Part shown: one piece after another, positions 1 through 64,000 of the stretch
Layout of the letters: every line of letters begins with the position of its first letter
Numbering within the stretch: the stretch's first letter is position 1
Assembly (NCBI GenBank): GCA_035771175.1
Contig: CM069596.1
Coordinates: 9,102,001-9,166,000, forward strand
Direction: 5' to 3'
Length of the DNA: 64,000 bases
Source: Paratinospora sagittata
Taxonomy: Eukaryota; Streptophyta; Magnoliopsida; Ranunculales; Menispermaceae
The notes under the pieces: generated by a model
Databases searched by the model: none
The model's input: the letters and a program-made list of their open reading frames with translations, nothing else
What the model was told of the DNA's origin: nothing
Translations under genes and position numbers: made by a program

Positions 1-304
1 GAACACACAAACTTCCGTGATTAGATGAATATACACCTACGTTCACGAGAGATAAAAATTAATTTACTAACGGGAGAATACAAATAGGTTACAACTCATA
101 ATCAGATCTAAAATAATTTCTCTCAACTCACAAAAGTGCTCTCACACAAATCTCAAATTCTCACACACCCCAATGAGGGTTTATATAATATCAGGTGTTT
201 GAATTAGTTTCTAACATAAATAGAAAAGTTTCCAATTTAGACTAGGAAAATATACACAAATAGAAATAACCCATTAGATGGACCGAGTCATCCCATATAT
301 AACA
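1..304 (-). repeat. 3' LTR (partial) of the copia element at 1-2191
   Basis: Matches 1888-2191 along its length, including the shared stretch CTCACAAAAGTGCTCTCACA and the end CCATATATAACA. On the minus strand it begins TGTTATATATGG, next to a purine-rich tract (complement of 305-320) that fits a polypurine tract. The outer part lies beyond the window start. Confidence 0.8.
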
Positions 305-532
305 ATTTCCACCTTTGCAAGGACCACTTCAATCATATTATCCAAATACCAAAATTTTTATCTCCACATGTGCTCAAAGGCACTCAACTTCGAATGACAT
401 CCTTATAAGTGGTAATACCATCTGCTACCATATCTGCAAAATGATCAGATCACCGAATATTCCCTCCATGTCTTCTAGCCGCAACTGACTCCAAATGTTG
501 TAGAGACTTATAAGCAGGAATCTTATCAACTA

Positions 533-1774
533 TGCCAGCTCCACCTAAAATTGTACTTCCCTACAGAAAGTACAAGTTATTCTTCCTAATTCCTTTCATT
601 ACCACCAATGCACCTCGCACAATCTTCAGAACACTAGCTTCAATGGTGGCTTTGAAGCCCTTAGATTCTAATGCACCTATAGAGATGATACTCTTCTTCA
701 AATCTGGCATATATCGTACTTCTGTCAAATTTCTGACTGTTCCATCATGCAATTTTAACTTGATTGTACCTATCCCTTTGGTTTTACAAGTATTGTCATT
801 ACCCATAAAAACTGAACCGTTATCACATTCCTCAAGACTGGAAAATCAATCTCTGATAGGACACATATGATAAGTACAACCTGAATCCAAGGTCCACTCA
901 TCAGATCGACATACCAATGATGAACAACTCATAACATAATCAGAACTTGTATCATCCTCAACACATGCAACATTCGTACTGGCATTGCTATTCTTCTGTA
1001 TCTTCGAACAGTCCTTCCAATGCCCTTTTTGGTGACAAAATGAGCATTTATCTTTTGACAAATTCCACTTCTCTGAAGATTTTCCTCTCGATTTGAATCG
1101 AGACCTACCATACTCACCAAATTGCCTCTATTATAATCTACTCCTTACAGCTAAACCCTCTGCCTAAAGATCACTAACAAAAGACTTCTTTATCTCATTC
1201 GCAAGAAGCGTAGCCGAAACATCATCAAATTACGAGTCACTTTCCCATAAAGCAAAGTAGTGGTCAACTGCTCATATGACTCAGAAAGTGAACAAATAAA
1301 GAGTAGAGCTTTATCTTCATCATCCACCTTTTAACCAATATTTAACAGATATGCAACAATTCCATTAAATTCATTAAGGTGCTCATTCATAGTTGTACAT
1401 TTTTTCATCTGAAACATGTACAACTTCTTCTTCATATACAACCTATTTGTGAGAGACTTAATTAAATACAGGCTTTCCAACTTAGACCTGAGTGATGCCG
1501 CAGATTTTTCGTATATGACACTATTCGTGATCTCCCTTGTCAAACACAGTCTAATAGTACTGCATGCATGCAGATTAAACTCTGTCCAATCTTCATTTGA
1601 CATATTTGTTGGTATGCCACTTGGTCCCTTTAAAGCCTTGTGTAAACATTGTTGTATCAAGATGTGTTGGACTTGCACTTGCCACATGCCAAAATCGTTT
1701 TTGCTATCAAACTTCTCCACCACAAACTTTGCATTTGATACACATGCAATTTTGCTCGCCATAGTGATCTCCAC
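533..1774 (-). pseudogene. copia gag-protease pseudogene
   Basis: The N-terminal piece (1774-1331, 147 residues) is a UBN2-type copia Gag with the family phrases KFDSKNDFGMWQ and MKKKLYMFQMKK. A stop follows, then a decayed stretch. The piece at 1061-846 has a CCHC zinc knuckle (CSFCHQKGHWKDC) followed by the aspartic protease motif LDSGCTYHM. A stop just after it is followed by the GAG-pre-integrase segment (806-561, containing SIISIGALESKGF). Reading frame is lost between the pieces. In copia elements this protein packages the element RNA; here it is a relic. Confidence 0.8.
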
Positions 1775-1791
1775 AAGAACAAATCACCAAA

Positions 1792-1803
1792 CTTCTGATA
1801 CCA
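1792..1803 (-). other. Primer binding site (tRNA-iMet)
   Basis: The minus strand reads TGGTATCAGAAG three bases inside the 5' LTR. This matches 11 of 12 bases of the plant initiator-Met tRNA primer site TGGTATCAGAGC. Confidence 0.8.
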
Positions 1804-1806
1804 ATT

Positions 1807-2191
1807 TGTACGTTGTGCATGGCGAAAGCTGAAGACAAATAATAAATGCACAAACCCAAACAATCAAATGAATGCAAAATCAAACCAAAGCAAGAACACA
1901 CAAATTTACGTGGTTCGGTGAATATACACCTACGTCCACGAGATATGAAAATCAATCCACTAACAAGAGAATGCAAATATGTTACAACCTATAATCAGAT
2001 CTAAAACAAATTTTCTCAACTCACAAAAGTGCTCTCACACACACTTATCATACACCCCAACGAGGGTTTATATAATAGTAGGTGTTCAAATTAGTTTCTA
2101 ACACAAATAAGAAAGTTTCTAATTTAGACTAGAAAACTGTACATAAATAGAAATAACCCGTTGAATGGACCGAGCCATCCCATATATAACG
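1807..2191 (-). repeat. 5' LTR of the copia element at 1-2191
   Basis: Direct repeat of 1-304, bounded on the inner side by the primer site. The inner end is TG (plus strand TGTACGTTG). The outer end is CATATATAAC followed by G where CA is expected, so the terminal dinucleotide looks mutated. Confidence 0.75.
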
Positions 2192-3114
2192 ATCCTTTCA
2201 TGTTCGGAGTTAATTAATTTTTAATAAGTGAAAACATTAGGAGACAAAAGGAAAATGTAGAATGCTTTAATTCTTGAAAGCACTGAATCGACCTCACTTT
2301 TGCAATTTGGGCCACTCGGCCCTAACCACCTCAACCTAACAATCCCTTCAAAAGGCTAATTATGGCAATGTTCCTTTGATAAAAAAAAGATATTTTTGAC
2401 CTTTAAAATATTAAATTATTTTCAACATTCTCTCTCTCAAAAATAAAAAAATAAAAAATAAAAAATAAATAAAAATACTACCTAATTCCTAATGAATTTT
2501 AAGAAAATATGACAAAAAAATACTTTTTTAGCCTAAAATGCCTTAAATGACCTAAAAACATTAAAATGTGATCTAAAAACATTTTTATTATTTTTTTTCA
2601 CTATTTTATATTTTTGTTTTCTTTTATTTTCTAGCCTTAAAACATTACAAAAAAATAGAGGTAAAAATATATAAAATTATGACTTCATTAGGTTTAAAAA
2701 TCTTGCATAAATTCTAATTCACACCCCTCTTCTAATTTGGGCCAACAATCTCCATTGGTTTTACTTGCTAGCGTTCGTATGTTACAAGTTGCTACTCTAA
2801 GCTTATTATAATTATTTTTTCTGAACTAGCTTCCTTACCAACACTTGTCTTTAGTGTAAGGATCCTTATTCATTTATCATTACATATGTGTGCCAATGTA
2901 GTGCCTTTTGTCTATTTTTTGAACCAACCAGAGGTAGGTGCAACGCCTGTTGCTCATCTTTTGAAACATCTAAATTAAGGCAGGTATCGTGCATCACTTT
3001 ACGGGAGTGTTCGATTAAAATTCTTGTCATAATTGATTTAATGAAGTTTTACGTCATTGTCAACTACTTGATGCAATCTTTCTCCTTTATTTGGGCTTGT
3101 GATCGGCGGTGACG
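2192..3114. other. AT-rich stretch without a recognisable gene
   Basis: Contains A- and T-runs (about 2380-2700) and scattered short ORFs with no family resemblance. The 74-codon ORF at 2888-3112 has no recognisable motif and I do not call it a gene. Confidence 0.5.
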
Positions 3115-3119
3115 AAGTT

Positions 3120-5263
3120 TGTCACGACACCCCTGACGTAGGCTGACGTCATGACCGTCACAGTGTATTATACACTATACATACCCATATACAGTATACA
3201 ATACACTGTCAGCCTCAACGGACATTCACAAAAATTCTCAATATACCACAAATCAAATCAAATCAAATATATATATAGATGATCATTCCACTCACATTCA
3301 TTCTACAAATTAAATTCTCACCTGATAAATATCTATGATCATCTCATTCCATCATCCCAAGCATTATATAATATTACCACACAACCCATCTAGGTGATAG
3401 TATATCTCTAATATGTGACAATTATAGATATCAAAATAACAAACATATAACCTATTTCCTCCAAGCATACATACACATACCAGAAGAAGGCTCACTTGAC
3501 TATCACTCACGGATTTTTCTTTTTCCCTTTGACTCAATACCTGAAATATTGGAGGAAATGGAGTGAGCAAACAACAGCTCAGTGAATATAGTTCTTGACA
3601 TGACAATCGCATGCATTTTAGGAAACATGACATATCAAATCGATTTAAAACATTTCAAAAACACATATGCACCATTCATCAAAATAATATACGTGCACAC
3701 AATATTGCTCATTTATAAATATTTTACCATCTCCCTCCTTCAAGGCAAGAGAGCGGGTCTAACCCTTGTATGGCCGTACAAGGTAGCCACAGCCTCTCAT
3801 TACCCAATTCACAGTCATTTCAAGTATCGCAACCCTTGTTAGGACAAGCCTACTGACAATGAGGACTCACAAAACCTCATCCAGGTCTAATTCCTAACGA
3901 AATGACATCATTACAACTTCAATTGCTAAAATCAGTTTGCATGATCCATAAAACTCAATGCATTATATATAAATATAACATGCATACAATCAAACATTTT
4001 ATATGTGTACAATGTCATACAAGAACCAAATCAAGAAAACTATACTCACAGTGGTTACACGGGGTTTCTAAGTCAAATCGAGCAACAATAAACGTCCATC
4101 ATAATTGCTTCCTCAAGAGTATTTATCCATGCACTTGAGCTCTCAATTTAAACACTGAAATGAACCATAGATTATCATGAGAATCACCATTTCAACTCAC
4201 CAAAACACTATGACTACACTCAAATTTTCTAGCTGGTTCAGCAGCTAAGATGAGGTTATTTCACCATGAAAATATATATGAAAACATATGTCATATCCAC
4301 AAATCATGTTCTTAACATTGAAACGTCCGGAATTCAGTTCTCTATGATTCTATGATCTCAAACCGGAGTTTCATTGGATTCTAATTCCATTTTATTCACT
4401 GGATATGATCATAGTACTATTCACATAACTATTCACGTCGTCACTATTCATTGGAAACATGTAAATTGTCAAACGGTCTCCAAAAATCATGAACTTAGCA
4501 TCGATGGACTCGCAATAGCCCATTCTACCATTCTATAGCCTTAAACTGGAGTTTTATTGGGAATGGTCTCCCATCTACACTCTAACTTCTAACAGCCATA
4601 AAAGTTCCAAATGAGCACATAAATTCAATCTAACCACATATTCGGGGTCCCGCAGTCCAGGGAGTATTTTCCAACCTTCTTAGCGGATTTTCATTCACGT
4701 TTGGTCAAAACCCCAATGTTGAAAACGCCATAAAACGGCTCTCACAACAAAATTACTCCGCTAGAATCGTAACATCTAGCTTAGATATTAATTTCACGAA
4801 GAAATAGAGTTAAAATCGCTTACCACGGGTCCCATTTCGCGCGAATCTCGCGTTTCTCCCTCTTTTTCCTCTCTTCCCTTCTTTCGTTCCGTCTGTTCTT
4901 CTCTCTGTTTTTTTTTCTTTCATTCATTCAGCAACTCATTTAATTTATTGATTTACTGTTCCGTAAACAGTACCCCTTATGAGCAATAAACTTAATTTGT
5001 CTTTTATTCGAGTTATGTTCATTATTTTATTTTCTTTTATATCTTTTTATTCGTTTTTCTTTTTCATACACTCAATCAACATGAGGAATGCACATGTGAT
5101 AAATCAATTTCTATGTCAAATCACGTTCCGAACTCACTTTTGATATTTTCAAGTTCATTTGTCACATGTACACATCACTTTAAAGGTCCTTATACGTGTA
5201 TTATACTCTGCAGTGTACGTATAAGTCAACCAAAAATATTGATTAAAAGCACGGGGTGTTACA
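3120..5263 (-). mobile_element. Solo LTR of a Ty3/gypsy-type element with perfect TSD
   Basis: The 2144-bp segment starts TGTCACGACACCCC and ends CGGGGTGTTACA, ends that are common in long plant gypsy LTRs (minus-strand orientation TGTAACACCCCG...). It is flanked by the identical 5-bp duplication AAGTT at 3115-3119 and 5264-5268. No primer site, polypurine tract or second LTR adjoins it, so it is the product of LTR-LTR recombination. No coding sequence is visible. Assignment to the Tekay/Del group of chromoviruses is inference from the terminal style only. Confidence 0.88.
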
Positions 5264-5620
5264 AAGTTAGTATTAAATCTTTATATTGTATTAAAAATGT
5301 AATGATCGTTAATACCTTGAAATAATGGGAGATAATAATGATTTATCATAATACATGTTTTTCATATGTTGCTTAGGCCTTGGTGGAAAGAAAAGTGTCA
5401 TTTCTCTTCTCCTAAGGAAGGGGTATTTGTTGAATATATTGGATAAGTGGAAATTCACATGTTTTTGGGACATCATAAAATATAATTAATGGGTTGAAAT
5501 GAGACTTTTTGTCACTGTTAGCTAGGCTGATTATCAGGCTGTAAAGAATAATTGCAATTGCAATTAATAGATAAAAGAAAATGTTATTCTAATTATAAAA
5601 AATGTAATTATACTTGCAAC

Positions 5621-5626
<6 letters not shown>

Positions 5627-5658
<32 letters not shown>
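5627..5658. repeat. (AT)n microsatellite
   Basis: Uninterrupted alternating A/T run of about 30 bp in AT-rich intergenic DNA. Confidence 0.9.
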
Positions 5659-5661
<3 letters not shown>

Positions 5662-5700
5662 CACGGCTATATGTATTTGATCCATCTCAATATATATTAT

Positions 5701-6408
5701 TGGTGCAAGATTTGACCAACATCAGTAGACGATGAGGTAGAGAGAAGATGTTCTGGAACTCAGTGGGGTGCTGGGAAAATCGCCTGAAGTTGGTGATCTG
5801 AGAGAAAGAGAAAACAAGAGAGAATAGGCTATCGTGAGGAACACCGGTATGGTGTCGGCCAAAGACTCTCCGATGCCTAAGTTAGTTCATAACTGCGTAA
5901 TATTAAACTTAGTCGAGAATGGCTTAGAGTTGCTTACCTTCCCATTATGGGTTCAGGTCTTTTTATAGAGAAGGCTTGAAGTCTTTGGCCTTGTCGTGGT
6001 GTTATTGTAATAGAATTAGGAATCTACACCCTATTCCTATCCGACTAGGGATTTCTTCGTCATCCGTCCCGAAGTTGGAGATCACTAGTGGTCGGTATGC
6101 CGATCTGTTGTCTTTTCTTGTGGCTGCTTGATACTGAAGATTCAGTCCGTCGTGAGGTCGGTATGTAGTGGTCGGTGACCCTCTGATAATTAATACTGAT
6201 CAGGCTACTCAGATGTTCCTTGGCCGACCTCCCATAGTGGCTGTGATATTCAACTGATCGGTAGGACATACCATAGCTTCTGCTTCGTGCTCGATTTAGG
6301 CAGATCTGTCACGCTTGTCCGAAACAGAACAGGTCCTGATATGTGTTATGTCTCACTGGACCAAACTAATATGGTTGACGTGTCTTATGCTCGGTATATG
6401 GTCCAACA
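5701..6408 (-). repeat. Probable solitary LTR, gypsy-like, ends not proven
   Basis: Much richer in G+C than its flanks. On the minus strand it begins TGTTGGACCATATACC, has a TATA-like CTATAAAAAG at about 5960, and then a pyrimidine-rich leader with the phrase TTAGGCATCGGAGAGTCTTT that is typical of the transcribed part of plant gypsy LTRs. The plus-strand right end is CCAACA. I found no matching TSD, and the left end is uncertain. The 69-codon ORF inside is not a gene. Confidence 0.45.
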
Positions 6409-7106
6409 TATGTAATAAATGATACAATAGACACATATATGTACTTATACATATAGTTACAATTTTTTGTAATTAGAATATCATTTCCATAAAAAATACC
6501 TTAACTTCGTGTGTACGCCACTTTATGACACAGTTATTTAAACTCTATTAGACAAGCACGGGATCAAATATACCCTCTAGAAAATTATTTTAATCTCTTT
6601 ATTCTTGCAATAGTCAAATGATAATTAGCGACAAGATGACTTTTTGTTGATATTTCCTTTTATCAAAATGAGACCCATCCGAGCCCTTGAAATGTTTCTA
6701 TTTTTCAATATTTACGCGTCATAATTAATATTAAAATAACATAATAACATAAATAATATTAAAATAACATTAATACAATGGGCTTATCTCTAAGGAAGCT
6801 GATACAAGGAATCATTACGCCCCTGGTGTTTATTATGTGTACAAGGAAATTAAAATAAAGCATCATGGATTCATAGCTACATTTGTCTCTATCTTACAAA
6901 TGAATTCACATGTTTCAAATGAGGGTTGAACTATATATATCAACTGAAGATAAATAGAAATTAGCATGTGGCCCAATTATGCATATATCATCATGGATTC
7001 ATAGCTATAACTGTTATATAATTAGGGGTCCAATTAGCATATCAAGTGAAAATTAATAGATAGATATTAACGCTTTCAAGCCCGCCATATTATATAATGG
7101 CTTCAT
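6409..7106. other. Intergenic, no gene seen
   Basis: AT-rich. Contains a short direct repeat, CATCATGGATTCATAGCTA, at about 6862 and 6989. No ORF with family features. Confidence 0.5.
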
Positions 7107-7114
7107 CTATAAAT
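7107..7114 (+). promoter_or_regulatory. Remnant TATA box of the cystatin pseudogene
   Basis: CTATAAAT lies 66-73 bases upstream of the ancestral ATG (7180). The intact paralogue has a TATA element at a similar distance from its ATG. Confidence 0.4.
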
Positions 7115-7179
7115 TAAGATTACTAGTTTAGGCATAATTTATCAAAAGTCATCAAAGCCATAAAAAACACCAAATTAAG

Positions 7180-7560
7180 ATGAAAGTTGATCAAGTTAAG
7201 TTGTTCTTCTTCTTCCTCTTGTTTCTTTGTTCTTGGATGTGGCTTTTGCTGCTAAACCTTCTCGTCCTTTATTAGGTAGGTGGAAGCCATGTTGTGGAAC
7301 TCGGAAAGTATGCAGTGAATGAGCACAAGAAGAAAACTGGTGGAAAGCTGATATTCTTACATGTGATCAAGAGCCAAAGACGAAGGATTATAGGAGTCAA
7401 ATATAGACGAGTTATTGCTGCTGATGGGGGAAGACCATTTCTACGGAATTATGAGGCTGTGGTGTGGGAGAAGTCATGGGAAAATTTCAGGCATGCTTAT
7501 ATACTTCCGTGGACTTCAGCTCTAAAGCTAAGCAATTTTCTAGCTCTCCTCTTGTTGTAG
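7180..7560 (+). pseudogene. Phytocystatin pseudogene
   Basis: Decayed paralogue of the intact cystatin at 22153-22515. It starts with an ATG and a hydrophobic leader, but the frame is lost near 7230. A shifted frame encodes AFAAKPSRP, equivalent to AFAANSS of the intact copy. The original frame then meets a TAG (7273-7275) and resumes as HVVELGKYAVNEHKKK, the cystatin helix, ending with the conserved VWEKSWENF. The N-terminal Gly-Gly is degraded (GRW for GGW). The inhibitory loop, QVVAG in the intact copy, reads QRRRIIG here, so even a repaired reading frame would probably not inhibit papain-type proteases. An L1 LINE sits in the 3' flank at 7665. Confidence 0.85.
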
Positions 7561-7664
7561 TACTGAATTGTGTATCTTGGTACTTTCTTGATACGATATA
7601 ATGAGATCATGCAAGTGTATTCAATGTAAGAGCTTGTTTGTTCAATTAATAAGGTCCTCGAGAG

Positions 7665-9280
7665 GCTGATGTCTTAAGTAGACTCATGAATAGAGCGAGT
7701 GAGTTATCATTGGTGAAAGGTTTCTCTATTGGGTGAAGAAAGGTAGAAATTTCTCACTTACAATATGCCGATGATACTTTGATACTCTTACATGGGGATG
7801 AGGATAATGTACTTGCTGGTGTTGACATTCTTCTTGCATTCTGTGATATGTCGGGACTAAAGATTAATTTAACTAAAATCCAAGTATTGAGTATTAATAT
7901 GGGAGAGGAAGTCATTTCATCACTTGCAAGGCAAATTGGGTGTATAGTAGGAACATGGCCAATGTCGTACTTGGGTCTACCCCTTGGTGGTACTCCTAAC
8001 ACCATCAATTTTTGGCAGCCAGTGGTTGAAAAGATCTCCAAGCATCTAGATGGGCGGAGGCGGTGTCATTTATCTAGAGGGGGCAGGTTAGCACTAGTTC
8101 GCTCAGTTCTTTCAATTTTACCTTCCTTCTACATGTCATTATTCAAAGTACCTGTTGAGGCAGCAAAAGTGATTAAGAAGAAAATCAGAATCTTTTTATG
8201 GAAAGGCCTTGATAATGAAAATAATTGCCACTTGGTTAATTAGAAAGTAACTCAGATGCCAATATGTCAAGGCGGATTGGGAATTGGTAATGTGATATTG
8301 AGGAACGAGGCACTTGTTGTCAAGTGGTTATGGAGAATAGCTTCGGAAAGATCTTCCATGTGGGCTCAAGTTGTCAGAAGTCTTCATGGTGATTCACGCG
8401 TTGGTTGGAATATTGGAACTTCCTCTGTGACTATATGCAAAAGCCCTTGGAAATTTATCTCATCACTACACCATAAATTCCAACCATACATCTCACCCTC
8501 ACTAGGTAACGACCTATCCTTTAGATTTTGGGAAGACATATGGATTGGTGAGTCTACGTTAGCATCTCGTTTCTCTCCCCTATATCAATTGTCTTCCCTC
8601 CATAACCATCCAATTGCCCGTTTTGTTAATGAGACCACTTAGGTAGAAGCCAATCATACATCACTTTGGAACCTTCATTTTACAAGTTCAGTACCTGCTA
8701 GAGCTCAATCCCAATTACATGAAATTCATTCCTTATTAGCTAATACCAGATTGTCACATGGTGAGGACAGGTTCAAATGGGCACTACTTCCTTCTGGAAA
8801 ATTCTCATGTAAATCTTTCTTTGAATCCTTACTCAATGGCCCATCTTCCCCGATTTCACAATTTAGCCCCTCATTATGGAATGCACATGTTCCATCTAAA
8901 ATAAAAAAAATTGGGTGGACTTTGTTACATAGGAAGCTTAATACAATGGATGTGTTGCAACAAAGATTTTCACATCATGTAATTGGATTACATTCATATG
9001 AGATAGATGGACAGAAACATGTGATGGTACCTTTCAGCCACCTCTCACATTTGAGGAATGAATTTTTTTAACACGTTTTACCATCCAGTCTGGGAAAATC
9101 AAGGAGATTAGTAAGATTATGGTTCTTGCTTCAACATGGGCTATCTGGTTGGAAATGAATAGACGTATATTCTGGATCGAAGCAAAACCCAAAGCAACCT
9201 TGTGGGACGAAACACTGTTATTAAAAGCTAACTGGGCTGCCACATCAAAATTTACAGATGGATTTTACATATTTGATTAG
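7665..9280 (+). pseudogene. L1 ORF2 pseudogene (reverse transcriptase end and zf-RVT)
   Basis: One frame runs from 7665 with stops at 7734 (TGA), 8241 (TAG) and 8640 (TAG). It shows the catalytic YADD (about 7764-7775), then SYLGLPLGGTPN, the phrase RGGRLALVRSVLSILP, and GGLGIGNVILRNEALVVKWLW, which are standard steps of plant L1 ORF2. The zf-RVT segment follows (WNAHVPSKIKKIGWTLLHRKL, about 8880-8940). The frame shifts before about 9100, after which another frame encodes STWAIWLEMNRRIF and the natural stop at 9278-9280. The endonuclease and most of the RT are missing. Confidence 0.85.
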
Positions 9281-9420
9281 TATCGCAACTGAGGGCTTTG
9301 CTTGATACAATTTTGGGTGTAAAGAGTGTTATGGTTTAGAATAGAATTTTGTATACATACTTTTTATTTATAATATACACAAGATTGTTTCTTGTTTCAA
9401 AAAAAGAAAAAAAAAAAAAA
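7665..9420 (+). mobile_element. 5'-truncated L1-type LINE with 14-bp TSD
   Basis: The element is flanked by the perfect duplication AAGGTCCTCGAGAG (7651-7664 and 9421-9434) and ends in an A-rich tail (about 9400-9420), the signature of target-primed reverse transcription. Only the end of ORF2 and the 3' UTR are present. It landed in the 3' flank of the cystatin pseudogene: the segment TTAATAAGGTC just before it is also found downstream of the intact cystatin (about 22659). Confidence 0.92.
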
Positions 9421-9660
9421 AAGGTCCTCGAGAGTATATATGTAAGAGGTGGCGTGCTTGTGATAGCCAATGAAAATGTACCTTTTGTTCAGGCCAATAA
9501 GAACGTACTTATTTAGGCTTAAGTAATTGTTATACATAATTTGATCATGTTCTAGCTAGGGACGATGATAACGGATGATGTTAAAACAGCTCCGATAATT
9601 AATTGTACATGCATTATTGACTCTTTAATTAATCATCTACTTCAATAATTAAAGATCAAT

Positions 9661-9870
9661 GGTATATCAAAATGGGGTTAGTTTGCTGATTTGGAGAAAA
9701 AAATTATGAGGTGCGGTTGTAGGACTCATCACGAGTTTGAGCCCGCCTCGTTCATTCGTGTTGGGAGATACTTTTGTCGGCCCATATAAATCCTCAAATC
9801 TAAAAGAATTAGTCTCGCCCCAAATGAGAGGAGGACACATACCGAGTGCCGAAAAATCAATACAAAAAAA
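9661..9870 (+). mobile_element. tRNA-derived SINE with 10-bp TSD
   Basis: About 210 bp bounded by the exact duplication AAAGATCAAT (9651-9660 and 9871-9880) with an A-run at its 3' end. A pol III B-box-like sequence (GAGTTTGAGCCCG, about 9732-9744) is preceded by an A-box-like TTAGTTTGCTGATTTGG about 50 bp upstream. The ORFs on both strands here are incidental. Confidence 0.65.
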
Positions 9871-10104
9871 AAAGATCAATCATATATCCGAAAATGTAGC
9901 AATTGGTGGCATAACTGAAAAGTAGTTATACACGAAATTACTATTTTACTCCTAGATAATAAAATTAAATTTAAAAAATAAAAAATAAAATAAACTTTTT
10001 GATGGCTAATAGAAATAATAGTATGAACTAATTAATTTGATAGCTCCTTATTCTAATTAAAAATAATCGTGGGCGAACTAGCTAGCTAGCTAGTTATTCC
10101 AAAT

Positions 10105-10110
<6 letters not shown>

Positions 10111-10139
<29 letters not shown>
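10111..10139. repeat. (AT)n microsatellite
   Basis: Alternating A/T run just upstream of element A. Confidence 0.9.
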
Positions 10140-10143
<4 letters not shown>

Positions 10144-10523
10144 TGTTACTCTGTCGATCTCTTGATGCTGCCTTAATCTAATGATATTCATCTTGAACCA
10201 TGAGAGAGATATAATTGAATGTGGAAGCAATCATTATTTGATGTCATAGCTCAAATTACTGTACGTGCAACATATGATTGTTGAGTTTCATTTATTTATA
10301 TATAGCTAGTTCAAAAAATAAAATAAAATAAAATAAAAAATCTCACTTAGTTTTGTGAATTAAACAAAGAACCCAGAAAAGAGAGAATTGAACAATATCT
10401 AGTGTTCATTATTGAGTCTAAAAAGAACTAGAAAAATTACAAGGGAAAATAACAACTTATATATCTATAGAAAATGATAAATTACTATAATATCCCTAAC
10501 AAATATATAAATACTATAATATC

Positions 10524-11644
10524 TGTTGAGATTTGTTTCCTGTACAGATTTATTTCCTTTACGAATTTATTTTCTTTAAGGAAAGATGATAATTTTAGTA
10601 AGACGTTTTATATAGCAGTTACTAAAATTGTAATTATAGTTATATGTACATAGCCATGTATGTTTATATATATGGAGTCCCTCCATTAAGACAGAAAAAC
10701 AAAAATAAGAAAATATTCTTATTCTTTCTCTTTTCTTGTGGATGTAGGCCATAGAGCCGAACCACGTTACATCTTTGTGTCTTTTATTAGTATTTATTTT
10801 CATTTGCAAGCAGCTAATCGCGTTCTACAGTATCTTAAAGGGACTCCAGGACAGAGCATCTTATTTAAACGACACACAAGAATGGTTCTTGAAGCATATA
10901 CTGATTCAGACTATACTGGTTCAGTAGTTGACAGAAGATCAACTACTGGATATTGTACGTTTCTTAGTGGGAATTTGGTGACATGGCGAAGTAAGAAGCA
11001 GAATGTAGTGGCCAGATCTAGTGTTGAAGTAGAATTTCGAGCAATGGCACAAGGGGTTTGTGAGCTATTATGGTTGCAAATAATTTTGACAGATTTGAAG
11101 ATACACTGGGATAGCCCTATGAGACTCTATTGTGACAATAAATCTACAATTAGCATTGCCCATAACCCAGTTCAACATGATCGAACCAAGCATATAGAGA
11201 TTGATAGACACTTTATTAAAGAGAAGCTCGATAGTGGGTTGATCTGTACTCCATATATGTCTACCAATAATCAGCTCGCCGATATGCTCACTAAAGGGTT
11301 AAATCATACTGCATTTTAAGCAAATGTGTCCAAGCTGGGAATGGTAAACTTTTATTCACCAGCTTGAGGGGGAGTGTTGAGATTTGTTTCCTGTACAGAT
11401 TTATTTCCTTTACGGATTTTATTCCTTTAAGGAAAGATGATAATTTTAGTAAGACGTTTTATATAGTAGTTACTAAAATTGTAATTATAGCTATATGTAC
11501 ATAGCCCTGTATGTCTATATATATGAAGTCCCTCCATTAAGACAGAAAAACAAAAATAAGAAAATATCTTTTCTCTTCTCCCGTGGATGTAGGCCATAGA
11601 GCCGAACCACGTTACATCTTTGTGTCTTTTATTAGTATTTAACA
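10524..11644 (+). mobile_element. Element B: internally deleted copia, perfect TSD
   Basis: The LTRs at 10524-10796 and 11375-11644 start TGTTGAGATTTG and are nearly identical; the right one ends AACA. A polypurine tract (TTGAGGGGGAG) precedes the right LTR. The TSD ATATC (10519-10523, 11645-11649) is exact. The interior keeps only the end of RT and RNase H. The left LTR runs directly into RT-derived sequence with loss of its last bases, the primer site, gag, protease and integrase. It sits inside the 3' LTR of element A. The same LTR family recurs at 43101-43354. Confidence 0.9.
10801..11319 (+). CDS. copia RNase H fragment (open reading frame)
   Basis: Open frame from the deletion junction to TAA at 11317-11319. 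It begins with the RT-C phrase QAANRVLQYLKGTPGQ and continues with RNase H landmarks: AYTDSDY with the first catalytic Asp, TTGYCTFLSGNLVTWRSKKQ, YCDNKS, and the terminal HIEIDRHFIKEKL and QLADMLTKGL. No stop interrupts it, which suggests the deletion derivative is fairly young, but it lacks RT, integrase and gag and cannot act alone. Confidence 0.8.
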   Translation, partial: HLQAANRVLQYLKGTPGQSILFKRHTRMVLEAYTDSDYTGSVVDRRSTTGYCTFLSGNLVTWRSKKQNVVARSSVEVEFRAMAQGVCELLWLQIILTDLKIHWDSPMRLYCDNKSTISIAHNPVQHDRTKHIEIDRHFIKEKLDSGLICTPYMSTNNQLADMLTKGLNHTAF

Positions 11645-11654
11645 ATATCCTCCC

Positions 11655-12453
11655 TCAAACTGAAGATGCGGCTGCAAGAAGCATTATGAGTTTGCCAGTA
11701 ATAAATCTAAATTGCTGAATAGAATGTGACTTTGTAAAAAAAACCTGCAAGTTACAAGGTTGAGAAGACAAAGGGCAAAAAAATAGTGTCATTTAAGAAG
11801 TAATGTCATGTAAGATGACCGTCTATCTCAATGTGCTTAGTTCTTTCATGAAAGGCAAAATTATGGGCAATTTGAATGACACTTTTATTATCATAATACG
11901 TAGGGGTAGGACTGGTTAGAATAACTCCCATATCTGCAAGCAACCAACGCAACCATACAATTTCAGTCATGGTAAATGTCATCGCACAATACTCAACCTC
12001 TGTGGAAGACCTGAAAACAACAAATTGCTTCTTGTTTTTTCATGAAATAAGAGAGTTTCACAAAAAAATGCAAAAACTAGTAGTGGATTTACAGTCTGTA
12101 TGATTACTGGCCCAATCTGCATTAGAATATGCACGAAGCTCCAAAGTAAATGAAGATGAAAATAAAATACTCTGATGCATTGTAGCTCGAAGATATTGAA
12201 GAATACAAAGAACAACGACCCAATGAACAGTAGTAGGAGAAGCAACAAATTAGCTAACAACATAGACCACAAATGCAATATCTGGTTGAGTAATGGTTAC
12301 GTGAACCAAACTACCAACAATAATGTGATATAATGTAGGATCTAACAATGGAGTAACATGTGAAAGGGTGTATCTAGCATAGTCTCAAGAGGGGTATCAA
12401 CAGTCTGAGTGTCAGTAAGTCGAGCTCGTTGGATAATATCCATGATATACTTG
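11655..12453 (-). pseudogene. Element A: RNase H and end of RT, degraded
   Basis: The minus strand translates in pieces to SKYIMDIIQRARLTD (about 12420-12450), ADWASNHTDCKSTT, SWKNKKQFVVFRSSTEVEY and NKSVIQIAHNFAFHERTKH, all diagnostic of copia RNase H, with several stops and frame changes. The gene is cut at 12453 by solo LTR C and resumes beyond LTR D. Confidence 0.75.
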
Positions 12454-12458
12454 GACTG

Positions 12459-14928
12459 TGTGACGACCCCACACCCCAGACCGCCATCCCCCAAAGATCA
12501 GCGTGCGAAATACTGGGGCGGGACACCCGGCGTAGGCATCCACGACCACCCCAAATCATCTCATGGGATGATCAGGACCCTATAAGCCTCAACCAGACTC
12601 TCCATAAAGTCCCCATTTTTTTTTCAACAAACAACAACCACCTAATAGACTTAGCAGTTTTAAAATCAACATAAACATCCACATATTCAAAATAATGATG
12701 ATCTCCTAATAAGCATAAGACATGATCATAATCCTCAAAATAAACCAAAATAGTCTAAGGCAACATGCCAAGACTCATCATCATCAAATGTCCAAGGCCC
12801 ATGGCCAATACACAACAACATTAAATAACATTCCTCACCATCTAGGTTTAACTTGTGATATTAATTACATATGTACCAAAATTAACAAAATATATGCATA
12901 TGTAAAAAGGACATCCAACCATGCACAAGAGTCCTAGACTCACATCAAGACGTCCCTAGCTTTGCAGTGGATAGGGCTTCAAGCAAATGCAATGCCTTTA
13001 CCCTTATCTGAAAGACCTGAAAAAGAGAGTGAGAGGGCGAACCAACTTGCACCCTAGGGTCATCTCATCCTGATCATTCACTTTCAGCCTTAGTGAAATG
13101 ATCCTGCCTGGCGGGGTATTAGATACTCTACCGCCTTTGGGGTATGTTGACCTCATACCCCTAACCTTCATTTATAGAAAATTTTGCCTCTGCCCTCTAG
13201 AGAAGTCAACCTGGCAACATGCGCAAGCTTCCTAGATATCGCAACATCTAGGGAACTTAGCGTGGAACATTCAAAGCCAATGCATGTCATTTTAAAACAC
13301 ATTAAACACATGGATTTTCATAATAACATTTCATGACATTCAACATACAAGTATAATTTAATGTGATGACACAAGTGATAATCATAAGGAACAACTACTC
13401 ACAACCAAGCCACGCAAGCTACTACTATCCACACACGGATCAACATTGATTCCAAATCCAAATCAAGATCCTATAAATCATGATCACGTGCACATACATC
13501 AATCATCATGATCATACCCATACATAAACATTATACATGATCAATTCCACAACTAATAGGCCCATACATGCCTATACTTTATCATGAGTTTCATCTTCTC
13601 ATGATCAACCTCAACATCCATACTAATCCACATATAAGAACTCAATTTCAAAACCCAAGAATTTCTTAGTCTAGGCCTATTCATGGCTATATTCTAGGCC
13701 TATTCATGGCTATCCAAGTTAAAACACCATTTAACATTCAAACCATGAAAAGGTTTATCATAATCAACACAAATTCCCAATTTAAGCCAATACATGGCAT
13801 ATGCCCTAATTTGGGGAAAATCTATACAATAGGGATAGAGTCAAATTGAACTAACTCATTTGATTCCAACACAAGTCTAACCATTATAAACCCACAATTA
13901 CATTCAATTTGGGTTCAATTAGATAAGTCTTAAATCAATTTAATGAATTGACTTGATTTAGGTCAAAAGCCCCAATTTTGGGCAAAGTCCCAAAATCAAG
14001 CCCTAGGCCAATTTTACACTACACCTAGGTTTTCCACCATTCAAAATCAGTAAATTAGACTATCAATCATCCGCATTCACCCATTAAATCAATATAGATT
14101 GCATGCAACTTGGATAGAAAACCCTAAGTTCATTTTCTAGGTTTAGGGCTATTACACACCTCCAATTTCTTGTTAGAAATTGGAAAAAATGGTGCCATTG
14201 GGTTCCAAATCAACCTAGGAACCCAAATCCCTATCATACCCCTCGGCCCTAAGGGTTTCCGACAAAACCCTAACCCATGCACCCACCAAAAATGTGGTGA
14301 AGTGCTTGCAAAATGCACATTGGGTGTAGATCTTGGTCTTAGAGGGTTGTTTCTATCATAAACAAGCTTAAAAGGGTAAAAATCAGTAAACCTTAGGTTA
14401 GGAACACCCCCAAACCGTGGTTCATACCCATCCTTTGGTCAAAATCATGCTCATTTACACAACCACAAAGAGATTTTAGGAAGAAAAGGAGAAAATACAC
14501 ATACCTTGGGAGAAATTTGAGCAAAGAATCACCAAAACCCTAGCTTTTCTCCATTTTTTCTCCTCTCCTTCTCTTTCCCTCTTTTCCAAGCTCAAAAACG
14601 TGCAAATGAGCTAATTTTGGGTGTTGGTAGCTTAAATACACAATTTTGGGCCCATACTTGAAAATCTGCCAAAATTTGCCTATTCTCACGCGTGTGACAA
14701 TAGGTCAATTTCTAGGTTCATCCTAAATGAACTATTCTCATGTACGTGACATTAGTGTATTTTGCTCGTTCATTTAGAATTTAATAAAACTTCATAATAA
14801 ATATGTATACATATAATATACGTTATCAAACATTAAATACACAAACATATACATCAAGCAAACACACAAAGTTCGGGCAAAATGCAAATGGGTTATGGGC
14901 TAGATGAAAAGACTTTTGGGGCGTTACA
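12459..14928 (-). mobile_element. Element C: gypsy-type solo LTR with perfect TSD
   Basis: 2470 bp, starting TGTGACGACCCCACACC and ending TTGGGGCGTTACA, flanked by GACTG at 12454-12458 and 14929-14933. It lies within the RT gene of element A. Its ends are the reverse complement of those of element D, so C and D belong to one family in opposite orientation. Apart from ORFs under 100 codons without family features, nothing coding is visible. Tekay/Del affiliation is likely from terminal style but unproven. Confidence 0.9.
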
Positions 14929-15394
14929 GACTGTGAAGGAAGATAACCCTTAGGAGAAGAGGCTACTTCTGTGACGCCCCGAAAATTATTTCATCTAGCC
15001 CATAACCCAATTGCATTTTGCCCAAACTCTATGTGTTGCCTTGATATGTTTGGTGTTTGTTTGATGGTTGTTTAATGTTTGTATAGTTGATGCTTGATAA
15101 TGTATATAAATATGTGTATCATAAATTGTATATGGGTCATGTTAAATTAAAGTAGAATGCATATGTTATTATTTATGCATGGGCCCATTAAACCATGAAT
15201 TGATATGGGTTAGGATTGATTGAATAAAATGATAAATGAGAATGAAAATTTGGTGTATTAAATGGATTGAACATTTAAAATACATGGAAGCATGAGATTG
15301 GTTAAAGTACATGTGGTTGGTATGGGTAGTATGAGACCAACACATGTGAAGGTTGGTGCATGAAAGTGGACAAGTGTCCCATGCCCACTTCTCT

Positions 15395-15625
15395 AATCCA
15401 AGAATGTTCTAGAAAGTGAGGTGAGTGGAGGAGAGAATCCAAGAATGTGCTAGAAAATGAGGTGAGTGGAGGAAGAATCCAAGAATGTGCTAGAAAATGA
15501 GGAGAGAATCCAAGAATGTGCTAGAAAATGAGGTGAGTGGAGGAGAGAATCCAAGAATGTGCTAGAAAGTGAGGTGAGTGGAGGAGGGAATCAAGGAAGT
15601 GCTAGAAAGAGGTGAGTGAAGAGAA
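15395..15625 (+). repeat. Minisatellite inside LTR D
   Basis: About six imperfect units of roughly 30-43 bp with the core ATCCAAGAATGTGCTAGAAA followed by a G-rich GAGGTGAGTGGAGGAGAGA. One unit lacks the GTGAGTGGAGG part. A purine-only tract follows (about 15610-15690). Confidence 0.85.
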
Positions 15626-15829
15626 AGGAAAAAAGAAGAGAAAGAAAAGAAGAGAAAGGAAAGAAGAAGAGAAGAAGGAGGGAGTTGCAGGAGGAACATC
15701 TCTGCGATATTTTCATCAAAGATCTGGATCTTTGGGATAAATGGTCAGATTGAGCTCAAAATTTGTCAGCAAGTTCGTAGCTTATGGTTATTCATTCTGG
15801 TCGGTGGAGATCTTGATCAGAGGTTTCGT

Positions 15830-16150
15830 CTAAGAGATCTAACCTCTCAAACATAGCTGGTCGGAAAGTCTGGATTTCTCACGCCGTTTCGCTCAAACTT
15901 CTAGCTCTCTTTCATCTACCGTTGGATGGATATGAAATTTGGGTACGTAGTGTACAACTGATATTTCTGAATTCTGAACGGTGGTTTTTCTGAGAGATCT
16001 AACCTCTCAAATAAAGCTGATCGAAAAGTCTGGATTTATCGCGCCATTTCACTCAAACATCTAGATCTCTTTAGTCTACTGTTGGATGGATATAAACTTT
16101 GGGTATGTAGTTTATAACTGATACTTATGTATTCTGAACGGTGGAGATGT
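15830..16150 (+). repeat. Tandem duplication (~165-bp unit) inside LTR D
   Basis: Two head-to-tail copies, each beginning GAGAGATCTAACCTCTCAAA and ending TTCTGAACGGTGG, with scattered substitutions. A second smaller duplication (17222-17335) repeats a ~57-bp unit around TCAACGGTACTGTGAAATAG. Confidence 0.8.
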
Positions 16151-18053
16151 TTATTCGTTTAGTATTTTGTGTGATATAGTCATCTGAGTTTGAGTATTTG
16201 CAGCAGGAAAGGAGAAATTGTCTGATTAGAGACTTGTTCATCAAAAATACTTATCTTTTTGGTCCACCGTTGGATTGGGCTGATATTTGGACAGAAGGTT
16301 TGTTTCTTCACATACTTCAATCTGTATGGTTGATTTTGTGATTACATATTTATGTTGGTAGATTGATACATCTGAACAGAATACTAAATGAAGAATTGGT
16401 AGGGTTGCTTGTATTAGACCTAAATTGAGAATATGAACTTAGACCTTTCCAAATAGCTTGCATATCAACTATGTTGACCTAGTTGTCATTGTTGATGAAA
16501 CCATGATGCAAAATCAGTGATATACATGGCTGAACATGGTGACCTAGTGTAAATCGGCAATATGGCCTAAGTATGGAAAATTTCATATTTTAGGGATTTT
16601 GATGCTTTTGGCCTAAAATCATTGAATTGATGCAACTTATGTTTAATTAAGCATGATTAGAGTTGATTATGCTACTGATTTGGTGGTTGTGACCATATCA
16701 TGGGTTAGGCCTACTTGTGATCAATTGACCCAATTTGGGCATGTTTATGCCTAAGGAATTGAAAATCAGTATGTTTGATTAATAGGATGGTTTATGTATG
16801 AGAACTATGCATTAGAGGCTTAAGTCATGTGATTTGAGTTGAATGATGGGATTAGATGGGATTTAGGCCTATTGTTTATATGTGGGCTGATTTAGGGTTG
16901 ATGTGTAATGTCTATGTGATTGAACATAGAAATTGATGTATGGTAGGATATTGATGTATGTTTCAGGATCTTGATTGGGTTGATTCGGTTTGGTGGTCGT
17001 GTGTGGTTAAATACTCTCGCGAGGCTTGGTTGTGAGTAGACTTCATTTATGATTATATATTTTATGTCATCATATCACTTATATATTGTATGTTTAAAGC
17101 ATGAATGTGTTCTAATGTTTTGAATGATGCATTGATTTGAGAAAACCTTATGACTTTGGTTGGGCCCATCTATCTGGCTAATAGGGGGACTTAACCTTGT
17201 CATAAGAGGGTTTTAGGAAAGGAAGAGATTGGGGTCAACGGTACTGTGAAATAGACGTGCACTAGTAACCCAAAATAAACATGATTGGGATCAACGGTAC
17301 TGTGAAATAGACGTGCACTAGTAACCCAATGCATGTGGAATGTGGATCCAAATTGATAAGCTTTTACTTGCATCGAACTTATTATAAATGCTTGATATCT
17401 ATATGTTATGAGCTTTTAATCATGCTACACATTGACATGCATACATGATATTTATTGATGAGTATTGATAACATATTTGAATTTTATTCACTGGGCACCG
17501 TTGGCTCACCCTCATTTTCCTCTTTCAGGTCCTTCTGGCCCGAATAAGGGCAAAGGAGTAGTTATATCTTGAGGGTCTTGCCTGCGAGAGAATCCAAAGC
17601 CTCGATGTGAGTTGAGAGGCATTTTGATTGAATTGTGTTTTAAATTATGAAGTATTATATTTTGGATTATGTAATTATAATACTTACCACATTGTAGTAT
17701 GGGTGAGTTTGGACTTGTTAGATAGACCATGTGGGCATATGACGGTTTTTATTTGTACCCACAATTTTGGACTTTATGTGTATGTCAATTTTAATGGACT
17801 GTAGGGATTATGATTTTATTTATGGATCATTTTTATGGACTATCTCTTGTCTTGGATGATTAATACGGTGGGTAATTTTGTTTAGTACCTTTTGATATTA
17901 TGTCGTTGTTTGAGATAAGGCTCGTAGGGTCTCAACCACCTCACGAAAGTTGAGGAGTGGTCGGAGATGCCTACGCCGGGAATCCCATCCCGACATTCCG
18001 CACGCCATTCCCTGAGGGGTTGGTGGTCCGGGGTGCGGGGTCGCCATAACTTC

Positions 18054-18420
18054 GATGCCTAAGAAGTAGTGTAGAGGGGGCCTAGATCTTTCATCTCAAA
18101 TTGATGGGCTAACTCCAACTTTAACTCTGCAATACCATCAACATCATCACCAATGATAATCATGTCATCAACATACTATAGAAGAAGAATACGCAATGTA
18201 AATGTGGACCTGACAAACAAAGTTGAATCATGATCACAAGAGCGAAAGTAAAAAGATGCAATTACAGTGGAAAATTTCTCAAACCAAGCCCTAGGTGCTT
18301 GTTTAAGACCATAAAATGTTTTCTTGATCCTACATACTTCCCCAGGTTTATGAGCAACACTTGAGAAAGGAACCATGTACACTTCCTCTTTAAGTTCCCC
18401 ATTTTAAAATGTTTTTTTTA
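18054..18420 (-). pseudogene. Element A: reverse transcriptase core, degraded
   Basis: The minus strand reads KPGEVCRIKKTFYGLKQAPRAWFEKF (18320-18270 region), equivalent to the copia RT phrase ending in LKQAPRAWF, and then a broken frame toward the active-site region. Stops and small shifts interrupt it. The downstream RT continues at 12453 beyond the two solo LTRs. Confidence 0.75.
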
Positions 18421-18679
18421 CATCCATCTGAGAGATGTTCCACTAGCAAGCAGAGGCAACTACAATAAGAGTACGAACAATAGTCATCTTTGCTATTAGG
18501 GCAAAAGTCTCATCATAATCTACACCTCACTATTGAGTGGATCCCTTTACAACCAACTGTGCCCTGTACCTTTCAACTGAACCATTGTCAAACTTGGTTA
18601 TAATCTTATAAACTCAACGAGAGCCAACCGTGCACTTTCCAAGAAAAAGTGTTACTAAATCCCTAGTGTTTGTTTTATG

Positions 18680-19780
18680 CAAAATAGAAAGCTTCTCAAC
18701 CATAGCCTACTACCAAAGAGGATCAAGGACTGCCTCCTTATATGAGGCAGACTCAGAAAGATCGTGAATAGATGTTAAGAAAGAGGAAAATGAATGTGAA
18801 TAACAAGAATAAGAAAAATCAGGCAGTTGTGTAGGCTTACAATTATGTTGAGAATAACGACGAGGAGGATGATTCGCATTCACAAGAGGTGCTTGGGTAT
18901 CGGTAGAAAGGGATAGGACACTATGATATGCTAAGGATGAAAGATCTAAAACAACTGAGGATGGAACAATATCACCTTCACAACATTTATTTTTATCCCT
19001 GCAAGAGAAATGGGGAAAGAAAGATGAAACAGGCAAATGAGATTGAGTGAGAGACAAGGGTGCAATGTCTACAGGAAAGGAAGGCATATTATTACTATCA
19101 GTAGGAAATGGATCAATACAAATGAAATCAAACTTAGAAACATCATGAGAGCTAGTAGGAATAGAAAATAAAGGAATATGTTTTAAAAAGAATACATGAC
19201 GAGAGACATACAATTTTTTGTGTAATAGGATCAAAGCAACGATAACCTTTTTGGCCCGTGTTATAACCAAGAAAAACACAAATAACAGAGTGTGAAGATA
19301 ATTTGTTGCGTTCTGCATGAGGTCGAAGTACAAAACATGTGCAACCGAAAACTCTCAAAGAAAAATAGTCAGGGGCAAGTCCATATACTTCTCAAAAGAA
19401 GATAGACCTTATGTGTGAGCTATGATTATTTTATTGATTATATGAACAATTGTGAGAATTGCTTCTCCCCAAAACTCACTTGGAATAGAAGCTGATAAAA
19501 GGAGAGAATGGGCAGTCTCAACAATGTGTTTGTGCTTTCTTTTAGCAACATCGTTTTGTTGTGGGGTATCAGTACAAGAAGACTTAGTATAGTGTCATCA
19601 AAAGCAAGCATTTCAAAAAACTCATTAGAAGTGTACTCCTCACCTAAATCACACCAAAAACATTTAATAGTAACAAAATGTTGTGTTTTGACAAGAGCAC
19701 GAAATGCAACATAAATGCCAACAAAATCATAACGATGTTTCATGAGATAAATTCAACAAAAACGACTATTATCGTCAATG
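18680..19780 (-). pseudogene. Element A: integrase region, degraded
   Basis: Minus-strand pieces include RVFGCTCFVLRPHAERNKL followed by VICVFLGYNTGQKGYRCFDP (19358-19240), the standard copia integrase C-terminal end. A second piece near 19740-19440 contains LGEEYTSNEF, corresponding to the second catalytic Asp region (here GE in place of the usual GGEF/D context). Frames are broken repeatedly. Confidence 0.7.
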
Positions 19781-20099
19781 AAATAAACATAATATCTCGA
19801 CCCTCCTTTTGTGAGAATATGAGCAAGTCCTCACACATCAGAATGAATCAGATCAAAAGGTACAAGAGAAATAAAAGTACTTCGATTAAATGGTAAGGCT
19901 AAAAACTTGGCCAATTTACAACTAGCTACTACAATTAGAAATGTCATGAGAATGCAAATTTTCATATGGTCCCTTTGAAGCTAAGAATTTTAAAGAGAAA
20001 CGAAAACATGTCCTAATATAAAATGCCACAAATAAAAGTCAGAAGAGGTAAGGCTCAAACAAAAAGATGACAAATCAATGCCAAAAGCTGCTACATACA

Positions 20100-20306
20100 A
20101 AACCCTCATCAATTGCTCCAAAATGTATAATCCTCCTGGGAATGAGGATCATGCACATAACAAGTGGTAGGAGAGAAATGAATATAGTACCCAGAATCAC
20201 ATAATTGGCTGATGGAAATTAAGTTCAACTTGAGTTTCAAAATACAATAAACATCAAAAAGAAGCAAGTGAGATGTAATAACATGACCAATACCTGTTAA
20301 TGGCAT
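20100..20306 (-). pseudogene. Element A: protease/GAG-pre-integrase remnant
   Basis: Minus-strand open stretch with LKLNLISISQLCDSGY, the familiar copia phrase following the protease. The upstream protease active site and gag are not recognisable before the primer site at 20617. Confidence 0.6.
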
Positions 20307-20616
20307 GGGGCCGCAATGTCATTAGTTATCATAACAAAGTATTGCATATTTACCTGCACCTGCATGCACACTTAAATCAACTTCACACCTTCTTGTGCCT
20401 GAGCAAGCGCCTGCAACCACCCCCTATAATGATGACGTTGCACAAGTCTGCCTCACGAACACAATCAGAACTTGTACCCTTTTTCGTCACTAATTTACCA
20501 TGCGAACCAACAATGATCACCTATTGAAATTAATCCAAGTTGCAAACCGTGCAACAATCACAAATAGCAGCAGCAAATCAACGTCTCAACCTATACCAAA
20601 CAACTTCTTAAACTTG

Positions 20617-20628
20617 ACTCTGATACCA
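20617..20628 (-). other. Primer binding site of element A
   Basis: The minus strand reads TGGTATCAGAGT, 11 of 12 matches to the tRNA-iMet primer site, directly abutting the LTR at 20629. Confidence 0.75.
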
Positions 20629-20776
20629 TGTGAATTATATGAAAAAAACTTAGAAAAGAGATAATTGAACAACATCTAGGGTTGAGGGTTCCATTATTAA
20701 GTCTAAAGAACTAGAAAAATTACAAGAGAAAATAACAACTTATATATCTACATAAAATGATAAATTAAATTTATCT
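20629..20776 (-). repeat. 5' LTR of element A (shortened)
   Basis: Direct repeat of 10354-10518 (TGTGAATTA..., then AATTGAACAA.ATCTAG, then AATAACAACTTATATATCTA). It is shorter than the left copy, so its outer end has been lost or diverged. Confidence 0.7.
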
Positions 20777-20867
20777 AGTTTTTTATTAATTATTACGTCA
20801 AGGGTGGATTCTTGATCTTGTTGGATTTTGAGCAATTGGCTAGTTTCTTTATACATATAGGGAAATG

Positions 20868-21047
20868 TTAATTTAAATACAAATTTTGCAATTACATGTA
20901 CAATTACACGTACATATTCATTAGATATTAATATTTTTTACACATTTCAAGGTGTATAATAAAAGATTCAATAGTTATATATATATGTGTGTAGTTGCAC
21001 ATGTAGTTGCATAAATTTTCAGTTAGATTAGAATTTTTCATAAATAT
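20868..21047. mobile_element. MITE-like element with imperfect terminal inverted repeats
   Basis: About 55 bp at the left (GGGAAATGTTAATTTAAATA, then a TTACATGTACAATTACAC segment) reappears inverted at the right (GTGTAGTTGCACATGTAGTTG, then AATTTTTC) with roughly 70% match. No clean TSD was found. Non-coding. Confidence 0.5.
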
Positions 21048-22029
21048 AAGATGACAATAATTTATTTTAATTTGTATTTAACTAACAATTTTTAGAACAA
21101 TAGAAGAAGGACACCAATACTAGTAGATTTATTAGTTGTCTTTCTTTTTTTTCTTTTCTTTTTTTCTGAAAAGATTTGTTTGTTATCTAGAGGACAAAAT
21201 ATTCCTAATTAATTATATAAATATGTGCAATTATAATTAGGTTTTGCATTTAAAATAAAATAAAATAAAATAAAATAAAAAAACAATTCGTATTTCCACG
21301 CACAAAAGAAGGTTCCCATGCCTAGGTTAGAACCAAAAGTTGTATCCACATATATTATCAATTCTTTTTTCCTTGATTAGATAAGGAAGAATATTTTTAT
21401 ATAAAGCAATTTGATAATAAAATTAGATAATGTAATATGAATGACAAGAACGTATTGACCGGGGCTCATCTATATTAATTTCATATTAGTCCGTGTTTGA
21501 ATATAGATGTGCTTGACGCGTAGTTCCGATTAAAGAAAGAGTAACGCTATGATGGTTGTACCGAGAAATTATAATACAAACTCACTTCTTAGATTTCAAT
21601 ATATATATATTTAAATTAGAAAATTCGTTCTAGGTATAAGTTTTTACAAAACAAAGACAAATTTTCCATTTTACATATATTTAACATTTAAACAGTCACT
21701 AAACCAGCAACCAATGATTGGAATCTGAATTATATAGAAGCTTATAGATTTTTTTTTATGTTTTTTGCAACGCCTTTCGAAATACTTAAATTAGAAGTAT
21801 TCAAACAAAAAAATAAAAGAAAAAAATTATAAGTTACTTCACTAGACGTTAGTTTTGATAAAGTTCACCGATTTTAGCAATAATTTCAAAATGCGCCCTT
21901 TGCCTGATTTAGAACGCTGGCCAGTTGTTTCGAATAGCAAGTCATGCAAGGCAGCCCCTACTGCCAAAATTTGTCTATTAAAATATTACTGAAATGATTC
22001 ATGTGTTTTTTTAAATAAATATACACCAA

Positions 22030-22034
<5 letters not shown>
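21048..22034. other. Intergenic DNA upstream of the cystatin
   Basis: AT-rich. Includes an (AAAAT)n run at about 21252-21283. No gene recognised on either strand. Confidence 0.5.

Positions 22035-22035
<1 letters not shown>

Positions 22036-22080
<45 letters not shown>
22036..22080. repeat. (AT)n microsatellite in the cystatin promoter
   Basis: About 36 bp of alternating AT followed by further TATA-like text, ending immediately upstream of the putative TATA box. Length variation here could change core-promoter spacing. Confidence 0.9.
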
Positions 22081-22083
<3 letters not shown>

Positions 22084-22096
22084 CTATATATAAATG
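22084..22096 (+). promoter_or_regulatory. Putative TATA box of the cystatin gene
   Basis: CTATATATAAATG lies about 57-69 bp upstream of the ATG at 22153, a spacing that allows a short 5' UTR. The adjoining AT repeat makes the exact element ambiguous. Confidence 0.5.
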
Positions 22097-22152
22097 CAGG
22101 GTACTAGTTACGGGAGTGAATCACACAACTTATACCATATTGATCAAAAGAG

Positions 22153-22515
22153 ATGAAAACTCAGTTATTCTTTTCAGCTGCTCTCCTTCTTCTTCTTGCT
22201 TTGCTTTTCAATGAAGCTTTTGCTGCTAACAGTAGTATAATAGCCGGTGGGTGGACCGATGCGGATCCGAAGGACAAACATGTGATTCAGGTCGCACAAT
22301 ATGCGGTGAAAGAGCACAACAATCAAAGCGGTGAAAGCATTAAGTTTAAAGATGTGATATTCGCTCAAAGCCAAGTGGTTGCAGGAGTGAATTATAGAGT
22401 AATAATTGTTGGGGACGATGGACGTGGGTATAGCAAGCTTTACCTGGCTAAGGTGTGGGAGAAGTCATGGCAACATTTCAAGAAGCTCACCTATTTCCTC
22501 GAACTTGTTCTCTAA
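22153..22515 (+). CDS. Secreted phytocystatin (cysteine protease inhibitor)
   Basis: Single-exon frame of 120 residues. Residues 1-24 form a signal peptide (basic start, long Leu run, AFA before the likely cleavage), so the product should enter the secretory route. All three cystatin contacts are present: N-terminal Gly-Gly at 32-33 followed by W34, the plant-specific helix VAQYAVKEHN (47-56), the first hairpin loop QVVAG (74-78), and the second loop Trp in KVWEKSW (W102). Members of this family block papain-like (C1A) proteases in development and in defence against insects and pathogens. The length fits a small one-domain secreted phytocystatin. It is the intact partner of the pseudogene at 7180, now ~15 kb away because of LINE, SINE and copia insertions between them. 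Confidence 0.93.
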   Translation: MKTQLFFSAALLLLLALLFNEAFAANSSIIAGGWTDADPKDKHVIQVAQYAVKEHNNQSGESIKFKDVIFAQSQVVAGVNYRVIIVGDDGRGYSKLYLAKVWEKSWQHFKKLTYFLELVL

Positions 22516-23054
22516 TGAGCTATATGCATGCCTCGACAGAGAGCTACCTAATTTCATCTTATCGTAATATCGTATGTTGCTTAGTGTTGTGTTTTAGTTT
22601 AATTGTGTCGTTTGATGTAAGTAGTGCATGCTCAAGAATGTATCAGCTTGTTTAATGTTTAATAAGGTCGTCCTCGTCAACTATGTAATGTTTGAGGATG
22701 CATTCATGTGATAGTTAGCTAGCTAGCTAATTTAAATGTACTTGAGCTTAATTAATTAATCATGGTATTGTGATGTTTTATATGGTGATCAGTATGCATG
22801 CATAGTTTGATGATAATTCGTTTATATTCTACTTTGATGTAATGTTATAGTTATTTGTTTTAAAGAAAGTTGGTCTGTATGTATTTGGAGCAAGAAAATA
22901 AAACAAAAAGTACTAAATGAAAGAAGGAAGAAGAAGAAGAACAAGAAGCTAGCTTTCTTATATTTGGCATGTGAAAGACAATAATATATAATAATTAAAT
23001 TCTTTAAAATTAGATTAAACATATTAACAAAAGTTAGTTATGTTAATTAATATA
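22516..23054. other. 3' flank of the cystatin, no further gene
   Basis: Contains the AATAAGGTC segment (22659-22667) shared with the pseudogene's 3' flank, which shows that the ancestral duplication covered more than the coding part. Otherwise AT-rich. Confidence 0.5.
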
Positions 23055-23245
23055 TATTGAACTCAAGCTCTTTAACATTACACCAATTGCTACAAATCTA
23101 ATGTGTCAAACTTTTATATCAAATTATAGTTTAATTGAAAAGTGTGTTGTTTTAATAAATTAAAGTTAAAATCTTATATGACAGTGACAGTGATTTATAA
23201 AAATTGATGTAATAATTTTAATTCTCTAACATTACTCTATTAAAA
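23055..23245. mobile_element. MITE family copy 1
   Basis: Shares ACCAATTGCTACAAATCTAA, a central GTGACAGTGATTTATAA and an inverted right end with the copy at 23801-23981. Right-end inverted match: TAATGTTAGAGAATT. Boundaries are approximate. Confidence 0.5.
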
Positions 23246-23500
23246 ATGAGAGAAACTTATAATCACTTTCTTAATATTCATATTAGTCAATTCATACCCC
23301 ACAGTATGTATAATTTAGGGTTTATCCTTATAAAGAATCATTTAGTGAGTTGACTCAATGAGTCAATTTCTTATGATAAAATTGATTTGAACTAGTGAGT
23401 TAAATTGGAAAGTTGTCTCATCAAGTTAAAATGATTCTTTATAATTATTTTTAGATTGAATCCAACCCATTAAACATAGGTTTTGAAACCGGATTTTGGA

Positions 23501-24272
23501 TAGGGGTGGCAATGGGTATGCCGACCCGTTTATCCGATATCGTTCGGCTTTTAAGCAAGTATGAAAATTATAATCTTAAGTGGGTCAGGTCCAAACAAAG
23601 AACAAAGAAACGGGTACCCGGTTATTAGGAGTAAATATGTAATCTTTTTTTTCATATAACCATATGATTTTATTCATTTCCTTTCCAAATTTTAAGTTTT
23701 CCAAATTTTATTTTATTATCTTATATTTATTATTATTTGTAGGTTCGTTATAAAGTAAAATTTTATTTTATTTTTTGTTTAAAGTCATAAAAACTGAAAA
23801 ATGCTAAGGAGATTGAAATCTTTATACTAATTGCTACAAATATGATGTATCAAGCATCAACAATATCTACATCAGATTTGCAACTTCATTAAAAAATGTG
23901 TTCTTTTGATGTATTAAAGTTAAAAATTGGTGTGACTGTGATTTGTAGTAATTAATGTAGTATTTTCAATCCCTCTAGCATTGCTCCACACTTTATTGAT
24001 ATTACTCATGAGAGTTGTTGGATCGCTTAAAAACGATATCTTATTTACTATATATCTTTTAATGACTTGATTGATATTTATTATCTTTGATGGCATAAAT
24101 GAATAAAAATGGATAAAAGTGGGCTATTCGTTTTTTTTTTAATCATACGAGTATGGACAAAAGGGCTAATGTTTGTTTAGAAAACGGGTCGGGTCTAGAT
24201 ATGTTATGTATCCTTTAGTTTAGGGGTTGTTCTTATCCATTTTTGTCCGTACTCGTAATTTTGCCACTCCTA
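23501..24272. mobile_element. hAT-type non-autonomous element, exact 8-bp TSD
   Basis: The ends are perfect 12-bp inverted repeats, TAGGGGTGGCAA and TTGCCACTCCTA, flanked by the identical 8-bp duplication ATTTTGGA (23493-23500 and 24273-24280), as expected of hAT transposition. Subterminal sequence is rich in GGGTCGGGT-type motifs. No transposase is encoded. A MITE (23801-23981) lies inside it. Confidence 0.85.
23801..23981. mobile_element. MITE family copy 2, nested in the hAT element
   Basis: The ~41-bp ends are inverted copies of one another (left ATGCTAAGGAGATTGAAAT; right, read inverted, ATGCTAGAGGGATTGAAAA), both running into CTACAAAT. Related to copy 1. No clear TSD. Confidence 0.6.
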
Positions 24273-24469
24273 ATTTTGGACATATCAGTTTTAAATTAAG
24301 TATGGTTTTGCCTAACTAGTTATTTTTTATTTTGTGAATAATATATATATCTACTAAATATTTAAAATCTCATTTTATTAAATTAAATGATTTTAGGAAT
24401 AAAGACGTGGCTAGTAATATATATATATATATATAAACAAATAAAACAATTTTTTTATTAAAATATATA

Positions 24470-25495
24470 GAGAGCAGCTAAATTGACCACATTAGTGGAC
24501 TATTTACACCCCAATCACTAACACAACCCACCCTAATATACATACACTCTTCCTATCCCAGCCAAAAACCAAAAAAATTCTTAACTACCCTTCTCCCAAT
24601 CTACCCCACCCTTTGTTCTTCTTCTTTTTCTTCTCCTCCATTTCTTCTTCTCCAAAACTCATCCAAAACCTTCTAACTTTAAAGCCCACTATTTTCATAT
24701 TCTTATCTTAGTTGGAAGAATATTGGAAATAGAGTAGCATCGTTTGAATCCCATTTGGAGCGAATCACCACTCGTCGTCTTTGAAAAATTTTGACATTTG
24801 ATCATTTGCATCGATAAGAAATGCATGTTTTAATGATTTTTTTTCTATTCACTTTTATTCATGAAATAGAATATTTATGGGTGTTTTTCAATGTGTTTTG
24901 TGCGAAAAATAGATAAGAACGAAACTCGCCTTAGGGCCGACCCTTGTACAGTAGGGTCGGCCGAGCCGCCCTTCTTTGTAAGGGTTGGCCCTGTCTGACC
25001 GACCTTCTTATTTTTTTTTCCTTTTTCATTATCTCATACCATATTGCATTGGGATGCATTTCGTGACAATTTTAACATGTTTTCACCTATTCCCGGCTAA
25101 TTTGGGAGGAGGGGCACCGTTCTCCACTCGTTGCTCTCATGTGGGTACGGATGAAATGTGACACCCTACCGCCCAAATGAGCTCAGATTGAGTGTAAACA
25201 TAGCAAAATTGTCATGAAATATATCTAAATGTAATACGGTATGTGAAAATAAAATAAAAAAAGAAATAAGAGGGTCGGTCTTATCGTCAAATAAGACCGA
25301 CCCTTACAAAGGAGGGCATGGCTGACCCTCCTGTATAAGGGTCGGCCTCGTAAGGCCGATCTTCATAACGTTTTTTTGGAAAAAAAAGAAAAAAGAAAAA
25401 AAGAAGGTAATTTTAATAATTTCAGTTGAGGGTATTTAAGAAATTATATAAAATAGGTAGAATTGGGTGGAGATAATTCATTAATAGCTACTCTC
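24470..25495. mobile_element. Fold-back element, possibly MULE-related
   Basis: The centre is an imperfect palindrome with arms of about 220 bp (24915-25140 and 25148-25372), both containing the GGGTCGGCC / GGCCGACCC motif in several copies and a shared CATACC(A/G)TATT(G/A)CAT segment. Outside the palindrome the element may extend to short inverted ends GAGAGCAGCTA (24470-24480) and TAGCTACTCTC (25485-25495), flanked by AAATATATA and AAACCTATA, a 7-of-9 match for a MULE-style 9-bp TSD. No coding sequence is present. The outer ends are tentative; the palindrome is clear. Confidence 0.65.
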
Positions 25496-25504
25496 AAACC
25501 TATA

Positions 25505-26199
25505 TTATTCCTTTCTATATATTTTTAATCCCCATTTGATCCATTATCTTTGGTCCACAATTCAAGCCCATTTGACTCTTGTGAAGTTCAACTCAATTCA
25601 ATCTAATTTAGATTTTTAATGGGTTATGAGTTAAGCTGGGTTAAATAAAGTTAGGCCCAGCCTGACTAAATAATGAGTTGGGTGAGCCCAATATTTATGT
25701 AGGGCTTGTTAAGTTGCTCAAATCTAGTGGGGGAATATCAAGAATAGTAAAATCTAGCAGGAGGCTTGACCTGGAATATTGTAGTGAGGGAGAATCCTGG
25801 CCTACTTGGTGCTACGTTCGGCAGGGTGGCCCAAATAATTGCCACCCGGAAGTAAGGTCCACATCAATGTTTGCACGAGGGTGTATGGTATTAGTTCTCA
25901 CACCTTATAGTATAATATTTATTATCTTTAATGTAATATGACAGAGTATGCCTCTATCATTTTGCCTTTATTCATTTAGGATTTTGCTTGGTTAAAGTTT
26001 GTTATTGCAAACTTCATTAAAAAAAGTTTGTACTTAGAACCAATATTTGTTAAAATTTTAAGAGCTTCTGATTTTAATAATTATGTTTTGTATATATAAG
26101 AGAAACGAATGAGGGAAAAATATTCGAGTAGTTTAAAATAACAAAAAAAAGGGTACACACGTAACATTCACATTATTTGTACCCTTTTCAATCCTAAAG
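25505..26199. other. Intergenic, no gene recognised
   Basis: AT-rich with one G+C-richer patch (25780-25900). The 87-codon ORF there has no family features. Confidence 0.4.
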
Positions 26200-26259
26200 T
26201 TGTTCAATGTTAATAAAAGATCAAATTTAATAATTCTTGTTATTAAACTTAATTCAATG

Positions 26260-27060
26260 ACTAAGTTATTTGTAACATCAAGGTCATGCATCATCCAATA
26301 TGCATTATTTGACATGTATATGATATGGTATCGGTCAGTAACTCAAGGGTTTATAACCAAAAAATATGCAACTATCAATTACTTATTGAGAACATGCATT
26401 TTGCTTTTCATGTTTTTAATATTATTGTTAATAATCCTTTAGTTTAACTTGTGCCATTTTCTTTTGTTCAAATTTGCAACTTGGCTCAAGTAATTAATTT
26501 ATGCAGTCGAGATAATAACGAATTTGTTCTAAGGGACATTGAAAGAATTTCAATGACTGTGCTAGAAAACGTACACGCGGACCTCATGGTCAGGAGGGGA
26601 ACCATAGAAGGATCATCATCGACATTCCAATAGTCTCATTACCCCTACCACTCGAGCTTATGCATTTTTTGATCTTCGCACGTCACCTTCATAACAAGAT
26701 CCTTTCATGTCGGTCAAGACAAGTATACATTTTGGGGTTGACCCATCAGATATGTCATTCCAAGAGGATCCTACACAACGTGAAGAGGGTCTTACAAATG
26801 TAGAACTCAATTCAGAGGAAAATTGGATAAATAAGGGCAGATGAGGGCAAGGGCCAGATAGAAGACTTGCACATATGGCAGAGGCGATTATGGAGACACA
26901 TAATGAGCCCTCCCATCATGATGATGCTCACGAGTTGTTCAACAGTGTACCTAATAATCCAACACAAAATATGCACAGTCCCGATAATGTAGTTCCTTCT
27001 CTCCCGCAACCATTTGTGACAACATAAAAGAGATCATCTGCGCCACAACAAAAGAAGTAA
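26260..27060 (+). pseudogene. Degenerate coding relic, identity uncertain
   Basis: Open pieces in different frames read like one eroded protein: MYMIWYRSVTQGFITKKY (about 26310-26365), then NEFVLRDIERISMTVLENV (26518-26575), then a frame from 26707 to 27060 rich in His, Asp, Pro and Gln with in-frame stops at 26842 (TGA) and 27025 (TAA), ending in RSSAPQQKK. The layout resembles the C-terminal part of plant-mobile-domain proteins spread by MULE-type transposons, but the match is by impression only. Confidence 0.3.
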
Positions 27061-27207
27061 ATGGCAAGCATGTGGCAGGAGTGACAACACATTTTCCTAT
27101 TTTTGGAAAAATTCTTTTATGATGTAACTTGATATGTATAAACACTTGTTATTTATTAAAGTCTTTTTCATCTCAATTACTTTGTCTCATACAATAACAT
27201 CTTTAAA

Positions 27208-27635
27208 CTTAGATTTCGGGTGAGGAGAGGCTCAAAAATTCACCAGGACATGAAAGTGGGGTTGCATTGGTTTTAAGGGTTCCTGTGAGAATACTAGGAC
27301 GCGCTCCAAGTGGCAAGCGAGGAAAAAACCCTGTGGATTGGCCACGGTTACCTCAAACAAGTTTCAAAAGTTGAAGAAGTTCACATTAAAACTTAAATTT
27401 CTAGTGGTGGGGGGGGGGAAGGGGTGGTCCAAAAATCACCGGGACTTGTGAGCGGGGTTTTGTCGGTTTCAAGGGTTCCTGGGATGATACGTGGACCCGT
27501 TCCGAGTGGTTGACAGGGAAAAAACCTCGTGGACTGGTCGCAGTATCCTCGAACAAGTTCCATAAGTCAAAGAAGTTCAATTGAACTTAGATTTCCGTTG
27601 GGAGGATAAACAATTTACCTAAACTTGAGAACGGG
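27208..27635 (+). repeat. Tandem array, left part (about 2.3 units of ~184-194 bp)
   Basis: Units begin at CTTAGATTT-like text (27208, 27392, 27586) and share GAGCGGGGTT, GGGTTCCTGGGA, AAAAAACCC.GTGGA and AGTTGAAGAAGTTCA. The third unit is cut at 27635 by the hAT-type element; its remainder is found at 37896. Confidence 0.85.
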
Positions 27636-27830
27636 TAGGGATGGCAATTTGGCCATTCGGGCCTACCCAGCCCAGTCTCGTTTGACCTAAGAATAATAGG
27701 GTAAGCTAAGGCCAGGCCTTATAAAAATTTAAGCAAGGTCAAGTCGTGCATACATTAAAAAGCTTTGGCCCAAGCCTTTGGACCGAGCCTCAAATCAGGT
27801 GTTTTGACTGAGCCTTAAATCAGGCATTTG

Positions 27831-28493
27831 TGTCATGGGCATATTTATAAAACACAGACAAATTGTTCATGCGGCACCTCGAATACTCATATTCTTTGTC
27901 AGTCATTCACACATATACTCGTAAAACAACGGAAGACTCGTATGTGTCACTTGTGCATAACACATGGATAATCACTTGAACGGATTACTCGGATACCTTC
28001 GATAACAGTTCTTGCACAGTGTCTCCCCAAACCATGCAATACCGACAAGTTCCATGGATAACTCACTTATGAGTATCTCCACGAGCACGTAGACTAAAAA
28101 TAGCTCAATATGTTCAACTCGATAACGGGTGGCATAACAGTGTTAGAAATCCAGCCCTGACTACCGGTGAACCCCATACTGCTTGCTCAATAACAGTCCT
28201 ACCCAAATGCTATGAGAACTACTATTACCCCCTTTAGGATGATAGTCGTCAGCCCCCAGGGTTGCTCCAAGAGAATGTTCTATGCATGACCAAGTAATGG
28301 TCATGAGGGAGAGTTGGACAAATACTCCTCCCCAAGGTAGATGTTAAGCTTTTGGCTTGTTTCCAAAAGGAAACATCAAAATGCGAGGCTAATCATACTG
28401 GGACATATTTATGAGATTGCCACCTCCGATTGAGACAGAACTTTACATACCTTCTTCTTAGGTGACGGTGTATATCCAGACATAACCGTGACA
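27831..28493 (-). repeat. 3' LTR of element G
   Basis: 663 bp; direct repeat of 31085-31425 joined to 36627-36971. Shared landmarks include ATGGATAATCACTTGAACGG, TACCCAAATGCTATGA and GGTGACGGTG. Confidence 0.85.
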
Positions 28494-31070
28494 AACTACC
28501 CCACTTGAATGGTTGATGCCCTTCATCGACACAATCGCTAATTTCATATGTCTGTCATATCTTCCTAACAGACATCTCTCATCGGCATCTCCATATGCAC
28601 CTTCTGATTGTCACACCCCCAACTCGTGGCCTCGCTGCCTGACTTGAACCTGTAACTCTATCATGTTCAACTTCTTTGCATGAGGAACCACTATCCTCTT
28701 TACTATAAATGTAATCATCTCCTCTTGGGCATTGCGCTACTACTTGACGTAGCAATGATCTCCACCTTTGAGATTTTCAGTATCCCCTCTTGGACGAGCT
28801 AGCATTTACCTGATGTAGCTCAACCACGCACGTTCATGCTTGTACTCACTATGATTGTTCTTCACTCTATGATTCTACTCGCACTAGTACCTAGAACTTA
28901 CGCGCCTCTGTGCTTGCACCACTGTGCTCACCAACCATCAAATTGTTCTTCACCTTATGCTTTTGCTTGCACTAGTACTTCGAACTAATCACGATATGGA
29001 GTAACACTATGCTGAAGGGCAACCCCAATTGATTCCTAATCTGCACTAAACTTATGTTACAAGCTAGTATTTACTTGATGTAGCTCACCCACGCACCTTT
29101 GTGCTCGCCATCACCACGACGATTGTTCTTCACCCTGTGTTTCTAATCACACTAGTACCTCGAACAAGTCACTACATGGAGTAACACATATGCTGAAGCA
29201 CTACCCCCCCTGATTCCAAGTCTCAACTGAACTTCTATTACTCATGCCTCTTGCATCACTGCATCCCATGACAAAGTAACCTTTGAAGTCCACTCAAATT
29301 TGAACTCTAATGCTCACTCTGTCCCCATTGTTGCGTGACCTCCACAATAGCGAACTTTGCCTCATTGATAGAGCTTCTTCCTGTACCTCGACCACTGTCT
29401 TCACCTATGAAGAAATAATCACTGCAACTAATGTACATGCCCCTACGTTTCTTAAGAGTTCACTCCAAATTGAACCCACTTGAATCACACTATTTCAATC
29501 TTGAACTCTAGTCCCTCAACACCATGTCAGCACCGAGAGAAAAAACATTGCTCAAATCACTACGCCCCTCAACTATTAATGGGCCTTGTTAGCTGAGTAG
29601 CAATTTCCAAGATACACGTCTCTTTCCCATCTGAAGAAAGAGAACTGCCCAAGTTCACTCTTGAACTCAGCCCGCCACTGCGGGACGACCCATACTTTAT
29701 TACATGAGTCTGGCACTAAGTGTTCACCACGATCATTCGTACGAACGAAGAATTCGGTCGCCAAGAACTCAAACATCATTGTTCTCCATCTTGAGCAAGT
29801 GTTCACACTGAAAAATAATGCAACACCATGCATCTCCAACTCGAAATATTCATTGCCATAAAGGATCTCATCATACCACCATGAACTTCCAAAGTTGCAT
29901 GTGTGCCCACTCTACACATCTGAGGTCTTGAGCAAAGCTCACTGCAATCTTGAACTCTAGTCCCTTAACGCCATGTCTTCACCCTGAGAACAAACAACTC
30001 ACCCTATTTGTCTCTATGGTACTCATATCACAAGGTACTCAACTGTTCACCCATGATGTACTAGCTTCCTGACAACCTTCCCACTTGGAGGTATATGTTC
30101 CTCTGAATAACTACTCTCGTTGACGCTGAATATTTGCCTCAATTCAATTTCTACTGAATGATGTTCGTTATCTTGGACTAACCCATCTCTTGAACATGGT
30201 AGTTGTTCACTTTTGAACTTATCCATGACCAGCTAATCACCCAGAACCACTCTGGCATGCCCCTCTCCAAGTAGGCAAGAGAACTCATTACGCCTCAATG
30301 GGTTCGTTCAAACTATTAGTAACTTTGCTTGCGTACATTTGAATACACTTGAGTCACCTCACTCACTGGCATTCACTCAAACCATTGCAAAGCCACAATT
30401 GAACCTATACAACACGTCTCATCTGAATACATTGTTCTAAAGTTGTTGCCACCATTCCTCTGATGCTCAAGCAAGTCTGCCACACACTGCCATCGCATTC
30501 GAAGCTAGCAACACTGATGGCCAGTAGTCCTCACTACTACTCGGAACCATTGCCTTCATAGCCACACACACAACACCTTAGTTGGGTTATAGTACATCGA
30601 TATATTGTTCACTGACATGGTCACCTTGTTGCAACTTGTTCATGCGGTTTTGTTTCTCATACAAATCCCGTCACTAGCTTGGATCCCACCGGACGTCTTC
30701 ACGTGCTAGCAACATTTATCACCAACGTTTCACATGTGTCATGCGCTTAATGCCTTGTCTTCGCAACTCGGAACAACAATTACAGTCATCTTGTCCCATA
30801 TGTTTCACTTGACATACATCCTCACACATGCTCTTATGTCAACACTTTTATCGACCACTGAAGCTTTACGTGCTTCTAGAATATTGCTCGAGTCAAACTA
30901 TTCTATCGAGTATCCTCCCATCATCATGCCACTCTAGGCCTTGTAAGAACACCATTGTTGTACATATCATTCACCATGACGAGTTCATTGCATACCGCAC
31001 ACATTCTCCTCATATATTTCTTCGTCGTACTAATTCACCATGAGGTTCGTTCAATTCGCATTTCTTTCAC
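28494..31070 (-). other. Non-coding interior of element G with internal repeats
   Basis: No retroviral motifs. A segment starting near 28797 (GAGCTAGCATTTACCTGATG) recurs near 29063, with repeated ATTGTTCTTCAC and CACTAGTAC blocks. A second pair around CAATCTTGAACTCTAGTCCC lies at 29496 and 29946. The 87-codon ORF at 29576-29839 has no family features. The repeats suggest duplication in a non-coding element rather than decayed genes. Confidence 0.6.
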
Positions 31071-31082
31071 GCTCTGATACGA
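31071..31082 (-). other. Primer binding site of element G
   Basis: The minus strand reads TCGTATCAGAGC, 11 of 12 matches to the tRNA-iMet site, two bases from the LTR start. Confidence 0.7.
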
Positions 31083-33249
31083 TTTGTCACGGGCATATTT
31101 ATAAGACACGGACGAATTGCCCATGCGACACCTCGAATACTCATATTCTCAGTCATCCATTCACACATATAATCATAATACAGCAGAAGACCCGTACGTG
31201 TCACTTGTGCGTAGCACATGGATAATCACTTGAACGGATCACTCTGATACCTTCGATAACAATTCTTGCACAGTGTTGCCCTGAACCATGCAATACCCAC
31301 AAGTTCCATATATAACTCACTCATGAGTATCTCTACGAGCACACTCTAGCACGTAGACTAAAGAGAGCTCAATACATTCAACTCGATAGCGAGTGGCATA
31401 ACAGTGTTAGAAACCCAGCCTTAACTGTTGGCCCAGTATTATTGTCCAAGGCGAGGGGTGAATTGGACTTGGCAGATTTTTGCGTTACCTTTGAGTTAAT
31501 TTAATTAATCAATTAAAGTGGGCAGTAGATAATAAGCAAAGCAATAAAATGCATGGGAAATAAAGAAATGGACACAGTAATTTAGAGTGGTTCGGTTCCC
31601 CTTGAACCTAGGTCCACTACCTAATCACCCACGATCAGGATTTTTTAATACACTATTGGCTAGTCAACTTACGGGCATGACTAAAAGCCAACATGAAAGC
31701 TTGGTTCATAGCCTTACACTAACCAATATAAGAGCTTGGTTAGAAAGTCACACAAGCTAACCTACACAGGGCTTGGTGAGAAAGTCACACTCTAGCCTAC
31801 ACCTGGGCTTAGCTAGAAAGCCACACGATAACCAAGTTAATGGCGTGGTTACAAGCCATACAATATATGGTATAAGTCTCGAGTCGACAAACACGTCAAT
31901 GATGCATCAAGATTACAAATGATAAGAGAAGTGTTCTAAAACACTCTCAACAATATAAAGCGTACAACCTTGAATGAGTAACCAATATTATTCCAACCAC
32001 AATATTTTAAATGATGTGTAGTGTTAAAATAGATGAAATCAAATACATGCAATCGATTCAAATAATAATAATATAAAATCAAGAATCGAATATGCACATG
32101 TATTCAAATATTAATTCTAACAATGATATGTATAAAATACATGAACCAATATGCACAAGTGATTAATATTTGTTGATTCTAAATATATAAATGCTTAAGA
32201 TCAAGAATCAAAACACTCAAGTAATAATCAAAGAAATCGATTCAAAATAATATAAGTTTAGCACATGAATCGATTCCGCGTGATATATATGAAACCACTA
32301 AACAAGATAATGCAATATGAAGATCAAGTATGGTTTCAGAAACACTTAAAATAAAATGGTTTTAAAGGTAGATAAATCAAACAAAAAAAACGGTTTAACA
32401 ATCACAAACAAAATCACGCGAATCTTAAATATAGATTTTACCCAACTCTTGGGAAGGATGAAGCACACAAGATTCTCTAATGTGTGAAGGTGATTGAGAG
32501 TGATTTTGCCTTCAAGAAAGATCAAGATCTCCTGGATATGTGATGAACTCACTCAAGAATGACTTGATCTATTCTCAAGAGAAAGTCACAAGTTTTTCAA
32601 AGAGTTTGAAAGATTGGGCGAACTATTCGGTGTTGGCCTAAACGGTTCATCACTTAGCACGTCCCTAAATATACTGTGATATAGTATATTTTGATGATTA
32701 CAAACAAAATTATTTTCAGTGCTAATGAGCTTCAATCAAGAATTTATCTCAGCGACTCAGAAAAGCAAAAAACCAAAGAATTATTCAATCAAGGAAGTCA
32801 AGGTCATATCAGACGTTCAAGATCCTTTCAATCAAATGACCTCAAAGATCATATCATGATTTCAAGATCACACCACACGAACAATTCGATCAAGAGCTTC
32901 AAGACTACATCATTCGATCAACTTTCACGAAATTCAACTCAAGCACGAAGTTCACATCGAAGATCTCATAATGAAGAGTTGGATTTAAAGATTATGAGAA
33001 ATATGAGAAATACACAGTATTTAAGGTATATCTTTCTCTAATCGATATTGCTCAAACGCTTTTCAAAATCATGCACAAATCACTTGCATACATTTTTTTT
33101 TTCAAAATTGCATGTTTTGAAACATATACTTTAAGGTATTTCAAATGATTTAATTTTCTATGTTTGATTTGATTTTAAATTGACCGAGTTTTTAATCGTA
33201 TTTATCGAATTTTTAGTCGCAAGTCAAAAAAAGTTTTTCAAGAGTCTTT

Positions 33250-33890
33250 CAGGACAGTAATGACTCAGCAGCGCTCTCCTAAACTTGATAAGTCAGGACA
33301 CTGATGACTCATTAGGACGCTGATAACATTCAAGGTTGAATTGAACTGATTCATTAGGACGCTTACTTGTAAGTAGCGACCTCCCTTTAGTCAACCTCTG
33401 AAGTTGTCAAGATGCTAACTCAGCATCAACTTATTGAAAGATTTCTAAGTTCTTCAAAGAGTGTATCTTTGAGGACGTTGAGAGTTATAAGTTGGATAAA
33501 CTATCAGAACGCTACCTAGATAAGAGCGCCCTCATTTTTGAAAACCAACTAAATAACTTTGAGGACGTTGATTGTCCTTCAACGTCCTTGGTTTTGTTTT
33601 CAAATGTTTTGTATTTTAAGAGGAAGGACACTTACTCGGAAGTAGCGCCCTCATGTGTTCAAATGTTTTTAAGTAAGCTGGACGCTAATTGTGCATCAGC
33701 ACCCTCAAAATTGAGTCATTTCTGTTGCAAAGAAAGTCAGTACGCTCACGAGGTAGTAGCGCCTTCACTTTATTGTTCAGCTGGACACTTATACATAATG
33801 AGTGCCCTCAAGGAACAAAACGAAAAAGTTGATATTATGCATCAGGACACTGATTAGGAAATCCAGACGCTAATTCAACAACTGTCACTG
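33250..33890. repeat. Cluster of short inverted motifs in element I
   Basis: About ten imperfect units in which GGACGCT (or GGACACT) is followed within 10-20 bases by AGCGCCCTC or a variant, so each unit can fold on itself. Examples are at 33510-33535, 33625-33655, 33680-33705 and 33738-33765. Confidence 0.65.
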
Positions 33891-34799
33891 TTCTGACACG
33901 TGCACTATATCAATCTACTTTTTAGAATGGATCTTTGCATAGAATCTTTTTCAGATCAATCAGAGATTTTCCCTGATGCATGAATCAAGTTTCGAGAAAT
34001 TTTTCATATTCATGCTATCTAAAAAGAACCAGAATGTTATTGAAAATCGCAGGTGCCATTTTCATATAACATTCTAGTCGTTGTGTTTTTGAATGTTAGT
34101 CGTTTTCAAAATGTTTTCAACAGTTCAAGTTTTTCAAAGTATTTTTCACTGATACTCTACTTATTCAAAAGATTTTCGTACTGAGCCTAAATTATATTAT
34201 ATCTTTGAAAATCTATTTGAATTATATAGAATTGGTTTCTACTCAAATTCTCAGCACTGATCTATACTTGATATCAATCTTGCTGAAGAAAGAATTTGAG
34301 AAATAGTTCGAGAGATACAGGTGTACTTGATTTCATATCTTAAGTATTGTATCGAACTATATCAGTAGTTATGTTAACTATTGAATACTGAACCAGAAGT
34401 TTTCACACTTATATATTATATTTATTTTGAAAACTCTCTGTGTTTATGTTTTTACATTGGTCCTATGATTTTCAACTGCAATATTTAAATGGTATCATAA
34501 TGTTTTTGAAGAAGCATTCAAATTCAAATGACATATCATTTACGTTTTTCGAAACTGCACTTGAGCAATACCGAACATTGAAAGGTAAATGACTGAAAGT
34601 GTATTTTCTCTTAGCATTACATATTCAAATTGACATAACTTTGTAATGCTATGTATATGAGCTTAATTGTAAAATGTTCTACTTAGTTGGAACCAACATT
34701 ATTTTATAATTGTTGTATGCTAGTGTGTTTCTAGAATGAAACAACCAGGACAAGTGAATGTAGTTAACTTAATTACATTCACTTAATGATTTCAAGGTT

Positions 34800-35210
34800 G
34801 AAATCATGTCAAGGTTGTTCCTTAACCTGTAAAAGGATCAAGGTTGTTCCTTAGCCTGTAAAAGGATCACGGTTGTTCCTTAGCCCGTAAAAGAATCATG
34901 GTTTTACCTCAGCTAGGAAAAGGGAAGGTACGTCCTCAACCTGTAAAAGGATAGGTTATCTCTAAACCTGTAAAGGAGAAATGGTTATTCCTCAGCCAGT
35001 AAAAGGGAAAGTTCATCATCAACCTGGAAAATGATAGGTTATCTCAGAACCTGTAAAAGAAAACGGTTCTTCCTTATCCCGTAAAAGGAAAACGATTCTT
35101 CCTTACCCAATAAAAGAAACATGGATTTTTCCACATCCCGAAAAAATGAAATGCGGTTCATCCTTAGCCCGCAAAAGGATGGGTTTGCCTTGAACATGTA
35201 AAAGTACAAG
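34800..35210 (+). repeat. Minisatellite in element I
   Basis: About a dozen units of ~30-40 bp with the core GGTTNTTCCTTAGCCYGTAAAAGGA. Units vary by substitution and small indels. Confidence 0.8.
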
Positions 35211-35721
35211 TCGTAATGGTTTGGTTCTTACCTATGAGAGAATCAATTAGTGGGTTGAGAAAATTCTAATCGGGAGATTAGGTAGTGGACATAGGCTTGG
35301 TCGAACCACTATAAATCCTAGTGTGCTTTACGTTATGCATTTCACTTTATGGTTAGTATGTGCATTTAATTTTAATGTATCAAAGTATATCACTAAGTCA
35401 TTGAAAAGAACTATATTTGACTATCACCCAATGCACCCCCTCTTGGGTGCACCAACATTTGGAAGATTTAAATCAAAGATTCAAATGTAGGTGAATTTTT
35501 ACATTTAAAAGATGTTTAAAGCACATAAGAACTTGTTTTGGACTTGTAGAAGTAAAAATATGAAAGTCGGCACAAGTTTTAAAATTTTGCAAAAGTTGTT
35601 CTACAATGAGTAAGTGTGGTATTAATAGATAGATATCACATCGAGGCACAAGAACGTTTTCCTTAACATAGGAGTGCGTTTCTGGTTTGAAATCTAAAAA
35701 ATCTTAGATTTTCCTCCAATC

Positions 35722-36005
35722 AAGGAACGCGTTCCTTTCTTAAGGAGCGCGCTCCTCAATATGTTTGTTGGGCATAGGAAGGGGTTCCTTCAACAAGAAC
35801 CACCGACTCTTCAAGTTTTTCCTATTTTGCCCTTGGCAACAGGAGCGTGTTCATTTTCCCTGATCAGAAAAATTTTGAGTCTTGGGAAAAACCACAGAAC
35901 GAGTTCCTCTTACAAGGAGCGCGTTCCTTATACCTTAATAAAAAAATATTGAGTCTCGGAAAAATACTCAGGAGCACATTCCTTCCTAAAGGAGCATGTT
36001 CTTTC
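35722..36005. repeat. Palindromic motif cluster in element H
   Basis: Includes a perfect 16-bp palindrome AAGGAACGCGTTCCTT (35722-35737), a perfect 14-bp palindrome AGGAGCGCGCTCCT (35743-35756) and the near-perfect AAGGAGCGCGTTCCTT (35914-35929), with further variants near 35777, 35841, 35896, 35970 and 35989. Members tend to come in pairs a few bases apart. Confidence 0.85.
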
Positions 36006-37662
36006 ACTGAGAAGTGAAAGAAACTCTATTTTTTATCATAACAAGTTTAAGACATTGTAAAAAACATAGACTAACATTTTAAAAACAATTTTGCCAGGAT
36101 TGAGGTACAATTAACAAAGTTAAAATACGAGTAATTCAATCGATTAAACCAATGACCAAAGCAATAAGAACAATACACGTGAAACAATAAAACCATGCAA
36201 AGTTGATAAGATGAATGCATGTTAGACATTGATCAATATATGCATGATAAACAAATTTAACTATGTGATAGCATAATTATCAAACTAATGTGTGTGCATA
36301 CAAGATTAATCATATAATAATGTATATGCATGAGAATGATAAACTATATGAATGATTTTTGAAAAAATGCAAATCAAGTTGTGGTTGGAACATGTAAATG
36401 TTGCTCTACAGTACTAAGATTCTAAAAAAGAAATACAACCATGAAGCTCTTGAATCTTCGAAAGGTGTTGTTCCTTCCACATGCTTTGACGAGACAGTTA
36501 ATTCCATATAATATAGGAGGTTAGCACTGAAACAGCTCAGTCAAAGACATTAGTACCATAATTATATTGTTTGTATACATCAAAACACTTAGGAGAATAC
36601 TAAGTGAAAAACCACTTTAGTCAACACTGACTACCGGTGAACCCCGCACTGCTAGCCCGATAGTAGTGTCTCATAACCTACCCAAATGCTATGAAAACTA
36701 TCATTACCCCCTTCAGGATGATGGTAGTCGGCCCCTTGGGTTGCGCCAAGGGAATGTCCTATGCATGACCAAGTAAGGGTCATGAGAGAGAGTTGGACAA
36801 CTACTCATCCCCAAGGCAGATGTTAAGCTTTTGACTTGTTTCCAAAATGAAACATCAAAATGTGAGGCCAATCATACTGGATCATATTTACGAGATTGTC
36901 ACCTCCGATTAAGACGAAACTTCATGAACCCTCTTCTTAGGTGACGGTGCATGTCCAAACATGACTGTGACATTTGGGCCAATTATATGAGTTGAATTTA
37001 TGGAATGAAATTAAATTAAAATTTTAAATATTAGAATATAAATTTTGTTTTGATAATAAAATAAAACATACAAATCATAAATTAAATAATGTTATTTATT
37101 GATTTGTTAATAATAACAACATGTACACATATAAATTATCTTATCTAAAAAGGGATCCTAATTACAACAAAGTTACAACTTTTTTTTTAGAACACAATTA
37201 TCTTAACTTATCATTACAAATTAAACAGAAGTTACAATAATTAAAAATAAAAATAAAAAGATTTATCATTTGTTATATCATTTTTTTTGTCCTATATATA
37301 GTTTATATTTTATTTCTTCTATAACAAATCCTAAGGTTATTATTTTATATATTGAGCTACATAACATAACTTTTATTCTAATTAATTTCCTATTTCATTC
37401 TAATCTTTTTACAACTTTTATAATTTTTGTTCATTCCATGACATCTATATTAATTGTTTATAATTAATATATACTTTCATTACTTATCACCTATTACGTG
37501 ATACTCTATCATATTACAATTAATTACATAAACTTTTCTGAAAGATTATAACAAGTTAATTATATTCTATAAGATAACAAATCACAAATTAAACAAAAAA
37601 AAAATCTTAATGAATATTATATATTCATGTGCAACACTCACGCAAATCTATTAGTGTGACTA

Positions 37663-37663
37663 A

Positions 37664-37688
<25 letters not shown>
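37663..37688. repeat. (AT)n microsatellite
   Basis: Short alternating AT run inside the right half of the split hAT-type element. Confidence 0.85.
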
Positions 37689-37694
<6 letters not shown>

Positions 37695-37895
37695 TTAATT
37701 ATTATGCCTTCGGGCCAAGCCTTTGGACTATGCCTTCGGATCAGGCCGGGTCTTGATTTGTGAATCAAGACCTGCCCAATAAATTTTTGAACCAAGCTGA
37801 GTCGGCCCATATAATAATAGGGCTCAAGTTTCGGTCAAGCCACTTTGATCGAGCCAGGCCATGCCTGTGAGTCCCAGGCCAAATTTTCACCCCTA

Positions 37896-38545
37896 GGTGC
37901 GGGGTTGCATCGGTTTTGGGGGTTTCTGGGAGGATACTAGGACATGCTTCAAGTAGGGGGTGTGGAAAAAAAAAACCCGTAGATTAGTCGTGGTTGCCTC
38001 AAACGGGTGAAATTCAATTGAACTTAGATTTTCGGTGGAGGGTCAAAAATTTATCAAGGCTTGGGAGTGGGGTTCCTAAGAGTATACTTGGACGCGCTCT
38101 AAGTGGCGGGCGGGGAGAAAACCCTGTGGATTGGACACAGTATCCTCAAACGGGTTCCAAAAGTTGAAGAAGTTCAATTGAACTTAGATTTATGGTAGGG
38201 GTCAAAAATTCACTAAGGCCTGAGAGCGAGGTTCCATCTGTTCTGAGGGTTCCTTTGAGGATACTAAGATGCGCTCTAAGTGTGGGATGAGAAAAAACCC
38301 CGTGGATTGGCCGCAGTTGCTTCAAACGGGTTCCAAAAGTTGAAGAAGTTCTATTAAACTTAGATTTTTGATTCGGGGTTCAAAAATTTACCGGGACCTA
38401 TGAGCGGGGTTTCATCGATTCTGGGGGCTCTTGGGAGGATACTTGGGCGCACTCCAAATGGCAAACGGGGAAAAAAACCTCATGGATTGTTCACGGTATC
38501 CTCAAACGGGTTCGATAAGTTGATGAAGTTCAAATAAGATGGGAA
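37896..38545 (+). repeat. Tandem array, right part (about 3.7 units)
   Basis: Continues the third unit interrupted at 27635, then units starting near 38021, 38181 and 38357 (periods ~160-178 bp), with the same landmarks as the left part. Each unit carries CAAACGGGT and GAAGAAGTTCAATTGAACTT-like text, which is a short inverted repeat at the unit junction. Confidence 0.85.
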
Positions 38546-39365
38546 ATAGACTTCGTGATAAGAATTTTTTTTACTTTTCTTAAAATAAGTAACATTTATA
38601 AAGACGCCTCAATAGAAATAGGATTTGCATTAAATGCGTCTTCTTTCAAGACGTCTTCCACGTGAACAAAAAGAAAAAAAAAATTCAGTTAGCGCGACCA
38701 TGTGGACGAACATTGTTGAAAGTTTGGTATATGTGTTATTACTTCTAAAAGTTTGGTATTTGTGACATTAATTTTTTTTTTTTGGGTAATCAGGCCAAAA
38801 GCCCAGACTCTCGTTTCTTTCAAATTACTTTTATTTATATTTACATTTATTTACTTATTTATTTATGAGTACACTTTTATATATTTATTTAAAGAACTTT
38901 TAAGTATCCATCAAATACACTCACTCTTTCTACCTATTTAATAAATTTATAAACATGTGAGTAAAATGAGTATATTAGGTGGGTACATACATAGATACTC
39001 ACCTGCCCACTTATTTAATAAATTTTTCAAATATACCTATAATTGATATGATGCTTCTCAATTATTTTTCAAGGAACACGTATTAGAAATAAACAAAAGC
39101 AAGGGCTTACCAAACAGGATACGCGGCTGATCCCCTTTCCTCCCACCCAAAATCTCGATGTTCAACCAAAACTTTTTCCACGTCCCCACCTGTGAACAAC
39201 AAAGCTAACATTATCTCCCAATTCCCATTAGTCAATCTAAACAAAAACTGCACGACAACTTGATCGCTGCTTTCTCTGACTTTTCCCGCGTTTTCCCATC
39301 ACCCCCATCAGCAACCATTTCCAACGTCCTTCTCTTCCCTTCCCATTTTCTCTCCATCTCCGCCC
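38546..39365. other. Upstream region of the kinase gene
   Basis: AT-rich to about 39060, then C-rich leader-like sequence directly before the ATG. No convincing TATA box. The last ~100 bp (CT-rich, TTCCCTTCCC, TCTCTCC) may be the 5' UTR. Confidence 0.4.
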
Positions 39366-41159
39366 ATGTCCGGCCACCCATCACCACCACCGGTGTCCCA
39401 ACCTAACTCTCCGGCCAACACAAAACAACCGCTCTCCAACGCCACCACGGCCACCTCCTTCTCTTCCTTCCTTTGCTTCGCCGTCCTCTACCGAAAGCTT
39501 CTAAAACATAAACCAACTACTACTACCCCGGCGGACCTCAACCACCCGCACCGCTTCTCGTACTCCGTCCTCCGCCGTGCCACCTCCTCTTTCTCCGCCT
39601 CCAACCTCCTCGGTCAAGGCGGGTTTGGGTCGGTTTTTCGTGGCGTCTTACCTTCCGGCCTAGAAATCGCGGTTAAGCTCATGGATTCGGTTTCACTACA
39701 AGGAGAAAGGGAGTTCCAAAACGAGCTTTCTTTCTCCGAGAAGATCGATTCCGATCACATTGTTTCGCTTATTGGGTTCTCCCATGACTCGAAGAAGCAT
39801 GGGCAAAGGAATAAGTTGGTTTTGGTGTATGAATTGATGCATAATGGCAGCTTGCAGGACGCTTTGCTTAATAGGAAGTGCCCGGAGTTGATGGATTGGA
39901 AGAAGAGATTTGAGATTGCGGTTGATGTTGCAAAGGGTCTTGAGTTTCTTCATTTCGGATGTAATCCTCCGGTGATTCATGGCGACGTGAAGCCCAGTAA
40001 TGTTCTCTTGGATCAAAATTTCAATGCTAAGATTGCTGATTTTGGTCTTGCTCGAGTGAAGCATGAAGAAGATTGTGAGGCAGCGGTCCTTGTCGAAATT
40101 GAACCAAAAGGAGGACAAATTGGGAGTGATTGTAATGAAGATAATAAGAAGAATGAAGAAGAAGATGCCAAGTTTCTGAAGGAAGAAACTGCAAGTGTTA
40201 CTTCTAGTAGTAGTAATAGTAGTTTGGAGGAACAATCACCAGAGAGTTTTATGAAGGTTTTGGATTCAGAAGCATCACCAGAGATCGTTAAAATAGAGGT
40301 GGATCAATTGGGCATGATGGGCAACAAGAACATCGCTAAAACCCAGAAGAATTTCGACGAAATGAGTACGAATAATGGTGGGCATGAGAGATTAAAGGGG
40401 TCTGATCAGCCTGAAAGAGTTAAAGAGTATGTAATGGAGTGGATTTTAACTGAAATTAAGGAAAAGGAGAAGAAAAGTGACCAGGTTGCAAGAAAATGGT
40501 GGAGAGAGGAATTTTATGAGGAACTTGCTAAGAAGAAGAAGAACATGAAGAAGGAGATCGAATTGAATAGTGATGATTGGTGGCAGGATTATGAGGACCA
40601 GGACTTAGAACACAAGAAGAAGAAGAAAATTAAAGAGAAGAAGAAGAAGAACAGCCAGAGGAGGAGCAGTTGGGGCAGTATTGAATGGTGGTTGGATGGC
40701 TTCAGTGGAGAGTTATGGGCAAGTAATGTAACATCTAAAAGCAGTGTAAGTAGCAATCTCAGCATGAGAGGCACTGTGTGCTACACTGCACCAGAGTATG
40801 GGAGTTGTGTTGCTGATCAGAAGCAGCGGCTATCTGAGAAATGTGATGTATATAGCTATGGAGTTCTGCTTTTGGTTCTCGTCTCGGGTCGTCGGCCTCT
40901 TCAGGTGACCTTGTCATCACCCAAGTCTGAACTTGAGAGCGCCAACCTTATTTCTTGGGCGCGTCATCTTGCCTACAAAGGGAAGCTTGTTGATCTTGTT
41001 GACCCAAATATCCAATGTTTAAATCGCGAACACGCAGTTTTGTGCATCAAGGTTGCTCTGCTCTGCTTGCAGAGGTTGGCTTCCAAGCGACCCATGATTA
41101 GAGAAGTTCTAGAGATGCTTTCAGGAAAGTTTGATCTTCCAAGGAAAAGGTCCTCATAG
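39366..41159 (+). CDS. Receptor-like protein kinase with a large activation-segment insert
   Basis: Single-exon frame of 597 residues. A short hydrophobic stretch (32-42) before a basic cluster may be a membrane anchor. The kinase domain runs from about 79 to 590: glycine loop GQGGFGSV (83-90), ATP-anchoring K104 (IAVK), likely helix-C E120, catalytic HGDVKPSN (205-212), DFG (225-227), TAPEYG (474-479), DVYSYGV (494-500). The catalytic Asp D207 is present, but the preceding Arg is Gly, a non-RD kinase. About 250 residues separate DFG from APE where ~25-30 are usual. The insert is acidic and Ser-rich, then Lys/Trp-rich (EYVMEWI, KWWREEF, DDWWQDY, EWWLDGF). This architecture matches the Arabidopsis At2g45590/At4g25390/At1g80870 group, whose substrates are not established to my knowledge. 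A start within an open, C-rich leader and the lack of stops support an active gene. Confidence 0.9.
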   Translation: MSGHPSPPPVSQPNSPANTKQPLSNATTATSFSSFLCFAVLYRKLLKHKPTTTTPADLNHPHRFSYSVLRRATSSFSASNLLGQGGFGSVFRGVLPSGLEIAVKLMDSVSLQGEREFQNELSFSEKIDSDHIVSLIGFSHDSKKHGQRNKLVLVYELMHNGSLQDALLNRKCPELMDWKKRFEIAVDVAKGLEFLHFGCNPPVIHGDVKPSNVLLDQNFNAKIADFGLARVKHEEDCEAAVLVEIEPKGGQIGSDCNEDNKKNEEEDAKFLKEETASVTSSSSNSSLEEQSPESFMKVLDSEASPEIVKIEVDQLGMMGNKNIAKTQKNFDEMSTNNGGHERLKGSDQPERVKEYVMEWILTEIKEKEKKSDQVARKWWREEFYEELAKKKKNMKKEIELNSDDWWQDYEDQDLEHKKKKKIKEKKKKNSQRRSSWGSIEWWLDGFSGELWASNVTSKSSVSSNLSMRGTVCYTAPEYGSCVADQKQRLSEKCDVYSYGVLLLVLVSGRRPLQVTLSSPKSELESANLISWARHLAYKGKLVDLVDPNIQCLNREHAVLCIKVALLCLQRLASKRPMIREVLEMLSGKFDLPRKRSS

Positions 41160-41249
41160 TTACGCTAATTCTTATTCTGATTGTTTGATTTTGAAATTCT
41201 GTTTTTTCATCTGATAATCTCTTATTTAACTTGTTTTTCTCTAGCTCTC

Positions 41250-41255
41250 AATAAA
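41250..41255 (+). terminator. Likely poly(A) signal of the kinase gene
   Basis: AATAAA about 90 bp after the stop codon in a T-rich 3' flank. Confidence 0.5.
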
Positions 41256-42729
41256 AAGCAATGGAGTGATGTTTCTTTCACTCTTGTGGAACTTTCAACC
41301 TGAGGTTCTTCTAAATAAGGTTGTTTTCATTGAATATTAGGACAATCCCATTGCACTTCTATAACAGAAATTACTTAGTTCATTGTTATAATTCATAGCC
41401 TTCACATTCATCCATCTTGTTAATCTTATTTTGGTGAGTGAGGTCTTTGTTTATTAAGTTTCTTAGTTTCCAACAATCAGCCATGATCAGGTCTTTTATG
41501 GCATTGAAGATCTTGACGTTGTCTTGTAGAGTTTTCCTTTTCATCTGATAATTGGTGCCGTGTACCTTTCCCATCTGACAAATTAAATTGAATTATCATA
41601 TTAATCCAATAATATTAGGCTAGTTTGAGTGCAATGGGGCATCATATTAACTGAGAATCTCATATTCTCAGTTTTTCACTTTTTTTTTCTTTGGGTAAAA
41701 ATTTCATATTCTCAATTACACTGGCCAGATTCTAATAACAAAGGCAAGTTCAAACTCTACAGTTCCCTCTCAATATTGTCAAATACAAACAATATGATGA
41801 CAAATTAATGTGGTTATCTAGCAACCATACCAATCCAAGGTATAAATTCATTCTGGGTCTGGATCATATTTGATGCTTACAACTGAAAATGGCAGGAAAT
41901 GGAGAGTTCCTAAATCCTGGGTATCACATTTATTTACTTTACAGAGAAATGTAACCGTTCCGAGGAAGAGATTATTGTTCCATCATCTTCTTCAGTTCTT
42001 GGCTGCTCACAAATGATTAGAAAGGATTCATACGTCAGCATAGAACCAATGCTCAGTTGGGAGATAGATTTATAAGCCCTCTTTCAGAAGCAGTACCAAC
42101 TAGCTGGATGTTGCAAGTATCTGCACATAATTCCAGTAGAACTCATCAATGGGCAATCCTACAAATGCTGAAGCAAGTCATCATATCGAACAGCAACTTA
42201 CTTCTCATCATCTTGTCCTCTACTCAATGACCCCTGCTCTGTCCATGACGGTCCTGCAGCCTGTCAAAGCATATGACTTAGATTTAGAAAGAATAATATC
42301 CAAAAAAAATTTAAGGGAATGGATTGAGTACATGAATCCCCTTGCATATATAGGGGTTCAAGACATAGATGATCTGACAAAGTTTAATGCTATCTATCAC
42401 CAAACATTTCCTAGAAATAAAATTTAAAAACAAATATTATATTCTTTTTCTTGAAATTGTTTGGAAATGCTTAATTTTTAATGACCAACATAATGCCATT
42501 TATAATTGAAAAAGACTAGCAATCCACATGGAATGAAAAATTTGACAAAAACTTCTATCAAATTTTATTAATCTTCTAATTATCAAATTACAAATTAAAT
42601 GTCATCAAATTATTACAAAAATTCTATTGAAGTTAGGAAAAATATCGAAATAATTAGTAAAAATCAAAAAATCCTTTAGTATTTTTCTTTACTTTTCATA
42701 CACAGTAAAAAAAAAAAAAAAAAAGGAAA
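41256..42729. other. Non-repetitive stretch with possible minus-strand exons
   Basis: On the minus strand a possible exon at about 42262-42206 (acceptor ACAG, donor GTAAGT) reads AAGPSWTEQGSLSRGQDDE, and another open stretch near 42080-41950 contains ICEQPRTEEDDGTIISS before a stop. Phases do not join cleanly, so this is only a candidate. The plus-strand ORF at 42149-42427 covers the same area without recognisable features. A poly(A) run lies at about 42707-42724. Confidence 0.3.
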
Positions 42730-43354
42730 GAAGAACATTAACAACAACAATAATACTAAGATATGTGAGAGACATGCGCGAGAGACGACGAAGATTAGTA
42801 GCAACGTCAAAGATCAGGAATGGTGGGTTCGAGCAGCGGCGACTGAAACACGGTAGCAATGGAGACAAAGGCGTCGACGACGATTAGGATATCGGCAGTG
42901 CCGATAAGGAAGATGCAGTAGTCGATGGTGATATAGTAGCAGTGATGAAGACGTACGCACCAATCAGCAACACGAATAATGGCGATGAAGGCCAACGAGG
43001 AAGGTTCCGGCAATGAAGGCCAAAATAAAACAATTTCGACGATGTAGGTCGGAAGAAAAGAAAATTTTCCCAGTTGTACGAGTTTAAAGCTCTGATACCA
43101 TGTTAAATACTAATAAAAGACACAAAAATGTAACGTGGTTCGGCTCCAAGGCCTACGTCCATGGGAGAAGAGAAAATATTTTCTTATTCTTAATGATGTC
43201 TTAATGGAGGGACACCATATATATAAACATACAGGGCTATGCACACATATAGCTATAATTACAATTTTAGTAACTGCTAAATAAAACGACTACTAAAATT
43301 ATCATATTTCCTTAAAGGAAATAAGTCCCACAGATTTTGCTCTTTTCCACAACA
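42730..43354 (-). mobile_element. Copia remnant: one LTR, primer site and leader
   Basis: The LTR at 43101-43354 (TGTTAAATAC...CACAACA) is the reverse complement of the element B LTR family. It is followed (minus strand) by the primer site at 43100-43089 (TGGTATCAGAGC, perfect) and an untranslated leader rich in GACGA/GAAGGCC repeats that resembles the leader of element J (49155-49420). Everything downstream is lost, and no second LTR adjoins it. Confidence 0.75.
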
Positions 43355-44093
43355 GTTAGCTTGTTAAATTATTTTTTAAAATTTATATTCCTATGTTGGT
43401 TGATGAAGTTAAAAATAATACATAATTATTGGTATTTCTTTGTTTTCTATTGATGAAATAACATTTTTTTACTTCTCTGTCGAATTTCATCGAATTTTGT
43501 TGAATTTTATCAAATTTTTGCATTTTTGAATTGAAAAATAGAAATTTTATTGAAGTTTATCGAATTTTTTGAATTTTATCAAATTTTTGCATTTTTTATT
43601 TTACATCCATTTCGCATTTCAATGGTAAAAAAAAAAGGAAAAAAATTCGTGGAAGTTTGCCAAATTTCGAGGAATTTTTTAACCATGCATCCAAAAACAT
43701 ACAAGCGCAGACGTGATCAAAAGTTGAATTACAGCAAGGGATTAACAAAAAGCACTAACCAGATGTTGAGATGAGTCATTGCATCTTCCATGGGCTTGTA
43801 GATATTCTTCATATGTCTGAAATATTAACAAAACTATAATAAGTTTTCACAAATAGATCTCGTTCTCTGTGCAAAGTGCTGGAGATATGTGCTCTCAAAT
43901 AAGTAACATAGCAGGTTTTTTGATGGCATGGACATTCAATCTTAAAAGCAAGGTTCTTTAATATCGCAAAAGCTATAACATAATTTTGCATATCTCTCAT
44001 GGTTTTTCCAGGGTAATCTTAGCTTCATGATTGAGAATTGGTTGCATAAGAAACGTGAAAACTCTAGTAGCTTCAAATGTTGTGTGCAAAAAA
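43355..44093. other. AT-rich stretch, no clear gene
   Basis: Contains a local duplication of ATTTTATCAAATTTTTGCAT (about 43504 and 43572). A minus-strand segment at 43817-43761 has exon-like borders (TTTCAG, then GTTAGT) but does not join the next candidate exon in frame. Confidence 0.35.
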
Positions 44094-44238
44094 TACCTGT
44101 ACATGCTCCAACTCTCAGAGTTTCAACCCACATGACAAACATACCAAGATCATTTAAGAAAAACTGAGAAATATCAGATGCAGAAGCATTTGAGAGCATG
44201 TTCTTGCTTTTCCACACAGGTGAGTCGAGTGCAACATG
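44094..44238 (-). other. Possible internal exon of an unidentified gene
   Basis: The minus strand reads an uninterrupted peptide beginning HVALDSPVWKSKNMLSN and ending WVETLRVGACTG, between a pyrimidine-rich acceptor (CTTCTTTGTAG) and a donor GTATTT. A further open stretch upstream (about 44400-44330, ending DIFSYAVLKP before GTAAGA) is in a compatible phase. I do not recognise the protein. It looks more like a host gene than a transposon. Confidence 0.35.
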
Positions 44239-44641
44239 CTACAAAGAAGGAAATAGAAGGGCTCATTCTTTGTCAAACTATGCAAGCAATTTCAAAGGTG
44301 ACATGTTGCTTTTCTCTTACAGGCTTTAACACAGCATAACTAAAAATGTCTTTGATTAGAAGAGGGTTACATTTGTTATTTATTAAGGAACTTAATTAAT
44401 TTGTGCACTGAGGTTTTGAGCTTACCCTTTCAATTTCTTCTGCCTCCATCCTAAAACTCCTCATGGCTAGTGTGTTGTGTGTATTGTACTTGCCTATGAC
44501 CTCTCAATTAATTACCTTACATATTATCTTTTGTTCAGGTACTAGGCTCCCTCAATCAAATTTATAAACTAATCTTTCTTAGTCTAATACAAAATTCTTC
44601 TAAATTATTTTCTTCATAGTTTTGCCTGATATATTTAACAT

Positions 44642-44861
44642 TTTTTTTTTTTTAAGAAGAAACAATATTAGTAGTTAGTAGTATAACCAGCTCCATCACC
44701 ATCCATCGCTATACCACACTCTTGGGAAGGTATCATGCCCGCTCCTGACCCATTAATCCCCCTCACCCGTTAAGGTGAGGCAGTGGCAAGAGTTGGACCT
44801 AGAATCTTTAGGTTCCAAAGCCACCTATTTACCAACTGCACCAACTCCATGTTGGCACCTA
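44642..44861 (-). mobile_element. tRNA-derived SINE with 13-bp TSD
   Basis: Flanked by the exact duplication ATATATTTAACAT (44629-44641 and 44862-44874). The A-tail appears as a T-run at 44642. On the minus strand the head reads GGTGCAGTTGGTAAATAGG (A-box-like), followed by CTAGGTCCAACTC (B-box-like), at tRNA-like spacing. Confidence 0.85.
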
Positions 44862-44874
44862 ATATATTTAACAT

Positions 44875-45689
44875 GATATCAATTGTCCCCTATCTCAAAC
44901 TGAATTGCATTAAGAATCACTTTTGTGGTTTATTTCTATCCTGAGCTATATCCTCAGCTAAGTTTACCAGCTTCATCCACATTAGTTGGCTTTTCTTCTT
45001 GCATTTTGGAGTCCTCAACTTATACCAACACTCAATTTAACAAGTTTTGTCCGTCGTCTTTGTCGTTCATGCTCAGAGCATCTTATTTGAGATTATTGGC
45101 TCTCAAATATATTCTTGTTTCATGCTTTCAATATACATTCAACATTCTAATATATAATATTTTGTATGCTCATTCTATGAATATGTTTAATGGTTGTCTA
45201 ACATTCCACCTGGAAAGCATGGCTGTGCTTTTTCTTTCATTGTGAAAGGGTAGAACTTAATTGAAAAAAAGAAAAAAGTGGTTGAGCATCTGGGATGGTC
45301 ATCATTAAAAAGAAGCACAAGAACACACAACACCAAATAACTAGTCCCACTTGCACGAAATCATTATCATCCCACCTAGTAACCTAACATTCAAACAAAA
45401 TGCCTTTAAATTCATTAAAAAGCTTGGGCCGAAGAGAAATTAGGCCCTAAATCTTCAAATTTTTCTGCTGGAGATGGTTCCTTTTTCTTAAAAGAATTTC
45501 TGGCAAATGGCCTGCAAACAAAAAAATGCAATAATCTTTGTGTCTTTGAGAGAAGGCCTATTGAGTGCTAACTCCTCAGCACGCCAGCCATCAAATTGAG
45601 ATACACCAACACAAAATGAGAAGCACGGAAAAGTGAGTTCCAACGTTACTTATATAAAGAACACAAAAGGAGAGGATGGCTACCTTACA
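44875..45689. other. No gene recognised
   Basis: The 106-codon ORF at 44925-45245 has no family features and ends in an A-rich stretch. The rest is moderately AT-rich, unannotated sequence. Confidence 0.35.
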
Positions 45690-46750
45690 CATGGGCTTCG
45701 TAAAAGTAACAAACAGTATGAACAGGATTTCTCAGGCTTCCAATTGATCCCATGGATTCCATCAAATTTCCAAAGGATAATACACCAAAAGTAAAAGGCC
45801 ACTCTCACTAGGATCAAGGGAAAATTGATGAAGTTATGAAATTGATATGGAAGGATTAACCTCTCATATAATTCTGCCATATACAGCAGCTCCCTTTCTT
45901 TTGACACCCAAAAATTGCCTCTTGAGAAAGGGGTAGGATGAAAAGAATCAAAGACCATGAGAAGCTTATCCATAAAATTCATTTCTCAATTCTTTATACC
46001 CCCTCAGACACCTAAGTCCCTGGTTATGTTGTCATTCCTTATTTCCATAGAGGACTCAATCATTTAATCCATCTTTTGAAAGAGTTCAAATAACACTCTA
46101 CTGCCATAGGTCCCCAAGATAACTCACTCTTATCTCCTTTGCCACATATCATCCTAATTTAGAGACTTTCCATTCCCAAAAAAATGTTTTCCAACTCCAC
46201 ATCGAATGATCCCAAAACTTGCTTAAGATCCCAATCTTCCTAGCCAATCTTTGTAGGATGGTTTCCCGAGAACTTGGGTCCAAAGATTATCTTCTTCAAT
46301 ACCGTATCTCCACAACCATTTCTCTAGAAGCATTAGATTCATAACAAACAACTTACAAAAATCCCTACCATGCACAATCCTTTAGACAATACAGATCTTT
46401 CAATTTACATGGAAGATTGGAATCCAAGGCGGCAAAAGAGGCCTTGATTTTATATGGTGCCTCCATAGAGAAAATAGATGGGCAGGATATGAGAGGGTAA
46501 AGGAGCATGCTCTGTATAAGGTTCATTCTTCCTTCCTTTCATTTTTCCATCCTATAAACCAACTATTCACTCGATGAAAGGTCTAAAGTAGATTTGGATG
46601 TTGACCATTCATGCAAGGAAAGACAAAGATATGAGGCCAAAATTTATCTTAGATCACAACCAAAACACTGAAATTTTAAATTGAATCCATAACCCCATAC
46701 AATAGTTTGTATTCTGGAATATTGATTTTGAGACCCTTTTTGAATGAGAT
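45690..46750 (-). mobile_element. Heavily decayed L1 LINE fragment
   Basis: Minus-strand pieces in different frames recall the end of ORF2: a stretch corresponding to LLEKWLWRYGIEEDNLW (about 46345-46285) and SYKDWLGRLGS downstream, the same region as VVKWLWRIASERSSMW in the LINE at 7665. Many stops; boundaries, tail and TSD not found. Confidence 0.45.
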
Positions 46751-47225
46751 TCCCACAAGTCTTCTGTCATTTGCACTTGGTGAAGGAACCCAGTACTTGA
46801 GTCTCTCCTTAAGCTACTGAACTCAAGATCTCTAATTTGATGTTGAAAGAACCTTTTCCTAGGAACCTACCAAAAAAACAAAAATATTTTACGATGGGTG
46901 AACATCCTATTGACGAAACCAAGTAACCTACGCAACCCGAGCAAAATCATGTGAGTTGGGTTAGGTTGGGTACAAGAATGTGTAACTTGAAACACTTGGG
47001 CTGGTTATGAGTAGAAAATTCATGCCTTCCCCTACTTCTTCCCCCTTATCCCATCAAATTTCATTAACAAAAGGAAGCAAGCAATGTGCCATCACCTCCC
47101 AAGCTTTTGCTTCTCATATGGACGTTAGTAATTGGATAGGTGGTTTAATGAATCCAAGTTTTGGCATTTTTTATACCTATTCCAACCAATTAATTCCCTC
47201 AAAAGATACACAATTTTAATGCACT
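46751..47225. other. No gene recognised
   Basis: The short ORF at 47007-47219 lacks family features. No repeats were seen apart from the adjoining SINE. Confidence 0.35.
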
Positions 47226-47392
47226 GAATTTATGAGCAAGTATTGACCTAACATTAGGAACTTGAAGGTCACAAGTTCAAATTTGGACGCAACCTCTCCA
47301 ATGCAAGGTAAGGCTAAACACATTGATCCTTCTATAGAGTATAGACCCCACAATACTAGGCGCCTCATGTAGTCGATATGCTCTTCTTTTTT
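47226..47392 (+). mobile_element. Au-type SINE remnant
   Basis: B-box-like GGTCACAAGTTCAAATT is followed by the Au-family landmarks GCAACCTCTCCAATGCAAGG, TAAGGCTAAACACATTGATC, AGACCCCACAATACTAGG and a terminal T-run (CTTTTTT). TSD not found; diverged copy. Confidence 0.65.
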
Positions 47393-47459
47393 ACCTTCAT
47401 GTCATCAATCTAGAGAGGAGAAGAATTCAATAATAGAGAGATAAAGGAGGAGACCTTAT

Positions 47460-49692
47460 TGTTCTAAAATAAAATAATAAAGAAACACAAAGATATAACG
47501 TGGTTCGACTCTATGGCCTATGTCCACGGGAGAAGAGAGGAGAATTCTTCATATTCGTGATAATGCCTCAATGGAAGAATGCCAAATAAATAGACTTACA
47601 GAGTTGTTCACCGTATAGTAACTTTTACAATTTCAGTATCTTTTAGATATGGCAACTCCTAAAAATAATTTTTCCTCTAAATGGCAACGCAATCCCTCAG
47701 ATTTCTCTCTTCTCCGCAACACTCCCCTCAAGCTGGTGAATAAAGGTTTACCATTCTCAGCTTGGACATACTTGTTTGGAATGCAGTATGGCTTAACCCT
47801 TTAGTGAGCACATTAGCAAGTTGATTATTGGTAGACACATATGGAGTACAGATCAACCCACTATCAAGTTTTTCTTTAATGAAGTGTCTATCAATCTCGA
47901 TATGCTTTGTTCGATCATGTTGAACTGGGTTATGAGCAATGCTTATTGCAGACTTATTGTCACAATAGTCTCATAGGGCCATCCCAGTGTATCTTCAAAT
48001 CTGTCAAAATTATCTACAACCATAATAGCTCACAAACCCCCTGTGTCATTGCACGGAATTATGCTTTAGCACTAGATCTGGCCACAACATTCTGCTTTTT
48101 ACTTCGCCATATCACCAAATTCCCCCCAAGAAACATACAGTATTCAGTAGTTGACCTTTTGTCAAGTGTCAACTACTGAACTAGCATAGTCTGCATCCGT
48201 ATATGCTTCAAGAACCACTCCTGTGTGTCGTTTAAATAAGATGCCCTGTCTTGGAGTCCCTTTAAGATATTGTAAGACACGGTTAACTGCTTGCAAATGA
48301 ATATCTTTAGGGTTGTGTGACTGATTACACTCGCTGCATATGCAATATCAAGTCTCGTGTGAGAGAGATAAATGAGTCTCCCTACTAGTCTTTGATACAT
48401 CTCCTTATTGACAGTAGGTGCTTCTTCAGCTTCTCCAAGCTTATGATTGGGATCAATAGGTGTGGTTATTGGTTTGCATGCTAACTTCCTTGTTTCTTTA
48501 AGGAGATCTATAAGGTACTTCTGTTGAGAAATAAAAATTCACTGTTTGGAATGTGCCATTTCAATTCCAAGAAAGTACTTCAACCTTCCTAGACCCTTGA
48601 TCTCGAATTCTTTGGTTAAAGACTGTTTCAGGCTCTGTTTCTCATGCTCATCATTTCCAGTCATAATGATGTCATCTACATATACCAAGAGCGATGTAAC
48701 TCCCCTTGACACTGAGTGCTTAATGAATAATATATGATCTCCTTGGCTCTGCTTATATCCCTTTTCTTTCATTACTCTTGCAAAGCGACCAAACCATGCT
48801 CTTAGAGATTATTTAAGTTCGTACAACACCTTTTTCAGTTTGCACACTATACCGGTGGTTAGACTGCTTTTGAATCCATAAGGAACCTTCATATAGATCT
48901 TTTCTTCCAGTTCTCCGTGAAGAAAGGCATTTTCACATTAAATTGTTGTAAATCCCAGTCGTAGTTGGTAGCTAAAGAGAGCAATACTCGGACCGTGTTC
49001 ATCTTGGCAACCAGTGCAAATGTCTCCAAGTAGTCTACATCATATGTCTGAGTGTACCCTTTCGCTACTAATCTTGCCTTGTATCTCTCCAGTGACCCAT
49101 CTGCTCTGTACTTAACAGTATAAACCCAGGTTTCTTCGAGCAGCACGAACGACAACGATGGTGATCAACAACAGTAGTAACAACGACAACCAGCAGCGTC
49201 AATGGTGACAACTGCGGGTTTCAGTGGCGATGGGTGGCATAGTCGCAACATCAATGAAGGCTATGATGAACAGTACTGGTAGCGACGCCGATGAAGATGA
49301 TGAAAGTTCACACAACGACAGCGATGAACGTCGGCCACAAAGATTCAGCGATGAAGGCCGGCACAAAAGATTTTGGCGATGAAGGCCGAAAAAATATTCC
49401 CAGTTGTACGAGCCTAAGGCTATGATACCATGTTGTAAAATAAAACAATAAAGAAACATAGAGATATAACGTGGTTCGACTCTATGGCCTACGTCCACGG
49501 GAGAAGAGAGGAGAATTCTGCTTATTTGTGATAATGCCTCAATGGAGGAACACCAAATAAATAAACTTACAGAGTTGTTCACCGTATAGTAACTTTTACA
49601 TTTTCAGTATCTTTTAGATATGGCAGCTCCCAAAAATATTTTTTCCTCTAAATGGCAACGCAATCCCTCAGATTTCTCTCTTCTCCGCAACA
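47460..49692 (-). mobile_element. Element J: internally deleted copia, perfect TSD
   Basis: Two 262-bp LTRs (47460-47721 and 49431-49692), both ending CTTCTCCGCAACA and starting TGTT, with about 16 differences by eye (~6%), flanked by the exact TSD CTTAT (47455-47459 and 49693-49697). Minus-strand order: 5' LTR, primer site (49430-49419, TGGTATCATAGC), leader, RT, RNase H, polypurine complement CTCCCCTCAAGCTGG, 3' LTR. Gag, protease and integrase are missing; the leader joins directly to RT near 49155. Confidence 0.92.
47740..49155 (-). pseudogene. Element J: RT-RNase H pseudogene
   Basis: 49155-48889 carries the RT start (ETWVYTVKYRADGSLERYKA, then LVAKGYTQTYDVDYLETF) and breaks by a small deletion near 48935. 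48772-48539 has the catalytic YVDDIIMTGND and GLGRLKYFLGIEMA. 48400-48173 has YQRLVGRLIYLSHTRLDIAYA. RNase H follows toward 47760 in broken frames. Frames change at least twice, so no product is expected. Confidence 0.85.
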
Positions 49693-49930
49693 CTTATTAC
49701 ATTGAATAATAGGAATTGATATCTATTCTTTACAAAAAAACATGGGGGCAAACTAGGCTTCCAAGTTGAGTATTAAATTCAGATAATAAAGAGGAAAACA
49801 TGCTTCTCAAGAGTGTGCATTAATCCTAGTTATGGTAATGATTAATTCTAGGGTCAAGAGTCCCTTGCATAAGAGGAAGTGAGGAAAATTAAATTCCTGA
49901 ATTGAGAAACTTCCTTTGAATACCCCTATG

Positions 49931-50279
49931 CTATTGTACCTAGACTCGAGTATGAGTGTCGGATACGGGTACATATCTAGAGGTCCAACTCGTTCAATTT
50001 CAAATTTTGGGATACGGGGACTCGGGTATATTATATGTTGTTTTTTTTTTCCATTTTATCTTTTTTTCACTCATTTATCGGCCTTTTTGTTCTCTCACTT
50101 AAGTGCATTTCACATATTAGTCATTATCTTCTTTCATGCTTTCTCTTCTTTCCATTGGAGAATTTACATAGTAATATTCTAAAATCTAAAGTGTTGGACA
50201 CATATCCCATACTCATGTCGTATCATGAAGTGTCAGACACGCGTACGTCGGGCTAAAGTAAAGGGTCCAGGTAACATAG
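49931..50279. mobile_element. Small hAT-type element, exact 8-bp TSD
   Basis: Inverted ends CTATTGTACCTAGACTC and (inverted right end) CTATGTTACCTGGACCC, flanked by CCCCTATG at 49923-49930 and 50280-50287. Subterminal motifs GTGTCGGATACGGGTAC and GTGTCAGACACGCGTAC face each other. 349 bp; non-coding. Confidence 0.82.
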
Positions 50280-50287
50280 CCCCTATG

Positions 50288-51517
50288 GTAATCTTCTTGT
50301 TGAGACTATTACAATACCTTTTTTGTCATGTTTGATGGCATTATGCCCAATCGATAATTTCTGGTACTTGATTGCCTCCTCTTTTCTTTCAAAAAGATCT
50401 GACAATATCCTGGCCAATCTCTAGTAGGTGATTCAGAATTTGTGTGTTGATGGTGTTGTTTCATAGTTGCTTTTCAGCCTACTCTCACTCCATTTAACAA
50501 TGCTGACCCTTTCATTGCCATGTTTTGTTTATTTTCCCAACAGAGTTCTCGTTCAACTCTCAATTTCAATTAAACTAGAACAGTAAGAGGGAAACAAAGG
50601 ATCTTTCTGAACCAATCTAGGTTAGTTTTCAGCCAAATTACTCTTTCATTAGAATAGTTTTATATATTTTGGTGATCAAAGAGTGATCATAGATTTCCAA
50701 TTCACCTCAACTGAAAGACAAACTAGAAAACTGCCAACATTCCAATAAATCAGATTTATTCCTCTATCTGTGGGCATAGCTACCAAGATCTCAAGTCAAT
50801 ATTGATTGTGGGAGTCATAAAACAAGATTGTCATTTAGCAAGATTTCATGGTAAGGTTTCTTATTCAATAAAATCTTCAAACTAGTCTACTCTAAACGTC
50901 ACCCTTTCCCTCATGAATGCTTTCAAATTTCTATCTGGAGAAAACACTTGCACCTAAAGAATTTTTTGTCATTACCCCAATCCCAAAGATGCTACACGCT
51001 GTGACATCCACATCTCAGATCTCTTCTTTCAAGTGAAATAATTGGTTGCTGTCTCAATTTTAAATTCAGATACAAAATTCCAAACAGAGAACAGGGATTG
51101 GGGATATTCACAAAATGAACTCTCTTCTTATGGCACTTTACCAGTATTCCACAGTTGCACTTAATATTATGTAAGATTTTCCTTATTTTAAAGGAAAACA
51201 TCAGCCATATATTTAGTTTAAATACTTTTTCCATCTCAAACAATCTGAGTTGGAATACGAGAATGGGCCTTCTGACAACAAATATAGGTAAGGAACGATA
51301 CAAAAATTATAGTAAAGTTAACTCCCAATTTCATACCATTTTTATTAAACAACTGGCAGCACATATGAAATTAGGAATAACATTCTTATCACAAAATAAA
51401 ATTAATAAAGGAATAACAGTGAACTGCCAGATTTTAAAAAATACGATTTAATTATTGTTGAAAAGACAAATCATATCTAAACAAAAAGGAAGAAATGCGG
51501 TATAAATTGAGGCAGAA
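50288..51517. other. 3' flank of the YTH gene, no other gene
   Basis: Lies downstream of the YTH gene stop. Some of it (about 51300-51517) may be 3' UTR. ORFs on both strands are short and featureless. Confidence 0.4.
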
Positions 51518-52718
51518 TTATGGTACCATTGAAAGAAAATCATCCTCAGACAGCAAATCAGTGAAAGTGCCCCTTTTGGCAGACAAGCGTCGATCATCCA
51601 TTGGACATGATGAACCCCTGTCACTGTGCAGATAAGTAGGAGTTCCATGCGTGGAAGACTGTTTCAAATGTGAACCCTTAGGCCCCTCACTATTGGTTAC
51701 TAACTTCTTAGGAAGAGACCCCATCATGGATTCCCCGTTTTGCATGTGCATATTACTTGTTTGGGGTTGTGCCACATTTGGGTAAAGCATAGGAGGATAG
51801 AACATAGGTATCCTGGACCATCCTGCATGCGATGTGGGTTTGGTATGAGCATATCCTTCATCAGGCAAAAGAAGTGGAGACTCACTATTAGATCTTCCTA
51901 GAAGTTCATCCCTAAAGAAGGTACTCCTGCATCAAATCATAAGGCTGGTGGTAAAAAAAAATTGAAATAATGCAACAAAAACAAATATAAACATGAGATC
52001 AGTACCTTTTCCTTATCCCATCCACATCAACCCTTCCATCAATTAGTTCACAGAGAGCCTCGGCAATCTCTGGAGATAACTCCTGTAGAAAGCATGTGAA
52101 CCACCATCACATATTCAAACATGTCATTTGTTTGAGTCATTAATCTAAAAGCAGTTAATATTAGGAACACCTGGCAGTCTCTACTAATTTTAACCGGCTT
52201 GTAGTCATTTAACGGATTCTTGAGATGAAGGGTTTTCTGGAAAGGCAAATTATTCAATTGCAACCATTTAACTTTGAAACTACTTCCCCATGGATTGTTT
52301 CCACCAGAAACTCCAGTCCAAACATTGTCCCGCCTCCAACCAACAGATGACATCATTTGGGCATACCCTTGGAAGAAGCCACTCATGTTGACACTAAATA
52401 TTAGAATTACTCTATCAGAATTCTGCAAAGACAAACATATGTTATTCTACAGCAACAAATAGGAAATGCATCACATTTTTCCCAAATATTATCTTACATG
52501 AAAGGCCTCCTCCAAAATGGGTTCATTCATTACTTGAGTAGCCCATATTCCTTGTTCGATAGATAGTTGAATATTCTGATGGTTCAAACTTTTAATGACA
52601 AAATATCTTGTATGCTGGCTATAAATATCCTTTGAACTCATATTCTCAAACCCACTGGAAGAATGTTCTTTTACTCTGGGGGTATAATATTCTTCATGTT
52701 CTATGTAGCTTGAGCTTC
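51518..52718 (-). CDS. YTH-domain m6A reader (YTHDC type), 3' exons
   Basis: Four exons with GT-AG borders join in phase: 52718-52498, 52422-52171, 52082-52006, 51926-51518 (stop TAA at 51518-51520). They encode the end of a variable N-terminus, the whole YTH domain and a Pro/Ser-rich tail. Landmarks: TRYFVIKSLNHQNIQ, GIWATQ (first cage Trp), VILIFSVNMSGFFQGYAQM, SVGWRRDNVW (likely second cage Trp), FKVKWLQLNNLPF, HLKNPLNDYKPVKISRDCQ, SPEIAEALCELID. This matches the nuclear-type plant group typified by Arabidopsis At4g11970 rather than the ECT group. The YTH fold binds N6-methyladenosine in RNA. The first exon listed opens with a split codon, so at least one upstream exon with the start is missing from my model. 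No stop or frameshift in the domain. Confidence 0.85.
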
Positions 52719-53388
52719 CTGAGAAGAGAATTCTTTACTCATCAATGTATTGTTCAAACTAAAATGGTACAGAAAAATCGAATTCATATTAACCAAAGTA
52801 ATAACAAGAGTTGCCTAAAGATAAAGCCCACACAGCTCAATGATTTTGACAATGGGATGCAAGCTGTGAAGTCAAAGAAGAAAAAGGGGGGCTACTCTGG
52901 AAAGTCACACAAATGGGCTCATGAACCATCTTATTCAACCACAGCACTTCATTCATACTCATTTTTTTATAGCTACTAAAATTATCTAAATTCAAGGAGG
53001 CTTTCAAACTTCCATAGAATTCCTCAATATGAGTTTGATATGATATTCCTTATCATTTCTAAAGGATATCACTGATACTGGTAATGTTATTTTTTCTCCC
53101 CTCAAAATTTCTGCCATGCACAAAAAAGTAACAACGCCAGAGCATAGATGATTTAAAGATTTTCCACCACTGAAATACAATAAGTTATATGTATATAAAT
53201 ATATATTTGTTGTGACTCTTAGCTTTCTAGCTTCTCCTCAATATCTTCAAGCAATAGATGATAAATTTAAAGCCCTTTGCATAGGTTTAGAGAAAAACAA
53301 TTGAGTCCTTTTCAAGAGAGTTCATACTCACTTTAAAAGAATATACGTATAGCTACTCTGTCTTTTTGGTTTTATTTTGTTTTGTTTA
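52719..53388. other. Intron or 5' part of the YTH gene, unresolved
   Basis: A pyrimidine-rich acceptor (TTCTCTTCTCAG) ends at 52719 on the minus strand. The plus-strand ORF at 52608-52979 overlaps the YTH exon and is not supported. The missing 5' exon(s) could lie here or beyond the transposons to the right. Confidence 0.35.
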
Positions 53389-53396
53389 ATCAAGAG

Positions 53397-54237
53397 CAAG
53401 GTTTAATAAAGTATGAGGTGTAATTGAGGCGATTTGCCTTTATGAGGCGAGGCATAAGCCTCATGGCGGTATATGAGGCGTAGGCCTCACATTTTTTTAG
53501 AAAATACATAAATCAATTAATAAAAACTTACAAAAAATCTCAAAAACTACAAGTATCAATAATAACAGTAGAAAGAACTCAAATAAACAAAAAATATAAA
53601 CTAGTTTTGTTTAGGAATAGAATACTTGGGTGATTTCTCTTAATATATAAATTATTTTAATTGTCATTAACATTTTCAAGAATAAATGAGCACACATCAT
53701 ATGCTAAGCTTTCCAAATTTTAAGTTTTAAGATATTAAAAGCATGAACAAATAGAAAGCAAATAACCGTAAAAATATTAGGTCTTTGTTGTTCGTTCCAA
53801 TCTTTTAATTTATACAAATTGCAATTAGAATACTCTGCCAAAAGTTTTAAGTTGTTAGGTTAGTATTTATACTATTGTTAACAAACTTAAAGATATATTA
53901 TTTGAAGGGGGCCTTTCAAAGATGGCCTTGGCCCAATAAAAGAGTACAAGCTTTAGTTTATCTCATCTGAAAGAGAATTAATTCTTAACACCTAAAATGA
54001 TAGGTTTTATTGATGCAAAATCCATAAACATAAATTTATTTTGATGTTCTTTCAAAAAAAAACAGAATTTTAACATGGAAAAGTTGAGGTTGAAGCCTCA
54101 CTGCGCCTCCAGGCATACACCTCAACAACCTCAACATTGTGAGGTGTAAGCCTCATGGAATGACATTGAGGCTTAAGCATCAAGGCGTTTTTTGAGCGCC
54201 TCGCCTCAAGGAGCCTCAAATTATTTTTAAAACAATG
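53397..54237. mobile_element. hAT-like non-autonomous element rich in GAGGCG motifs
   Basis: Left end CAAGGTTTAATAAAGTATGAGG and right end (inverted) CATTGTTTTAAAAATAATTTG are imperfect inverted repeats. Flanking 8-mers ATCAAGAG and ATCCAAAG match at 6 of 8. Subterminal repeats of GAGGCG/CGCCTC and AAGCCTCA lie in both orientations near both ends. AT-rich, non-coding middle. Confidence 0.6.
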
Positions 54238-54648
54238 ATCCAAAGTCTAAATGAGTGTGCATTATTTTGCCAAATAGGTGTTTCAACCTCAAGTTGTAGT
54301 GCTTATGCATCCTTGCAAAGCTAGCCCCAGATCATTTATCAATTGCCTACGGTCACACAACCACAAACCCATTTTTCATTGAATTGATTTCTAAGACAAG
54401 CAAAATTAATTTAGTTGATTGTTCAGTTTCTTCCAATGCCTAGGATGGGTGATATTGTTGTTACATTTTCTATGCCAATTTAATGATTTAATCTCCTTCA
54501 AATGTTCCTAGTCTTGTGTTTGGCCCTTAACCTTTTATCTACAAGTCATATTACTAAGCATTTGAACAATAGTGCCATGTTTTATCTTTCCTTCTCTTAA
54601 TAGGTTAGGGGCCACATTTTATCTTTCTTCGTTTGTAGTGATCAATCC

Positions 54649-54876
54649 ATGGTAATGATAGAAGTAGGGGGGAGACCTAAAATAACATGGAAAAAAATAA
54701 TTAAGAAAGACATGATTACTTGTAATTTAAGAGTCAACTTAGTCCTTGATCGAGTAGAATGGAGGAAGTAGATTCATGTAGCTTACCCCATGAAGTTGGA
54801 GAAATGCTTAATTGAGTTGAGTGTGTATTACCCGGTGACTAGGATGATGATTGGTAAAGGTCTTAAGGACAATTGA
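54649..54876 (+). pseudogene. RTE-type LINE C-terminal scrap
   Basis: The frame reads GGRPKITWKKIIKKDM, then LDRVEWRK, a TAG stop (54769), then IHVAYP, ending TGA at 54874. This is the recognisable C-terminus of plant RTE-clade LINE polyproteins (phrases of the form GRP.KTW...KD and DR..WR..I.VADP). The upstream reverse transcriptase is not recognisable. Confidence 0.55.
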
Positions 54877-54894
54877 AATTACCTACTTTAAATA

Positions 54895-56679
54895 GGGATT
54901 TTTGTAGTTATGGTCTTCTAGCTATCTGGATCTAGAGCAGAGGTCCCCAAGTTTCGAATATTAGCATTTGGATCCTCAACTAATCAACCTGTCACCTGTC
55001 AATCAAACCACAGTTGGTCAAGGGTTACACTTTACCATTTTTCCCTTCTCCCATTTAGCAATCACGTTATCTCTCAGTCAAAATGTTTACCGATCGGTCA
55101 AAATGTTGATCGATCGATAAGTAACTTCAAATATTCATTTACATACATTGAACGTTTAACAGCCACTAGACCGATCACCGATGATCGAAAATTAACTTAA
55201 AGCACATGGTTTTGTAGATCTTTTCTTCCTCTTTCCAACGCCTTTTCAATCACTCAAATCGGAGTCCAGGTGAAAAAGTTATGGCTATTTGAAGTTAAAT
55301 AATCATTTACTTAACGATCGATCAACATTTTGACTGATTGGTTACTCATCGGTAAGTAATTGACCGATCGGTCTAAATATTGACCGATCGATAAGTAACT
55401 TCAAATAGCCATGACTTTTTCATCCGGACTCCGATTTGAGTGATTCAAAAGGCGTTGGAAATAGGAAGAAAAGATCTATAAAACCATGTGCTTTAAGTGA
55501 CTTTCCGATCACCGGTGACCTGTCCAGTGGCTGTTAAACTTCAATGTAGCCACCAGACCGTCACCGATGATCAAAAAGTCACTTAAAGCACATGGCTTTA
55601 TAAATCTTTTCTTCATCTTTCCAACGTCTTTTGAATCACTCAAATCGAAGTTTGAATGAAAGAGTTATGGCTATTTGAAGTTACTTACCTATCGGTCAAC
55701 ATTTTGACAGATCGGTGAACATTTTGACCGATCTACTTCAAATGACCATAACTATTTTGTTTTAATTCTGATTTGAATGATTCAAAATGCATTGGAAAAA
55801 GGAAAAAAAAAGTTCTACAAAATCATATGCTTTAAGTGATTTTCCGATCATCAGTGACCAGAACCGGTGGCTGTTAAACGTTCAATATATGTACCCTTTT
55901 AGGCTTTTACATACATTGAACGTTTAACAACCATTGGACCGGTCACCAGTGATCAAAAAGTCACGTAAAGCACATTATTTTGTAGATCTTTTCTTCCTTT
56001 TTCCAATGCCTTTGAATCACTCAAATCGGAGTCTGGATGAAAAAGTTATAACTTTTTGAAGTTACTTACCGATCAATCAACCTTTTGACTGATCGATCAA
56101 TTACTTACTGATCGGTAAGTAAATGATTATTTAACTTCAAAGAACCATAACTTTTTCATCCGAACTCCGATTTGAGTTATTCAAAAGGCGTTGAAAAGAG
56201 GAAGAAATAATCTACAAAACCATGTGCTTTAAGTGACTTTTCGATCACCGGTGACCGGTCCAATGGCTGTTAAACGTTCAATGTATGTAAAAGGGTAAAT
56301 ACATTGAACATTTAACAGCCACCGAACTGTCACCGGCGATCAGAAAGTCACTTAAAGTACATGGTTTTGTAGATCCTTTTTTCCTCTTCCAACGCCTTTT
56401 GAATCACTCAAATCGGAGTCCGGATGAAAAAAGTTATGGCTATTTGAAGTTATTTACCGATCGGTCAATATTTTAACCGATTGGTAAATATTTTGACCGA
56501 AAGATCACATGATTACTAAATGGGAGAAGGGCAAAATGGCAAAGTGCAACCCTTAACCGACTGTGATTTGATTGACAAGTGACAGGTTGATTAGTTGAGG
56601 ACCCAAACACTAATTTTTGAAACTTGGGGACCTTTGTTCTAGATCCAAATAGATAGAGGACCATAACTCTAAAAATCCC
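54895..56679. mobile_element. Complex fold-back element with seven alternating inverted units
   Basis: The outer inverted repeats are ~175 bp (54895-55074 and 56508-56679; GGGATTTTTGTAGTTATGG at the left, GGGATTTTTAGAGTTATGG at the right when inverted). Flanking 9-mers CTTTAAATA (54886-54894) and TTTTAAACA (56680-56688) agree at 7 of 9, as in MULEs. The interior is a ~160-bp unit repeated seven times in strict alternation: forward 55139-55298, reverse 55395-55548, forward 55547-55686, reverse 55734-55892, forward 55907-56066, reverse 56132-56288, forward 56299-56454. Units are joined by spacers full of CCGATCGGT/ATCGATCGAT palindromes. No ORF of note. Confidence 0.85.
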
Positions 56680-56688
56680 TTTTAAACA

Positions 56689-57155
56689 TCATTCCATGTT
56701 GCCACTCCTATTCCTATTACGCAACAATTTCCTAGAGAAGATAGTGGGCCTTCATCTATAATTCACTTACCATATAGAATTAATGTTGTAACCACTTCCT
56801 TCTAGAAAAAACTTCCCTCACTTGGTAATCATGGTATTACTCATCACGCAACTAGTATTGGAGAGACACCAAAATGATATAGCATGGCAAAATAGACGAA
56901 CTACCGGGCCCTATTGGAAACCATGTAACCCTTGCTCTTTACCTTGAATGTGCCTAGGAATATTTGGTACAATGCATTTCTAACTACATACCTTATCAAT
57001 AGCTTTTTACATAGAGTAAAACTCCAATAGATGTGTATGTTCTTCCTTCAATTTTGTTTTCCATCCCTCTAGAAGCATTTAAGTCTATTCATTATAAAGA
57101 GTAAAGCCACATTAAATTGTATTTCTTCTTCGTGATGTTATTCTAAGTCAAATTA
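56689..57155. other. No gene recognised
   Basis: Moderately AT-rich sequence without motifs I can name. The text just before 57156 may belong to the outer DNA element into which K inserted. Confidence 0.35.
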
Positions 57156-57793
57156 GTTTTACCAATGTTTTCAAGACATCATGATGATAACTAGGCAATT
57201 GTCCCCATTTAGGCAAAGCGGTGCCTAAGCATCACTTAGGCGAGGCCTAGACATTATACACAATATTTGTTTATAGCTCCCTACATAAATAATAAATTAG
57301 TTTTACGTATACAAACCTTGTATACGTAATTACATAAATATTCAATAATACAAAAGTTAAATATTGTGCCAAAAAAAAAAGATTAACCATATTTTACACT
57401 TCTCAATTTTCTATCCACAAATTAATACTAGAAAAAAAAACATATTAACAAAAAAGAAAAGTTGGCATATAGTGTAAGTATAATGATTTAAAAAGTCATG
57501 TTTGATGTAATACTTTATAAGTATAACAAATGGAAAATATGTAATAAAAATAAGATATAAAATCAGAGTCAAAAAATAAGAAAAAACAACTTTCATAAGG
57601 GAAATTAAGTATATTGCTTAAGTTAAAAGTTACGGTCATATTGAAGCTATAAAATCATAAGGTAACAATATAAAGAAAAAGAGCCTTAATGCTTTATAAA
57701 TTTACACCGATCCCCTTATATTTTAAGAAATTTCAAAGAGCCCCACTACTCGCCTCAAGTATGATATAAGTGATTTAGTTCCAAATGGCCTAG

Positions 57794-58281
57794 TGTCACA
57801 GTCATGTTGTCCCATGCACCGTCATGTATTTTGTTTTGTATTTCGAGTGGCATTTTTGTAATAAAGGCCCAGTATGATTGGCCTCACATTTTGATGTTTC
57901 CTTTTGGAGATAGGAGAAAAGCTTAACATCTACCTTGTAGGGGAGGTGGTAGTCGCCTAGAGTAGTGCATAGGTGTTCCCCTACATTCGAGTCCCAAGTA
58001 AAGCTACCAACGTGTGTTGCTTTGTCCCTTGTTGCTACCCACTATTGCTAGTGGTGTGGTGCTCTAGTGATACCTGCTCCCCTAGGGTGCGTGTGTGTTC
58101 TTTCGTGTTGACCCCAGTGTATTGTAACAGTTCATTTGATATTAATAAAATCATTATTTCCATTACTTGTTGCCTTCTACTTTGTGTTGCTATTTCTTGT
58201 TACTTGCAGTTTGGCTGACCTTGCTAGTGAATTGCCGGGTGCCGCACGGGAATTGCCTTGTTCCAAAGTTGTCCCGTGACA
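57794..58281 (+). repeat. 5' LTR of element E
   Basis: 488 bp, same length as the 3' LTR. The differing sites are at about 57800, 57946, 58003, 58021, 58236 and 58248. A polyadenylation-like TTAATAAAATCATT lies near 58142. Confidence 0.95.
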
Positions 58282-58283
58282 CG

Positions 58284-58295
58284 TGGTATCAGAGC
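58284..58295 (+). other. Primer binding site of element E
   Basis: TGGTATCAGAGC, a perfect match to the plant initiator-Met tRNA primer site, two bases after the LTR. Confidence 0.92.
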
Positions 58296-58306
58296 CTAGC
58301 AAGAGA

Positions 58307-61300
58307 ATGGCTGCAGAGAAGAGATCCACCAAGGATAGGTTGGAAGAACTGGAAGCTCGAGCAACGCGTTCCGAGGAGTTGGAAGCGAAGTTTGCACAAC
58401 TGGTTGCACGAATAAAACTGATAGAGAATGCCCAACAATCGGGTAGTGAGGTTTACGAAGCCTTGGCAGAGGAAAACCAAGCTTCGTTCCAGGTGGTACG
58501 AGAGCAGCTCGATGAGATGAATGCTAGGGTGAATGTCCTTACCAAACTAGCGGGTTCGACTGGTCCGAAGGAGACCGAGAGTCGAAGGAAGGTTAAGGTA
58601 CCAGAACCAAAGCATTACAATCGAGCCCGAGATGCCAAGGAATTGGAGAATTTCTTGTTCGATCTCGAACAATATATGAATGCGGTCAAGCTTGAGACGG
58701 AGCAAGATAAGGTCACAACGGCCGCTATGTTCTTAGCGGGGGATGCCAAGTTGTGGTGGCGAACTCGTTACACTGCGATTCAGAACGGATCAGTGACTAT
58801 TGATACTTGGGAAGACCTCAAGAAGGAACTCAAGAATCAGTTTCTACCTGAGAATGTGGGATTCTTGGCTAGGCAAAAGTTGAGGCGGATCCAACATACG
58901 GGTACCGTTCGAGAGTACGTGAAGCAATATTCGACTCTCATGCTAGACATTCACGGTATGGCTGAGGAAGATAGATTATTCTTCTTCCTGGATGGGTTAA
59001 AACCGTGGGCTCAAGCTGAGTTACAGAGGCAGAAGGTCCTGGATCTCGCGTCCGCTTACGCAGCTGCCGAAAGATTAACTGATTATACCACCAGCTTTGG
59101 TGAAAAGAAGAAAATGGTATCGAGTGGCAACAATCCAAAGCCTTCATCGGGGAAGGACGAGGGCAGTACCAACAAGCCAAAGAGCCAGTTTAGCAAGGGA
59201 GCCTCGTCTTCCAAGCAACCCTCCACATCCTTCACTTCAACAGCAAGTTACAAAACAAGGGAGTTGAAGTGCTTCTTGTGTGCAGGGCCACATCGAGTAG
59301 CTGTGTGTCCCCAAAAGAGTGGCCTCAATCCATTGCGAGCACTAACTGTTAGCCAAGAGCCTTCGCAGGAGACCTCCCAATCTCATGCCGAGTCAGATGA
59401 GCCGAGGATGGGGGCTCTGCGGTTATTGAATGCCTTGAAGGGGCAGGTTGCCGACAAGCAGACGAATCCATCAAGAGGTTTGATGTTTGTTGAACTCAAA
59501 ATCAGTGGCAAGATGACTCGTGCCATGGTAGACACGGGTGCCACCCACAACTTCATTGCTGAAGGTGAAGCTCAACGCTTGGGTCTCAAGTTAGAAAGTG
59601 ACTCAAGCAAGATCAAAGCTGTAAACTCCGCTGCGAGGCCTGTCCATGGTGTTGCGAAGGCCGTACCCATAGAGGTGGGTAGGTGGTCAGGTAGGACCAA
59701 CTTCATGGCTATTCCCATGGATGATTTCAAGGTGATATTGGGTCTAGAGTTCTTGCATGAAGCGAGAGCAGTGCCAATGCCCTACTTGGAGGCCCTGTGT
59801 ATGTTCGGAGACTCTCCTTGTATGATTCCAACGACGGCCATTGAATCGAAGGACAAGAGAATTTCCGCTCTACAGTTGAAGAAAGGTCTCAAGAAGGGGG
59901 AGGAGACATACTTGGCTACCTTGGTGGTAGACGAGCGAGAAGAGGAGTCACAACCTGTTCCAGATGCAGTGACGAAGCTACTGTCGACTTTCAAAGATGT
60001 GATACCTAGAGAACTCCCGAAGCAACTCCCTCCACGAAGGCTTATCGATCACAAGATTGAGTTGATTCCGGGGGCGAAACCGCAAGCTAGCCGTCCCTAC
60101 AGGATGGCACCTCCAGAGCTAGCTGAGTTGAGGAAGCAGTTGAGTGAGCTCATTGACTCAGGCTTCATTCGACCATCAAAGGCACCATACGGAGCACCGG
60201 TATTATTTCAGAAGAAACATGATGGGAGCTTGCGTATGTGTGTTGACTACAGAGCTCTAAACAAGGTAACTGTTCGAAACAAGTACCCTATTCCTTTGAT
60301 TGCAGATTTGTTCGATCAATTGGGTGCAGCTCGGTACTTCACGAAGCTTGACTTGCGGTCGGGGTATCATCAAGTTCGAATCGCCGAAGGAGATGAACCT
60401 AAGACCACTTGTGTCACACGGTATGGAGCGTTTGAGTACTTAGTGATGCCATTTGGCTTAACTACTGCTCCAGCTACTTTCTGCACCCTGATGAATGAAA
60501 TCTTCTACGAGTACTTGGACAAGTTTGTGGTCGTGTACCTTGATGACATTGTGATATATAGCTCTACTCTGGAGGAGCATATGGAACACTTGCGGATCGT
60601 GTTCGAATTGCTGCGGACAAATCACCTTTATGTGAAGGAGGAAAAGTGTTCTTTTGCCCAACAGGAGATCGCTTTCTTGGGCCACTACATTGGTGGTGGC
60701 AAGCTGAAGATGGATATGGCGAAGGTTCGCGCCATTCATGAGTGGAAGACCCCAACAACAGTGTCTGAGTTGCGGTCCTTTCTTGGTTTAGTGAACTACT
60801 ATCGGAAGTTTATCAAGGATTATTCTGCACGTGCCTCACCTTTAACCGACCTTTTGAAGAAAGAACAATCGTGGGTTTGGTCAGAAGAGCGCCAGCAGGC
60901 ATTCGATGATCTGAAATCAGCAGTGATGGAGGATCCAGTCCTTGCTCTCCCTGACTTGAGCAAGCCCTTTGAGGTACAAACAGATGCTTCAGATTTTGTA
61001 CTTGGTGGAGTGTTGGTCCAGGAGGGACATCCTTTGGCGTACGAGAGCCGGAAACTTTCTGAAGCAGAACGCCGCTACACAACTCAAGAGAAGGAGTTAC
61101 TCGCGGTGATCCATTGCCTTCGGACATGGAGGCATTATTTGCTGGGTTCAAAGTTTGTAGTGAAGACGGACAACATAGCCATCTCTCACTTCTTAACCCA
61201 GAAGAAGCTTACTTCAAAGCAAGCTCGGTGGCAGGAGTTCCTTTCAGAGTTCGACATGGTCCTTGAGTACAAGCCAGGCCGAACTAACCAAGTTGCCGAT

Positions 61301-61720
61301 GCACTGAGTCGCAAGGCAGAGCTTGCCACCTTATTAGTTGAAGCTCAGAGGAGCATCACCAAGATGCAGACTACCTTACAGGCCAGAATTAGAGATGGGT
61401 TGCAGATGGACCCTCAAGTCAAGACTCTTTGGCCACTAGTAGAAGCTGGTCGGACGAGACGGTTCCATATCAAGGATGGGTTACTTGTTACAAAAGGAGG
61501 ACGTCTCTATGTACCTCGCACTGGTGGACTTCGCAGAGAGCTGATGCGGGAATGCCATGACACTCAATGGGCCGGCCATCCGGGTAGTCATCGCACATTG
61601 GCCCTACTTGAACGGGGCTACTATTGGCCGAATATGCGGGATGATGTCAGTGAATATACCAAGACTTGCCTCACTTGTCAGCAGGACAAGGTGAGCGAGA
61701 CAGACCTACAGGGCTCTTAG
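58307..61720 (+). CDS. Element E gag-pol: gag, protease, RT, RNase H, integrase zinc region
   Basis: Uninterrupted frame from the first ATG after the primer site. In order: gag capsid region (about 58720-59010, with [11 protein letters not shown] and [14 protein letters not shown]), CCHC knuckle [13 protein letters not shown] (about 59270), aspartic protease VDTGATHNF (about 59530), RT with [18 protein letters not shown] and catalytic YLDDIVIYS (about 60537-60563), RNase H with [18 protein letters not shown] and ADALSRK, then the integrase HHCC zinc-binding segment (HPGSHRT...CLTC, 61570-61680). The frame ends prematurely at 61718-61720 after an apparent one-base loss near 61693. All catalytic residues up to RNase H are present. 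Confidence 0.93.
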
Positions 61721-62850
61721 AACCACTGCCAGTTCCTAAGTGTCCGTGGGAAAGTGTGACGATGGACTTCATATCTGCTTTGCCAAAAGTGGGGGAGTAT
61801 GGCTCCATTATTGTTGTGGTGGACCGGTTCTCGAAGTATGCAACCTTCATTCCAGCCCCCAAACACTGTTCAGCAGAGGAGACAGCCTAACTTTTCCTAC
61901 GCCATGTGGTGAAGTATTGGGGCGTACCTCAGACTATCGTCAGTGACAGAGATTCAAGGTTTACAGGACGTTTCTGGACAGAACTCTTTAGACTCTTGGG
62001 ATCTCATCTGAACTTTTCCACCAGTTGTCATCCCCAGACAGATGGCCAGACAGAGCGGTTCAATGCATTACTGGAGGAATATTTCAGGCATTTTGTGAGT
62101 GCCAACCAGAAGAATTGGGTGAACTTGTTAGATGTTGCTCAGTTCTGTTTCAATTTGCAAAAGAGCTCTTCAACCTCCAGGAGTCCTTTTGAGTTGGTGT
62201 TAGGCCAACAACCTTTGACACCTCACACAGTGGATGCGGGTTATAGTGGGAGCAGCCCACGAGCTTATCAGTTTGCCAAGGAGTGGCAGAAGACCAGTGA
62301 AGTGGCTCAAGCTTACCTGGAGAAGGCGTCGAGGAGAATGAAGAAATGGGCCGATCAGAAGAGGAAGCCAGCACCGTTCCAGGTCGGAGATCACGTCTTC
62401 ATCAAGCTTCAACCTGATGTTATGAAGTTCTTCAGAAAGGTGAACAAGAAGTTGGTTCGCAAATTTGAAGGGCCATTTCCCATCACAGAGCGTGTGGCGA
62501 AAGCAGCATATCGGGTTGAGTTACCAGCGTAGTGGAAGAATCTTCATCCAGTGTTTCACGCCAGCAACCTGAAGCCGTGTCATGTTGATTGGGAGGATTC
62601 AGATCGCGCAAGCTCTTCAAGACCAACAGCCAACATCAAGTGCAGACCTGTTCGTGAGGTGGAGTATATCGTAGCAGATCGTCGGGTTCCCGGACCTTCA
62701 CAGAAGCAGTTTCAGTCAGAATACTTAGTCAAGTGGAAGGACCTGCCTGAAGCCGAAGCAAGTTGGGAGCCAGAGAGTTCGTTGACGGGGCATGAAGCAG
62801 AGATCCTCAAGTACTTAGCCAGTCCGCCAACAAGGGTGTCGTCGTATTAA
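61691..62850 (+). pseudogene. Element E integrase core and chromodomain, broken
   Basis: Continues the polyprotein in the next frame: integrase catalytic Asp (VTMDFI, 61769-61786), second Asp region (VSDRDSRF), the GQTERFN segment with the third acidic residue, the GPY/F module (KLVRKFEGPF), and a C-terminal chromodomain (SEYLVKWKDLPEAEASWEPE, about 62719-62778). Two nonsense changes interrupt it, TAA at 61888 and TAG at 62530; both fit single transitions in codons conserved in the family. It ends at TAA 62848-62850. In chromoviruses this domain steers integration toward heterochromatin. Confidence 0.9.
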
Positions 62851-62861
62851 GTGGGGGAGTC
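62850..62861 (+). other. Polypurine tract of element E
   Basis: AGTGGGGGAGTC lies directly before the 3' LTR, overlapping the polyprotein stop codon. Confidence 0.85.
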
Positions 62862-63349
62862 TGTCACGGTCATGTTGTCCCATGCACCGTCATGTATTTT
62901 GTTTTGTATTTCGAGTGGCATTTTTGTAATAAAGGCCCAGTATGATTGGCCTCACATTTTGATGTTTCCTTTTGGAGATAGGAGAAAAGCTTAACATCTA
63001 CCTTGTAGGGGAGATGGTAGTCGCCTAGAGTAGTGCATAGGTGTTCCCCTACATTCGAGTCCCAAGTAAAACTACCAACGTGTGTTGCCTTGTCCCTTGT
63101 TGCTACCCACTATTGCTAGTGGTGTGGTGCTCTAGTGATACCTGCTCCCCTAGGGTGCGTGTGTGTTCTTTCGTGTTGACCCCAGTGTATTGTAACAGTT
63201 CATTTGATATTAATAAAATCATTATTTCCATTACTTGTTGCCTTCTACTTTGTGTTGCTATTTCTTGTTACTTGCAGTTTGGCTGACCTTGCTAGTGAAT
63301 TGTCGGGTGCCGCACAGGAATTGCCTTGTTCCAAAGTTGTCCCGTGACA
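62862..63349 (+). repeat. 3' LTR of element E
   Basis: 488 bp, colinear with 57794-58281, no indels. Confidence 0.95.
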
Positions 63350-63403
63350 CTAGGCCATGGACTGGCCATGGACTAGCCATGGCCCTCAAAACATTGGTTT
63401 TAC

Positions 63404-64000
63404 CCATACAAACCCTGTATGTAATTACACAAATATTCCATAATATAAGAGTCAAACCTTGTGTAACAAAAAGGGCAGCTCAGAGCATAAAGCTCCTGCT
63501 CATGTAAAGTCCCGAGAAGGGTTGGACCACTATTGGGTATATTGTAAGTAGTCTTACCCTGCATCCCTAGATGTTGTTTCCATGACTCAAACCTATTATC
63601 GCCTGGTCAAACGACGACACATATCGTTGGGCCAAGGCTCCCCTTCACCTAGTATAAGAAAATAGTAACTATATTCTACACTTTTCAATTTGTGTCCACA
63701 AATTAAAAACCAGAAAAACATATTAAAATATAACACAAGTTGGCACATCATTGCATAATGAAATTTTACATATCTAGAATTAGATTTTATGCCAATGTTT
63801 AAACTATACAATCACATACATAACAATATGAACTTATGAAGAAAATAGAACCTTACACTTTATATATTTACCCTAACCCCCTTATACTTTTAAAAAAACT
63901 TTAAAGAGCCTCACTGCATACCTCAAGTATGACCTAAGTGTTGGAATAGTCATTGCCTAGGCGTGCCCTTGACATGCTCACAAGTCACAATGGAAAAATG
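63404..64000. repeat. Outer K-like element, runs off the window
   Basis: Matches the inside of K (about 57300-57790) in the same direction: ATACAAACC.TGTA, CACTT.TCAATTT, TCCACAAATTAA, CCCCTTATA.TTT, CCTCAAGTATGA. So K appears to have inserted into a relative of itself. It contains the SINE at 63466-63650. The right end lies outside the window. Confidence 0.6.
63466..63650 (-). mobile_element. Au-type SINE
   Basis: On the minus strand: GGGAGCCTTGGCCCAACGAT head, GTTTGAGTCATGGAAACAAC (B box and following family text), GCAGGGTAAGACT, TGGTCCAACCCTTCTCGGGA, then GAGCTGCCCTTTTT, the hallmark Au tail ending in T-run. It interrupts the K-like repeat. The flanks (GTGTAACAAAA and GTATAAGAAAA) could be a decayed TSD. 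Confidence 0.8.

What the first reader, a model, noticed from the sequence alone, without database searches (positions are those of the whole stretch)
54895..56679. Fold-back element of seven alternating inverted ~160-bp units within long terminal inverted repeats
Seven copies of one unit alternate forward/reverse without exception, joined by spacers made of CCGATCGGT-type palindromes, inside ~175-bp outer inverted repeats with a near 9-bp TSD. A transcript across it would fold into several long hairpins, and the DNA could form cruciforms. The strict alternation suggests growth by replication or repair through hairpins rather than ordinary tandem duplication. I know of fold-back MULEs but not of this exact layout.
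Basis: partly seen in the sequence, partly recalled or inferred. Interest (0 to 1): 0.75.

Follow-up and report, generated by a model that had tools for sequence, protein, structure and literature searches.

The report
Fold-back transposon with nested palindromic arms
In a plant genome sits what looks like an old, gene-less jumping-gene relic that is nearly one big palindrome made of smaller palindromes, an unusual variant of the known fold-back transposons.

Summary
The structure is real. At 54895-56679, seven ~160-bp units alternate in orientation (21 of 21 pairs 77.6-92.0% identical). A 12-bp stub of an eighth unit lies at the left end. The outer inverted repeats run 239 bp ungapped at 87% identity. 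Inverted self-matches cover 99.4% of the element.

Units join head-to-head across short loops and tail-to-tail across CCGATCGG-type spacers. So each arm of this large palindrome holds a terminal domain and two palindromic dimers (period ~385 bp). Repeating such a dimer gives strict alternation automatically; alternation alone is no evidence for hairpin growth. Orientation markers are mixed: some favour mirror-image duplication, others tandem duplication.

Most likely it is a dead, non-autonomous fold-back DNA transposon, Mutator-like in outline: GGG...CCC ends, long TIRs, a 7/9 TSD, no long reading frame. MULE membership is unproven. The host genome could not be searched (13 of 13 calls unanswered), so no second copy is known; a diverged solo unit lies at 21673-21795. 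Verdict: new variant of a known kind.

The parts
54886..54894 (.). possible left target-site duplication CTTTAAATA
   Evidence: 7 of 9 match to the right flank; chance 0.0023 fixed, 0.037 with slack
54895..55076 (+). left outer terminal domain (GGGATTTTT...)
   Evidence: part of a 239-bp ungapped inverted repeat, 31 mismatches
55077..55121 (.). terminal spacer S0, CCGATCGG-type palindromes
   Evidence: sequence; inverted to S7, 90.5 vs 37.5 direct
55122..55133 (-). U0 stub: first 12 bases of a deleted reverse unit
   Evidence: TAACTTCAAATA equals the start of reverse units
55140..55300 (+). unit U1
55301..55396 (.). tail-to-tail spacer S12
   Evidence: inverted to S56 103.5 vs direct 80.0
55397..55548 (-). 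unit U2
55548..55683 (+). unit U3, head truncated by about 20 bases
55684..55734 (.). central spacer S34, axis of the whole palindrome
   Evidence: direct to S7 84.0 vs 51.5; inverted to S0 78.0 vs 51.0
55735..55893 (-). unit U4, the most diverged unit
   Evidence: 77.6-81.5% to the other six
55894..55907 (.). head-to-head loop L45
   Evidence: with adjoining unit heads, inverted to L67 84.5 vs direct 75.0
55908..56065 (+). unit U5
56066..56130 (.). tail-to-tail spacer S56
   Evidence: direct to S34 69.0 vs 40.0 and to S7 57.0 vs 29.5
56131..56289 (-). unit U6
56290..56295 (.). head-to-head loop L67
56296..56453 (+). unit U7
56454..56503 (.). terminal spacer S7
56504..56679 (-). right outer terminal domain (...AAAAATCCC)
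56680..56688 (.). possible right target-site duplication TTTTAAACA
21673..21795 (+). diverged solo relative of the unit, not part of the element
   Evidence: nhmmer E 3.7e-9, 32.3 bits (bias term 21.4); best in 50 Markov windows 9.1 bits

Best explanation
It is an old, non-autonomous fold-back DNA transposon, most probably of the Mutator-like (MULE) kind, in an early-branching eudicot. Its two arms (about 0.81 and 0.96 kb as they stand) have a terminal domain of ~180 bp, a palindromic spacer and two palindromic dimers of a ~160-bp unit, with no coding middle.
Inferred working: a transposase made elsewhere bound the terminal domains, and perhaps the repeated CCGATCGG spacers, and moved the element by cut-and-paste. 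The dimers multiplied inside the arms by recombination or repair between repeats, perhaps helped by hairpins. Palindrome centres were then trimmed (U0 lost, U3 head lost, loops shortened).
Shown: the anatomy, the star-like unit divergence, and the lack of a reading frame over 92 aa. Inferred: transposition, MULE parentage, how the units multiplied. Any read-through RNA would be a long hairpin and a likely Dicer substrate; this is untested.
For: Inverted self-matches cover 99.4% of the element. 239-bp TIRs with GGG/CCC ends and a 7/9 TSD. Unit-to-unit K2P of 0.086-0.284 over 21 pairs brackets the TIR-to-TIR value of 0.147, and the unit tree is a star, as expected if the units were near-identical when the element last inserted. 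Stop-to-stop frames of 60 aa or more that touch the element are three (92, 61 and 71 aa), made of TIR and unit sequence. MuTAnT MULEs have GGGG/CCCC ends, 9-nt TSDs and foldback modules (PMC4486113).
Against: No second copy, no empty site and no transposase are known. The TSD is imperfect. No relative of the frames read through the TIRs was found. The terminal domain shares no detectable sequence with the unit, unlike Tetris, whose terminal domain and arm repeats share a 37-bp stretch.
Confidence: 0.7

Rival explanations
1. On how the units multiplied (compatible with the best explanation): tandem duplication, by unequal exchange or slippage, of a 385-bp palindromic dimer inside the arms, as proposed for Tetris; alternation is then automatic.
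For: Regular spacing of 386, 382 and 387 bp for forward units. S34, S56 and S7 are direct to one another (S34-S56 69.0 vs 40.0; S34-S7 84.0 vs 51.5; S56-S7 57.0 vs 29.5). U1-U3 vs U4-U7 aligns better direct, 599.5 vs 584.0. Unit-number change by duplication of one arm repeat is reported for Tetris (PMC4079207).
Against: S12 is inverted to S56 (103.5 vs 80.0) and to S7 (64.5 vs 49.5), and L45 is inverted to L67 (84.5 vs 75.0); explaining these needs two later flips.
Confidence: 0.5
2. On how the units multiplied (compatible with the best explanation): nested inverted doubling. One unit was copied as a mirror image three times in succession (1 to 2 to 4 to 8), through hairpin-primed repair or template switching, so that units, dimers and halves are each palindromes.
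For: Eight units (seven plus stub) = 2^3. S12 vs S56 and L45 vs L67 inverted. Whole arms inverted 960.5 vs 626.0 (driven by the outer TIRs); U1-S12-U2 vs U5-S56-U6 inverted 550.5 vs 519.5; U4-U5 vs U6-U7 inverted 409 vs 376; U2-U3 vs U4-U5 inverted 334.5 vs 326; U2-U3 vs U6-U7 direct 404 vs 394, as alternation of dimers predicts. Foldback inversions through ssDNA hairpins are shown in yeast (PMC7467729; abstract).
Against: U1-U3 vs U4-U7 aligns better in direct order (599.5 vs 584.0), though the diverged U4 biases this. S34, S56 and S7 are direct to one another; the trimmed loop L23 leans direct to both L45 (14.5 vs 11.5) and L67 (17.5 vs 11.5). The unit tree has no supported branch. Recombination between neighbouring inverted arms can flip a marker.
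Confidence: 0.25
3. Not a transposon: a local inverted-repeat expansion or satellite-like array with no mobile ends.
For: No other copy seen; imperfect TSD; a solo diverged unit in the window shows that the unit exists outside such TIRs.
Against: The terminal domain is unrelated to the unit, is found in the window only at the two ends in inverted order, and its homology fades at GGG/CCC beside a 7/9 TSD.
Confidence: 0.1
4. The locus is kept as an active long-hairpin RNA gene feeding small RNAs.
For: Extreme folding energy. Transitions at 55 of 438 C/G cells vs 14 of 639 A/T cells, compatible with methylation.
Against: An excess of transitions is not special: copia-like fragments in the same window show 51 transitions to 10 transversions, the TIRs 26 to 5. 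Compensatory change that would keep pairing was not tested.
Confidence: 0.05

Closest known systems
MuTAnT (Mutator-like, Medicago truncatula; PMC4486113, two sections and passages seen)
   Same: Plant element, mostly non-autonomous; foldback made of modules (the figure legend speaks of four similar segments with arrows for orientation); G-run/C-run ends; 9-nt TSD
   Different: 90% of MuTAnTs are 200-300 bp, they target TA microsatellites, and there are 218 copies and a putative autonomous partner; here 1.8 kb, seven ~160-bp units plus a stub, one known copy, AT-rich but not microsatellite flanks
FARE foldback family of Arabidopsis (Windsor and Waddell 2000; not held, seen only as cited in PMC4486113, PMC3169594 and PMC4079207)
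   Same: Plant foldback with long palindromic ends, related to MULEs
   Different: Sequence and unit layout could not be compared
Tetris (Drosophila virilis; PMC4079207, abstract and two sections seen)
   Same: Non-autonomous foldback; arm = terminal domain plus ~220-bp repeats of variable number; 8-10-bp TSD
   Different: Tetris repeats are tandem and there are inner and middle domains; here the repeat is a palindromic dimer and there is no middle domain
Galileo (Drosophila; PMC3573991, abstract start and passages seen)
   Same: Long internally repetitive TIRs; ~210-bp repeats in the F group, suggested to hold extra transposase sites
   Different: P-element superfamily; direct repeats
Tm1 Mutator/Foldback (root-knot nematodes; PMC3169594, passages seen)
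   Same: Composite TIRs, mostly 9-bp TSD, Mutator (Phantom) parentage
   Different: TIRs of 13-15-bp tandem repeats; animal host
MULEs with multiple long TIRs (PMC3310237, abstract and two sections seen)
   Same: Plant MULEs in which terminal sequence is repeated within the element
   Different: There the TIR itself is duplicated, mostly in tandem; here the outer TIR is single at each end and an unrelated unit is repeated
Foldback4 (Drosophila melanogaster; PMC2955051, passages seen)
   Same: Palindromic ends over 400 bp in most copies, and internal modules repeated a varying number of times
   Different: Animal family; its modules are not described in those passages as an alternating array

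Membership tests
Fold-back (FB-like) DNA transposon | Very long inverted repeats making up most of the element | tested here: met
   99.4% of 54895-56679 in inverted self-matches; 239-bp TIRs plus inverted internal blocks
Fold-back (FB-like) DNA transposon | Arms with internal repeats | tested here: met
   Dimers at 382-387-bp spacing
Fold-back (FB-like) DNA transposon | Mobile: several copies with the same ends | not tested
   Own-genome search unanswered in 13 of 13 tries; within the window the TIR is found only in this element
Mutator-like element (MULE) | Long TIRs (PMC3310237; about 100 bp or more is recalled) | tested here: met
   239 aligned bases, 31 mismatches
Mutator-like element (MULE) | Target-site duplication of typically 9 bp (PMC4486113) | tested here: inconclusive
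   7 of 9; P 0.0023 to 0.037; palindromic TTTAAA confounds
Mutator-like element (MULE) | MURA-type transposase in the family | not testable with these tools
   No frame over 92 aa in the element; no genome to search for a partner
MULE with multiple TIRs (PMC3310237) | Internal repeat similar to the outer TIR over at least 100 bp | tested here: not met
   Unit consensus vs both TIRs, both strands: scores 14-19, below the shuffle maxima of 22-28 in 4 of 4 comparisons (300 shuffles each)
MITE | Short (under about 0.8 kb, limit recalled) with many copies | tested here: not met
   1785 bp; copy number unknown

The most novel reading that the evidence does not exclude
A transposon that grew by successive mirror-image doubling (1, 2, 4, 8 units), giving palindromes at three nested levels. 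Hairpin-primed or template-switch synthesis during transposition or gap repair would be a recurrent way of lengthening transposon arms, leaving alternating marker orientation and trimmed centres as its signature.
Probability: 0.2. Interest if true: 0.6.

Novelty: new variant of a known kind. Interest (0 to 1): 0.35.

Why it matters
How transposons with long or multiple TIRs lengthen their arms is unsettled: the papers seen here propose unequal exchange, slippage, recombination or acquisition. An element whose repeat is itself a palindrome, with orientable spacers and loops, gives a readable record that could separate tandem from mirror-image growth once several copies are compared. It also shows that 'strict alternation' needs no special mechanism if the repeating block is a palindromic dimer, a useful caution for similar finds. 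Long hairpins of this sort are candidate sources of small RNAs near genes.

Tried and rejected
Homology of unit and outer TIR: none above shuffles. Phylogeny of units: star, no supported branch; shared changes do not group by orientation or mirror position. C-to-T decay as a sign of hairpin-driven methylation: a C/G-site excess is there, but copia-like fragments in the same window show the same transition excess (that control has no ancestor, so it cannot tell C-to-T from T-to-C or give sequence context), so I dropped it. Rfam: no match at gathering scores in the window. Searches with exact unit patterns in viral contigs and in bacterial/archaeal genomes, and with the whole element in plasmids: nothing; none of these collections is meant to hold plant nuclear DNA, so this says little. 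Unit oligonucleotides as text in papers: 0 papers. Translated TIR frames against 5.8 billion proteins: 6 candidates, none scoring. Idea that the YTH-domain gene nearby is of a zinc-finger (CPSF30-like) type with its fingers beyond the element: a CCCH pattern scan gave two hits (20985 and 29079), neither near it. C-terminal frame of that gene: 1 candidate, no homologue.

Literature: seven topical searches and one for sequence strings, of a library without most subscription journals. In the listings I saw no element described as alternating inverted units joined by palindromic spacers; most listed papers were not opened, so this is no proof that none is in print. The FARE paper is not held. The tomato foldback paper (Rebatchouk and Narita 1997) was seen only in a reference list; its element name, SoFT, is recalled.

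The odds for mirror doubling went from 0.3 to 0.25 and for the novel case from 0.25 to 0.2, and those for tandem duplication from 0.45 to 0.5.

Full report
WHAT IS THERE. The window is plant nuclear DNA. A kinase frame at 39264-41159 has its best-scoring relatives mostly in early-branching eudicots (Macleaya 52% identity, Nelumbo 50%, Stephania 55%; 120 of 2481 hits listed). The species is not known. The nearest gene recognised codes for a YTH-domain protein on the minus strand (Pfam matches in frames at 52051-52446 and 52492-52734), so the element lies about 2.2 kb upstream of its last recognised exon. Whether it lies in an intron or upstream of the whole gene was not settled. A Ty3-type retrotransposon with 98.8% identical LTRs begins about 1.1 kb to the right of the element.

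ANATOMY. 54895-56679 begins GGGATTTTT and ends AAAAATCCC. The outer inverted repeats align over 239 bases without a gap, with 26 transitions and 5 transversions. They consist of a terminal domain of about 180 bp, a spacer of CCGATCGG-type palindromes with a 20-bp rhythm, and the first 12 bases of a unit in reverse orientation. Inside lie seven units of about 160 bp, alternating in orientation. Units meet head-to-head across loops of 0, 14 and 6 bp, and tail-to-tail across spacers of 96, 51 and 65 bp (coordinates). The left end has lost nearly all of one reverse unit (U0), so the ancestor probably read: terminal domain, S0, R0F1, S12, R2F3, S34, R4F5, S56, R6F7, S7, terminal domain. Inverted self-matches cover 99.4% of this stretch. 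Of 35 tiles over 1-62475, the two overlapping the element reach 64.4% and 4.6%, and the best of the others 12.7%; 20 Markov surrogates reach 0.

WHAT THE ALTERNATION MEANS. Forward units are spaced 386, 382 and 387 bp apart. The repeating block is a palindromic dimer (R then F) plus spacer, and duplication of such a block, direct or inverted, preserves strict alternation. What can discriminate is the orientation of asymmetrical parts, and here the record is mixed. For mirror growth: S12 and S56 match better inverted (103.5 vs 80.0), sharing AAATAATCATTTACTT next to U1 in one and next to U6 in the other; S12 is also inverted to S7 (64.5 vs 49.5); L45 and L67, taken with the adjoining unit heads, match better inverted (84.5 vs 75.0). 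On blocks, U1-S12-U2 vs U5-S56-U6 is inverted (550.5 vs 519.5), U4-U5 vs U6-U7 inverted (409 vs 376), U2-U3 vs U4-U5 inverted (334.5 vs 326) and U2-U3 vs U6-U7 direct (404 vs 394), which is the pattern of alternating dimers; whole arms are inverted (960.5 vs 626.0), which the outer TIRs drive. For tandem growth: S34, S56 and S7 are direct to one another (69.0 vs 40.0; 84.0 vs 51.5; 57.0 vs 29.5), so that S12 alone could have flipped; the trimmed loop L23 leans direct to both other loops; and U1-U3 vs U4-U7 aligns better direct (599.5 vs 584.0), where the inverted alignment must use the diverged U4. S12 vs S34 (63.5 direct, 59.5 inverted) and S0 vs S12 (58.0, 59.0) tell nothing. Recombination between neighbouring inverted arms can flip a loop or spacer. 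I hold tandem growth of the dimer somewhat more likely, and mirror doubling possible, not shown.

HISTORY. The unit tree (seven units and the solo relative) is a star with 0 of 5 inner branches supported. Unit pairs differ by K2P 0.086-0.284 (21 of 21 pairs) and the two TIRs by 0.147. The simplest reading is that the units were nearly identical when the element last inserted and have decayed since. Changes concentrate at C and G: transitions at 55 of 438 C/G cells against 14 of 639 A/T cells. Copia-like fragments in the window also show a transition excess (51 transitions, 10 transversions in 582 aligned bases), so I read it as general decay of repeats and not as a special fate of this hairpin. 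The head-to-head centres look unequally trimmed (U0 gone, U3 head gone, L67 shorter than L45), as is common for palindromes (general knowledge).

THE UNIT OUTSIDE THE ELEMENT. A profile of the seven units finds one significant relative elsewhere in the window, 21673-21795, at 32.3 bits (bias term 21.4) against 9.1 bits for the best match in 50 Markov windows; three further hits have E of 1.3 to 9.6. It is single and 61.5-68.4% identical to the units. Among the 25 longest of 57 inverted pairs in 20400-23200, none involves it. The unit family is thus older than this element, or this is a relic of a related one.

FOLDING. RNA of 55735-56452 folds into one hairpin pairing, as I read the brackets, U4 with U7 and U5 with U6 (-396.6 kcal/mol; mean of 20 shuffles -146.3). 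55140-55683 pairs U1 with U2 (-279.1; mean of 100 shuffles -111.7). 55077-56500 gives -772.3 and -821.6 kcal/mol on the two strands (no shuffles at that length). This follows from the inverted repeats and says nothing about expression.

WHAT IT IS. Fold-back transposons have long arms, often a terminal domain plus internal repeats. Tetris has ~220-bp repeats inside its arms and 8-10-bp TSDs (PMC4079207; abstract and two sections). The F group of Galileo has ~210-bp repeats (PMC3573991; passages). Foldback4 of Drosophila has palindromic ends and a varying number of inner modules (PMC2955051; passages). Tm1 has composite TIRs, mostly 9-bp TSDs and Mutator parentage (PMC3169594; passages). The plant family MuTAnT is built of foldback modules, with GGGG/CCCC ends and 9-nt TSDs (PMC4486113; two sections and passages). 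The element here fits this group. What differs is that its arm repeat is a palindromic dimer joined by palindromic spacers, and that no middle domain is left. It does not fit the multi-TIR MULEs (PMC3310237; abstract and two sections), because the repeated unit is unrelated to the outer TIR.

LIMITS. The host genome could not be searched in 13 of 13 attempts, so copy number, ends and TSD rest on one locus. MULE membership is likely from outline, not shown.

Noticed in passing
window 21673-21795: Solo, strongly diverged relative of the fold-back unit; the bases after it (AAGTTACTTCAC) resemble the start of the spacer.
   Followed up: partly
window 57794-63350: Ty3-type LTR retrotransposon with 489-bp LTRs 98.8% identical, 1.1 kb to the right of the element; its coding region is split between a frame ending at 61720 and one starting at 61891. 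Weaker direct repeats (about 78%) flank it within 57374-57772 and 63656-63940, as if it had inserted into an older repeat.
   Followed up: no
window 14846-15052: Another near-palindrome: 85-nt arms, 84% complementary, 37-nt loop; it lies in the most palindromic tile not overlapping the fold-back element.
   Followed up: no
window 15829-16144: Two copies of a 160-bp unit in tandem, 85% matching.
   Followed up: no
window 10641-11644, 43101-43249 and 47480-49530: Copia-like fragments (label from my reading of the translated frames, not from a family search) in inverted order about 31-39 kb apart, 78-91% alike over the listed arms.
   Followed up: partly
window 34809-35177: Degenerate 29-bp tandem repeat array, part of it also scored with an 83-bp period.
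   Followed up: no
window 52051-52734: Two exon-like frames of a YTH-domain gene on the minus strand; its N-terminal exons were not recognised in the window, so the fold-back element may lie in an intron or promoter of it.
   Followed up: partly
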